From assembly GCA_034401795.1 (NCBI GenBank), contig CM067369.1, positions 88,897,312 to 88,961,311 of the forward strand: a stretch of DNA of 64,000 nucleotides, read 5' to 3'. The position numbers and the translations under genes were made by a program. Position 1 is the stretch's first letter. Each line of letters opens with the position of its first letter. This document shows positions 1 to 64,000 of the stretch, piece by piece. Origin of the DNA: Chaetoderma sp. LZ-2023a (taxonomy: Eukaryota > Mollusca > Caudofoveata > Chaetodermatida > Chaetodermatidae). The notes beneath the pieces are model-generated. The model saw nothing but the letters and a program-made list of their open reading frames with translations. It was not told where the DNA came from and did not search any database.

Positions 1-123
1 AGGTCCATTGACATGCAAAAATTAGAATCTTTCTTGAAAGATGGTGAGCGTTAAAGTGTTCATAGCTATGAGTAACATTTGCTGCTTTGAGGCGTTATTA
101 ACACACGAAGGACTACAGAATCG

Positions 124-461
124 AGGATTCCAGTTTATCTAGCAATCATATGACATCATAATCAACATTGCGATGTATAGGATGACATCATAATCAATGA
201 CGTAGATAAGTTCATCAAGAACGCTTAATTGATAATGGACTAAACGTTGTTGTACGAATTGTATGTCTTTACTATGTACTAAAAATTCTTTTGAATATTT
301 TGAAACTAATTTGACTGGGCACTGTTGCTGCCAAAGAAAAGCTTACCTGTATAGTTTTCTGGAAAATGATATTATCAGAGAGTGCAGGGATCGATCGATC
401 CCAACACGAGCAAAGTGTGGGGTGAGCGGGGCATACGCAGTGTAGCTAAAACGGGATTCCT
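124..461 (-). repeat. Short foldback element, CTTTCCAG family, copy 1
   Basis: This is a roughly 340-bp non-coding repeat in reverse orientation relative to the copies at 17640, 18640 and 21523. Shared blocks are a GATTCCAGTTTATC-like end, a cluster of ATGACATCAT/ATGACGT motifs, an internal GAATATTTTGAAACTAATTT half-palindrome near 290, and a GTAGCTAAAACGGGATTCC end. The imperfect inverted ends suggest a non-autonomous DNA element. No target duplication could be fixed. Confidence 0.55.
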
Positions 462-796
462 CCATTATAAAGTAAGTAACCAGACTAGACTAAAACAATA
501 ATCAATGCCAGCTTAAACGAGAAGAATCCTTGCAAGTACTGTTCACAAAGAATTAAAGATATTGGCCAAGACAAGTATTTAAAAACATACAACTGATAAT
601 TCACACTTACCCCTGCCTAAATGCCTGAGTATGAGTGATTGAGCTAATATCATCTGACCACATCGCAGCATGCACCCCCAACCACTGTCCGAATTAGGAC
701 CAATCCCTCCTGAAAACACACAGAACAAAGACCTGATGACGGGTCAAACCTACCTAAGAGGCTAAAGCACTTTTGCCATCAAAGAATAGTTCTTCT
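462..796. other. Intergenic, nothing recognised
   Basis: There are no convincing exons, repeats with defined ends, or RNA genes. The short open frames here have no recognisable motifs. Confidence 0.5.
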
Positions 797-1024
797 TTAA
801 CCCTTTAACACTTAAACTTCTTTGTTAAAATTTCAATTTTCTCATAGAAAATGTCCATTTCCAGAGTAGCTAAAAGATTATTTTTGAAAATTTATCACTT
901 GAATGGCTGGCTCACTTATCGAGCCAGTAATTTCAATTGTTAATTGTCAAAATAGTCTTCTCATCTGCAAATGAACATAACTGAAGACCACTGCGGAAGC
1001 TGTTTTGGACAGATTGAGTGTTAA
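797..1024. mobile_element. piggyBac-type MITE flanked by TTAA
   Basis: The element starts TTAACCCTTTAACAC and ends with a TTAA after an ATTGAGTG end that, inverted, matches the left ends of other copies. The centre is an inverted repeat around GGCTGGCTCACTTATCGAGC. The TTAA flanks and CCCTTT ends are the hallmark of the piggyBac superfamily. No coding capacity is present. Relatives are at 2211, 22201, 27430, 28600, 42370 and 53293. Confidence 0.6.
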
Positions 1025-1479
1025 GAGGTTGTTGAAAGACCGCATATCTTCAAGGATCACAATTATTTTCCCCCAAATGGGTTATCTACCTCTAAGTGAC
1101 CACATGTGCTTATTTATCACTTTTGATGAACCTACAATGCTCAATCAACCCTTTCATCGATGAATTGTCCATATCTCATTTTCAAGGCAACAATATAGGA
1201 AAATCGTTGAATATTTTGAAATTAATTTGATTGGAAGACTTTGCTGCCTAAAAATTAATTGCAAAGTCTTCAACAGAATAAGTTTTCTATCATAAAGAAT
1301 GTACTTTTTCAGTGATTGGTGGACTATGAAACAGTTAATAGTGGAATGGATATATAGATGTACATGAATATACATGTACAAACATTGTACAAACATGAAC
1401 TCACGTTTAGGTTAATACAACTCAGGAATTACGTTCAGCTTTTCTCATTAATTAATATACATTTTGTTATCTTCAGTAA

Positions 1480-1689
1480 TTAACCCTTACCACTCTGATA
1501 TCAAAATTTTTAATTTTCAAATTAAATTAATAGATGAACTGGTGTTCATTTTTGCAACAAATTTGGTGGAAGATGGTGCTGTCGAAGACAGCAACATCGT
1601 CCACCAAATTTGTTGAAAAATGTACACCAGTTTCTTCGCTACTGACACAGTAAAAGATAGAATAATGACATCAGTGTGGTACAGGTTAA
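1480..1689. mobile_element. Second piggyBac-type MITE with a 97-bp hairpin core
   Basis: TTAA is present at both edges (1480-1483 and 1686-1689). The left end CCCTTACCACTCTGATATCA pairs with the inverted right end CCTGTACCACACTGATGTCA. The core (about 1536-1632) is a nearly perfect hairpin with arms of about 47 nt, built on CAACAAATTTGGTGGA and its complement, with a GAA loop. This is a different family from the element at 797. Confidence 0.65.
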
Positions 1690-1796
1690 TGCTAGCTAAT
1701 TAAAGGCATCTTACAGTATGCCATATTCATAAATAATGTTTACAAAACAAAAACAGAAACATGTTAGTTAGAATTTTGTACACATGATGTAAAAAT

Positions 1797-1960
1797 GTTC
1801 TGTTGAATATACAATATATACACTGATATACATGCATTGGTATATACTGGATTGGATATACTGGTATATGTTGAATATACAATATATACACGTATACACC
1901 CACATATATACACCAACACAATGTTGAATATAACAATTTCTTCCGATCCAATTACATGTA
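1797..1960. repeat. AT-rich direct repeats
   Basis: The motif GTTGAATATACAATATATAC occurs at about 1802 and 1870, with a shortened form near 1922. TATATAC-rich spacers separate them. This is a simple low-complexity tandem structure. Confidence 0.5.
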
Positions 1961-2210
1961 CACACAAATAATTCAAAGTACATCTTATTTTGTTTCAAAG
2001 TTATTTCTGAGCTCTATAACTGTGAAAGTTTTCATAACAAGAGTTATAAAATACTTTGTTGCCCCAAGGGGCAAGTATGCCATTTAAATTAGGTTGCCCG
2101 ACTGTACTTTCAGGTTGCCCCATTTCTGTAAATTCTGTTGAAAATATGCATTGTTGTAAGCTACATGTATGATACAGACTACAGAATCCTTGTAAATACC
2201 AACTCAAGTA

Positions 2211-2432
2211 TTATAGTAACCCGTTATCTCTCACATCAGCCAAAAACGGCTTCTGCAGTGCTCTTGAGAAATGTCCATTTACTGACCAAGAGAAGACTAT
2301 TTTTGAAAATTTACCACTGGAATGACTGGCTCGGTAACCGAGCCAGTCATTCCAGTGGTAAATTTTAAGAAACAGTCTTCTCTTGGTCCGCAAATAGACA
2401 TTTTCTAAACAAATTACAATTTTCTTGAACAA
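2211..2432. mobile_element. Foldback MITE (piggyBac-type family)
   Basis: An almost perfect inverted repeat is centred on 2338, where CTGGCTCGGTAACCGAGCCAG forms the tip. The arms carry TTTACCACTGGAATGA and its complement, then AGAGAAGACT and AGTCTTCTCT. Outer sequence matches the 797 and 22201 copies. TTAA edges are eroded here. Confidence 0.6.
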
Positions 2433-2546
2433 ATTTGACTAAATAAAATAAATACTCAGCATGAGTACATATACAGGCCCTGAAAATAACAAATTATCTA
2501 GGTTGTCCCCCAGGGCAACCAATGTGTTAAAATTTGGTTGTCCTGC

Positions 2547-2837
2547 AGTAAAATAAACGAAATCACAGATTTTTTTTTTCACGAGAGAGTTGATACTTAC
2601 CTCCCTAATACTCTTTGATATTGCTAAATATCGGCTTTCACTCAATAAAACACTCGGATTAAAAAAGTAAGGTGCCCCCCCCTGGGCAGGTAGTCAGAAA
2701 TCAGTCAGGCGGATGCCAGCCCCACCATCGCGCATGCGCCAACTAGTACTTCCTCTGACTAATTTATTGGCTGACACTATGCAACATTACAAGAGGCTGA
2801 AGACCGAGCCTCAGTGGGGCGCAGAGGCCGGGTCCAT
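2547..2837 (-). repeat. 3' inverted terminal repeat of outer DIRS
   Basis: About 200 bases (2597-2800) match the reverse complement of 16985-17172, including the ACTTACCTCCCTAATACTC block, a GGTAGTCAGAAAT/GTCAG block and the palindrome GCGCATGCGC. The outermost part (2547-2590, with CACGAGAGAGTTGATAC) is specific to this end, as expected when the two DIRS termini differ. Confidence 0.8.
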
Positions 2838-2937
2838 ATTAGGGTGGTAAGTATCAACTCTCTCGTGAAAAAAGAAATCTGTGATTTTGTTTATTTTACT
2901 TCAAGAGTATACTTACCTCCCTAATACTCTTTGATAT
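2838..2937 (-). repeat. Internal complementary region of outer DIRS
   Basis: The first part (2841-2900) is the reverse complement of the 3' terminus at 2547-2604. The second part (2898-2937) matches the complement of the 5' terminus at 17142-17184. They are joined through a single ACT at 2898-2900. This is the join of the two element ends expected in the circular intermediate, and it sits beside the 3' repeat as in DIRS-1. Confidence 0.8.
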
Positions 2938-3477
2938 TGCCAGAATTCGACAGGGAATTCGGCGGGAGGGAGGCGAGGCCAACAGACCAGCTCTTCCCTA
3001 TGCGCTTTTTTCTGCGTTAAAGGCACTGAAACTTCTGAAATTGTGTGGAAACACAACCAGGAAAGATTTGAACATTGGCTAACACAACCGATGGTTGAGA
3101 GATGACCAGATGTCATATGCGCCGCGCTCCCCCACCCCCTCTTCTTGGGAGGAAGACTGCATGACCTCAATGTCCCATACGCTCTCTACATACAAGTGCC
3201 ATGTACTATAGTACAAAGATCGAAAAGGCTTCATTTTCGTATACTCTCAATAATGAACCATACATAAAAACACGTACATGTTAATAATGAAGGGTCACGG
3301 TGACATCACAATTAACAATGAACACCACAAAAACAAGACTGACCTTGTGAAGAATGGCGGCTGTAATCATCTCCCCATTGGTGAAGACTTATGCAGTCCA
3401 AATTAGTGGATGTTTCCATTGATTAAATGCGAAATATATAAAAAATGAGGAAACCTCATCAAATATGTACACCTAAA
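2938..3477. other. 3' untranslated part of outer DIRS
   Basis: This stretch lies between the internal complementary region and the recombinase stop codon. No conserved protein motif was seen. An 85-codon minus-strand frame at 2913-3170 shows no family features. Confidence 0.4.
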
Positions 3478-4400
3478 TTATTTTTTCAAAATTGATAAGG
3501 CGAGAGGATTCGAGGTGTCACGGAGGTAATAGTCTGTATAACTTGACTCACAATGCCACTGAGCTACCGACATAATGTCATCCACAGGGACCCCATTAAA
3601 TAGGGCAGTAGAAGCCACTACGCCGCTGACGATGTGAGCCTTGGCCATGTCAACTTGTTTATCTGTGGCGGATTTATGACAAAATTGAATACATTCAACA
3701 ATCCACCTGGAAATGGTGTCCTTAGACGCCCGGCCATGGGGTTCAATATATGACAACCATAACGCTGACGGGTTCGTCCGCCATTCCCGAGTACGTTGTT
3801 TGTACCAGCTCAATGCTCGGACCGGACACCATGCTTTAGAATTAGGATCATATCTAGTTAAAGCTGGCAAAAAAATGGGTTGACCTGGATATTTCAAAGA
3901 CTGATTTTTAGCCATGAAATTAATCCTAGGTAGAAGCTTAAGGCCTTCACCTGTAACCACAAAACGGTCTGCCTCGGCTGATAAGGCATGAATTCCACTT
4001 CTACGCCTAGCCGAGGCCGCAGCAATTAAAAATATAGTTTTAAGTGTCAATATTTTCATAGAAATGGAACTAAGTGGTTCAAAAGGCTTATCAGTAAGTA
4101 CCTGAAGCACTAGTGATAAACTCCAAGACGGAATCACTGGGGGATTCCTTGGTCTTAGGCTGCCCATACATTTAATTAAAGTATTTAATGTACTTACTTC
4201 ATCATTTCCCCAATTAGCCAAGCAAGGGATAACTGTCATTAAAGCTGATTTATAACCAGCAATAGAGTTAGGCTTGTGGCTATAGGCATCATACAGGTGA
4301 CAGAGGAAATCAGCTACTACCTGAATAGATGAATCCATTGGATTAGTACATCTTTTTGAGCACCATTCTGCAAATCTGTTGATTTTATAATTATATGCTC
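3478..4400 (-). pseudogene. Tyrosine recombinase of outer DIRS
   Basis: This is the C-terminal part of the DIRS pol polyprotein. It would integrate the circular DNA copy. The longest frame opens at 4338, but homologous sequence (NRFAEWC) continues upstream in the same frame to about 4395, so that methionine is probably internal. Visible features are the N-terminal core-binding region (SIAGYKSAL, VIPCLANWG), the catalytic arginine box ASARRRSGIHAL, KNQSLKYPG, and the C-terminal box AQWHCESSYTDYYLRD with the putative nucleophile tyrosine. The HxxR box at 3622-3639 reads AHIVSG: the histidine is kept but the arginine is serine. A 14-base C run at 4410-4423 separates it from the upstream RNase H frame. 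The missing arginine and the upstream frame break make activity unlikely. Confidence 0.8.
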
Positions 4401-5280
4401 TGGAGGTTGCCCCCCCCCCCCCCTCCTGGCTTTTGCCATAAACATGGCTGCTTGCTCAGAAAAGCCCTCCTTAATTCTAGATTCCTTGACAACATCCACG
4501 CAGTCAATCTGAACATTAACGGATTGTTGTGAAGGGCCTTGCACTGGAAGATAATATTGTCCATCAGAGGCAGAGGAACCGGATTGCAGACCAGAAGGTC
4601 CAGCAGATCCGTATACCATGATCGGCTTGGCCAATTTGGGGTGATCAGAAGCACTTGGCACTCCTCCTGTCTGGTTTTCTGAAGAATTTTTTGAATCAGG
4701 ATTGCTGGAGGGAATGCGTATGCATACATTCCCACCCAGCTGATAGCTAGCTCATCTGTTGCGATAGCGCTTGGATCTGGAATCGGAGAGACGTACGTCG
4801 TCATCTTCGCATTCTTCTTCGTTGCGAACAAATCTATGTTGGGTTTCCCCCAATGACTGAACAGACGGTCCGCCACACATTGATTCAGTTGCCATTCCAT
4901 AGGTAAAACACTCATCCTTCGGCTCAATGAGTCTGCTAACAGATTTAACCTTCCCGGAATATGAACTGCTTTCGAGGTAATCCTGTGATCCAGGCACCAG
5001 CAAAGCAGCTTCCATGTCATCATACAGAGACTGGGCGACTTCGTTCCACCCTAGCGGTTTATGTAAGTCACTACTGTTGAGTTGTCTGATCGAATTAGAA
5101 CACTCCTGCCCTGAACTTTCTGTAAGAAATGTTCCAGGCCCATGACTACTGCTCATAATTCCAGTAGATTTATATGTTCTATTGACTGTTCCAGATTCCA
5201 AACCCCTGATATCGTGGATTCTACCAGGCAAGCTCCCCACCCCTCCATCGATGCATCTGTATACCAGGAGATTCTCTGTC
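4391..5280 (-). pseudogene. RNase H and downstream region of outer DIRS
   Basis: RNase H removes RNA from the RNA:DNA hybrid during reverse transcription. The motifs are spread over frames. YTDASMEGWG lies near 5240-5265. INLLEL and LIRSDNSTVVTYINR follow, and the block VHIPGRLNLLADSLSRR lies in the frame at 4391-5023. The next stretch, KPNIDLFATKKNAKM...YVSPIPDP and LLITPNWPSRSWYTDLL, is the region that typically links RNase H to the recombinase in DIRS elements. At least two frameshifts interrupt it. Unlike the inner element, the IRSDN aspartate is retained. Confidence 0.75.
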
Positions 5281-6240
5281 TTCAACCACCATTGAAGATG
5301 GTGGATTAGAGGCTCCAGCACTAGCACATTTGAGTCCAGAGAACCTGTACTTCGAGTCCATTGCGTCATGAGAAATAACTGAATCGGCCACCTGCGTAAG
5401 GCCACCCGACGAATGACAGGTTCCAGAGAAACCATCAATCCTAGCATTCTCAAGTAAACTCGTGCCAGGACATGATGACTGTTGCACACTGACTGTATTA
5501 CTGAGATGGGTATCTGAACTCTCTCCTGAGTAGGATAAACATATCCTATCTCCAGATCGAAGCACATTCCCAGGTAAACAAACTTCTGGGATGGAGTCAG
5601 CTCTGATTTTTGAAAATTGATTATCCAGCCTAAATCTGTGAGAGTTTTCAAAACTATCTCCATATTTGCCGATAAACTTTTTCGGTTGTGTGCTTTTAAC
5701 AGCCAGTCATCTATGTACGTGTGGACTGCTATGCTTCTCCTGCGGAGGTATGCTGTTATCGCAAGAACCACCCTGGTGAAGACCCGAGGAGCCATAGAAA
5801 TTCTGAAGGGTAACACCCTGAATTCCCAGTCTGCCCTGGAATGCAAATCTCAGGAAGCGCTATAGGAATGTGGAAATAAGCATCTTTCAAATCTATTGAA
5901 GCTGTCCACATCCCCCTCTCCAACCCTGCCAACACCGATTTCACTGTCTCCATTTTGAAACTGGGTGTGTCTATGAACTTGTTCAATGGCTTGAGGTTGA
6001 GAATTGGTCTCCACCCTCCAGTGCTTTTTGTTTCTAAGAACATGGTTGAATAGAAGCCGGTTGAATTGCTCCTTTTTGTATGAGAGAATTTATCTCTTCC
6101 TCTATACACAACCACTGATCTGGATCCCTTGGAATATGAGTCCAGATTGGCACCAGAGACAGTCGCGATGGAGAGCCTGTAATCCAGTCGGGATAATACC
6201 CGACTGAAAGTCATCGCAAGACTAAATGGTCCTGAGTCAA
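5281..6240 (-). pseudogene. Reverse transcriptase of outer DIRS
   Basis: The N-terminal RT half is in the frame 5756-6331 (STGGWRPILNLKPLNKFID, then SIDLKDAYFHIPI with the motif A aspartate). The second half is in the frame 4752-5846 (MAPRVFTRVVLAITAYLRR, then HTYIDDWLLKA with the YIDD catalytic pair, and ELTPSQKFVYLGM). A frameshift near 5850 splits the palm domain, so the enzyme cannot be made from this copy. Sequence and motif order match the inner element at 12300-13320. Confidence 0.8.
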
Positions 6241-8425
6241 CCATTCCCACTCTTGCTTGTGGTGGGCCAATCGGTCCCCCCACTGGAGCACCTAGGGAGA
6301 GAGGTGGACGTAAGGAGTGCAAGAGTGGCACTGTCCTTGGCCAGAAGCACCGGAGTGGTTCTCACCATGATAACCGACCCATCAGGCACGATTACCACGA
6401 CCAGCTCCTCGCGCGCCACAACCAGCGCCACGCGCACCTCGGTGCACGGGTGGCTGCCTGGCTGCGCCGGAGGAGCCTGCACACCCCTCACTGCTGGCCG
6501 AATTGCACATGGCCGAGGCCGATGCTGCGTTGGTGGCTGGCCTCTGACCTGGCCACTGGCACCTCGAGCCTGCAGGGGATGATACGCAGGGAGAGCTGCG
6601 CGAATGCGCTCTCTGCGGAGCACTTCAAATTGCTCGCGCAGTGCCCTCTGGTTATTGACCATGGTGACTGTCTCCTGGAGATGCTTGCATCCATCACCTC
6701 CAAAGACCCCAGGGACCTGCCATAGGCGTACGCAGCAGCGTATTATACAGGTCCTGAGACGGACACAAGTTGTCAAGTGCGCCTCGTCCGGACACTCCTG
6801 GTGACAGCCCGGGTCAAACAATCCAGAGCCAGGTTGACTCCATCCTGGATGGCTCTCTGGACCGTTACCAGGCTAGGCTGGTGCGACGCGGATGCTGTTA
6901 TTACCCGCTGTAACAGCTGGGAGACATGAGAAAGGGCCGCAACAGACGCTCTCCCACTCTCCTCCGCATCGCCCAACGTGGTATTGGCTGAACGCAAAGC
7001 ATTCGAGCACTGTGCTCCCGTGTCAGACTGGGAGCCTGGCTGCGTATCCTCGCCTAAAGCTGTGTGGTCATCCACGCTCAGCTTAGGCACCACGCCGTAT
7101 TTCTGATACTCATCAGATACGACGCGGCAACACCTCGCCACCTCGCGAGGGGCCTTCGCGAGACGTCCATGCACCTTGATGGATGTCTCCGCCGCCCTGA
7201 ACATATCAACAATATATTCAGCCAGTGGCAGAGATGGCATTGCGCTCACAGCTGATCTACCTGCCAACCACAGGCGGTGATCACGCTGGCCGGCCGCCTG
7301 TAGGTCTGGCCTGACGCTTATAAGCCACTGACAAGCGTCAGACCAGTCCTCCTCTGTGGCTACCTGCGAGAGCTCTACAAGACGAGGGCCTTCATCATCC
7401 TCCTGAGCGCTCGCAGGTATGCTTGAGGCTGGATAACCTGACACCCCTGGCAAGCCAGAGAAAGCATGCGGGCCCGAAAGAGCAGGCATGCTAAACTGGC
7501 TGGCTTGACCGCGAGCAGGCACCGTGGTATTGCGCGGGGAGCTTAGCGCCATACCACGGCCCCGGCCAACACCTACTACATTGTACACTCTCGGCAAGCC
7601 GAGGTATGCGGTACATCTGGCCGTCAGATCCGACCCGGGCCACCTTCTGCGCTGTGAACCCTACTCCTGCGTGAGTAGAACCATGGATAATATCGCCTGT
7701 ATTCCCTGCGAGGGGTGCACAGACGTCAATGTCCATGGTCATGGCATCAGAAGGAGAACCCAGCAGATAATCCTCTTCATCCTGGCCAGAAAGATTAGAC
7801 TCCGTGTCAGTGAAGAATGCTAACCTGGACTGGTCAGGAAAGGTACCATAGGAGGTACTGGTACCTGCGGTGTGCGGAAAATCCGGGTCTGATAAGCAGG
7901 CACCAGGTTCCAGCGACAACCGTCCATGGATCACCGGCGCGGCAAGCCTGCTGCCAATGTCCTGGATCGCCCCCTCTAATGGGTCCACCTCTGAATCTTC
8001 GAAAACTGGTAACACCCTAGAGAAACCAGATTCAGAGGCGGGGATTATCTGCTCCGACGCAGATGAAGAGGGCAAAAAAAAATTTGGTCCAGGAAGCATG
8101 CCACAGAGCAACTCTGGAACCAAATCTTTGATTGTCCTCTTCATCTCTCCCAACATCTCAACACGGAAGGCCTCCATATCCACAGAGGACGAGGCCTTCC
8201 TCTTACCCTTCTTACCAGGTACCTCTCTCTTAGACCTTCTTTCCTCCTCAGCAACCTTCTCCTTCAACGACAAAAAGTCAGACATTAACTCCAACCCCCC
8301 CCCCCCCCCCCCCCCACTGTTTACATGTCGCATTTAAGCAACAGTCCACAGGAACTGCACTGAAAACATAAGTGCGGGGCGAATCGGTCTTTCAAAAAGC
8401 GACCACATGAGGGACACCCAGGTCT
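6237..8425 (-). pseudogene. gag-like region of outer DIRS
   Basis: Gag would package element RNA. Reading frames change at about 7550 and 6790, with further decay to 6240. A Cys-rich N-terminus (near 8345-8416, PGCPSCGRFLKD...HLCFQCSSC) begins straight after a CTTGTTTCAG acceptor-like sequence, and its frame stops at 8321-8323 beside a 22-base C run (8295-8316). The next frame (7491-8333) has a basic, lysine-rich stretch (KKGKRKASSSVDMEAFR) and acidic linkers. The frame at 6773-7597 carries EEDWSDACQWL and DEYQKYGVVPKLSVDD, which match WSDALAWL and EYDRYGVVPSVTEDD of the inner element. Assignment as gag rests on position and on this pairwise match. Confidence 0.65.
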
Positions 8426-9098
8426 CTGAAACAAGCCAGAGGACGAAGACAATGAGTATTTTAGTTAATAGAATTAGTAACTCAAAACCAAAATAAAAGG
8501 AGAGGAAAAGTTGTCACACAGACCGCCTACAAAGATAATAAACCAGCGTTGGGAAAAACTTTAAATGTTAATAAAGTGCAAGGCTGATTATGACGTCATA
8601 ACTTCAAAAAATAAGAAGATACATGTTGTAAATCAATCCAAAACAAACATCCAGGTGTAAGGACGAATTGTATTCATATCCAGAGCATCCTAACTGGAAA
8701 GGATAGTGTATACAGACTATACAAACATCAGATATACAATGATAAAATGGCAGCAGATTCTATAAATATTTTCAAATATAATTGAAGTGCCTCATATCAT
8801 AACTAGAATACCTGAGTCTTTAGCATAGACAAACCATCCGATCTGATGAACTGGAAGCTCCACCAACTCTATGACCTCTTAACTCTCTCCACTTATAAGG
8901 GGAAGGAAGTGGACCAAGAGGGCAAAGTGAGAAGACCTTCTTCTGAGGCCTCCAACTCACTGGGCATAGATTTTTGGTTAGATAACCTAATAATGTTAGT
9001 AGGAAATGGAACCTTGGTGGAGAGAAAAACAAACCCTCTGACGACGTGCTGTCCTTTTCAATCATAGATAGATACCTGTGGACATAAACACACAGAGA
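8426..9098 (-). other. 5' leader of outer DIRS, distal part
   Basis: This is the non-coding leader of the outer element between gag and the insertion point of the inner element. The remainder of the leader resumes at about 16753. No protein motif was seen. Confidence 0.5.
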
Positions 9099-9100
9099 CT

Positions 9101-9282
9101 GCAGGAAATGTCAATTTCCCTTTCTCCGAGATCTAACAATACTCACCATTCTGTTACTTCTGATATACAGCTGGCCTTGACAGCGGATCTAGGATTATAG
9201 ACTTAGAAAGCTTTACCGACTCCTGGGAACCGGGTACTCGGCTCCCCACTGCCGAGTACCCGTTTACCATAGAGCTCATATT
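9101..9282 (-). repeat. 3' inverted terminal repeat of inner DIRS
   Basis: 9138-9282 is the reverse complement of 16604-16745 with about one mismatch (AGCGGATC versus AGCGGCTC). It contains a 10-bp hairpin stem, GGGTACTCGG paired with CCGAGTACCC, at about 9233-9262. The first 35 bases are specific to this terminus. Confidence 0.85.
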
Positions 9283-9347
9283 GTTTGCATAGCCACCAAA
9301 CAAGAGAAAACTATGGCTTGCCTCCGTGGGGCTGGGAGGCTGGGTCC

Positions 9348-9455
9348 GTAACAGAATGGTGAGTATTGTTAGATCTCGGAGAAAGGGAAATTGACATTTC
9401 CTGCATTCTCCTTCGATCAATACTCACCATTCTGTTACTTCTGATATACACCAGA
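9348..9455 (-). repeat. Internal complementary region of inner DIRS
   Basis: 9348-9403 is the reverse complement of the 3' terminus at 9101-9155. 9404-9455 matches the complement of the 5' terminus at about 16700-16750 (TTCTCCTTCGATCAATACTC). This repeats the architecture of the outer element. Confidence 0.8.
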
Positions 9456-9610
9456 TTTGATCAGTAACCTGGTGGGAAGGGGCAAGCCATACATGCTAAA
9501 TTTGCCCCTTGGAGAAAGATTTTAGACTTCAAACTTGACTAACGGAGACCTAAAAGGACCGTCAAGTTCACGGAACCGAATCACATTCGCGTCACAGCCC
9601 CCTCCCCTTT

Positions 9611-10220
9611 TTCCTCCTAAGAAAAGGGAGAGAACTAACGAACATGTATCTCGCCTGAAACACCANNNNNNNNNNNNNNNNNNNNNNNNNNNNNNNNNNN
9701 NNNNNNNNNNNNNNNNNNNNNNNNNNNNNNNNNNNNNNNNNNNNNNNNNNNNNNNNNNNNNNNNNNNNNNNNNNNNNNNNNNNNNNNNNNNNNNNNNNNN
9801 NNNNNNNNNNNNNNNNNNNNNNNNNNNNNNNNNNNNNNNNNNNNNNNNNNNNNNNNNNNNNNNNNNNNNNNNNNNNNNNNNNNNNNNNNNNNNNNNNNNN
9901 NNNNNNNNNNNNNNNNNNNNNNNNNNNNNNNNNNNNNNNNNNNNNNNNNNNNNNNNNNNNNNNNNNNNNNNNNNNNNNNNNNNNNNNNNNNNNNNNNNNN
10001 NNNNNNNNNNNNNNNNNNNNNNNNNNNNNNNNNNNNNNNNNNNNNNNNNNNNNNNNNNNNNNNNNNNNNNNNNNNNNNNNNNNNNNNNNNNNNNNNNNNN
10101 NNNNNNNNNNNNNNNNNNNNNNNNNNNNNNNNNNNNNNNNNNNNNNNNNNNNNNNNNNNNNNNNNTTCCTCCTAAGAAAAGGGAGAGAACTAACGAACAT
10201 GTATCTCGCCTGAAACACCA
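9611..10220. other. 500-N gap flanked by an exact 55-base repeat
   Basis: N runs from 9666 to 10165. The 55 bases before it (9611-9665) are identical to the 55 after it (10166-10220), starting TTCCTCCTAAGAAAAGGG. Two contig ends that overlap were probably joined with a placeholder gap. Confidence 0.85.
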
Positions 10221-10499
10221 ATATGCCAAGAGGGTTAACTACTCCCTGCATATCGCTTGTATTAGCCTGGGAATGAGCATGAATATATAAGATGAATGAA
10301 CATGATACATATACATAATACAAAAAACTCTCACTTGTTGAATTACCTTATGATAACAGGACTTCAGACGTACCGCCTCCAACCAATCACCGGTTCGGCC
10401 ATCAGTGACACAATCTGGTTGACATCCTCTCGCCTGACCATGCCTGCTTTAGGTTCTTTTCTTACCGAAGTGAGAAAAGGGGAAAAGCAGTGTGGTCAC

Positions 10500-11350
10500 T
10501 AACTATCGTTTCAAAACAGCTAAAGCGAGTGGATTGGCTGAGTCTGACACATCCCTCATATAGTAATCCGTGAATGAGGACTCACAGTGCCATTGTGCAA
10601 CGGCCATGATGTCCTATAACGGAACACCATTGTAAAGGGCGGTCGAGGCGGCTATTCCTCTGACATTGTCTGCCCTTACGCCTTGCACCTGGTGCCCAGT
10701 CGCCATCTCGTGAGTAGTCTGAATGCATTCGACCACCCAACGAGAGATAGTATCCATGGATGCGGCGCCATAAGACTTATTATGGCAGATCCACAGATGT
10801 CTATCGTTCGACCGTAACGAGTCAGTCCATTTCTTGTACTTAGTCAAAGCACGGACCGGGCACCAAACACTGGCATCACGATCAAACCTAGTTAACTTCG
10901 GTATAATGATCGGTTTGCCGGGATATCTCAAAGATTGGTTCTTTGACATAACCTCTGCTCTTGGCAGAAGACGCAGACCTTCTCCAGAAACAATAAATCG
11001 GTTCCTCTCTGCCGAAAGCGCATGGATCTCACTGCGCCTTCTAGCTGAGGAAGCTGCCAATAGAAAGACCGCCTTTAGAGTCAAATGCTTTAGACTAGCC
11101 GAACGCAACGGTTCGAAAGGGTGCTTGGCCAGTACATTAAGCACTAAAGATAGACTCCAGGCTGGAATGACTACCGGTTGTCTCGGTCGGAGATTGCTCA
11201 TTCCCTTCAACATCACATTTAACTGGGCCACCTCTGGACTATCCCTGTTGGCTAGACAAGGGATAACTGATGCCAAAGCTGACTTGTATCCAGCAACTGT
11301 GACGGGAGCTAGTCCTCAAAAGAACAGCTCACAGAGAAAGTCTGCTATTT
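10500..11350 (-). pseudogene. Tyrosine recombinase of inner DIRS
   Basis: Motifs include VTVAGYKSAL, VIPCLANRDS, the arginine box ASSARRRSEIHAL, KNQSLRYPGKP and PVRALTKYK. The HxxR box at 10656-10673 reads ADNVRG: the arginine is kept and the histidine lost, the mirror image of the outer copy. A TAG stop at 10614-10616 truncates the frame. Beyond it the same frame continues with AQWHCESSFTDYYMRD and the nucleophile tyrosine, ending at about 10510. A frameshift near 11320 separates it from the upstream polyprotein. The copy is not functional. Confidence 0.8.
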
Positions 11351-12310
11351 TCTGATAGTGGATTGAAAGGTATCAATACCCTTTTCTTCACACCAATCTG
11401 CAAATCTGTTAACCTTGTTGTTATATGACTTGAAGGTTGACCTCCTTCTCGCAGCCGCGATGAAATCAGCAGCCTGTCGAGAAAAGCCTTCCGACGTGGA
11501 ACGTTGTTTGATAACATCCACGCAGTCATTGAACATTTCGGGACGCTCGTGTAGGAAGCGTCCCTTGGCCTGGGAGATTATGTTCGGAATCTCGGGCAAC
11601 TGCACAGGATTTTCCACCAGCAGATCTAGAAGATCCGTGAACCACGCCCTGCTCGGCCAATACGGCGCTATTAGCAGGACCAGACACGGTTCCTCCCTGA
11701 CCTTCACCAATACCTTCGGTAGAAGAATGGTGGATGGGTACGCGTAAGCGTGCATCCCTCTCCAGCTTATCGCCAGAGCGTCTGTATCGACGGCATTTGG
11801 ATCTGCAATCGGCGAGACATATGTCATGATTTGAGCATTTTCCTTTGTGGCGAACAAGTCCACGTTGGGTTTGCCCCAATGCTCGAAGATCCGTCGCAGA
11901 ACTGGAGGGTTGAGGGACCATTCTGTTGGCAGGATTCTCTGTCTGCGAGACAAAGTATCCGCCAGAATGTTCAATCGGCCAGGAATACGAGCTGCTTTCA
12001 AAACAACCGAGTAATTCCTGCACCATTGAATCAAGTGCCACACCCTGATACACAGAGTGGGCGACCTGGTCCCGCCTTGGCGATTTATATATGATACTAC
12101 TGTCGAATTGACCGACCGTATCAATATCACCCTGCCCCTGATCATCGGAAGGAACTCTTCCAACGCCAGTTCCACTGCCATCATTTCCAACAGATTGATA
12201 TGCAGCTGACTCTCCGGGAGAGTCCATGTGCCCGAGACCTGGTTCTCCCAGGCAGACACCCCACCCTTCCAGCGATGCATCCGTGTAGACGGACAGCTGG
12301 GGGCGGGGTA
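11345..12310 (-). pseudogene. RNase H and linker region of inner DIRS
   Basis: RNase H motifs are YTDASLEGWG (frame 11526-12512), then LHINLLEMMAVELAL, LIRSVNSTVVSYINR and RIPGRLNILADTLSRR (frame 11345-12280). The aspartate expected after IRS is valine here, so a catalytic metal ligand is probably lost. The linker KPNVDLFATKENAQIMTYVS and LLIAPYWPSRAWFTDLL follows as in the outer element, then SYNNKVNRFADWCEEKG leads into the recombinase. One frameshift lies near 12260. Confidence 0.75.
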
Positions 12311-13420
12311 GGTGCAGCAAAACCCCTAATAGGAGATTCTGACGCTGTTTCCACCATAGAAGATGCGATATTATCGGCTCCAAAACTGGCAACAGTTTTG
12401 ACAGGGGTTCTGTTCTCTGTTTCCACAGAGACATCAGATACAACTGGATAGGCCTTCGCATTAGAGCATCGTACGGGATAACCTGCTCCATGGAGACCAT
12501 CATGCCCAGCATCTGAAGGAACCGCCTCGCCTTGAATGTGGTTTCCCACTCGAAAACTCTTGAGGATGGCTAACAGAGACACCACTCTGGGCTCTGACGG
12601 GTAAACCCTGCCCTCCTCGAGGTCGAATCGCATCCCCAAATAAACGAAACGTTGAGTGGGCGTCAACTCGGATTTCTCCTCGTTGACTATGCAGCATAGA
12701 TCTGAAAGTAACTTCAGAGTCAGAGCAGTATCCACGTTCAACCTGGCTGCCGAGTCTGCCTTAAGCAGCCAGTCGTCTATGTAGGTGTGTAGCGCCACGT
12801 TCTCTTTTCTGAGAAACGCTGTCACCGCAAGGACCACTCTTGTGAAAACCCTCGGAGCTGTCGACAGGCCAAACGGGAGACTGTAAACTCCCATACTTGA
12901 TTCTGAAACGCAAATCTCAGAAACCTGTGCCAACTCCGATTCATAGGAATGTGGAAATATGCATTTATCAGATCGATCGATACACACCACATTCCTTTCC
13001 TCAATCCCGCATTACCGACCTCTGCGTTTCCATCTGGAACCGAGGCGTATGGATAAACCAATTTAATGGCCTGAGATTGAGTATGGGTCTCCATCCCCCT
13101 GTGCTCTTGGGGACAAGGAACATGTTTGAATAGAAGCCTGGAGTGTTTTGCTTTGCTGGTTTTATTGCTCCCTTCGGAAGCAAACCCGACACTTCCTTTT
13201 GAACGGCTTCTAACTTGTCTGGCTCCCTTGGTATGGGTGTCCAGACAGGTGCCAAAGACAGATTTTGTGGTGGAAAGTCCCACCACTCCGGCATGTAACC
13301 CTGGGATAACCATCCCAGGACCAGACTGTCTGACGTCACACCTTGCCAGGCCTCGACGAAACGCATGAGCCTTCCACCCAGCATAGACGCCTCGACGTCT
13401 AACGGGGTTATCCGGCTCGC
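12311..13420 (-). pseudogene. Reverse transcriptase of inner DIRS
   Basis: The frame 13001-13504 carries LEAVQKEVSGLLPKGAI, GFYSNMFLVPKSTGGWRPIL and NLRPLNWFIHTPRFQME, ending in a stop. The frame 12181-12990 continues with STAPRVFTRVVLAVTAFLRK, HTYIDDWLLKA and ELTPTQRFVYLGM. Motif A is visible in a third frame (SIDLINAYFHIPMN). Frame changes near 13000 and 12530 break the enzyme. Confidence 0.8.
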
Positions 13421-15665
13421 AGTCCGCCCCCCCCCCCCCCCCTCTTTCTTAACGAGAGAGAGAGAGAACCATTTCGTTCTAGGCACGACGGGTATAACTG
13501 GCACCGCTGTTCCTGTCGCACAGGCGCGGTCCAGGCGGATATGAAGGGAGCTTTCGTACCCTCAGGTACGCTTCGGCCCCTTCTGTCCGCCCTTTGAGGC
13601 CTTACTCTTACCCTTGCCCTTCCCGCCTCTAGGGCGGTCAGGAGCAACATTGGGGAGGGTAGGCGCCTCTACAACCTTCCTGGGCTTCTTCGCCGGCGGC
13701 GGCTCTGAAAACCCAGCTGAAGCAGAAGTCGCAACAGGCCTAGCTTTCGCCTTGCCCTTATGCTTCTTCTGCTCCTTTGAAGGTTGTCCCGTTAGCGGTT
13801 TCCCCACAGGCCCTAGTGCGTGCGCTTGCTGCACTAGCTCTAGCTGTAGGTTTACCGCTAACCGATTCTGCGCGATACTGGCGGTATCCTCTAAGATGGC
13901 CCACGCTTGGCCACCGAAGATGCTAGGCCCTGTCAGGGGTGTCCCAAGGAGACGCTCCCTGACTGCCGTAGCCGGACGCATATGGTCAATGACCATTTGC
14001 CTCCTGGATTTCGTCACACGCGCTTGCACCCTTGCCAATGCGTCCATCGACAGCACCAGGCCGTCATTGACACATGAAAGCGCCACAGGTGGCACAGGGT
14101 GGCCTGCCCCGCTTCAGCCCACACCGACTGAAGGAGACGATAAGAGTGGTTGACAGCGCTCATTGCTGCCCTCACACCCTCATCGCATAGGGACAGGACT
14201 TCTTCCTGGTGTACCTGAGACTTGTCCACAAGTGCCGGACCGGGGTGACCCGCCACGGCACTCTGGACGCCCAGTACCCATCGGTCATCCTCCGTGACCG
14301 ACGGGACTACACCATACCTGTCGTATTCCCCCCGCGGAATACATCTTGCCCGCACCTCCCTGGAGGCCGCAGGGAGCTGACCCTTGGTCATCAGTTGTTT
14401 GCTATAAATAGCATCCAACCATTCTATGAACCGTGGATCCAGTCCCACTGACTGGATCCGGGCCGCGGGCAAAATCCCCGTCCTGATCGACGCAACCGAC
14501 GGACGGGGCGCATCTTCATCGGCCGTGGCCGAAACCACAGACGGGTCAACCCTGGCTAGCCACGCCAGAGCATCTGACCAATCTACCTCCGATGAAGACA
14601 CCCCCGCAAACACGTCACCCGTTGACGTGCTCACGGGTCCGCCAGCCACGGCCTCCCAGCAAGGAGCCACGGCTGACACGCCAGGCACTCCGGTACCACA
14701 CGGTTCCGCCGCCACCCCATGAAACACTCCGGTCCATGGGGTAGGTCCGCACGGAAAACCGTACGGACACGTAGCAGTCGCGGAACCATAGCCGGACACG
14801 GGCGCTCACGGCACCCCACGTCCGACTGCCGGACCAGGCGAGATAGGTGAGTACCACGCCCGGCCCGGCACACCCGTTCCCGTGACGGCTGGTGCCAAAC
14901 CAAGCCGCACGGAACCGGTGCACGGTAACGGATTTGCCTCAGCCACAGGCGGAGCCGCTGACCTGGCTTGCGCCAAACCAGACAAATGGAGGCCGGTTCC
15001 GTCTAGGACGGAATCAACCTCCATATTCTCCACCTGCGGCTTCACGGGCCGCAGCAACCTCTCCTCCTCGGCCTCCTCGTCTTCATACTCCGAAGAGTCG
15101 TCACTAGACGAGTCAACCGTGGAACCGTCCTGGCGGACGGCTCCCACACCTGACGGACCGGCCACCGCTACTGGACCACCCGGAGGTGGCCGCAGAGAAA
15201 CAGAAACCCGTCTGGCCGAAGCCAGACGGGACTGCCAGGGGGCCGTACAAGACGGCCCCCTCGGTAACCAGTCCAGAATCCTGTCCGAGGACAGGATCCG
15301 TACCAGGCATGGGGAGAAACTGCCCCCCAACCTTTGGTAGCAGGGACGACACCAGCGTGGTCAGAACGCTATGCAGAAAAACCCTGCAGAGCCGGACCAA
15401 ACCACGCCGGCGGTGCCATCTCCGCCACCTCCAGCTGGGGACGTGGAGCACCCGCACCGGCCGATCCACGATTTACTCTCGGACCGCCTGACCCCGCGTC
15501 AGACCCAGCCAAGTCCTTCTGGGCAAGGAACTTAACCATCGTTTCGACGGACCACACTGCACAAACATTACACCTATGATCTATATTACACAGGGCACAC
15601 TTAAAACAGACATGGTCCTTGAACATTACACGGACAAACTTATGGCAGTCGTCACATGATGGCGG
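13421..15665 (-). pseudogene. gag-like region of inner DIRS
   Basis: Frames run from the 5' side as follows. An N-terminal Cys/His cluster (PSCDDCHKF...VCFKCALC...CNVC) lies at about 15563-15665, just after a TTATTTTATAG acceptor-like sequence. An acidic linker (SSSDDSSEYEDEEAEEERLL) is in the frame 14806-15330. A central part is in the frame 14014-14799 (VDWSDALAWL, EYDRYGVVPSVTEDD). A basic C-terminus is in the frame 13562-14095 (KEQKKHKGKAKARP, GGKGKGKSKASKGG). The basic tail suggests nucleic-acid binding. A 16-base C run (13427-13442) lies between gag and RT. Frames shift at least twice. Confidence 0.65.
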
Positions 15666-16603
15666 GGCTGGCTTGGCCTATAAAATAAGCACAAACCTAC
15701 AATAAACAAGCGGAACGAGACCCGGATGGAAGGCAGACAATTAATTTTCAAATAATTTGACTCATAAATTAACCGTAACCTCCCCGCATCCCACCCCGCC
15801 ACGTTACAACAACGATCGCATTGACTATGACGACAAGTACGCGGCGGGCACAACACACCCATAATAGATCCTCCAGGATGTGTAACGGCTCCAGGAATCA
15901 TATCGCATAGCATTCAGGGTATATTTACTAATCAATATAAATTATACTCCTAACGAACGCAGCACGATATGTGAAGAAAACAACAAAATGTATAAAAAAC
16001 TGCTGTCTCACACGGTAAAACCGCAGACCACACATCTACTCAAGAATTTTGAAACCACCGATCATTGCAAACCGATCGTGATCGCACGTAAACTTGATCA
16101 TTCTAAAGTTTCCGGTACCATTTTTAGTACGCAGCACCCAGAATAAGATGCGTGAATTAATGAAAAACTTTTCTTCACATAAACATCCGAGCGACCGGGT
16201 GTGACGTCACCCGCTCGGATTCTACGGAGAACGACGTCAGCCGATATTCGTGTTAGAAATACCGTAGCAAACACCTATTTTCATATCTGCCGATCGCCTG
16301 TTGGGGTTTAAAGAAGGCGATCGTCTGGCATATATCGTTGTTAGCACACGTCCCAGATTCTATGGGGTCAGAAATTGGAACATGCGACACAACGAAATTT
16401 AGAGACCTAAGTCTTTTAACTATGGATAATAAAGAACAATACAACCTGGTTGTCTTGGGCGGTATTCTCCATAGTCCTTAGTTAATCCTTTCAGAACACA
16501 CAAACTATCACTGATTAAAGACTTAGATTATTTTAAAACACTAAAATCCTTAATGCAAAAAGCATGTATTGCTCTTGTCGCTATGCAAACAAGAATGAGC
16601 TCT
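15666..16603 (-). other. 5' leader of inner DIRS
   Basis: About 0.9 kb of non-coding leader lies between gag and the 5' inverted repeat, close in size to the outer element's leader. No motif is recognised. Confidence 0.5.
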
Positions 16604-16752
16604 ATGGTAAACGGGTACTCGGCAGTGGGGAGCCGAGTACCCGGTTCCCAGGAGTCGGTAAAGCTTTCTAAGTCTATAATCCTAGAGCCGCTGTCAAGGC
16701 CAGCTGTATATCAGAAGTAACAGAATGGTGAGTATTGATCGAAGGAGAAATT
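16604..16752 (-). repeat. 5' inverted terminal repeat of inner DIRS
   Basis: This is the reverse complement of 9138-9282, including the GGGTACTCGG/CCGAGTACCC hairpin. It ends with GTGAGTATTGATCGAAGGAG, which is specific to this terminus. Confidence 0.85.
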
Positions 16753-16984
16753 AGTATTTCATAGCGCCATTTAGAAATAAACCAGTTATTTTAGGCGCTT
16801 ATCACAATAAACGTGAGTCCAGGAAACACATTACAACGGGACAAACTCGCTAAAATATACTAGAAGTCACCTGATGAATCAGTCCTGGGCTCTCATCCAC
16901 AGACAACATGCCTTTCTGCAGCTCAGACATTCTCAACAACTTTTCAGAAAAAGAGGAAAACTTTTAAGCAAAAAAATTGCATAG

Positions 16985-17184
16985 GGCTCCCGGCCAATAA
17001 ATTAGCAAAGAGGAAGTGTACTAGTCGGCGCATGCGCCGTCGTGGGGCTGGCATCTGCCTAACTGACTTCTGACTACCTGCCCAGTAGGGGCACCTTACT
17101 TTTTTAATCTGAGTGTTTTATTGAGTGAAAGCCGATATTTAGCAATATCAAAGAGTATTAGGGAGGTAAGTATACTCTTGAAGT
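16985..17184 (-). repeat. 5' inverted terminal repeat of outer DIRS
   Basis: This is the inverted match of 2597-2800. The outer end AGGGAGGTAAGTATACTCTT continues to AGT at 17182-17184. Its separation from gag by the inner element shows the nesting. Confidence 0.8.
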
Positions 17185-17587
17185 GAAAACTGGTTGTCCC
17201 GGACCACAGGAACATGTACTTTTCGTGGTCTGTGTAATGTATAAAACATGCACATTTGTAAGGTAACAAGTTGGTTGTATATTGTGTCATAACATGCCAC
17301 TTAAATTTGAATGAACTAAATAAATCATCATTAAAAACAGACAGCAATTAATATGTAACATAAGACACAAGAGACATCTCATAAATTGCAGAACATCACT
17401 GAATTTGATCCAGTTCGGGTTCAATGTCTCTCACTGTAGGACAGATCCAAACAAAAGATAGGAAATTGTAATTTATGGGAAATCTTTCTTTAAAGTAAAT
17501 ACAGTACAGCTCAGAAATAAGCTAAAATGTTTCCAAAACAAGAACAGAAACATCCTATAGTAAGAAATGCATGTATGTACATGTAAT

Positions 17588-17642
17588 TGGATTGGAAGAT
17601 ATTCCTGCCTAATATAAGGCAGCGATTTCTTCCAATCTAATG
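17588..17642. repeat. Short hairpin
   Basis: ATTGGATTGGAAGA and its complement TCTTCCAATCTAAT flank CTGCCT/AGGCAG. It sits directly before a CTTTCCAG-family element. Confidence 0.5.
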
Positions 17643-18035
17643 GACTTTTCCAGTTTTAGCTATGCCCTGACACCTCTAGTTAAGCTCCACCCACACTTTG
17701 CCGTGTTGGGATTGATCGATCCCCGAATGACCTAACTATCAATTTTGTGAAAACTACACAGTTAATATTAGCTGTTGAATATTTTAAAACTAATTTGACT
17801 GGGTACTGTTGCTGCAACAGCGCCCAGTTAAATTTGTTTCAAACTATTCACCGGAATATTTATTAAACAGTAGACATACAATTTGTACAACAACGCATAG
17901 TCTGTCTTCAAATATGCATTCATGATGTACTTATCTACGTCAGTCATGACGTCATTCATTATGATGTCATTCTACATGTCACGTAGTTGATTATGACATC
18001 ATATGATGGATGGATAAAGTGGAAAGATCCAGTAT
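17640..18035 (+). mobile_element. CTTTCCAG-family foldback element, copy 2
   Basis: The left end GGACTTTTCCAGTTTTAGC and inverted right end GGATCTTTCCACTTTATCC form imperfect terminal repeats. An internal palindrome at 17774-17855 (GAATATTTTAAAACTAATTT with its complement) and a run of TGACGTCAT/TGATGTCAT/TGACATCAT motifs at 17940-18005 follow. It is non-coding and the best-preserved copy. Confidence 0.6.
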
Positions 18036-18639
18036 GTTCAAAATATTCAGCAGTATGTTTAATTCTGCTTGGGAAACCCATCACATTATTTCTGAGCTGT
18101 ACTGTAGTTGATTTCAGTCATATTAAATGTGTTCCTAGGTTTTAATTTATCCCCATGTTCACTTTGTTGTGGTCTGAAACTAGCCTCACCTATAGGACTG
18201 AAGTTCTTCCTATATGTGAACCATAAGCGTGATAAAATATCATGACGTAACTCGTCGAGGTCTGTAAATAACAAAACACAAACATGTTACATGTTACTCA
18301 ACGATCATTTCACATTTGTGTACACGCACGCATGCACATATACACAAACACACAAAAATGTAATACCCTAGTCTCATTACAGGACTTGGAGCATGGGGTG
18401 AGGGTATATGCAAATTAGTAAAAACAAATTGAACTACAATGTACCTGTAACCTTATTCTAAATGTTGTTAGGCATTACTACTAGGTACATATGCAAGAGT
18501 TCTACGGTTATCATAAACTGGATACAGTATCGTTTATATGTTTCCAAAAACGAAAACAGAACCATGTTACAGCAGTTAGTACAATCTTAAACACGATGTA
18601 AGAAAGGTTCTGTAAATATTTTGGGCGTAATTTGATTGG

Positions 18640-18965
18640 GATGCCCTGCCCATCTCTAGCTAAACTCCACCCACACGATTGATGCCTGAAGTCCCTGACT
18701 ATCAATTTCCAGAAAACTATACAGGTAAGCTGTTGAATATTTTGAAACTAATTTGACTGAGTGCTGTTGCTGCATATGGACAGAATCTTTATTAAATATA
18801 TGCGTAGTATAGAAACACAATTCGTATGTCTCGAACTATTAACTAAAGTGCTTAAGACGGACTAAATCAAGTCATTCATGCTCTATTTGATTATGACATC
18901 ATCCTACGCATCACATTCTTGTTTATGATGTCATATTATGGATGGATAAACTGGAAAGATCAATG
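18640..18965 (+). mobile_element. CTTTCCAG-family foldback element, copy 3
   Basis: Same block order as the copy at 17640: TCTAGCTAAACTCCACCCA, CTGACTATCAATTTCCAGAA, the GAATATTTTGAAAC half-palindrome, ATGACATCAT motifs and an ATAAACTGGAAAGATC end. The second arm of the internal palindrome is missing. Confidence 0.5.
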
Positions 18966-19749
18966 GTCAAAAGATTTTATTTGCAGGTGAAGATAACCAG
19001 TACATATATTTTTGAAAACGTACAACTGAAATGAGTGACATGTTATCGAGTCAGCCAATGCAGTGGTAAATTGCTCAAATTAGTTTCAAAATATTCAACA
19101 GCATATTCTATAAATCAACAAGAATTCTGTTTGTCACAGTGGCATTGACCTTAACATTAAAAAACAGTTTTGTCTCAAGGTGACAGTGACCTTTGACCTT
19201 GTGACCTCTGCATCATCCAGGGCAGGGATCAATTCCTCATGAAAGGAATTGATTCAATTCCAATTCCGTTGCTTTTCATCAATTCCAATTCATCCTGAAT
19301 ACAGAAGGAATTAATTCCAATTCGAACTCCTTTGAAAAGGAATTAATTCCAATTACCAATTCCTTTTCATAAACATTGGGTCTGGAGAATGTAAATGAAA
19401 TAAGTTAGCGTAGCGGATTAGAAATTAATAAAATATCTTACTAAGCTTTAGTAAATTTACATGTATTATTATAATATGAGTTATCTCCCTGTGGTGCATG
19501 TAAACAGTAAAGAGTTAATGACATATTTGACATAATATAAAAATATTACATAATGAAATGAAATTAATATATTCATGATGGGATGTGGTTTCAACAGTTA
19601 ATGTAAATTATGTATGGAATTAAAGAGGAAATTTGCTAATTATTTTGATAACAGTCTGACCGATTAGCAGCAATAAGTTTCAGTCAAATTGTTTTCAGAA
19701 TATAAACATAGCATGTAGACATTAATAAACAATATTTAATGAAATAGTT

Positions 19750-19941
19750 TTAAACACCCATTTTTTGGATCGCCCATAATGAACCCCTCTCATGACTATA
19801 AATCTTTCCTTCAGTACTGAAGAGGCGTTCCATTTGGGCTGATGTAGCAGCTATTCCAAGATAATGTCGAGCTAGTAATTTCAATGGGAAATTAAAAAAT
19901 ATTTCCGTATCTTGGTCTGTAAATGGACACTCGCTAAGCAA
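19750..19941 (-). pseudogene. hAT transposase C-terminal fragment
   Basis: The frame contains LLARHYLGIAATSAQMERLF followed by STEGKIYSHERGSL. This is the hAT dimerisation domain signature (family form: ATSA..ER.FS..G.I...R..L). Only about 60 residues survive and the catalytic core is gone. It lies inside the terminal repeats described for 19218-21210, which supports it being that element's own transposase. Confidence 0.75.
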
Positions 19942-20043
19942 AATTTTTGATTTTCTTTAAAAATGTAGATGACTAAAGGGTTAACCATTTAAATCTTACA
20001 GTCTAGATACAACCCTTTCTTTATAATGAGACATATTTGGTAC

Positions 20044-20125
20044 ATATTTTGAAATAATTTGATGGGGACATATTGGCTGATGTTGCTGCCTATAGCAACA
20101 ACAGCACCCCGCCAAATTACTTTCA
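20044..20125. repeat. 82-bp palindrome inside the decayed hAT
   Basis: CATATTTTGAAATAATTTGA pairs with TCAAATTA-like sequence ending TTTCAAAATATTCAACAGC. GTTGCTGCC/GCAACAACAGC surround the loop. It is related to the internal palindrome of the CTTTCCAG family. Confidence 0.5.
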
Positions 20126-20830
20126 AAATATTCAACAGCTTTCCTACATGTACAAATATACGGTTACATTCAGACATGGTAATTTCAGGGGATATAGGGT
20201 TTAAGTGTTGGGAGATTTCTTTCAGTGCTTGCAGACTCGCAATACATATCAGATACATGTACATGTACATTAAACACTATGACAACACAACTTACATGTC
20301 ATTTAAGTCCAAGGAATGCAGAGGTGAGAATTTTCACGCATAGTTTGTAAATGCAGGGCATACATGTTGAGCTACACCAGAGAGTTAGCAGACTTTATCA
20401 TTTAGACATTTCAGTAATTAACGTATATCTCGATTTTAAAGTGAGTACAGCTAATATGTTTAATATTTTGAAAATAATCATTGGTGCCTAAGGTAGCACT
20501 AAATTTCAATCAAACTAATTTCATAATTATTATACATCTTTCATATTTCTCTGCTTCAAAACAAGTTTCTGACAATTCAGACAATTGAGACATCTGATGA
20601 TTCTGAGCCATAGAGAGTGCAGGATATCAGAGCAAGCAGTCAACTATAATGAAATGAGTGAAGCTAGCATTTACGACTTTAAAGCAAGAAATGTCTTCAG
20701 TAGACAATAATAGTATAAAGGAAAGCAACTTTTTTTCATTTCAAAAGTAAATCTTTTATGTTTACTTAACCATTCTGTGAAGAGAACTATACATGAAAGC
20801 TGAACACTGACATGACTTAATATACAGTAT

Positions 20831-20925
20831 TAAGACTAATATTTTGAAACTAATTGGACGTGAACATGCTGCTGCAATAGGCACCAACAGATCCAAGTCA
20901 AATCAGTTTCAAAATGTTCAACAGA
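20831..20925. repeat. Second internal palindrome
   Basis: TAATATTTTGAAACTAATTG is followed by CTGCTGCAATAGGC and by AATCAGTTTCAAAATGTTCA. It belongs to the same palindrome type as 20044 and is more diverged. Confidence 0.45.
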
Positions 20926-21522
20926 AATTACAGAATGTTGCTGTTCCGTGGATTATAAAGATCAAAAAGAATAAAATAAGTACAGTACAAATGTAGATGA
21001 ATACTATAGTCACAGTTAAATCTAAGACTACATGTATATAAAAAATAAAATAAAGTAATTGGTAAAAAAGGTCAATTACATGTACCAATTACTTGTTTAA
21101 AGTAATTGATTCCAATTCCTCAAAACTTACCCAATTACCAATTCCCTATCAATTCCTGATGAAAGGAATTAAATTACCACCAATTCCAAATTCCAATTAC
21201 CCCAGCCCCGGTATCATCATGCTGCTTCCTAACAGTATAGTCAACCACATAGCCAAGTTTAGTTGCAATATGATTAACCGATCCTGAAATATAAGCCGAG
21301 AAGTTTTTGCTAAACGGAAAAACTTAACGTCGCCATCAGAAGAGTGACACATACATTGTATGTCTCGCTTTCTGCTTTGCAGACGAGACACAAATTATTT
21401 GCCATTTGGTGGATGTTTTGACTCTGTCAATTCTTGAGGGTATGTACTAGCTTACATATATTGGATAGTTGATCTTAGAGAGGCACTTTTGGTATAGCTT
21501 TGTAAAGTAGGAACTGTTGGAA

Positions 21523-21905
21523 CAATGGACCTTTCCAGTTTTAGCTATGCCCCATCCACCTCTGGCTAAGAAGCTTACCCATACCTCACTCCTATTGAGA
21601 TCGATCTCGGAACTTCCTGACTATCAATTTCCAGAAAAGCATACAGGTGGATATTTTGACACTAATTTGACTGAGTTTTGTTGCTGCCTACATGTACGGC
21701 ACAACCGCGCCCAGTCAAATTGGTTTCAAAATATTCAACAGCACGTTTCTGAAATAGCAAAAACATACAATTTGTACATGTCAGACTAGCTATTAAGCGT
21801 TAAAGACGGGCATAATCGAATCATCCACGACGCCATGATTATGACGTCAGCATACATATCATGTAGTTGATTATGATGTCATATGATTGAGTGAGGAAAT
21901 GGATT
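21523..21905 (+). mobile_element. CTTTCCAG-family foldback element, copy 4
   Basis: It starts GGACCTTTCCAGTTTTAGC and carries the internal palindrome (about 21645-21745, with both arms). It then has ATGATTATGACGTCAGC and GATTATGATGTCATATG, and ends in GAGTGAGGAAATGG. This is a full-length but diverged copy. Confidence 0.55.
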
Positions 21906-22200
21906 CATGAATTCATGGCATGCATCTAGCTATTGATTTAGTAAAAATGTTGCACTCCAAGACAGCAACACCTTTTTTTTAGCCACACAATGTTTAACCC
22001 TTTCACGTTTGTAGAATTCATTACCGTATAATGCACTATACTGTCGTCCAAGTATACAGACAGGTTCAGCTGTCCTGGGAAAGTCCTCGTATTCAAAGGG
22101 CCCACTCTCATATGTCCAGCAAGCTGAAATCAAAGATAGTATGAGCCATATATAACACATGTACATGTACAGTATGACTTGATGATTTAATATAGTTTTA

Positions 22201-22429
22201 TTAACCCTTTCACACTCAAGCTGACCAAAAACAGCTTCTGCAGTGGTCTTGACAAATTTCCATTTACAGAAAGACAAGACTATTTTTGAAAATTTACTAC
22301 TAGAATGAGTGGCTCGATAATGAGCCAATCATTCCAGTGCTAGATTTTTAAAAAGTAATCTTCTCATGGCCTGCAAATTAAGGACATTTTCGTTGAGAAA
22401 ATTGTAAATTTCTTGAACAAATCTGAGGG
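22201..22429. mobile_element. piggyBac-type MITE, left part, split by a hAT element
   Basis: It starts TTAACCCTTTCACACTCAAG and contains the central palindrome (GGCTCGATAATGAGCC). It is interrupted at 22430 by a 1.4-kb hAT element. Its eroded right end lies after 23872. Confidence 0.55.
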
Positions 22430-23864
22430 TAGAGCTGGGCGGTATTGATATTTACATGATGGTATCGGTACCATGAAAAAATACTGCGGTACCACAGTAT
22501 ACCGTCATCTGAGCTTGAGGCATGCCATGAAATTAGAACAATATTTTCCATTTCCTTTTCACTGCCATCTCCAATCAACGGTAAATATAGGTAAAATAAA
22601 TAAATCTGCTTCCTGATTTAGAGAAGAAAAACATGACCGTTTAGTTTCACAATTTTATTAGGTTACTATTTTTATTGATGTAATATCATTCACGGGAATA
22701 TCGGTCAAAGGGTGTGGTCGACTCGCTAACTATTACCCGCTGTTTGAGACATTGGGGTGCACTATTTTCAATCTGGATTGTTCTTGCTATTAATGCGTGC
22801 GACCAGCAAATGGTAAATTTAAGTTTGGCAGTCGAGCGCTTTGATAAACAGAGTCCAGACAAAATCCGCGAGTATTTAAACGGGGCGAGTGTTGTACTCT
22901 TTTATTTCTGTTGGAGTCGTATATTCTGTTACTCGCGAAAACAGGCCTATACACATACATATAACACAATATTGAATATAGCCGATTCCAAAGCTTCTGA
23001 TAATTACCGAGTACCCGATGTGCAGACTCGTTACTCGCCATGCTTCACGCGAACAGTGCGTGTAAAAAGCTATTTCCGTGAACTTCCGACGTGTAGCCAG
23101 TTTAAAAATGAATTACAAAAACTAAAACACTATAATTTTTAGGTGTCGTTACTTAAACTGGATTTAATCTTTAAAGAAATTTCTTAAAACAAGCCAGAAA
23201 AATAAAAAATAACAACCTCAACGCTTGCTCGTTGTTAATAAATTAGCACGTGATCAAAACGGCGCGAGCAAATACTACGTTTTAGTCAATTTTCATTGAT
23301 AAATTCAGCATAGTAATGTATTTTCCCACGGTCTAGTTCATGAACAACCAATCAGATACGTCTTTGCGAGATTGCTGTTGTGTTTGAATAGCACGCAGTT
23401 TGTATGTTATTTTGTTATTCTAGCGTGTTTGTTCAGTGACAAAATGCTTGGAGTAATAAATTACAAATAATAGAAATAGGGAATATATTATAGTGTAATT
23501 AATACAGGCGGATGGCCAGATAATGAGTTTAGATGTTTTAAATAAAGCAATTTTACCGTGAGACTTTCAAGACGTACGTTTGCCATACAATTCTGCCTGT
23601 CATTATTTTGTAATTGACGTCCTGATGTTTGTTTTTACAACGACCCTTTCACCTGAACTCGGCTAATAGTTAGGGATGCCTGTATTTTTGGCACTATTAG
23701 CACTTATTTACCCTTGGCCAAGTCAGATTTTATGAATATATTTCTCAAATATTGGTCAACCATTATGGATGGTATTCACGGTATTTGGAAATGTCAACGG
23801 TCATGGTATCGATTCACGGTATACCGCGGTCCTCACGGTACTACCATCAGACCGCCCAGCTCTA
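22430..23864. mobile_element. Non-autonomous hAT element with 8-bp target duplication
   Basis: The terminal inverted repeat is TAGAGCTGGGCGGT at the left, and its exact complement ACCGCCCAGCTCTA closes the element. Flanks are TCTGAGGG (22422-22429) and TTTGAGGG (23865-23872), 7 of 8 matching. Subterminal sequences carry GGTACCACAGTATACCG-type blocks on both sides. The open frame at 22714-23142 shows no transposase motif, so mobilisation would need a transposase in trans. Confidence 0.75.
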
Positions 23865-23899
23865 TTTGAGGGATGGAATTTTAAAACCATTTGATTACC

Positions 23900-25170
23900 T
23901 ATTTACCTTGTAGAACATGCAAGAGCTCTGCAAACGGCACATAATACCCAGCCCTGATGACAAACCAATGAATGAGCTCTTTCAGAACATCGCTATTTTC
24001 ACGATGACCTCTTGTGGCCATATTATATTTAGGATCATCATCGATTTCAATAAGTTTATTCCTCAAACATACATGTAGTCCAGTCATCCTATGAAGCTTC
24101 AAATCAATTCGATAAATAGTAACAAAGTTATCATCCGGCATTGTCTGGAAATGAATTTTTAAGATTGCCACCGGTGGCTGCCGGCCAGCTTGGATTTCCG
24201 ATCAGCATCTATTTTGATAGCTTTCTTCTCCAGGTCTGGTCCAACCACCCTATGACGTTTCAAAGTGATCCGATAAATTAGAACAGAGTTACAATCCTGA
24301 AACCACTTTTCAAGATGGCCGCACTTAGTTGGTGGCCATCTCGGATTTCGGATCATTGGCAATTTCGATAGGTTTCTTCCCCTGACCTAGTCTAATCACC
24401 GTATGAAGTTTTAAAGGGATCCAATAAACAGTAAGTTATCATCCGGAAACCAATTTTCAAGATGGCCACCAGTGGGTGGCAGCCATCTTGGATTTCCGAT
24501 CTTCATCAATTTTGATAGGTTTCTTCCCCTGACCGTGTCCAATCACCTTATGAAGCTTTAAAGCGATCCAATATCCAATAAACGGTAACGGAGTTATCAT
24601 CCAGAATTTTGATAGGTTTCTTCCCCTGACCTAGTCCAATCACTGTATGAAGTTTCAAATTGATCCGATAAATGGTAAAGAAGTTATCATTCAGAAACCC
24701 ATTTTCAAGATGGATACCGGTGGCTGGTTGCCAACTTGGATTTCGGATCATTGCCAATTTTGATAGGTTTCTTCCCCATACCTAATCCAACAACCCTATG
24801 AAGTTCCAAAGCAATCCGATAAACGGTAATGGAGTGATCATCCGGGAACCAAATTTTCAAGATGGCCGACTGTGGCTGGCAGCCATCTTGGATTTCGGAT
24901 CATCGTCAATTTCGATAGGTTTCTTCCCCAGCCCTAGTACAACCGTCCTATGAAGTGTCAAACCAATGCGACCAAACGGTAATGCAGTTATCATCCGGAA
25001 CCAGATTTTCAAGATGGCCGACTGTGGCTGGCAGCCAGCTTGGATTTTGGATCATCGTCAATTTCGATAGGTTTCTTCACCAGCCCTAGTCCAACCATCC
25101 TATGAAGTTTCAAAGAAACCCGATAAACGGGAACTGAGTTATCATCTGGAAACCACATTGCGCGCCAAAT
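23900..25170. repeat. Tandem array of a ~150-bp repeat, array 1
   Basis: Successive units carry TTTTCAAGATGGCC near 24158 (degenerate), 24312, 24460, 24710, 24857 and 25009, so the period is about 150 bp with one longer step. Each unit runs: TTATCATCCGGAAACCA, CAAGATGGC, GGTGGCTGGC, GCCATCTTGGATTTC, ATTTTGATAGGTTTCTTCCC, TAGTCCAACC, CTATGAAG. The array opens with AGAGCTCTGCAAACGGCAC and closes with a GGAAACCAC block. Units are diverged, so the array is old. Confidence 0.8.
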
Positions 25171-25205
25171 GAAAAACATTGGGCGCCAAATGAAAAACAT
25201 AAACA
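25140..25205. repeat. 24-bp tandem duplication
   Basis: GCGCCAAATGAAAAACATTG is followed by GGCGCCAAATGAAAAACATA. It lies at the right edge of the 150-bp array. Confidence 0.6.
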
Positions 25206-25457
25206 GGACGAGGTCGAAATGCCAGGTGACTTTTTCCGTAATGTACATGAATTAATTACGAGCAGGATAAGTCTAAACGCACCAAAACATTTCCTGACAA
25301 GATTTTTTTTCTAAAACGTGGTCGTGTTTTTCTCGGGCTCGCCGATAATAGTATTCTCGATATATAATGTAGACAGGGATTGAAATGAAAATACATGTAA
25401 GTGCTAAAATCGTCGGCAGTCCTACTACTTGTCTATCGCGCAAAAATAATCTACATG

Positions 25458-25625
25458 TACGTCAAATCCCGCAAGTCGACATGTTCCGCTGCGTTGGATG
25501 TTTATAGAAAGTAAATGCGAAAGCAACCGGATGAGAATAAACTATGTCAAATCTCACCAGGTCGGCATGTTTCGCTGCGCTGATGTATTTAAAAAGCAAA
25601 TGCGGAAGAAACCGAATGCGAACAT
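25458..25625. repeat. Two-copy tandem repeat of about 84 bp
   Basis: GTCGACATGTTCCGCTGCG...AAATGCGAAAGCAACCGGATG is followed by GTCGGCATGTTTCGCTGCG...AAATGCGGAAGAAACCGAATG. The copies are about 80-85% alike. No coding meaning is apparent. Confidence 0.6.
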
Positions 25626-25629
25626 TGGG

Positions 25630-26560
25630 AAGATTCGCGGGACTAATATTTCCGGTAAAATGTCAAACAAAACTACAAAATAGATCTATCACGATCAACT
25701 GTGGATGTTTCTTGAGCTTCCATTTGTCTTCATGTAAGGTTTTATTCCCAATAATAAGTTAGATATTAAATTTATTAGATTTAATAGATGGAGCTAGCAT
25801 ACTTCGCATAGTTTCATACAAATACAATGACAATCACCAACAACGCGAATACATTTGTGCATAAGTACATTATGTAAACCATTGCAAAATCTCGTCGCAA
25901 ACATTCATTTCAACAAATAAACTTTACAATTCTGTTTTATTCCCGATATGAAACTAATTTAAAAGAACACCGTGAAAATGTGTTGTCCTTTCTCGTCATT
26001 CATGAACAACATTTTGAAACTGTTCCAGAATGCCACAGCGAGAACAGTTTAACATGTTTAGCATTCACGAACGAGATTTCCACTCCTCATCTGATAGGGA
26101 GTAGAAATTTTTTTCGGGAATCACGGTTCCTGTGCCGTTGTCGAATGGTAGGGTTCTTGTTAGATCTGTTTGCGAACAGCAAGAACTGACAACTCAAATG
26201 GGTAACACCGACTTCTACTTGTAAGGAGCCAAAGTCCACAGGCATTCCAATTTACTAAGCGTGTGAAACGCGCCTATGTTTCTCACAAATGCGCTGGGTA
26301 TTTTGAAGACATGGCATGCTCTCTAGCCGTGTTCATATTTTGTTTCCAAACGCTTTCTGATACTTTATGGCACGCTAAAAAAATGTCACTTATTTGTTGT
26401 TTTTGTCCTGGCGCGGTGGTGTTTTTTTGTTTTCTTCATGTCGCGTTTATGCTTTCTTCGACTAACTTTTTGTTTTGCATCTGACACGTTATTATTTTCT
26501 TCTTGGCGCATTTTTGTTTTTGTCTGTTGCGTTTTTATTCTCAGGACATGTTAACGTAAT
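25630..26560. other. Intergenic, nothing recognised
   Basis: No defined element was found. 26370-26550 is T-rich with repeated TTTTTGTT and GGCGC words. Open frames here lack family motifs. Confidence 0.5.
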
Positions 26561-26564
26561 TCTG

Positions 26565-26700
26565 AGCTGTACTGTAAGCTCCACCCATGATTTGACCTTG
26601 TTGGGATCAATCCATGTACTCTCTGAATACCAGTTTCCAGAAAACTATACTGGTATGTAAGCTGTCAAATAATTTAAAACTACATGTACATTTTTGTAAA
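26565..26700 (+). repeat. Partial CTTTCCAG-family element
   Basis: AGCTCCACCCATGATTTGAC, TTGGGATCAATCCATG, CAGTTTCCAGAAAACTATAC and TAAGCTGTCAAATAATTTAA correspond in order to the left half of the copy at 17640. The right half is missing. Confidence 0.45.
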
Positions 26701-26714
26701 TTGACTCGTTGTCC

Positions 26715-27200
26715 TTTCTGTATATACATGTAGTTTCATGTCCAGGAAGGAAATTTCAGTCTCTCTGAAATTTCAGCCGTCAACTTGGCGGTTTTGTGTG
26801 CTTTGTTCATGTATTCCACGAACTCTTGTGCTTTATCAGTGCCATGGTCCCAGATCATAAATATGTCATCTATGTATCTGAGGAAGAGGCTGGTTTGGAG
26901 GGTGCCTCTTTGAGTTCTTCTTCAAGGTTGGCCTTAAATATGCATGTGTAGGTGCATGCAGTTTTGCTGCCCATTGTAGTACTGCCTACCTGGATATAGT
27001 GCTAGTTGTTGAAGACAAAAACATTTTTCTGTTTGCATTAGCGTATACCTGGTATGCCCTATTTTAGCATGTATTTGTATACTACCACTAGACCTTCTAT
27101 ATTACAGATATTGGTGTATAGAGACTCCATAGTGACTACATGTCCAGTGGCTGTATGTAATGCTATATGATTCTAAGATGCTTTTTTCACCATATGAAGA
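26715..27200 (-). pseudogene. Penelope-like element reverse transcriptase remnant
   Basis: Read on the minus strand the order is: VVTMESLYTNICNIEGL (near 27100-27170), GSTTMGSKTACTY.CIFKANLEEEL (about 26920-27000), LFLRYIDDIFMIWDHGTDKA with the catalytic YIDD (about 26850-26890), FVEYMNKAH, and EISFLDMKLH (about 26735). This order and wording (LYTNI, TTMG, RYIDDIF.IW, FLD) is typical of Penelope-like RTs. At least one frameshift separates the LEEEL and RYIDD blocks, and stops occur upstream. No GIY-YIG endonuclease is visible. Confidence 0.75.
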
Positions 27201-27249
27201 AAGCGGTACAACTCGAGTTACCACTTTTCGTGATGGATAAGAATAGGGA

Positions 27250-27400
27250 TATAGGAGACCTGCAAACTGCCAGTACAAACAGTCAGTAGTTTTTCAAGTG
27301 GAAAACCATGATTTTCAGTAGTTTCACACACCCTTTCAGTGGGGGATTTTCAGTAGTTTGACAAACTTTTCAGTAGTTCAGTAGGTATTAAAATAAGCAA
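27250..27400. repeat. Short TTTTCAGTAGTTT repeats
   Basis: The word TTTCAGTAGTT recurs at about 27312, 27350 and 27371, separated by variable spacers, giving an irregular tandem. Confidence 0.45.
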
Positions 27401-27429
27401 CAGAATGCATGATTTTAAGCAAAATGCAA

Positions 27430-27530
27430 GGCCAGAGAAGACTATCTTTTAAATTCTATCACTGAAATGATTGGCTCAGTTAGCGAGCCAGTCATTCCAG
27501 TGGTAAAATTTTTAAATAGTCATCTTGTAT
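27430..27530. repeat. Partial piggyBac-type foldback
   Basis: This is only the core palindrome: GGCTCAGTTAGCGAGCC flanked by CACTGAAATGA and TCATTCCAGTGG. The outer ends are lost. Confidence 0.5.
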
Positions 27531-28599
27531 TGTATGAGTTCATTGCTAGTTACATTTTTTTAATTGCAATTTATTATTATCACCGTTTTACTGTTCTTTG
27601 TCCTTTAATGGTGTTGCAACATTATCAGGTTTCGCTGAGTGCTTACATGAAGTTTAGTTGTTATTTTCCATATTTATACATCAATTTGGAAAACAAACAC
27701 CATAATCCACTGTGTAGAAAATATCATACAGCGATCCCAGAAATATATATTACCACGAAAATCATGCTACAACATTTCGGTAAAAACTTATTATATTACG
27801 ATATGAACAAATTATTTAGATTTTCTCCCACAAAGAATGGATGATTTCTGATTTGCATCAGTATATTTATGTAGTTGAATTGCATATTTGTGGCCATCAT
27901 AAATAAACACACTTCCTGGATCCTCGCACAGTGGTAATTTCCACATTTTATTACTCTAAAGTAACAAGGCGAAACATGCCAATTAACAAGATTATAGAAT
28001 CGTGGCAGGTTGTTCCATAGAGTTCGAATAGCCGTAGAGCATTTATGCTAATTCTATTATGTACCGCTAATCGAATTGTGTCAGATTAATATAGCCAATA
28101 CAGTTTTATTTCTCATAAGAGAATATAAATTTGTGTGTGTTCACATTCTCCTCCAATTACAAAAAGAGAATTGAGTCCCTTTCAAAGGCTACATATGCAG
28201 GGTCTGAAATAAGGAGTCAATTTGATCTGACAAAAAAGCTGAAGTTGACTAACCTGACGGGTTAAATTTTTTAATCTAGATGCTCTCAGAGGCCATCTCC
28301 TGCATTTCTGGAGAAAAATATAGGTTTTCGGTTGGCTGTGAAATTGTTCTATTTTTACCCATTTTGTCCTGAAAAAGTCAAATAGACTAAGACATTTTCA
28401 GGAGAAAATGCATAAAGATAGATCAATTTCATAGTCAACTGTAGGACCCAGAAAATGAGGACTTAACCACTTATACTCGGTCCTCCATTTAGCAAGGGTT
28501 GCCCCTTTGGGCACTTTTCGCTCAGATGCCATTTTAGCAACACATCAACTGCTGTCACAGTCATGTACAATTAAATTGTAAAAAATTTTCACTTTAGAA
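27531..28599. other. Intergenic, nothing recognised
   Basis: This is AT-rich sequence. A 125-codon open frame (27467-27844) overlaps the foldback core and shows no family motif. Confidence 0.4.
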
Positions 28600-28821
28600 C
28601 ACATTAGTCAAAGAAGGCTTGTGATAGTTTTCCTGATAAATGTTCACTTACAGGTCAAGAGATTATTTTTGAAGTTTTCCATTGAAATGGCTTATTTAGT
28701 AACTGAGACAGTCATTCCCGTGGTAAATTTTCAAAAATAATCTCTTGACCAGCAAATGGCCATTAACTATTTTTAATTAAAATTTTTAGGCAAATTTGAC
28801 CATTAAATGGTTAATTGTAGA
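28600..28821. mobile_element. piggyBac-type foldback MITE
   Basis: The arms are GGTCAAGAGATTATTTTTGA and TCAAAAATAATCTCTTGACC, with CCATTGAAATGGC near the centre. The right end AATGGTTAA preserves a TTAA. It is diverged but full length. Confidence 0.5.
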
Positions 28822-29935
28822 ACGCGAATATAATGGTAACGCGCGTGTTGTCAAGTGTCTTCTCCAGTGCGATTATTTATGAACTTGCTTTCTTCACTTC
28901 TATTGTGAGAAAACTCGCCCGCTATTTCATTGGTTTTCTATATACAGCTACCAAGGAAATCGCGAGGAAGAATTAGCTTCTTCAGTATCGAAGACGTGAA
29001 AGAACGCGTCTCAAACTTCTGTGAAAATCTCTCACGTAATGTCATTGGATTTTCTAGATATAATTATGTCCAACAACCAATGAAATTGCGAGACCAAATT
29101 CTCTTCTCATGACAGAAGGTGTGTAAGAACACATCACTAACTCGTGCGCAGTGGCAGATTTTGTAGATCCGCCATTGCTAATTTTGCATTGACTCGATGA
29201 TTTTCAGACTAGTGAAATGACAAGATTTTGAGTGGTATCATTTATCAGATGGTCTATGCAATTTTATCTGTCATTTATTCGCCGTATGACTTAATTTTCA
29301 AGTCACTCACGGTCTATATCCCTCATTAGAAATCAGAAAATTCGCCAGTATAAAAGGTTTACACTATTCCCGGGACAATTAGCTATTGTAAGACCACCCT
29401 CTAGGATGAATTTGCCGGTATGACGCGTTTTGACAGATCACGAATACTGGCAACCAAGGTGAATATCGTTTTCACTTAGAAATGTGCAAATGACGCACAA
29501 ACTCACGCTCGATCGATCTATCGTATTTGAGTGCGATACCAACATTGTTCACTTGTTCTCTTTTTCCAAAATTTGCAGATTTTCCCCAAAATTCATGTTC
29601 AGTAAAAAATTTTTACCCATCCAGATTTGATTGGACATGACCGATGTCCGACCATTATTTCACACCCTGACATATGTATGCTGAAGTAAAGCTATGTCCA
29701 TAAGCGATCTACTGTTATTTGAACGGTGGTCTCATATGTTGGCTAGCTTGAGAAAGTATCACACATTGATACGATGGAAGCTGACATGTGCTTCGATAAG
29801 CGGTCACCGTTTTATTAGACCCACAAATCGAAATTTGCACATGTAAATTTTTTAACATTGTGTCCGTATTACCATAACTGTCCTATTTTTTATTTCCGTA
29901 CATGTCTTTTCACTCGCTGCCCGTATGGTCGGGAT
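28822..29935. other. Intergenic, nothing recognised
   Basis: Three ATTGG/CCAAT words occur near 28930-29080. No exon with splice sites and family homology is visible. Confidence 0.4.
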
Positions 29936-29944
29936 ACCTGTTTC

Positions 29945-30030
29945 TACCAGGGTTCTGTTAGGATTGCGCGATTACGTGATTAAATCGAAAATCGTGATTA
30001 TGTTTTAAATCGTGAATTTATATGATTAAC
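29945..30030. repeat. Truncated hAT-like end
   Basis: CAGGGTTCTGTTAGGATTGC is followed by GCGATTACGTGATTAAATCG and repeated ATCGTGATTA/ATCGTGAATT words. This resembles the CAGGG-plus-CGATTA ends of some hAT short elements. The other end is not found, and array 2 starts directly after it. Confidence 0.35.
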
Positions 30031-30034
30031 AAGA

Positions 30035-31215
30035 GCTCCGCAAACGGCGCATAATACCCTGCCATGACAAACTAATAAATGACAGCTATCAGAAAATATT
30101 TATTTCTTCCTCAAACCAGTAATCGTTATTAAGTATCAAAGCGATCCGCTAAACGCTCAAGGAGGTATCGTCCGGAAACCAATTTTCAAGATGGCTGCCG
30201 CTGACTGGTGGCCATATTGGATTTCAGATTATCGTAAATTTTGATAGGCTTCTTCACCAGACATATTCCAATGATCCTAGGAAGTGATCTGATAAATGGT
30301 AACGGAGATATCATCCAAAAACCAACTTTCAAGATGGCAGCCCGTGGCTGGCGGCCATCTTGGATTTTGGATCAGTGTCGATTTTGATAAATTTCTTCCT
30401 CAGACCTAGTCCAACCACTCTATGAAGTTTCAAAGCGATCCAATAAACGGTAACGGAGTTATCATATGGAAACTAATTTTCAAGATGGCCACCGGTGGCT
30501 GGTGGCCATCTTGGATTTCTGATCATTGTCAATCTAGATAGGTTTCTTCACCAGAGGTAGTCGAACCGCCCGATGAAGTTTAAAAGCGATCCGATAAACG
30601 ATAACCGAGTTATCATCTGGAAACCAATTTTCAAGATGGCAACCGGTGGCTGGCGGCCATCTTCGATTTTGGATCATTGTCGATTTCAATAGGCAGACCT
30701 AGTCCAACCTCTCTATGAAGTTTCAAAGCGATGCGATAAAACAGTTATCATCCAGAAACCAATTTTCAAGATGGACGCCGGTGGCTGGTGGCCATCTTGG
30801 ATTTCGGATCATTGTCAATCCAGATAGGTTTCTTCACCAGACCTAGTCCAACCACTCCATGAAGTTTAAAAGCGATCCGATAAACGATAATGGAGTTATC
30901 ATCTGGAAACCAATTTTGAAGATGGCAACCGGTGGCTGGCGGCCATCTTCGATTTTGGATCCTTGTCGATTTCAATAGGTTTCTTCCAGACCTAGTCCCA
31001 CCACCCTATGAAGTTTCAATGCGATCCGCCAAACGGTAACGGAGTTATCATCCGGAAACCAATTTTCAAGATGGCCACCGGTGGCTGGCAGCCATCTTGG
31101 ATTTCGGATCATCGTCGATTTCGATAGGTTTCCTCCCATGACTAAGTCCAACCACCCTATGAAGTTTCAATGCGATCCGACAAATGGTAATGGAGTTATC
31201 ATCCGGAAACCACTC
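30035..31215. repeat. Tandem array of the ~150-bp repeat, array 2
   Basis: Same unit and orientation as 23900-25170. CAAGATGGC blocks lie near 30187, 30331, 30481, 30636, 30769, 30919 (GAAGATGGC) and 31069, a period of 133-155 bp. It opens with AGAGCTCCGCAAACGGCGC, matching the start of array 1, and ends in GGAAACCACTCTGCC. Shared start and end blocks around a variable repeat number suggest a mobile unit with a central array. Confidence 0.8.
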
Positions 31216-32197
31216 TGCCACCTGCATGCCCGCCCGGACGGACGGTGGCATTACATAACACGCCAAAAAATTTGGCGGGGTATAAAAAATTTAAATGAGG
31301 TCTATGAATTTCAAATCTATGGTTACTTAATCAGAGCATTAACCTGAAAAAAAAGGAAATATTATTAGATACGGACAGACTTATACAGGTCGCCAGTAAA
31401 ACAATTTCAATAACATTCATAACATTACAATATTTTACAACAATATAACGATGTTGAACATGCTGCCGAAAATGTAATCATGTGAGAGGCTGCCGAAAAC
31501 GTATGGTTTTATGCACTATATTTGCGTCTCGATAGGCTTATGAAAACGAATTAATATTTGTGGCTTCCGAAATTACATGGCTGCTGAAACCGCCCGAGAC
31601 CCACTTCAACACTTGCCAACCCCAAATTTCAGGGTGTGAATCTGGTAAACTAGAGGTCAGACATGACATTTTAAAGTATATTTATCAACTAGAGATATCA
31701 CTGTTACATAAAATATATTCATCCTAATGATCCTTTATCTTAATTGCTTTTGAAAAATCGAGCCTAATGTAAATGTACCCTTTGTGTGGAATGGCTGAGC
31801 TATCTGCTATGTGATTATGTTACTACATAATCATGACATAGTGTTTGACAAGATTTTGTGCCGAACCAAGTCCATAGTAAACCCCGGATGGGGTAGAACC
31901 CAGATATAGCCTCAAGATCAAGAAGATCAAGCGTAAGCATAACCGTAAAGCATTGACAAATGACGCTTTATTATGCGGAAGCAAACGTGATGAAAGTTAT
32001 CAACGAAAATTGGTATCATGGTGAGTTTATCATTATACGTAAAACAGTGTTAACAGTAAAGCACATGATTAATGACACTTGATAATTTTGATGTGCTTTT
32101 ATGTGTACAAAAGTTATTAATGCACTTGCAATTTGTAATTTTACCGTCATTAAAGTTCATTTTTGACGTTTGCAATGAAAACAAATCAACTGCGCAT
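31216..32197. other. Intergenic, nothing recognised
   Basis: A short palindrome CGCCAAAAAATTTGGCG lies at about 31261-31277. Otherwise no element or exon could be supported. Confidence 0.45.
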
Positions 32198-32254
32198 GTC
32201 TGCAGTTGTCTGTAAAGCGAATTCGGCCCGAACCAATTCTCCATACATGGGCGT

Positions 32255-32324
32255 TGGCCCGGTTGGTAAAACCGGTGTGCTACACATGCTTGGAATTCCA
32301 ATCCAAAAGAGCCGGATTCAATCC
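32255..32324 (+). promoter_or_regulatory. tRNA-like Pol III A and B boxes
   Basis: TGGCCCGGTTGG (32255-32266) fits an A box, and GGATTCAATCC (32314-32324) fits a B box; in copy 2 the latter reads GGGTTCAATCC. The D-arm-like CCGGTTGGTAAAACCGG and the T-arm-like CCGGGTTCAATCCCCCG of copy 2 can fold. The head resembles a tRNA-derived SINE. The following TCCTTCGGAGGGGACG block looks like a SINE body motif. Confidence 0.55.
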
Positions 32325-33672
32325 CCCGTCCAGGCATGTGATCAAGGTGTAAAAACCTGCGTCATTCCATACGGCATTCACATGACACGTCCTTCGGAGG
32401 GGACGCAAAGCCGTCGAACTCGTCTCGTGTGGTGTCTGTTCCATGGGGGACGTAAAAGAACTCACGCCGAGTGGCAGGCCCAGTATCGGGAGCTCAGTCG
32501 TGAATACGCTCTGATAGTGTAAATAGTAGATGTCGGATGTCAGTATATCCAAGATGCCACAACTGAAGCCTGTAAGACGCCTATCTAAAAAGGCGGATGG
32601 TACAGATGTGAGCAGACTGGTCTTCACTGTGCGGCATAGTTGGCAGCCTGCTCTAACCAACCTACGCCACAGCTGTCAGCGACGCTGTCGGTGGCTCCCT
32701 GGTTCACTATCTAGACTGTCTGTAAATACGTTACAAATAATTGTAGAAACACCCCAAGGGGTGCGGATATGTGACCAGGAACCTCACTGAGCAGTGACGC
32801 TGTCAGTCTGGTCGGTACTATATACAGGAGGAAATTACGAAATACAATACATAGTACACGGTACAAAAATGGGTTCGATTTGATCGGCTTTAAAATTTCA
32901 CGTTCTGTTATCATATTTTACGCACAAGTTTTAATGACTTTTACATTGTTTGCCGTCTGCCAAGCGTGTACAGTGCTATTTCAACTAAAGACAGTCTTTT
33001 TATTAACTTTTCGTAAGAAGAGTGCTTCACAACTATATGTGTTACTTGTAACACCAGTTTTCGTGACTACAGACCCGAGACATGCCTGTCATCTCATCCA
33101 TGTGTGTATCACCGTCACCATCTTCATGTTGTGCCGCTACAGTGTATTTGCCATGTAAACATCTACTGTCGCTTCTGTGATCATTAACTGTGATAACTAA
33201 CATTCCACACAGGCTTCATCATCTTCATCATCCAGATCTGGATACGATACCACACTCATAGTATGAATACGATACCACATTCATCTTATGTGCTTAACCT
33301 TCACATCTTGTCATCCTTGTTGTGATCATGTCTACGTCTGCATTGTGATCTCATACACACCCACGTGTCACCACACTTGTCTTTCATGTTGTCATCGCCA
33401 GTTACTACATGTTTTAACATTATACATCATGTTTTAATATCTTCATCCTGTGATCGAACTTTTTAACAGAAACATTAAACATCACTATGATTTTAACGCT
33501 GTTCATTATTTTAATCTACTGAAACACATGAAAGTTTACAAACAATTTTAACAGAAAAAACTACTGAACAATTTTACTTTTAATCAGTTTTAAATAACTT
33601 ATCCTGATGAATCTGTACACAGAACAGTATTAGTTCTAGCAATCCAGTATTCTTTTAACATATCAATCACCC

Positions 33673-34017
33673 ATGGATCTGCCAAATGCAATTGCTATTC
33701 CTGGAGGCACATCATTCAGCATAGGACCAGATAGTGAAATAAGACAGAGCACTCGAACCAGAAATGTTAACTACAGAAGCCGAAACTGCTATTCACCACA
33801 AGCAAGTTCCAAGGCGACAAAAGACTATGCCATCAATAAACCTAAAGCACTTGAGAAGAAACTGACTCATACGAAGAGAGCCTCCATAACAATAAACTGG
33901 AAAGACGGTGGAAATCAATGTATAATTGAACTCTCAGCTGCAGTTCTAGAGCTATTCAAAGAATGTACTGATATCTCAAACCGACCCAACCACAGACAAC
34001 CGTGTCGAAAATTGTAG
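33673..34017 (+). pseudogene. ORF1 N-terminal part, LINE copy 1
   Basis: A 114-residue frame starts MDLPNAIAIPGG and is rich in Ser, Arg and Lys, with no recognisable domain. It ends in a stop at 34015-34017. The same reading frame resumes about 60 bases later with a heptad-like stretch (MELKREAAQLSE, then AYVAKLEVEVNDLKRSQN) interrupted by a TGA. A coiled coil here would be usual for LINE ORF1. The decay is shared by copy 2. Confidence 0.55.
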
Positions 34018-34158
34018 CAATAAGAAAGAAATTGCAGCGCGGACAGCAAAGCTAAAAAACCCTGGGAGATGGAATTGAAGCGCGAAGCAGCTCAACTGTC
34101 AGAATGAGCACGATCTGCACGAGCATATGTCGCAAAACTAGAGGTCGAAGTCAATGAC

Positions 34159-34901
34159 TTGAAGAGGTCACAAAATATAGCACAACCTCTACCTATCTGT
34201 ACCAGCAATTATGGCAATATACCTTCAATAAGCGAGTCAGTACCAACAGTTCAAAGCTATATTCCGATACAAGCAATAAATACCAGAGCTAGCCAATCTG
34301 ACCCAATCTCTGTTTCAACTTCTGTGAGCAACCAACTAATGATGGGCATCGAATTGATCAAACTCAAATTAAACAATCTATCAAACCAGAATGAGACATT
34401 AATCAATAGTATCTGCGCCATACCAACTCACGCACCAAATCCACCATGTCAACTACCATCATGGAATCAGCCAGCACAGATGGCATCTACTTTAGCACTT
34501 TCTGGACTCAATTCACTGTGGCAGCAACCACCAAGGCAATACCAATGGCACGAACCATAGCACCTAGCCTATTGTGGCAGCAACCGCCATGGCACCAAGC
34601 AATACCAATGGCACCAACCATAGCACCTAGCCTATTGTGTCAGCAACCGCTATGGTACCAGGCAATTCCAACGGCACAAAACACACCTATGCCTCCACGA
34701 GGATTTCCAACCGTTCTACCTCTACCTGTCAACATGATGCCCCAGAGAAGACATACTCAGCAGGTATATGCATACTATCCCAGTGCTACTTATCCATCCA
34801 TGTACCATCCAATATACCATTTCAATCAGATGCTGCCAGCCGACTATTATCACGCTCCAGTCTACCAACAGAACCATTATCCATATCAACCGCCATGATA
34901 C
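34159..34901 (+). pseudogene. ORF1 C-terminal Pro/Gln-rich part, LINE copy 1
   Basis: Two overlapping frames (34159-34560 and 34446-34898) cover one region, so a frameshift separates them. The second frame contains a roughly 20-residue tandem repeat (TIAPSLLWQQPPW.QAIPMAP) encoded by a 60-bp DNA repeat at about 34554-34675. A Tyr/His/Pro-rich tail follows (YYPSATYPSMYHPIYH). No zinc knuckle or RRM is visible. Assignment as ORF1 rests on position upstream of the endonuclease. Confidence 0.5.
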
Positions 34902-35421
34902 AAAGCACTGCCGTGAACAAGAGAACAGAGGATTCCAGCCCAAGCACCGATCACTGCATCTCAACCCACAAATGGACATTCACTGACACTCCCATTAGGG
35001 GGTAGGGCAACACACCAGAGAGTTACCAGAATTAGTCCACCATCACCACAACGCGGCTACGAACCATACCACCATAACAATACCAACCATGATGCCCCTC
35101 TGCCACCACCACCAGGCTTTGAACCGTCACAGAAGCATCCTCTCAATCACGATCTAAATGTAGTACCATCACACATGCCAACAGCAACTTTGCAAGGCTC
35201 AGCAGAAAATCCTAGAATAAACTGCCTAATACCGCCAGCAAATATGTCATCTTATCTAATGTTGGAGAAGACTCAACTAGTTACCTCGAACAATTTATCA
35301 GACAATTTGGCTGCTAATCAATAACTTATGAATAATTTTATGACATCACCGCCACTGCCGCCACTCGCTATATCAGTTTTAGAACAGTCACCAATAAACC
35401 TGAACCCAAACTGCTCTGACA

Positions 35422-36267
35422 ATGCTCATTTTTAGATCTAGGGCTGAATCCATCAGAATCACCACCATTAATATCGAGGGAGCAATAGGCAATAAAGCAT
35501 ACCTAGAAGAAATCATGACAATTACAGATGTCTTGTTGGTACAAGAACACCACCTGTATGAGTTTGAAATCTCAGTTCTATGTCACATCAACTCAAACTA
35601 CAATGTCATGGCCAAAGCATGTGATATGAACGACCCTATCTCACCTAAACAGCGTTCACATGGACACGGTGGCACAGCAATTTTCTGGAAGAAGGATTTA
35701 AATCATATGATAGAAACCGCTGAGGCAGGAAGCGACAGAGTATGCGTTATTTTGTTGAACTGCACTCCTCCTCTATGCATCACAACAGTTGACTGCCATT
35801 GCAGAGGATCACACTTGCTTCACGAATACAGCGAAATCCTGGATGAATTGAATGAGTTACATAACCAGTATCACACCACCTATACTGTCATAGTTGGCAG
35901 GGACTTCAACGGATCACTCACTGATCAACGAACCAATTCATTTATCCACCATCTGAAAGCCTTTGTCAAAGAACCTAAACTCTTCCAAGGAGGCGAGCCC
36001 GGCAACCAAAGTGCATTCTACTCAAAGTGTGGTCATTACAGTTCGCAGATCGACTGCATCTTTAGTTCAGAAAACAGACTCCTAACAGATTTAAGTATCA
36101 GCAGAAAGGATAGTTCACCGACCAACTCATCAAGCCATGTAGCTGTAAGTGTGACGGTACAAGGAGTGACTGTAGTAAAAGCAGCAGTGAAGAAACCACC
36201 GTCATATCCCGAACATGCTGGACCAAGTGCGACAACACATATTCAGAAGAAGTTTTGTCAATACTAG
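35422..36267 (+). CDS. AP-type LINE endonuclease, copy 1
   Basis: This 281-residue frame matches the apurinic/apyrimidinic-like endonuclease that nicks target DNA for LINE insertion. In order: TTINIEG (Asn), LLVQEHHLY (Glu), HGHGGTAIFWKK, VIVGRDFNG (GDFN-type, catalytic Asp and Asn), SSQIDCIFSS (Asp) and SSSHVAVSV (the terminal SDH box as SSH). All boxes are present and the frame is open, but it stops at HIQKKFCQY with no RT following. Family proteins continue into RT in the same frame, so this is an endonuclease cut off from its polymerase. The true start may be upstream of the chosen ATG. Confidence 0.8.
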   Translation: MLIFRSRAESIRITTINIEGAIGNKAYLEEIMTITDVLLVQEHHLYEFEISVLCHINSNYNVMAKACDMNDPISPKQRSHGHGGTAIFWKKDLNHMIETAEAGSDRVCVILLNCTPPLCITTVDCHCRGSHLLHEYSEILDELNELHNQYHTTYTVIVGRDFNGSLTDQRTNSFIHHLKAFVKEPKLFQGGEPGNQSAFYSKCGHYSSQIDCIFSSENRLLTDLSISRKDSSPTNSSSHVAVSVTVQGVTVVKAAVKKPPSYPEHAGPSATTHIQKKFCQY

Positions 36268-36388
36268 ACCAAGGTTTACCCGGTAATACAATCTCGGTAG
36301 CCCTCTGCATTTCATAGAGAATCCTGGAGATAAGAGCTCATGGAATTCGAGAATACGTTCCAATGTCAACTCTGTATGAACAATTCAG

Positions 36389-36937
36389 TTGCAAGAAGAA
36401 GCCCACATAAAGAGCGCACTAAAACACCATAGTATCGATAGCTGTCGGATTGGAAGAGCTCACAGCATCTGGACCACATCCACCAATACTCGCAATGTCC
36501 AGCGTGCTGCCATCAAACCGAAGGTTCTCACTGGAAGCTACACTTTTCAAGGTGTGAGAAGCAAATTTACTGGTCGACGGGAGTCTGACCTATGCCCAAT
36601 CTGCCACAAAGAACCAGAAGATGTAGCACACTTCCTATTCCGATGCACAAATGCTCACTTCAGCGCAGTCTGTTACCGGAAGCTTATAGAAACCCTAGTA
36701 TCTATCAATATCAATGAAAATACACTGCTCAGTCTAACGCGGTACCCAAACAAATGTTCACTGCTGTCTAATGCTGCCAAGCGGTCACTACTAGAAACCA
36801 TCGCATCTGCATCTCGCTGGCTCTGCTATAGAGTACATCACTTCAGAGCTAGAGACCTTAATTACCTACATAAATTCGGCACGCAAAAATCTAAACATGG
36901 AACTACCACATCCAAACTATGCAGTCGAGACAAGTAA
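36389..36937 (+). pseudogene. LINE pol C-terminus with CCHC motif, copy 1
   Basis: The frame opens on TTG and carries CPICHKEPEDVAHFLFRC (C-x2-C-x8-H-x4-C), the zinc-binding motif found after RT in many LINE pol proteins. A basic stretch (FTGRRESDL) and a helical tail (AAKRSLLETIASASRWLCYR) flank it. Just upstream another frame reads REYVPMSTLYEQFSCKKK, which looks like more of the same protein. It follows the endonuclease by only about 120 bp, so the whole RT domain is deleted between them. Confidence 0.7.
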
Positions 36938-37294
36938 TTCCGGGCGAAATGTACATTCATGACATTATATATAGTTTCCTGTTGATTCTTGAAGTTAGTG
37001 CATCAGCGTGTTGAACTTTGTACAAAGCCTTCATATAACTACTAACTTGGTGATGGTGCGGCTAATTCGTTTAGCATTACCCTGATGAAGGGGACTATAA
37101 CACAGTAACAGTAACGGTAGAAATCACCATCATCATTGATATTATCATCATTTTACGAGGCATAAGCCATTGGATTGTTATTGCCTCAGAGTTTTTTTGT
37201 TGTAGTATGGCTTGTTTAGTCTAATTCCAAAGTTCTGTTGATCATACTTGCTGCACGTCAATGTTAGGATATCAGTACCATGGAGGAGAACTGG

Positions 37295-37586
<292 letters not shown>

Positions 37587-37939
37587 TGAGAGGAAGTTAT
37601 TGGGTTGACACCGTTTGTTCCATATAGGCTTGCTACCAGTAGTGAGTACATCGTTTTCTTGCTTTGGATATGTTTTCCAGTACGGTTGTGTTAGCATGTG
37701 TAAATATATAAATATGTAAAATATGTTACAGCTGTCACACAAAGCGTACGTGTCTTTTACTTCTACTTCTATATGATAATTGATATTGTGGTGCGAGCCA
37801 TACAGCATCATTGGCACACCAACGAACATTCCTGATGATTGCCGAGTGACGTCATCACCTGCCTCTCGAGACCACAGACAATATCTGAATGGCCTACTGA
37901 GTGGACGTGGATGTGGCACACAGCTGCGTCCGAGTTATG

Positions 37940-38184
37940 TGTAGCTCGCCGGGTAATGTCGGGCCGTTCCAGTGTATCATGTCGACTCGCCTCGCCGCAA
38001 GTGCACGACGAGTGATGACGCTGGTTAGCATCTGGTCTCGGGGTGACGGACCTTGTACGAGACTGCCCTGCGGGAAACAAAACCGGCTCCTAAGGCCGGT
38101 GGAACTCAATCGTTCCGGTGGGGCCGTGCGACCATCTCCGCGAACATTAAACACAACTGTCTCATCCCAAGAATTTGTGTCACC
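37940..38184 (-). repeat. LTR A, outer fragment, copy 1
   Basis: It begins TGTAGCTCGCCGGG and aligns loosely with the LTRs at 58585 and 62254 (GGTTAGC..., CTCGGG..., GGGGCCGTGCGACCAT). It is cut at 38184 by the hAT element. 38177-38184 (GTGTCACC) is the hAT target site. Confidence 0.65.
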
Positions 38185-39061
38185 CAGGCGCGTAGCTATA
38201 GGCTATTCATGGGGGGGGGGGGGGGTGTTACGACCCTAAAGCGGGGGGGGGGGGGGGGTGGGTCTGGGGGTCCTCCCCCATAAAATTATGAAAAGTAGAT
38301 GCTCTGAGACATCATTTCCAGCAATCTTAATGATAAAACAAACTTGGATTCTACCGAGATATTACATACCTTTTGGAGAAAATGTACCCCAGTTTTGGTA
38401 ATTTGCTATACAAGTGTATTGAAATGAGTATTTCCAGAATTCTTTTCATAAATTTGATGTATTGGGAGTAATTTCTTGCATTCAGGTTGATAGAATCTTG
38501 GACTATCAATCTGGTCAAATATATCTTTCTACAAAACATTCCCTGGTTTGAAAGTCTTGCCCGTTGCTTTCACACACCCACCAAACCTAACAGCTACATT
38601 ACTTATATAATAATTGCAGAACGTTTGCATATTGCAGTATGCGTCTTAAGCTCCTTGAATATACATAGACACCGACAATGGCACCAAAATACACTGCACC
38701 ATTGCGATGCATCATACCCTGAAAAGATCTACTAATTCCGTTCGCTCAACACGTTAAACGTTTCAGTTTGTATTTGATAATTTGTAAAGTGTATATCTAA
38801 GGCGGCATAGACAAAAGAATGCTTGCCAATGCTATACAGGCCTAGCTAAACTGCAATACTGGTATGCAATTCAAAAGTCAAATGCTTAAAGGTTTCAAAA
38901 CTTCGGCATAAATATAACACATAAAGCAAAGTTGAACGTTAATCCACCTGACTCGAGCGAAAAGTCATTTATTCAAGCAAAACTGTATACAGTTTAATAA
39001 TGGGCGCATTACCCACGTGTATATATGCTCTATTGGGCTATTCATAATTTGGTAATCTTTA

Positions 39062-39230
39062 TCATAGGATAAAGTTAAGGCGTCGTGGTTTTCTTGCGAG
39101 GTGTGACAAGACGTCTTCAGCATTGACCTCAATGGTTCGATGTATGTTCATCAGCGCCAAGCCATTGAGGCGATCTTGACCAATGGTATTCCGAAGATAG
39201 GTTTTAAGTCGGCGAAGTGTAGAGAAAGAC
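39062..39230 (-). CDS. hAT transposase exon 3, copy 1
   Basis: This exon encodes the end of the dimerisation domain: SFSTLRRLKTYLRNTIGQDR, then LNGLALMNIHR. It follows a TTTGCAG acceptor (39231 is the last intron base) and ends with a stop at 39062. Joining to exon 2 restores STSSERSFSTL across the junction. The intron (39231-39663, 433 bp) holds the (CTA)n microsatellite. Confidence 0.85.
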
Positions 39231-39554
39231 CTGCAAACAGCAAGATATTTAATTAGTTCAAACAACAGCTACGACCACCCACCATCACCACCCACAATCT
39301 ACCACCACCAACAACAACAACAACAACACCTCCACGAGCCCCACCAGCAGCACAGCCGCATGGCCACCACCACAACCACCACCGCTGCTGCTGCTGCTAC
39401 TGCCCCGACCTCGCTGACAACGTTCCTTTTTGCTGCTGCTTGAGAGATGGATTTAGTGCTATATACCATTAATATAACTCAACGTGATAGTTACATTCAC
39501 CAAAATAGCTGCTTATGCTGCTGGTTTAACTACTACTGCTACTGCTGCTGCTGC

Positions 39555-39559
39555 TGCTG

Positions 39560-39624
<65 letters not shown>

Positions 39625-39626
39625 GT
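39555..39626. repeat. (CTA)n/(CTG)n microsatellite in the hAT intron, copy 1
   Basis: CTGCTG then CTACTA triplets. It lies wholly inside the intron between transposase exons 2 and 3. The corresponding tract in copy 2 is longer. Confidence 0.95.
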
Positions 39627-39663
39627 TTTAATATCCATTCGTACAACGCAACACAATTCATAC

Positions 39664-41678
39664 CTTTCACTTGAACTGGTTGACACAGGCAACGTTGCCA
39701 TGATCTTAATTAGTTTCCGTACAGTTGGGAACATGTCAACGTTACACTTAGCTAGAGCATCTAGAGCGTTCGCTGGAGGATTGTCCATTGTAGCTACACA
39801 TCGATACCATAGGTCCATTTCGCCCAGCAGTGTTAGGTCATTACAATTCAAGTCGAAGGCATATTTCTCAAGGAGTTCCTTAATCTGTGCTTGCTGAGCC
39901 ATCGAAGGTTTCGACGCGCCTCCATCTGGGATAAGACACATAAACCCGCCGAGAAGCTGTTTGTGAGCTAGTAGTCTGTCCTGGAGTTGGCTTAGAAAAT
40001 GATCTAGGAATGGCACAAATACAGCGATGCGGAAGTATTCTTCAGGATCAGCTGTTTGAACATTACATCGCTTAGTTTGTCTGTTAGCAGTACGTGGGAC
40101 AAGTATAGTAATGCCAAGCTTTTCACATGTCTTCTCAGCTTTAACATAAAGATCATTAAACACTTTTGTTGTGTCGGCTCTCATAGCCTTGATGGAGTCC
40201 TCAACATCTGTTGGAAAGTTAACTGCTGCAGCCAAGTCCGAGTTCTCCATCTGCATGAATCTGCAAAGCGGAAGGCTAATAGAGAACACCTTTGCAACAA
40301 CATTCGTAGTGATAATGAATTCAGGCTGTTTAATGGCACACACTAGTTGATTAGCATTTGTGGCAGAGTCTCTGTCTTGCCATTCACTAATAGTATTTAG
40401 CGACTCAATTACAGCGGGAAACAACTCCAAAAAAACTATGACAGCATCGTGCCTCTCAATCCATCGCGTTGGACACATTTGCTTTAGGTGTTTTCGCCTG
40501 GCATCTGGTAAATTGTCCTCAACAGCGTTAGCAAGGACAGCTTGTCGTTTTGGTGTGTTGAGAAAGTTATATATACTACTGATAGTGCCCATACTGTTCC
40601 GTCCTGATACCTCAGTACACGCATCTGACACAGCAAGGTTTAAACTATGTGCTCCACAATGAACATACGGGGCAAGTGGAAACTGTCTCACAATGTGTGC
40701 TTGTACACCGTTGAATCGTCCACTCATGGAAGCTGCGCCATCATAACCTTGTCCACGCATATAATCTAAATTTACACCGAAGTTTCGCAGACTATCTATG
40801 ATCACTTGAGCGAGGTTCTGGCCAGTGACATCATAAACAGGTACAAACTGAATGAAGTCTTCTCGAATCTGATGTCCCGATTCATCTATGTAGCGTGCGC
40901 ATAGTGAAAACTGCTCAATTCCCGAAATGTCAGCTGTTTCATCAGCGAGTATTGAAAAGCATTTTGCAGCATTGATGTTATTTACTAGCTTATCACGGAT
41001 CAAGAGATTGCAACAATCTACTATTTCATTTTGAATTTGAGGACTAATGTAGGAGGCATATGCTGAAAATGATGAGCATGATTGTAGGTGTTTGCGAAGG
41101 ACCGGATCACCGCCGTTTGCACGATACCGTAGCAGAGCTCTAAAGTTTCCCTCAATAGCGGATGTTTCTGCACAATTCAGTCTCAGAGGTCCAGAATCCC
41201 TGTGGCCACGAAGTGACAATCCCTGCCGGCCACAAAGAATAATAGTATCAATAACTGGTATAACTTTGAGACGATTTTCACGAATTATGGTTTTGGACGC
41301 ACTATCTATTTGGATGTCAATTGAATCAACTTTACGACCAGCAACAGACTGAAGGTTTCCAGCACTCGCAATGCACTCCTTGTGATAAGTGGTCTTCTCG
41401 TGATCGTTAAACAACTCAACAGCCTTTGTCCAGTTAGAAAAAGATATCCTCACAAGCTTTCCCAGAGACTGACTTCCAATACCCGCTCCTTCTGGCGCGA
41501 ATAGTGCACAGTACTTACAAAATGCACCACTCCGAACCTGACTGTATAAGAGCCACTTCCACCGATGCAGCCACTGGTGCTGGAATCGTAGATTACGCTT
41601 GCCTCGGGAAGAAAATATATAGTCTGCGTCAGGAACCCACGCATTACAAAGGAGGTCCAAGCGCTTCTCCATGGTTAA
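39664..41678 (-). CDS. hAT transposase exon 2, copy 1
   Basis: A 2015-bp exon identical in length to that of the complete copy. It has a TTF-type zinc finger (GAFCKYCALF, FSNWTKA, HEKTTYHKEC), the catalytic region (SILADETADISG, GQGYDGAASMSG) and CGAHSLNLAVSDA, CPTRWIERHD, FVPFLDHFLSQLQDR. It ends at the start of the dimerisation domain (VRKLIKIMATLPVSTSSSER). The acceptor is CTTAACAG and the donor AAG|GTATGA. It differs from copy 2 by a few residues (for example GGDPVL versus GGDQVL). Its upstream exon is lost to the N gap. Confidence 0.85.
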
Positions 41679-41787
41679 CTGTTAAGAAAATAAAAATCTA
41701 TTCTATTTACTTCCGACTAGTCAATAACCATTACATGTGCATTATTATCATTTATAGACCAAAGTAAAGGGCGTATATAACCGATGC

Positions 41788-41862
41788 GTCTGTTTGTTTG
41801 TTTGTTTGTTTGTTTGTTTGTTGGTTGGTTGGTTGGTTGGTTGTTTGGTTGGTTGGTGGGTT
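41788..41862. repeat. (GTTT)n/(GGTT)n microsatellite, copy 1
   Basis: GTTTGTTT followed by GGTTGGTT, in intron 1 of the hAT gene. Copy 2 (52659-52755) is longer. Confidence 0.9.
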
Positions 41863-42619
41863 GGTCTTGAACTGTACGAGATAAATGTATTAGGTGATCT
41901 GCCTCTTGTTCTATAATGACGAGGCTGTCATTCAAACCAAGGATTTTAAATTGTTACTAGACATCTGAATTCTGAATAAAATGTATGATTAAGATTAGGA
42001 TCGAATACTGGATGTGTGGGTTTTTGGAAAGCACAATGGCATGTGATGCTCACCTGGACCATTATCATTTACATTGAATTAATGAGTAGCATTTTAAAGG
42101 GACACTGTGACTAGCTGTACATACGCCGGAGGATGGACGGACACTCGCCAGTCGCCATGCCATACGCTTCATTGGACATTCTGGCCAGATGAGCCAACAA
42201 TATGGAATACAGTAATAAATTAGAACCTCTCACTCAAAGCTGGGGCCAGAATCAGATGAATGACCAGATTAGCAAGATATACTAATATTAGAAGGCATTC
42301 AGAGATTGCGTACATCCGCCACACACGATTACCGCCTAATAATTGATCTGTATAAAGGTCATCAGCCCAGCGACCTGAACCAATTTCCAGCATATTTTAT
42401 TAAGCATTTAATAATAAAACCGGCCTCCTTAGTGGTCTAGAGGAATGTCCATTCACAGACAGAGAAAACTCATTTTGGAGATTTACAATTGGAATAACTG
42501 CTCAGATATCCACGTCAGTCATAGCTGGTCCGATATCCACGCCAGTCATTCCAGTGGTAAATCTTAAAAAGATAGTCTTCTCTTGGCCTGCAAATAGACA
42601 TTAAACACACGTGTCATGC

Positions 42620-43119
42620 NNNNNNNNNNNNNNNNNNNNNNNNNNNNNNNNNNNNNNNNNNNNNNNNNNNNNNNNNNNNNNNNNNNNNNNNNNNNNNNNN
42701 NNNNNNNNNNNNNNNNNNNNNNNNNNNNNNNNNNNNNNNNNNNNNNNNNNNNNNNNNNNNNNNNNNNNNNNNNNNNNNNNNNNNNNNNNNNNNNNNNNNN
42801 NNNNNNNNNNNNNNNNNNNNNNNNNNNNNNNNNNNNNNNNNNNNNNNNNNNNNNNNNNNNNNNNNNNNNNNNNNNNNNNNNNNNNNNNNNNNNNNNNNNN
42901 NNNNNNNNNNNNNNNNNNNNNNNNNNNNNNNNNNNNNNNNNNNNNNNNNNNNNNNNNNNNNNNNNNNNNNNNNNNNNNNNNNNNNNNNNNNNNNNNNNNN
43001 NNNNNNNNNNNNNNNNNNNNNNNNNNNNNNNNNNNNNNNNNNNNNNNNNNNNNNNNNNNNNNNNNNNNNNNNNNNNNNNNNNNNNNNNNNNNNNNNNNNN
43101 NNNNNNNNNNNNNNNNNNN
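42620..43119. other. 500-N scaffold gap
   Basis: Exactly 500 N, the same size as the gap at 9666, so it is a placeholder and not a measured length. It separates the two copies of the 10.4-kb block. Confidence 0.95.
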
Positions 43120-43195
43120 ACGACACGACGATGTTCATGTCTGCAGTTGTCTGTAAGGCGAATTCGGCCCGAACCAATTCTCCATCCATGGGCGT

Positions 43196-43265
43196 TGGCC
43201 CGGTTGGTAAAACCGGTGTGCTACACATGCTTGGAATTCCAATCCAAAAGAGCCGGGTTCAATCC
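43196..43265 (+). promoter_or_regulatory. tRNA-like Pol III A and B boxes, copy 2
   Basis: A box TGGCCCGGTTGG at 43196-43207 and B box GGGTTCAATCC at 43255-43265, about 48 bases apart, normal tRNA-like spacing. The T-arm stem is complete here, unlike copy 1. Confidence 0.55.
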
Positions 43266-44613
43266 CCCGTTCAGGCATGTGATCAAGGTGTAAAAACCTG
43301 CGTCATTCCATACGGCATTCACATGACACGTCCTTCGGAGGGGACGCAAAGCCGTCGAACTCGTCTCGTGTGGTGTCTGTGCCATGGGGGACGTAAAAGA
43401 ACTCACGCTGAGTGGCAGGCCCAGTATCGGGAGCTCAGTCGTGAATACGCTCTGATAGTGTAAATAGTAGATGTCGGATGTCAGTATATCCAAGATGCCA
43501 CAACTGAAGCCTGTAAGACGCCTATCTAAAAAGGCGGATGGTACAGATGTGAGCAGACTGGTCTTCACTGTGCGGCATAGTTGGCAGCCTGCTCTAACCA
43601 ACCTACGCCACAGCTGTCAGCGACGCTGTCGGTGGCTCCCTGGTTCAATATCTAGACTGTCTGTAAATACGTTACAAATAATTGTAGAAACACCCCAAGG
43701 GGTGCGGATATGTGACCAGGAACCTCACTGAGCAGTGACGCTGTCAGTCTGGTCGGTACTATATATAGGAGGAAATTACGAAATACAATACATAGTACAC
43801 GGTACAAAAATGGGTTCGATTTGATCGGCTTTAAAATTTCACGTTCTGTTATCATATTTTACGCACAAGTTTTAATGACTTTTACATTGTTTGCCGTCTG
43901 CCAAGCGTGTACAGTGCTATTTCAACTAAAGACAGTCTTTTTATTAACTTTTCGTAAGAAGAGTGCTTCACAACTATATGTATTACTTGTAACACCAGTT
44001 TTCGTGACTACAGACCCGAGACATGCCTGTCATCTCATCCATGTGTGTATCACCGTCACCATCTTCATGTTGTGCCGCTACAGTGTATTTGCCATGTAAA
44101 CATCTACTGTCACTTCTGTGATCATTAACTGTGATAACTAACATTCCACACAGGCTTCATCATCTTCATCATCCAGATCTGGATACGATACCACACTCAT
44201 AGTATGAATACGATACCACATTCATCTTATGCGCTTAACCTTCACATCTTGTCATCCTTGTTGTGATCATGTCTACGTCTGCATTGTGATCTCATACACA
44301 CCCACGTGTCACCACACTTGTCTTTCATGTTGTCATCGCCAGTTACTACATGTTTTAACATTATACATCATGTTTTAATATCTTCATCCTGTGATCGAAC
44401 TTTTTAACAGAAACATTAAACATCACTATGATTTTAACGCTGTTCATTATTTTAATCTACTGAAACACATGAAAGTTTACAAACAATTTTAACAGAAAAA
44501 ACTACTGAACAATTTTACTTTTAATCAGTTTTAAATAACTTATCCTGATGAATCTGTACACAGAACAGTATTAGTTCTAGCAATCCAGTATTCTTTTAAC
44601 ATATCAATCACCC

Positions 44614-44958
44614 ATGGATCTGCCAAATGCAATTGCTATTCCTGGAGGCACATCATTCAGCATAGGACCAGATAGTGAAATAAGACAGAGCACTCGAACC
44701 AGAAATGTTAACTACAGAAGCCGAAACTGCTATTCACCACAAGCAAGTTCCAAGGCGACAAAAGACTATGCCATCAATAAACCTAAAGCACTTGAGAAGA
44801 AACTGACTCATACGAAGAGAGCCTCCATAACAATAAACTGGAAAGACGGTGGAAATCAATGTATAATTGAACTCTCAGCTGCAGTTCTAGAGCTATTCAA
44901 AGAATGTACTGATATCTCAAACCGACCCAACCACAGACAACCGTGTCGAAAATTGTAG
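44614..44958 (+). pseudogene. ORF1 N-terminal part, LINE copy 2
   Basis: 114 residues identical in sequence to the copy 1 frame, with the same terminating stop. The Lys-rich middle (KKLTHTKRASITINWKDGG) may bind RNA. No domain is recognised. Confidence 0.55.
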
Positions 44959-45099
44959 CAATAAGAAAGAAATTGCAGCGCGGACAGCAAAGCTAAAAAA
45001 ACCTGGGAGATGGAATTGAAGTGCGAAGCAGCTCAACTGTCAGAATGAGCACGATCTGCATGAGCATATGTCGCAAAACTAGAGGTCGAAGTCAATGAC

Positions 45100-45842
45100 T
45101 TGAAGAGGTCACAAAATATAGCACAACCTCTACCTATCTGTACCAGCAATTATGGCAATATACCTTCAATAAGCGAGTCAGTACCAACAGTTCAAAGCTA
45201 TATTCCGATACAAGCAATAAATACCAGAGCTAGCCAATCTGACCCAATCTCTGTTTCAACTTCTGTGAGCAACCAACTAATGATGGACATCGAATTGATC
45301 AAACTCAAATTAAACAATCTATCAAACCAGAATGAGACATTAATTAATAGTATCTGCGCCATACCAACTCACGCACCAAATCCACCATGTCAACTACCAT
45401 CATGGAATCAGCCAGCACAGATGGCATCTACTTTAGCACCTTCTGGACTCAATTCACTGTGGCAGCAACCACCAAGGCAATACCAATGGCACGAACCATA
45501 GCACCTAGCCTATTGTGGCAGCAACCGCCATGGTACCAAGCAATACCAATGGCACCAACCATAGCACCTAGCCTATTGTGGCAGCAACCGCTATGGTACC
45601 AGGCAATTCCAACGGCACAAAACACACCTATGCCTCCACCAGGATTTCCAACCGTTCTACCTCTACCTGTCAACATGATGCCCCAGAGAAGACAGACTCA
45701 GCAGGTATATGCATACTATCCCAGTGCTACTTATCCATCCATGTACCATCCAATATACCATTTCAATCAGATGCTGCCAGCCGACTATTATCACGCTCCA
45801 GTCTACCAACAGAACCATTATCCATATCAACCGCCATGATAC
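45100..45842 (+). pseudogene. ORF1 Pro/Gln-rich part, LINE copy 2
   Basis: Two overlapping frames as in copy 1. The 60-bp tandem repeat at about 45495-45615 is more regular here (WQQPPWYQAIPMAP repeated). Differences from copy 1 include a GCACC/GTACC change and R-to-P in MPPPGFPTV. Confidence 0.5.
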
Positions 45843-46362
45843 AAAGCACTGCCGTGAACAAGAGAACAGAGGATTCCAGCTCAAGCACCGATCACTGCAT
45901 CTCAACCCACAAATGGACATTCACTGACACTCCCATTAGGGGGTAGGGCAACACACCAGAGAGTTACCAGAATTAGTCCACCATCACCACAACGCGGCTA
46001 CGAACCATACCACCATAACAATACCAACCGTGATGCCCCTCTGCCACCACCACCAGGCTTTGAACCATCACAGAAGCATCCTCTCAATCACGATCTAAAT
46101 GTAGTACCATCACACATGCCAACAGCAACTTTGCAAGGCTCAGCAGAAAATCCTAGAATAAACTGCCTAATACCGCCAGCAAATATGTCATCTTATCTAA
46201 TGTTGGAGAAGACTCAACTAGTTACCTCGAACAATTTATCAGACAATTTGGCTGCTAATCAATAACTTATGAATAATTTTATGACATCACCGCCACTGCC
46301 GCCACTCGCTATATCAGTTTTAGAACAGTCACCAATAAACCTGAACCCAAATTGTTCTGACA

Positions 46363-47208
46363 ATGCTCATTTTTAGATCTAGGGCTGAATCCATCAGAAT
46401 CACCACCATTAATATCGAGGGAGCAATAGGCAATAAAGCATACCTAGAAGAAATCATGACAATTACAGATGTCTTGTTGGTACAAGAACACCACCTGTAT
46501 GAGTTTGAAATCTCAGTTCTATGTCACATCAACTCAAACTACAATGTCATGGCCAAAGCATGTGATATGAACGACCCTATCTCACCTAAACAGCGTTCAC
46601 ATGGACACGGTGGCACAGCAATTTTCTGGAAGAAGGATTTAAATCATATGATAGAAACCGCTGAGGCAGGAAGCGACAGAGTATGCGTTATTTTGTTGAA
46701 CTGCACTCCTCCTCTATGCATCATATCAGTTGACTGCCATTGCAGAGGATCACACTTGCTTCACGAATACAGCGAAATCCTGGATGAATTGAATGAGTTA
46801 CATAACCAGTATCACACCACCTATACTGTCATAGTTGGCAGGGACTTCAACGGATCACTCACTGATCAACGAACCAATTCATTTATCCACCATCTGAAAG
46901 CCTTTGTCAAAGAACCTAAACTCTTCCAAGGAGGCGAGCCCGGCAACCAAAGTGCATTCTACTCAAAGTGTGGTCATTACAGTTCGCAGATCGACTGCAT
47001 CTTTAGTTCAGAAAACAGACTCCTAACAGATTTAAGTATCAGCAGAAAGGATAGTTCACCGACCAACTCATCAAGCCATGTAGCTGTAAGTGTGACGGTA
47101 CAAGGAGTGACTGTAGTAAAAGCAGCAGTGAAGAAACCACCGTCATATCCCGAACATGCTGGACCAAGTGCGACTACACATATTCAGAAGAAGTTTTGTC
47201 AATGCTAG
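46363..47208 (+). CDS. AP-type LINE endonuclease, copy 2
   Basis: 281 residues with the same catalytic boxes as copy 1 (TTINIEG, VQEHHLY, GGTAIFW, VGRDFNG, QIDCIF, SSHVAV). It differs by CIISVDC versus CITTVDC and by the last residue. The open frame without RT is therefore present in both copies. Confidence 0.8.
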   Translation: MLIFRSRAESIRITTINIEGAIGNKAYLEEIMTITDVLLVQEHHLYEFEISVLCHINSNYNVMAKACDMNDPISPKQRSHGHGGTAIFWKKDLNHMIETAEAGSDRVCVILLNCTPPLCIISVDCHCRGSHLLHEYSEILDELNELHNQYHTTYTVIVGRDFNGSLTDQRTNSFIHHLKAFVKEPKLFQGGEPGNQSAFYSKCGHYSSQIDCIFSSENRLLTDLSISRKDSSPTNSSSHVAVSVTVQGVTVVKAAVKKPPSYPEHAGPSATTHIQKKFCQC

Positions 47209-47329
47209 ACCAAGGTTTACCCGGTAATACAATCTCGGTAGCCCTCTGCATTTCATAGAGAATCCTGGAGATAAGAGCTCATGGAATTCGAGAATACGTT
47301 CCAATGTCAACTCTGTATGAACAATTCAG

Positions 47330-47878
47330 TTGCAAGAAGAAGCCCACACAAAGAGCGCACTAAAACACCTTAGTATCGATAGCTGTCGGATTGGAAGAGC
47401 TCACAGCATCTGGACCACATCCACCAATACTCGCAATGTCCAGCGTGCTGCCATCAAACCGAAGGTTCTCACTGGAAGCTACACTTTTCAAGGTGTGAGA
47501 AGCAAATTTACTGGTCGACGGGAGTCTGACCTATGCCCAATCTGCCACAAAGAACCAGAAGATGTAGCACACTTCCTATTCCGATGCACCAATGCTCACT
47601 TCAGCGCAGTCTGTTACCGGAAGCTTATAGAAACCCTAGTATCTATCAATATCAATGAAAATACACTGCTCAGTCTAACGCGGTACCCAAACAAATGTTC
47701 ACTGCTGTCTAATGCTGCCAAGCGGTCACTACTAGAAACCATCGCATCTGCATCTCGCTGGCTCTGCTATAGAGTACATCACTTCAGAGCTAGAGACCTT
47801 AATTACCTACATAAATTCGGCACGCACAAATCTAAACATGGAACTACCACATCCAAACTATGCAGTCGAGACAAGTAA
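47330..47878 (+). pseudogene. LINE pol C-terminus with CCHC motif, copy 2
   Basis: Contains the same C-x2-C-x8-H-x4-C motif as copy 1. Differences are I-to-T, H-to-L and Q-to-H single changes. It lies 121 bp after the endonuclease stop. Confidence 0.7.
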
Positions 47879-48238
47879 TTCCGGGCGAAATGTACATTCA
47901 TGACATTATATATAGTTTCCTGTTGATTCTTGAAGTTAGTGCATCAGCGTGTTGAACTTTGTACAAAGCCTTCATATAACTACTAACTCGGTGATGGTGC
48001 GGCTAATTCGTTTAGCATTACCCTGATGAAGGGGACTATAACACAGTAACAGAAACGGTAGAAATCACCATCATCATTGATATTATCATCATTTTACGAG
48101 GCATAAGCCATTGGATTGTTATTGCCTCAGAGTTTTTTTGTTGTAGTATGGCTTGTTTAGTCTAATTCCAAAGTTCTGTTGATCATACTTGCTGCACGTC
48201 AATGTTAGGATATCAGTACCATGGAGGAGAACTGGTAT

Positions 48239-48438
<200 letters not shown>

Positions 48439-48791
48439 TGAGAGGAAGTTATTGGGTTGACACCGTTTGTTCCATATAGGCTTGCTACCAGTAGTGAGTA
48501 CATCGTTTTCTTGCTTTGGATATGTTTGCCAGTACGGTTGTGTTAGCATGTGTAAATATATAAATATGTAAAATATGTTACAGCTGTCACACAAAGCGTA
48601 CGTGTCTTTTACTTCTACTTCTATATGATAATTGATATTGTGGTGCGAGCCATACTGCATCATTGGCACACCAACGAACATTCCTGATGATTGCCGAGTG
48701 ACGTCATCACCCGCCTCTCGAGACCACAGACAATATCTGAATGGCCTACTGAGTGGACGTGGATGTGGCACACAGCTGCGTCCGAGTTATG

Positions 48792-49037
48792 TGTAGCTCG
48801 CCGGGTAATGTCGGGCCGTTCCAGTGTATCATGTCGACTCGCCTCGCCGCAAGTGCACGACGAGTGATGACACTGGTTAGCATCTGGTCTCGGGGTGACG
48901 GACCTTGTACGAGACTGCCCTGCGGGAAACAAAAACCGGCTCCTAAGGCCGGTGGAACTCAATCGTTCCAGTGGGGCCGTGCGACCATCTCCGCGAACAT
49001 TAAACACAACTGTCTCATCCCAAGAATTTGTGTCACC
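48792..49037 (-). repeat. LTR A, outer fragment, copy 2
   Basis: The LTR begins TGTAGCTCGCC, the plus-strand face of an LTR ending in CA. It aligns with LTR B over GGTTAGC, TCTCGGG, GTGGGGCCGTGCGACCAT, CACTGTCTC and GTGTCAC. It is interrupted after GTGTCACC (49030-49037). Confidence 0.65.
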
Positions 49038-49896
49038 CAGGCGCGTAGCTATAGGCTATTCATGGGGGGTGTTACGACCCTAATGCGGGGGGGGGGGTCT
49101 GGGGGTCCTCCCCCATAAAATTATGAAAAGTAGATGCTCTGAGACGTCATTTCCAGCAATCTTAATGATAAAACAAACTTGGATTCTACCGAGATATTAC
49201 ATACTTTTTGGAGAAAATGTACCCCAGTTTTGGTAATTTGCTATACAAGTGTATTGAAATGAGTATTTCCAGAATTCTTTTCATAAATTTGATGTATTGG
49301 GAGTAATTTCTTGCATTCAGGTTGATAGAATCTTGGACTATCAATCTGGTCAAATATATCTTTCTACAAAACATTCCCTGGTTTGAAAGTCTTGCCCGTT
49401 GCTTTCACACACCCACTAAACCTAACAGCTACATTACTTATATAATAATTGCAGAACGTTTGCATATTGCAGTATGCGTCTTAAGCTCCTTGAATATACA
49501 TAGACACCGACAATGGCACCAAAATACACTGCACCATTGCGATGCATCATACCCTGAAAAGATCTACTAATTCCGTTCGCTCAACACGTTAAACGTTTCA
49601 GTTTGTATTTGATAATTTGTAAAGTGTATATCTAAGGCGGCATAGACAAAAGAATGCTTGCCAATGCTATACAGGCCTAGCTAAACTGCAATACTGGTAT
49701 GCAATTCAAAAGTCAAATGCTTAAAGGTTTCAAAACTTCGGCATAAATATAACACATAAAGCAAAGTTGAACGTTAATCCACCTGACTCGAGCGAAAAGT
49801 CATTTATTCAAGCAAAACTGTATACAGTTTAATAATGGGCGCATTACCCACGTGTATATATGCTCTATTGGGCTATTCATAATTTGGTAATCTTTA

Positions 49897-50065
49897 TCAT
49901 AGGATAAAGTTAAGGCGTCGTGGTTTTCTTGTGAGGTGTGACAAGACGTCTTCAGCATTGACCTCAATGGTTCGATGTATGTTCATCAGCGCCAAGCCAT
50001 TGAGGCGATCTTGACCAATGGTATTCCGAAGATAGGTTTTAAGTCGGCGAAGTGTAGAGAAAGAC
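49897..50065 (-). CDS. hAT transposase exon 3 (dimerisation domain end)
   Basis: 169 bp. The acceptor TTTGCAG ends at 50066 and the stop is at 49897. It encodes SFSTLRRLKTYLRNTIGQDR, then LNGLALMNIHR and a basic tail (RKPRRLNFIL). This completes the hAT dimerisation domain begun in exon 2, with phase restored exactly (2009 coding bases from the ATG of exon 2 leave two bases, and this exon supplies the third). Confidence 0.88.
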
Positions 50066-50387
50066 CTGCAAACAGCAAGATATTTAATTAGTTCAAACAA
50101 CAGCTACGACCACCCACCATCACCACCCACAATCTACCACCACCAACAACAACAACAACAACACCTCCACGAGCCCCACCAGCAGCACAGCCGCATGGCC
50201 ACCACCACAACCACCACCGCTGCTGCTGCTGCTACTGCCCCGACCTCGCTGACAACGTTCCTTTTTGCTGCTGCTTGAGAGATGGATTTAGTGCTATATA
50301 CCATTAATATAACTCAACGTGATAGTTACATTCACCAAAATAGCTGCTTATGCTGCTGGTTTAACTACTACTGCTACTGCTGCTGCT

Positions 50388-50492
<105 letters not shown>

Positions 50493-50531
50493 GTTTTAAT
50501 ATCCATTCGTACAACGCAACACAATTCATAC

Positions 50532-52546
50532 CTTTCACTTGAACTGGTTGACACAGGCAACGTTGCCATGATCTTAATTAGTTTCCGTACAGCTGGGAAC
50601 ATGTCAACGTTACACTTAGCTAGAGCATCTAGAGCATTCGCTGGAGGATTGTCCATTGTAGCTACACATCGATACCATAGGTCCATTTCGCCCAGCAGTG
50701 TTAGGTCATTACAATTCAAGTCGAAGGCATATTTCTCAAGGAGTTCCTTAATCTGTGCTTGCTGAGTCATCGAAGGTTTCGACGCGCCTCCATCTGGGAT
50801 AAGACACATAAACCCGCCGAGAAGCTGTTTGTGAGCTAGTAGTCTGTCCTGGAGTTGGCTTAGAAAATGATCTAGGAATGGCACAAATACAGCGATGCGG
50901 AAGTATTCTTCAGGATCAGCTGTTTGAACATTACATCGCTTAGTTTGTCTTTTAGCAGTACGTGGGACAAGTATAGTAATGCCAAGCTCTTCACATGTCT
51001 TCTCAGCTTTAACATAAAGATCATTAAACACTTTTGTTGTGTCGGCTCTCATAGCCTTGATGGAGTCCTCAACATCTGTTGGAAAGTTAACTGCTGCAGC
51101 CAAGTCCGAGTTCTCCTTCTGCATGAATCTGCAAAGCGGAAGGCTAATAGAGAACACCTTTGCAACAACATTCGTAGTGATAATGAATTCAGGCTGTTTA
51201 ATGGCACACAATAGTTGATTAGCATTTGTGGCAGAGTCTCTGTCTTGCCATTCACTAATAGTATTTAGCGACTCAATTACAGCGGGAAACAACTCCAAAA
51301 AAACTATGACAGCATCGTGCCTCTCAATCCATCGCGTTGGACACATTTGCTTTAGGTGTTTTCGCCTGGCATCTAGTAAATTGTCCTCAACAGCGTTAGC
51401 AAGGACAGCTTGTCGTTTTGGTGTGTTGAGAAAGTTATATATACTACTGATAGTGCCCATACTGTTCCGTCCTGATACCTCAGTACACGCATCTGACACA
51501 GCAAGGTTTAAACTATGTGCTCCGCAATGAACATACGGGGCAAGTGGAAACTGTCTCACAATGTGTGCTTGTACACCGTTGAATCGTCCACTCATGGAAG
51601 CTGCGCCATCATAACCTTGTCCACGCATATAATCTAAATTTACACCGAAGTTTCGCAGACTATCTATGATCACTTGAGCGAGGTTCTGGCCAGTGACATC
51701 ATAAACAGGTACAAACTGAATGAAGTCTTCTCGAATCTGATGTCCCGATTCATCTATGTAGCGTGCGCATAGTGAAAACTGCTCAATTCCCGAAATGTCA
51801 GCTGTTTCATCAGCGAGTATTGAAAAGCATTTTGCAGCATTGATGTTATTTACTAGCTTATCACGGATCAAGAGATTGCAACAATCTACTATTTCATTTT
51901 GAATTTGAGGACTAATGTAGGAGGCATATGCTGAAAATGATGAGCATGATTGTAGGTGTTTGCGAAGGACCTGATCACCGCCGTTTGCACGATACCGTAG
52001 CAGAGCTCTAAAGTTTCCCTCAATAGCGGATGTTTCTGCACAATTCAGTCTCAGAGGTCCAGAATCCCTGTGGCCACGAAGTGACAATCCCTGCCGGCCA
52101 CAAAGAATAATAGTATCAATAACTGGTATAACTTTGAGACGATTTTCACGAATTATGGTTTTGGACGCACTATCTATTTGGATGTCAATTGAATCAACTT
52201 TACGACCAGCAACAGACTGAAGGTTTCCAGCACTCGCAATGCACTCCTTGTGATAAGTGGTCTTCTCGTGATCGTTAAACACCTCAACAGCCTTTGTCCA
52301 GTTAGAAAAAGATATCCTCACAAGCTTTCCCAGAGACTGACTTCCAATACCCGCTCCTTCTGGCGCGAATAGTGCACAGTACTTACAAAATGCACCACTC
52401 CGAACCTGACTGTATAAGAGCCACTTCCACCGATGCAGCCACTGGTGCTGGAATCGTAGATTACGCTTGCCTCGGGAAGAAAATATATAGTCTGCGTCAG
52501 GAACCCACGCATTACAAAGGAGGTCCAAGCGCTTCTCCATGGTTAA
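50532..52546 (-). CDS. hAT transposase exon 2 (zinc finger and catalytic core)
   Basis: Core of a TTF-zinc-finger hAT transposase (ZMYM-like, DUF4371 group), which cuts and pastes the element in the nucleus. TTF-type finger: WLLYSQVRSGAFCKYCALF and the NWTKA/HEKTTYHKEC segment. Catalytic fold: CFSILADETADISG (first acid), MRGQGYDGAASMSG (second acid), CGAHSLNLA, CPTRWIERHDA, and EEYFRIAVFVPFLDHFLSQL, where the last acidic residue is expected. The dimerisation domain starts at FPAVRKLIKIMATLPVSTSS. Splice sites: CTTAACAG acceptor (52547-52548) and AAG|GTATGA donor (50532/50531). No stop or frameshift. The polyvaline seen if the donor is ignored is intronic (CTA)n. Confidence 0.9.
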
Positions 52547-52658
52547 CTGTTAAGAAAATAAAAATCTATTCTATTTACTTCCGACTAGTCAATAACCATT
52601 ACATGTGCATTATTATCATTTATAGACCAAAGTAAAGGGCGTATATAACCGATGCGTC

Positions 52659-52755
52659 TGTTTGTTTGTTTGTTTGTTTGTTTGTTTGTTGGTTGGTTGG
52701 TTGGTTGGTTGGTTGGTTGGTTGGTTGGTTGGTTGGTTGTTTGGTTGGTTGGTGG
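52659..52755. repeat. (GTTT)n/(GGTT)n microsatellite, copy 2
   Basis: Same site as 41788-41862, with about ten GGTT units against five in copy 1. Confidence 0.9.
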
Positions 52756-53292
52756 GTTGGTCTTGAACTGTACGAGATAAATGTATTAGGTGATCTGCCT
52801 CTTGTTCTATAATGACGAGGCTGTCATTCAAACCAAGGATTTTAAATTGTTACTAGACATCTGAATTCTGAATAAAATGTATGATTAAGATTAGGATCGA
52901 ATACTGGATGTGTGGGTTTTTGGAAAGCACAATGGCATGTGATGCTCACCTGGACCATTATCATTTACATTGAATTAATGAGTAGCATTTTAAAGGGACA
53001 CTGTGACTAGCTGTACATACGCCGGAGGATGGACGGACACTCGCCAGTCGCCATGCCATACGCTTCATTGGACATTCTGGCCAGATGAGCCAACAATATG
53101 GAATACAGTAATAAATTAGAACCTCTCACTCAAAGCTGAGGCCAGAATCAGATGAATGACCAGATTAGCAAGATATTCTAATATTAGAAGGCATTAGAGA
53201 TTGCGTACATCCGCCACACACGATTACCGCCTAATAATTGATCTGTATAGGTCATCAGCCCAGCGACCTGAACCAATTTCCAGCATATTTTA

Positions 53293-53548
53293 TTAAGCAT
53301 TTAATAATAAAACCGGCCTCCTTAGTGGTCTAGAGGAATGTCCATTCGCAGACAGAGAAAACTCCTTTTGGAGATTTACAATTGGAATAACTGCTCAGAT
53401 ATCCACGTCAGTCATAGCTGGTCCGATATCCACGCCAGTCATTCCAGTGGTAAATCTTAAAAAGATAGTCTTCTCTTGGCCTGCAAATAGACATTAAAAA
53501 AGCAAATATTTTGATTTTCAGGAACAAATTTAGTCACTAAAGGGTTAA
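53293..53548. mobile_element. piggyBac-type MITE inside hAT intron 1
   Basis: TTAA at 53293-53296 and 53545-53548. The right end is ACTAAAGGG|TTAA. The inner arms (GAATAACTGCTCAGATATCC, then CCAGTCATTCCAGTGGTAAA, AGTCTTCTCTTGGCCTGCAA) match the family at 2211. In copy 1 the same element (from about 42372) is cut by the N gap. Confidence 0.6.
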
Positions 53549-53944
53549 ACTGTTTAATCCATTACGTCACAGAATCCCAATTTTAAAATCATTATATACA
53601 ATTAGACGAGCTATGTTAATTTGAAATTAATTTTACTGGAAACTCCCACAACTCGTTATAGGCCTATTCAAGACTCATTGAGGTGTAATACAAATATATT
53701 TCGAAATTGCGTTATTTAATTTTTAATGTGGTAACTGTAAGACTCTACTAGTGCTAGTAGCCATAGTTGCTTGCTTAATTATAGCGGATCTCTCGTATTA
53801 TTTGTTAATCTTGTCTATCGGGGTTGTTGGGGGGTATTGCGAACGTAATACCAAAACTAGGCGGCATATGCCGTTGAAGCAGCGACCTTTTATGATTGAT
53901 GAATTAAATACCAATTGAAAATTGGGGAAGGGGTCTAAACTAAA

Positions 53945-54530
53945 TCTCGTCTTGCAAAGCACATTCTTAGGGGTAACCCACTGTTAGCCACATAGCTAAT
54001 TTGGTTGAATTTCACCCATCAGTTTGGGAGGAGTTAGCGTGACGGACAGTTAGACAATCAATTTGACCTTTTGACTCCTGTCACGCTGCCTTGAGGGCGG
54101 AGCCTAATCAAAATGTCGCCTTGCAAAGTGCATCCTCTGGGTATCCCACATACCAAAGTTGGTTCAATTCCACTAAACAGTTGGAGAGCAGTTAGCGTAA
54201 TGGACAGACAGACGGGTGGACGGACGGACGAACAAAGGGTCCTTTGCTGTAGGATGGATGTAATGATGGTAGAGAAGCATCCTGTTAAGTCTCATTGTGA
54301 TCGGATAACCCATTGATGAATTAAATATTGTATCGTTTGAAAACCCCCATTTTGAACGAAAACCTTAACGTTGAATGTGTGAGCCTCATGGAGTAATGGA
54401 ATGAGGGACAGACAGACGGGCTAACAAAGGTCCGCATGGTGTAGGATGGATGCAATGATGGCATAGAAGCATCCTGTTTCATTGTGATCGCATAACACAT
54501 TGATCCTTTATATTTCAATTTAAAAAACAA
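53945..54530. repeat. Diverged tandem repeats inside hAT intron 1
   Basis: CTTGCAAAGCACATTCTTAG...GGAGTTAGCGTGACGGACAG (from 53951) recurs as CTTGCAAAGTGCATCCTCTG...AGTTAGCGTAATGGACAGAC (from 54119). ATGATGGTAGAGAAGCATCC (54263) recurs as ATGATGGCATAGAAGCATCC (54458). GACGGACGG-type microsatellite words link them. Confidence 0.6.
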
Positions 54531-54679
54531 TACATTTTGATGGTGGAATTAGGTAACGGACTAACAATTAAAGGCTCCTATAGTCGTAGGCCTTATGGAG
54601 CCGCTCGACGATCGCGGCTAATTAAAATTCATGCATTTATGTCACTGTCATTATTGTACAAATACTCTTAGAAACTCAC

Positions 54680-54931
54680 TTTCCTAGATTCATCTGAGTC
54701 ATCTCCACAGAAGAGGCCAATGTCGTTAGCAGGTTGTTCCGTTGGCACTTCAGCAGCACAGTGTACAGTGACTGGAGTCTCTAATACAGTTTCCGTATTC
54801 ATATGCTGTGGCAGTAAATTGTTAGACGTACTGGCTCTGATATCATTGTTTATTACGGAGGTACAACCAGCGTCACGAGAAGGTTTAAAAAACGAATAAA
54901 TTGTTGTCTTCTGCCGTTTTTTATCACCCAT
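54680..54931 (-). CDS. hAT transposase exon 1 (N-terminus)
   Basis: 84 codons from MGDKKRQKTTIYSFFKP, a start typical of TTF/ZMYM-type hAT proteins, through an acidic linker (CGDDSDESRK). The donor is AAA|GTGAGT (intron from 54679). Joining to exon 2 at 52546 keeps frame (SRK then LTMEKRLD). Intron 1 is 2133 bp and contains a MITE and two simple repeats. The full spliced protein would be about 811 residues (252+2015+169 bases), normal for the family. The promoter should lie in the 316 bp to the right terminal repeat. Confidence 0.82.
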
Positions 54932-55247
54932 TTTAAACAGTTACACTGATACATACGATACTACGAAACACGCATTGCTTTCTGACAGCGCTTGTAGGTC
55001 AGCCAATGCGGAGACAGCATCAATGCTACAAGGCACGTGACTACGGCGATATGCGCGTGGCTGCTGGTAGACAATGAGGCCAATTGTCTAGCCTGATTGG
55101 CCGTGTTTCTTACTGTTTCTATATGTAGTGATCTCACTTGCGCACATAGGCTGATTTTATTGTGACTTAGACTTAGATTTTAAAATTTTTCGCCAGGCCT
55201 ATGGGGGGTGTTCTAACACCCAAAACACCCCCTTAGCTACGCCCCTG

Positions 55248-57225
55248 GTGTCACCAGTAAGCCTGTCCATAGCAATTTCGTGATCTATGGACTTACAAGA
55301 TTTGATTTGGTGACCTAAAAATATAAGTCTATACAATGAGTTTACCTAAACAATTATAAATATCCTAGATAATACTACAGTAAGAGCATACGAAAATACG
55401 AGACAGAGACAGGTAGATGAACTTTTAAACATGGGGCTCCCGGAGGTACCACACAGACTCGTAGGTCTGCAGAGGTATCTCCGCAAGGGAGGCTCCCGTA
55501 CATGAGACTTAACCAATTAACTTAATATAAATTATTATACCTCTATGCTGAAAGGAAGAAGGTTATCTCGGACGAAAAGTTATGTGCCTCACGCGGGCAC
55601 AATTCCTAGTGCTAGTTTGGGTGAGGAGTATTATCCTGGCGTGAACTATAGTCTCTGAATCCTTGCGAGGCAAGTGCCTCGGGCGGGCCTCCATCTCGGG
55701 AAGGTGTCGCCACTGCTTAAAGCGGGAGAAGAATAGTAGGCAAAAATGGGCCCACTCTAATATTTCAACCAAAAATGCTTTAGAAAGAAAAGACCATACC
55801 TAGTGAGATTATGACTATAGGGGTGCGTACTGTTTTACGTGAAGACGGGACGGGCGATTCCCGATGGATTCCCTCATCAACGTCTTATGTGATTCTTGGT
55901 ATGCTGAGTTAGTAGTTGCCACTTTATTTATGCGGGCCTTCTGCTTTGCTTAATGAGCGGTTAGTTATTTTCAAAACAAGAATTCTTTTTGGCCGCAACT
56001 GGCTGGTATCTACCTAGCTATTAGACACGGTTGTCATGGAGAACAGATGCCCTAAGACATCAATACTGAAGACAGCGCTCATACATGTTATGTAGCAAGA
56101 TCTCCGAACTGGATTAGAATCCGGACATCATGCCCCGTAACCACATAAAGCGTACAAGACATGGGTTACTTTTCATGAAACCATCATTGGACCATTGTTC
56201 TATCGTTATGGTGGCGGTAAGAGAGACGAATACCCACCATAATTGTCTTTCCCACACGGGCGTGGCAGATCTAAATATCATGCCCAGACATTGTTATGGA
56301 AGTCGGTTGGGGTACGTATCTCACCCGTCACCGGTCCTATGGAACTAACCATTTAACCTGTCGTTAGGTTTATATACAAGTTGCCCTGTTTTGCACTGCG
56401 GTGCGGGAGGTTTGTTCAGTAATAAAAATAATAATTAATATATGTTTTCGCAGTGCTTTCCTACATTGGCTAAATTGCTAACTACTAAGTATCCAAAGTT
56501 ACAAGGGAAATGTATGTGACACCACATTCTGGCCATCACCGCACGGAAACCCCAATAGTTTCCCCGAGTCGGATCAGCCCATGGTGTGGATAGGGATATT
56601 CAAACAATTAAGAAGCCACAAGGCTGAGTGGAACATGAAGAGAGACAGAATCTTGGAGTTATGAGTCTTACCGGAGTGCGGGGCTAGATTATCACACTGC
56701 CGGAAGGAAAGAGTATATTACAGAGTACGTAATGAAGAACGTGTCTCTAATCATTTTGAACCTATCCTATTGAGCTGAATAGAAAATGTTTATTCGGTAG
56801 CATGCTGGGCTAAACAGAGTTATAGCACGGACAGCGACCTCAGTGAAAAATTGTTGGTGGCGGGAGAAAGTCCAGCATATATAAGTGTTGCTGTATAGTG
56901 TTTCCTACGTGCACTTCAGTCCTATATTTTTTATGAATAAGCAAAACATATGAACGGATGGCCACTGGCCATATATATACATAATCTAACCAGAACAATC
57001 AATACGGTATTAAATGATCAAGGTATACATATCAGTACAGGTTAACGAACCTACTATAGTGCGGTTAGCAACACATGGAGAAAAATGAGAATAACTATAA
57101 ACAGATACAGAAATTATAACTAGCGGTCCTAAGACCGTTACGGTTCCTTTTAGTCATCGGGACTATTCTTACGGATACAATATAATTAACGATAATTAAC
57201 AATATGATTATCTAAATCATTTAGT
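55248..57225 (-). repeat. LTR A, main part
   Basis: It resumes with the second GTGTCACC copy. Landmarks shared with LTRs B and C are GGAGGTACCACAC...GAGGTATC (from 55441), CTAGTGAGATTATGACTATA, TGTTTTACGTGAAG (55831), TTTATTTATGCGGGCCTTCTGC (about 55922), CCAATAGTTTCC (56553) and CAGCGACCTCAGTGAAAAATT (56833). The end near 57225 is estimated. An AATTTTTCTCTCGCTCG stretch after it could be the polypurine tract in complement. Confidence 0.65.
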
Positions 57226-57249
57226 TCATTGAGGTGGTGCAGTCGACGA

Positions 57250-58560
57250 CGAGAATTTTTCTCTCGCTCGAGGGAATTCTCGATTCGTACTGCAGTAGCG
57301 GTGAGAGTTTGAAGTCTCCTGTGCTCCAAAAGGAATGGGTTTTCCTTGAGGGCGATTCTCTGCTCAAAGCATCAATGAACGTGTCTAAATGGAGGTGGAT
57401 GACTCCTTCATGGTTTGTGTTGGCGTATGCTCGGGTGACGAGGCGTCAGATGCGGCTGGCTAATTCAGGCAGTTTCTTCCACTCGTCCTCTTAGATTTTT
57501 CAGTTGAAGACGGCTTGTCTCTCCGAATGCTGTATCTCTGAACCTCTCGGAAAGAGTGCTTTCCAATTCGGTGTATGTGGGTGTGAGGTCTGACCCCCAT
57601 ATCTCCCAGTACCTGCAGGGCTTTCCCTGACAGTTTGGCAGCCAGATATTCCCCCATTTACTGATCCATCCACCTGTTTGTGCAGCTTATGATCTCAAAT
57701 TGGCACCTATAGTTGGTCCAGTCACCCTCCCCGCTGAATTCGGGTTGGAGGATGACTCAGCCGGCGCCATAATAAGGTACTATGGGCGCGAATCCAGGTG
57801 GGGGCGGGGTTGAGAATGAGGTGAATGTAGATGAAGGTCGGTGTGGGTTGATGCAGCTCTGTGTATCTTGGTTCCTCCGCACATGGGGCGGGGAAGGATT
57901 CCCGTCTGAGGTTCCATATGATAGGTTGGAACAAATGAACTAGGGAGCTTCCGCCTTGGTATAGGACGAGGCACCGGTGGTGGTGTATTGTGCATGCGTC
58001 GTGGTGGGTCTGGAAGACATTGCTCAGGTCTCCCTCATTACAGTGGAGGTCCAGGGGAATGACGAGGCCACTGAGTGTGGTGGGTGTTTGTGCTGCTTCT
58101 AGGATATGATGGTTGTGGTGCTTCCATATTCCTATCTCCATACTGCAGTACTGATGGGTGGCAGGGAGATGATGTTCTTGTAGGTGGGCAGGCCATTGGT
58201 CACCATAAAGTTGACATGGTGAAACATATGGGTGTGTAGGTTGTATAGTATGCCCCAGAGGGGGCTTCTCCGCTACTGTCCATGATACAGCACAGGTGTA
58301 GAGTGCTTAGCACGGATGTGAGACAGGGTTATAAAAGATACACCCACCTGGGAGTCATCACGGAAATCCTCCTCACTGATCAGCGGATAATCTTGTGGTC
58401 GTACTAATGGTGTGTCTTCTAATTCTGAATAATTTAACTCGTCACCAGCGAGTGCTCGAGCCGCCCTTCCATCGTAGTACTCCACCTCTGAGTCAATAGT
58501 GTACAGATTATAGTAAAATGGAGACCGGAACATACGGGTGGGCATTGGTTCACTTTGTGT
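57250..58560 (-). pseudogene. Ty3/Gypsy gag remnant
   Basis: Minus-strand coding starts near 58545 (MPTRMFRSPFYYNLYTIDSE, a leader of about 90 codons to 58273). It then decays until about 57735, where capsid-like sequence is clear: EFSGEGDWTNYRCQFE, a stop, then EYLAAKLSGKALQVLGD, PTYTELESTLSERFRD, LKNLRGRVEETA, HLHLDTFIDALSRE and RRLQTLTATAVRIENSLERE. These match the Ty3/Gypsy capsid pattern (F.GE..W..Y..QF, L...L.G.A..V, RF). At least three frame changes and several stops are present. No zinc knuckle, protease or RT follows before LTR A. Confidence 0.65.
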
Positions 58561-58582
58561 TCGAGTCCCACATCAGGCACCA
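58559..58582 (-). other. tRNA primer-binding site
   Basis: On the minus strand TGGTGCCTGATGTGGGACTC begins two bases after the LTR end (GGAGGCTACA). The plus-strand complement reads as a tRNA 3' end, GTTCGAGTCCCAC...GGCACCA, with a T-loop-like GTTCGAGTCC and a terminal CCA. The position and 24-base length fit a primer-binding site. The tRNA identity was not assigned. Confidence 0.75.
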
Positions 58583-58584
58583 CT

Positions 58585-60475
58585 TGTAGCCTCCGGGCCT
58601 GTGCGCTGATCCACCGGATGTTCCCATTCCGTGGCACAGCAGATACACAGCACGGCGGTGCAGGACAACTGGTTAGCTATGGATCTCGGGATTGATCGCG
58701 TTGCTGGATCATACAGAAACTGACTTCGAGAGCCGGTGGAATGTTCACGGTCCAGTGGGGCCATGCGACAATTGCCGCCAACGTTGAACCTCACTGTCTC
58801 GTCCACGCTGTTGGTGTCACTGGTGTGACGGTTCCACGGCTCCATTTTATGGCCAGGAGATAATAACTAAGAAATACATACAATAATTAATGGGGTAACA
58901 GTCAAACAATCGTACTTGTTTCCTGCTACCTTGGAGGTGGTCTAGTACATGGGGCCGGGTTGATGACTCATCATCGTGGTCCTCGCCAGAGGTACCTCAC
59001 AGAGTAAGATCTGTGAGGTATCCCTGCAAAGGAGGGTCCTAGAGCGGCTACTTAGCTGGTTTAATATAAACCAAATTAACCCCCACAGAACATTATTTTT
59101 GTTGCGAGAGGAAAGTGCCTCATGCAGGCTTCTGTCACAGGAAAATGCCTTCAATGCCGAAGCCGAGGAAGAGAGATAGCAAAAAGGGCCACTCTTATTA
59201 AAACCAAGTTATGTAAACGAGTTAACCTAGTGAAGCTATATGGTTGATGTGATGCACGCTGTTTTACGTGAAGGTGGGGTGGATGATTTCCGCAGAATTC
59301 AACACCGCCATCTAAGTTCCAAGATTCTGTGTTAGCAGTTGCCGCTTTTATTTATGTGGGCCTTCTGCTAATTTCTAATCTTTCAGTTGTTGGGTCCGAG
59401 TCTAGTTTTAGCCGCCATTGGCAACGTAATCTAACTACTTTTTAACATATAAGTCTGACGGGCGAGAATGTTCGGTGACCCTGAGGCCACCCTATGGAAC
59501 ATCCCCCTCAGTAGACGTGTGCGTACTTATCATGAGATGAGAGCTCCAGAACCATATAACGATCCTGTCACTGTCAGGTCATGACCACACATAACATTAC
59601 AAGGACAATAAGGGTACATAAGCGTTTGAAAAGCACATTTAAGTTTTACGGTGGGGACAAAGTGATGTACAGTTGTACTGCAGGCCAGTAATTAATTATA
59701 TGTATTTTTTCGCAATGCTTCCTGCTTTGGCAGGGTTTTCTAACTAACCAGTATCCGAGGATACACGGGGTGGGGGTGGTAGGGGGGAAGGTCTATGTGG
59801 TCATCGTTACGTTATTTCTAGCTACTCTGGAACTGCAACAGTTCCAGAGCTAATGCTAGATAAGGTGACGGAAGGAGGTACAGACAATTAATAAGCCCGA
59901 AGGCTGGTGGAGCGTAGACTGGGACAACTACTCATAACGGAGGCCTTAAGGTAAATGGCCAATTTATACAATCTACCCAGAGTGCAGTGTTACATATCCG
60001 CTACTCCAGAAAAGAGACTACCACTAAATGTCTCCTACTGAGTAATCGGCCCTACTACTATAAACCTATCCTATCGAGCTAGAACAGTCCAGGTTTAGTC
60101 GGCTGCATGTCATGTTCGCATACTGAGAACATGAACAGCGACCTCAGTGAAAAATTGATGCTGTGCGGGGAACAATGTGGTGCAGATGTTGTTGCTGTAT
60201 AGTGTAGACTAGTGATACTGCGGTCCAAGAGTTTTTATAATAAACAAAACAATTTAATGATGATGGCTGCTGCCATATCACTAACTTGATCAAAAACAGT
60301 GTACAGAAGGTCACTCGACCTTACAGTGCTTATGAGCACGAAAAATGAGGATAATATATACATAATAATAAACTATAAAATTGCGGTCGTAAATGACTGG
60401 GAGGTTCCTATTAGTCATCAGTACCTGTTACATAAAAGTGATACAATAATAATATAATAATACAGAGTACCTATT
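58585..60475 (-). repeat. LTR B
   Basis: It begins TGTAGCCTCCGGGCC, so the minus-strand LTR ends in ...CTACA next to the primer site. It has the same landmark order as LTR A. It contains a stem-loop TACCTCACAGA/TCTGTGAGGTA (about 58990-59020) and an 11-bp stem CTCTGGAACTG/CAGTTCCAGAG at 59825-59849. The far edge, in an AATAATATAATAATAC-rich region, is uncertain. Confidence 0.65.
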
Positions 60476-62107
<1,632 letters not shown>

Positions 62108-62229
62108 CTATCGACTGGCTCCCGAACACGTGTTTCCAGCTGCTAATGATGACTCAGTCAAAGCTACAGTTCACTTCATTAAGAATGCCGAAAAATATGG
62201 CGTTGATAAGAGCCGTGTAGCGGTATCAG
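62108..62229 (+). CDS. AADAC-like esterase, single internal exon
   Basis: A 122-bp exon between ATTTCAG (acceptor ending 62107) and GTAAGG (donor from 62230). Read from 62109 it encodes YRLAPEHVFPAANDDSVKAT, then VHFIK and NAEKYGVDKSRVAVSG. This is the region of hormone-sensitive-lipase/arylacetamide-deacetylase family hydrolases just before the nucleophile box (family: YRLAPEHPFPAA...YGVDP.RVAVSGDSAGG). The next exon should open with DSAGG, carrying the catalytic serine. It enters with one base completing a codon and leaves with one base of the glycine codon. No stop or frameshift occurs. These enzymes hydrolyse carboxyl esters or amides and are often ER-anchored. Whether this gene is intact cannot be judged from one exon. 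LTR C begins 24 bases into the downstream intron. Confidence 0.8.
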
Positions 62230-62253
62230 GTAAGGCTCCTGCTGTTTATATAT

Positions 62254-62495
62254 TGTAGCCTCCAGGGGTACACGCTGCTCTGGAAAATCATCCTGTACAG
62301 CGGTTGTACATGGTACATCGGTCCCATGCTGCTGGTTAGCTAACCTCGGGGATACAGAAGAATAAACACGTTTCTCTGGACTCCACAATGCAGTGGAGTC
62401 GTGCGACCATTGTTGCGGAAGTTGAACCACACCGTCACGTCTCTACTGTTAGTGTCACCGGTGTGTCCGTTCATAATTAGAAATTTAGAAGTGAG

Positions 62496-62561
<66 letters not shown>

Positions 62562-64000
62562 GCCAAACAATCATACTCGTTGCTGCTAAATTAGATGAGT
62601 ATGTAAGATCGGTATGGTGTTGTCTATTTTCATTCTTGCCGGAGGTACCTCATCGATCTCTGATCTGTATAATCTATGAGGTATCCATGTAAAGGAGGGT
62701 CCTAGAGCAGCTAATTTAGCAGGTTTAATATAAACTATAATAATCTCAGGCCAGCCAAGCTTTTTAGTTGCGAGAGGAAAGTGCCTCGCATGGGCCTCCA
62801 TCACAGGAAAATGCCTACAACGCCGAAGCGGAGGAGGAGAGATGGGAAAAAGGGCCACTCTACTATCCAAACAAAGCTAAGAGTGAGAAAATGAATCAAC
62901 CTAGTGTAATTATAGGTTATTGGGATGCATGCTGGTTTACGTGAAGGTGGGGGTGAATGATTTCCGTAGAGTTCAACACCGTCACCCTATGTGAGTTAAA
63001 GATACTGATTTAGTAGATGCTGCTTTATTTCTGCGGGCCTTCTATGTAGAACCTACTCTAGCAGTTTGTTTCTAGTTCTAATAGTTCCAAGTTAGGCTGC
63101 AAGTGGATTTGTGTTTTCCTATCTTTAACGAGAGTCTGCCTGACGAGATTGCTCAGTGCTCACCACGGGCTTCATCATGGAGCATCCCCCTCAGACTGAC
63201 AGCATGCAAACATGGCGCCTGGTGGTAGTTTCAGAATCAAGTAACGATCCCTCCGCATACCACAGCACGACCATGAATAACAACACGGGGACAAGTCCCA
63301 TTACACAAGCATATTAGAAAGCACATTTCTATTTACGGTGGTGAGAAAGAAACAGATATCCAACTATGGTGACCTTGCTGTGAAGGCCTGAAGGGCCGCT
63401 GTGTTAGATGGCAATTTGTGTCTTCTTCCATCACCTAGCATTTCAAGAGCGGACCATGTGAGATCCGCTCTCTGAAGCAAAAGTTTATTTGCTTTAGGAT
63501 TAAGGAAGTTGCCCAAAAGAATGCACTGCTTGGTCAGGCTAACTTAATTATATTTTCGCAGTGATTCCTACTTTGGCAAAAAGGCGTATCAAATATGTAT
63601 CCGAAGATACAGAGGGGATGTATGTGGTCATCAACACTTTGATTCTGACCGTCAAGAAACTCCAATAGTTTCTTAAATCAATCCTAACCAACGTGGCGGA
63701 GGGAATCCAGACAATTAATAGGCCAGGTGGCCGGAGAAGCATAGGAAGAGACAACCACTCAATATATAGAATTTAGGAGGCCCTATGGTCAATGGCCAAT
63801 TTATACTAACTTGCCGGTGTGCAGGGTATGACGGATCCGAAGCTCCTGGAACAGGGGATTTACACAAACATGTCTCCTTCAGAGTAGTCGTCCCTCGCTA
63901 CTTTTAAACCTATCCTACCAAGCTATCAAAGTTAAATTTAGTGAACAGCGAACTTAGTGAAAAATGGTTGCTGTAGGGGAGGAAAGAAGGTGGTGTATAG
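62254..64000 (-). repeat. LTR C, continuing past the window
   Basis: It begins TGTAGCCTCCAGGGG and keeps the landmark order of LTRs A and B: GTGCGACCATTG, GTGTCACCGGTGTG (62454-62467), GAGGTACCTCATC...ATGAGGTATCC, GCGAGAGGAAAGTGCCTC, GTTTACGTGAAGG, GCGGGCCTTCT, CCAATAGTTTC and CAGCGAACTTAGTGAAAAAT. It could be a solo LTR or one end of an element. No internal region is seen on its left side. Confidence 0.65.
62506..62557. repeat. (TA)n microsatellite in LTR C
   Basis: About 52 bases of TA dinucleotides, absent at this point from LTRs A and B. Confidence 0.95.

Follow-up and report, generated by a model that had tools for sequence, protein, structure and literature searches.

Self-comparison by self-BLAST of the window, i.e. 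the whole 64-kb stretch of DNA that was analysed, revealed two near-identical copies of a 10.4-kb segment, which lie in direct orientation and flank a scaffold gap of 500 N (42620-43119, no strand). Copy 1 (32195-42605, 10,411 bp, + strand) forms the 3' end of the left contig, and copy 2 (43136-53498, 10,363 bp, + strand) forms the 5' start of the right contig, both being delimited by self-BLAST and alignment. The arrangement is a dovetail: the sequence that closes the left contig recurs as the opening sequence of the right one. According to the alignment, 14 bp separate the end of copy 1 from the gap, and another 16 bp lie between the gap and copy 2.

The differences between the copies were counted from a global alignment, which contained 65 substitutions in 10,301 aligned columns (99.4% identity). 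After four simple-repeat stretches were masked, 60 substitutions were counted in 9,814 columns (0.61%), namely 38 transitions and 22 transversions. Eight indels distinguish the copies: three in microsatellites (89 bp in a TA run, 33 bp in an ACT run and 28 bp in a GTTG run), two of 9 bp each in G-rich runs and three small ones of 1, 1 and 2 bp, one of which sits at an A run. The copies have 8,155 distinct 31-mers in common; 1,971 of the 10,126 in copy 1 and 1,940 of the 10,095 in copy 2 are private to that copy (counted in the assembled sequence, not in reads). Only 6 distinct 31-mers of either copy were found in the rest of the window, and the recurrence of 8,155 of the copy-1 31-mers in copy 2 as against 6 elsewhere rules out chance similarity. 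A preceding sequence-only reading had reported near-identical direct copies of 10.4 kb around a gap, and this was borne out. Its account of their extent was accurate except for the left edge, placed at 32198 and found here 3 bp away. It had also stated that each copy abuts the gap, which is nearly so, although 14 bp and 16 bp of unmatched sequence intervene.

The right edge of the segment falls within a hAT-type DNA transposon. The hallmarks of hAT elements are an 8-bp target site duplication (TSD), short terminal inverted repeats (TIRs) and a transposase with a hAT C-terminal dimerisation region, and all of these were found in the element that spans copy 2 and its right flank (49038-55247, - strand). 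It is bordered by the 8-bp repeat GTGTCACC at 49030-49037 and 55248-55255, and its terminal repeats, CAGGCGCGTAGCTA and CAGGGGCGTAGCTA, are alike at 13 of 14 positions. The 8-mer is unremarkable alone, with further occurrences at 33365, 44306 and 62452; however, the element was the best candidate of a scan for TSD plus TIRs, where the next candidate with an exact 8-bp repeat scored 7/11. The transposase frame (50348-52549, - strand) matches DUF4371 (E = 8e-23). An intron was predicted in the transposase gene (50066-50531, 466 bp, GT...AG, - strand), and the frames joined across it give SSSERSFSTLRRLKTYLR..., which matches Dimer_Tnp_hAT, the hAT dimerisation region (E = 2e-6). The ACT microsatellite at 50364-50492 sits inside this putative intron, and the 733-aa frame ends in a poly-valine tail that probably derives from the intron and does not belong to the protein.

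In copy 1 the same element (38185-42605, - strand) retains its left 8-bp repeat (38177-38184) and lacks its right end. The contig end at 42605 cuts this element, so the edge of the segment coincides with a contig end and not with the end of an element. The right boundary had earlier been said to cut through a hAT element that is complete only in copy 2, and indeed both ends are present only in copy 2 together with its flank. These paired ends support the view that the segment continues naturally into the sequence to the right of 53498. No element straddling the left edge (32195) in the way the hAT straddles the right one was recognised among the repeats listed for 30900-37290.

Each copy also contains an endonuclease ORF (Exo_endo_phos, E = 2.8e-6) on the + strand, within 35404-36937 in copy 1 and 46345-47878 in copy 2. 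About 110 bp after it, an ORF with a weak match to zf-RVT was found (E = 0.0033, below its cut-off). The order of the two is that seen at the two ends of a LINE polyprotein, and there is no room between them for a reverse transcriptase. The pair is possibly an internally deleted LINE derivative.

The unmatched tips of the two contigs were compared with the sequences that they might continue. The left tip (42606-42619, 14 bp, + strand) agrees with the continuation of copy 2 at 4/14 positions and with the start of copy 2 at 5/14, and the right tip (43120-43135, 16 bp, + strand) agrees with the left flank of copy 1 at 4/16 positions and with the end of copy 1 at 6/16. An exact suffix-prefix match of at least 12 bases across the gap was absent, and no exact match of at least 11 bases to either tip was found elsewhere in the window; on the minus strand, 10 bases of the left tip are matched at 32381 and 43322. 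Among seven gapped comparisons, weak similarity was seen between the left tip and the right tip together with the start of copy 2 (score 14, p = 0.0175) and between the right tip and the reverse complement of the left tip (p = 0.047), and the remaining five gave p = 0.19, 0.97, 0.093, 0.72 and 0.74. None of the seven was significant once corrected for seven comparisons. As to the origin of the tips, read-end errors, leftover adapter or a haplotype difference are our guesses.

The window contains two runs of N, each of 500 N. At the other one (gap 1, 9666-10165, no strand), the final 55 bases of the contig to its left (9611-9665, + strand) reappear unchanged as the opening 55 bases of the contig to its right (10166-10220, + strand). 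This dovetail is exact (55/55 bases) and reaches the last and the first base of the two contigs, unlike the overlap at 42620-43119, which stops short of the contig ends. It indicates that overlapping contigs were set side by side here without being merged, and at gap 1, with its 55-bp dovetail, probably no sequence is missing. A control set of 300 pseudo-gaps was placed at random in the same window. Matches within 20 bp of both gap edges were found for 2/2 real gaps versus 4/300 pseudo-gaps, and all 4 positive pseudo-gaps fall in arrays of a ~150-bp minisatellite (24147-25159 and 30127-31212). These arrays are related, lie ~5 kb apart and have a unit of about 147-152 bp with 76-83% matches. 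Short exact overlaps are what neighbouring contigs of a de Bruijn graph share. The overlap at gap 1 resembles such sharing, so the two gaps need not have the same origin.

Long-read errors are expected to be mostly indels, and some of them favour transitions. Outside the simple repeats, the copies differ by 60 substitutions versus 3 indels of 1-2 bp, and the proportion of transitions (38/60) is above the random one third (p = 2e-6). This pattern fits natural variation better than raw long-read error. The sequence-only reading had regarded the differences as those expected between alleles; the pattern agrees with that, but SNPs and microsatellites alone cannot separate alleles from recent paralogues. 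The divergence of 0.61% falls within the range of heterozygosity of 0.1-1.6% that is given for the vertebrate genomes of PMC8081667. The density of SNPs along the copies is Poisson-like, with variance-to-mean ratios of 0.99, 1.03 and 1.46 in bins of 250, 500 and 1000 bp (clustering p = 0.45, 0.49 and 0.40, respectively, with low power), and the longest SNP-free run comprises 769 columns (p = 0.39). No sign of allelic recombination was seen in the SNP density, at this low power. SNP clustering was dropped as a test of alleles versus paralogues, a spacing indistinguishable from Poisson being uninformative. The ratios of synonymous to nonsynonymous changes between the copies (2:9 in the hAT frame, 1:5 in the endonuclease and 1:3 in the C-terminal ORF) were also dropped as a discriminator, because they are about as unselected change would give.

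The dovetailed contig ends, the gap that separates the copies, the predominance of substitutions among the differences and the second dovetailed gap all fit one locus whose haplotypes remained unmerged at overlapping contig ends, and we favour this allelic form of assembly artefact, with a probability of about 0.83, over a real duplication. A right edge inside the hAT, with both ends of the element present only in copy 2 and its flank, is also expected if this edge is the end of a contig. The assembler would have followed one haplotype when it extended the left contig through the locus, and the other haplotype when it opened the right contig at the point where the locus begins. A divergence of ~0.6%, together with several highly variable simple repeats, could have blocked merging of the overlap, and the scaffolder would have placed both contigs next to each other, with 500 N as a fixed spacer. 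In the genome there would then be a single copy of the locus and a single hAT, which reaches its right end at 55247. Both the allelic status of the two versions and this history of the assembly are what we infer from the arrangement. Some points were counted against allelic versions: the 14- and 16-bp tips lack a match both in the other version and in the neighbouring copy, the SNP density is Poisson-like, and an excess of transitions may also result from some long-read errors. Junk tips are what an overlap of contig ends would most easily have. The proposal of the earlier reading that two haplotypes were placed in tandem across a scaffold gap is supported as the best interpretation of the sequence alone. 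On the other hand, its argument that a true duplication would not be expected to end at a gap is weaker than stated, since assemblers do break in repeats.

The duplicated stretch fits the descriptions of an already known kind of assembly artefact in PMC9516828, PMC8081667 and PMC7203741. In PMC9516828, false duplications are marked by a depth reduced to half, a gap that parts the two copies within one scaffold, discordant pairs and single-copy k-mers, and the 500 N at 42620-43119 between the copies correspond to the gap named there for false heterotype duplication. In PMC8081667, the term "flanking contigs" denotes homozygous sequence that is joined to one haplotype on the 5' side and to the other on the 3' side, and scaffolding is described as turning overlaps at contig boundaries into tandem copies with a gap between them. 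Apart from the 14- and 16-bp tips, this topology (type 2 in Extended Data Fig. 5a) was found here. As in the heterotype "flanking contigs" (PMC8081667, legend of Extended Data Fig. 5; PMC9516828), the near-identical copies lie on one scaffold with a gap between them, one version closes the left contig while the other opens the right contig, and the differences are of the substitution type. Unlike in that type, 14-16 bp are unmatched at each contig tip, and the present case is known from the assembled sequence. The "heterozygous overlap" of purge_dups (PMC7203741) is another name for the flanking-contigs heterotype duplication. The same source states that the primary contigs of highly heterozygous outbred species retain such overlaps, and its authors know of no long-range scaffolder that deals with them. 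False homotype duplication, as outlined in PMC8081667, shares with our case the dovetail at contig ends, but the two 10.4-kb copies are distinguished by 60 sites outside simple repeats and are more allele-like. The exact 55-bp overlap at gap 1 fits false homotype duplication, which is described there as an overlap at contig boundaries.

The next explanation is that the 10.4-kb pair is itself a homotype false duplication, in which both contigs represent one haplotype and differ by sequencing errors that were left uncorrected where coverage is thin at their ends. A length of 10.4 kb is plausible for a long read and was counted in its favour, the differences in the length of G runs and the unmatched tips could be errors, and the excess of transitions could have the same source. 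In addition, homotype duplications are often located at contig boundaries and are about as long as a read, according to PMC8081667. Nevertheless, the transposase and endonuclease frames remain open in both copies. Moreover, long-read errors should consist mostly of indels, whereas 60 substitutions are accompanied by 3 small indels; we consider this explanation unlikely. That the duplication is an artefact of either form, allelic or homotype, appears very probable.

A real and recent tandem duplication, with its junction or spacer unassembled at the gap, is less likely still. Such an event would have copied the LINE-derived endonuclease gene and most of the hAT, possibly on one haplotype only, which we regard as improbable to the same degree. 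The direct tandem orientation of the copies agrees with it, as does the weak similarity of the left tip to the beginning of the right contig (its tip and the start of copy 2), which lost significance on correction. If the tips are real sequence, they speak against a simple tandem duplication, because they lack a spacer-free junction (5/14 and 6/16 matches, a comparison that presumes real tips); if they are junk, they are silent either way and could not count against a real duplication. A spacer longer than the tips is compatible with this result. However, a tandem duplication would need both inner edges to lie at most 16 bp from the gap and the right edge to lie inside the hAT, and the other gap, whose flanks share only 55 bp, was dovetailed too. 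Two separate insertions, or an older segmental duplication joined by mis-scaffolding, are hardly credible: nothing beyond the existence of two copies favours them, the right edge lies within the hAT and not at an element end, the left edge showed no recognisable element boundary, the rest of the window (the extent of the search) contains only 6 of the copies' distinct 31-mers, and inner sides of 14-16 bp make a comparison of flanks hardly possible.

If the scaffold were taken at face value, it would gain a false 10.4-kb tandem duplication, an extra copy of the hAT and an extra endonuclease gene. The finding that one locus is probably represented by two haplotypes here matters only as a caution. 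The overlap at both gaps of this one window suggests that the assembly may hold further false duplications of this kind, and a gap of 500 N in it does not necessarily signify missing sequence.

Two groups of frames on the - strand lie on either side of gap 1 (3478-8333 and 10614-15340). For 10614-11315, no profile matches were obtained. The sole match of the recombinase type, to Phage_int_SAM_4, is weak (E = 0.0026, below the cut-off) and lies at 3478-4455. Each group contains an RVT_1 match (E = 5e-10 at 4752-5849 and E = 3.8e-9 at 12181-13011), and both groups look DIRS-like.
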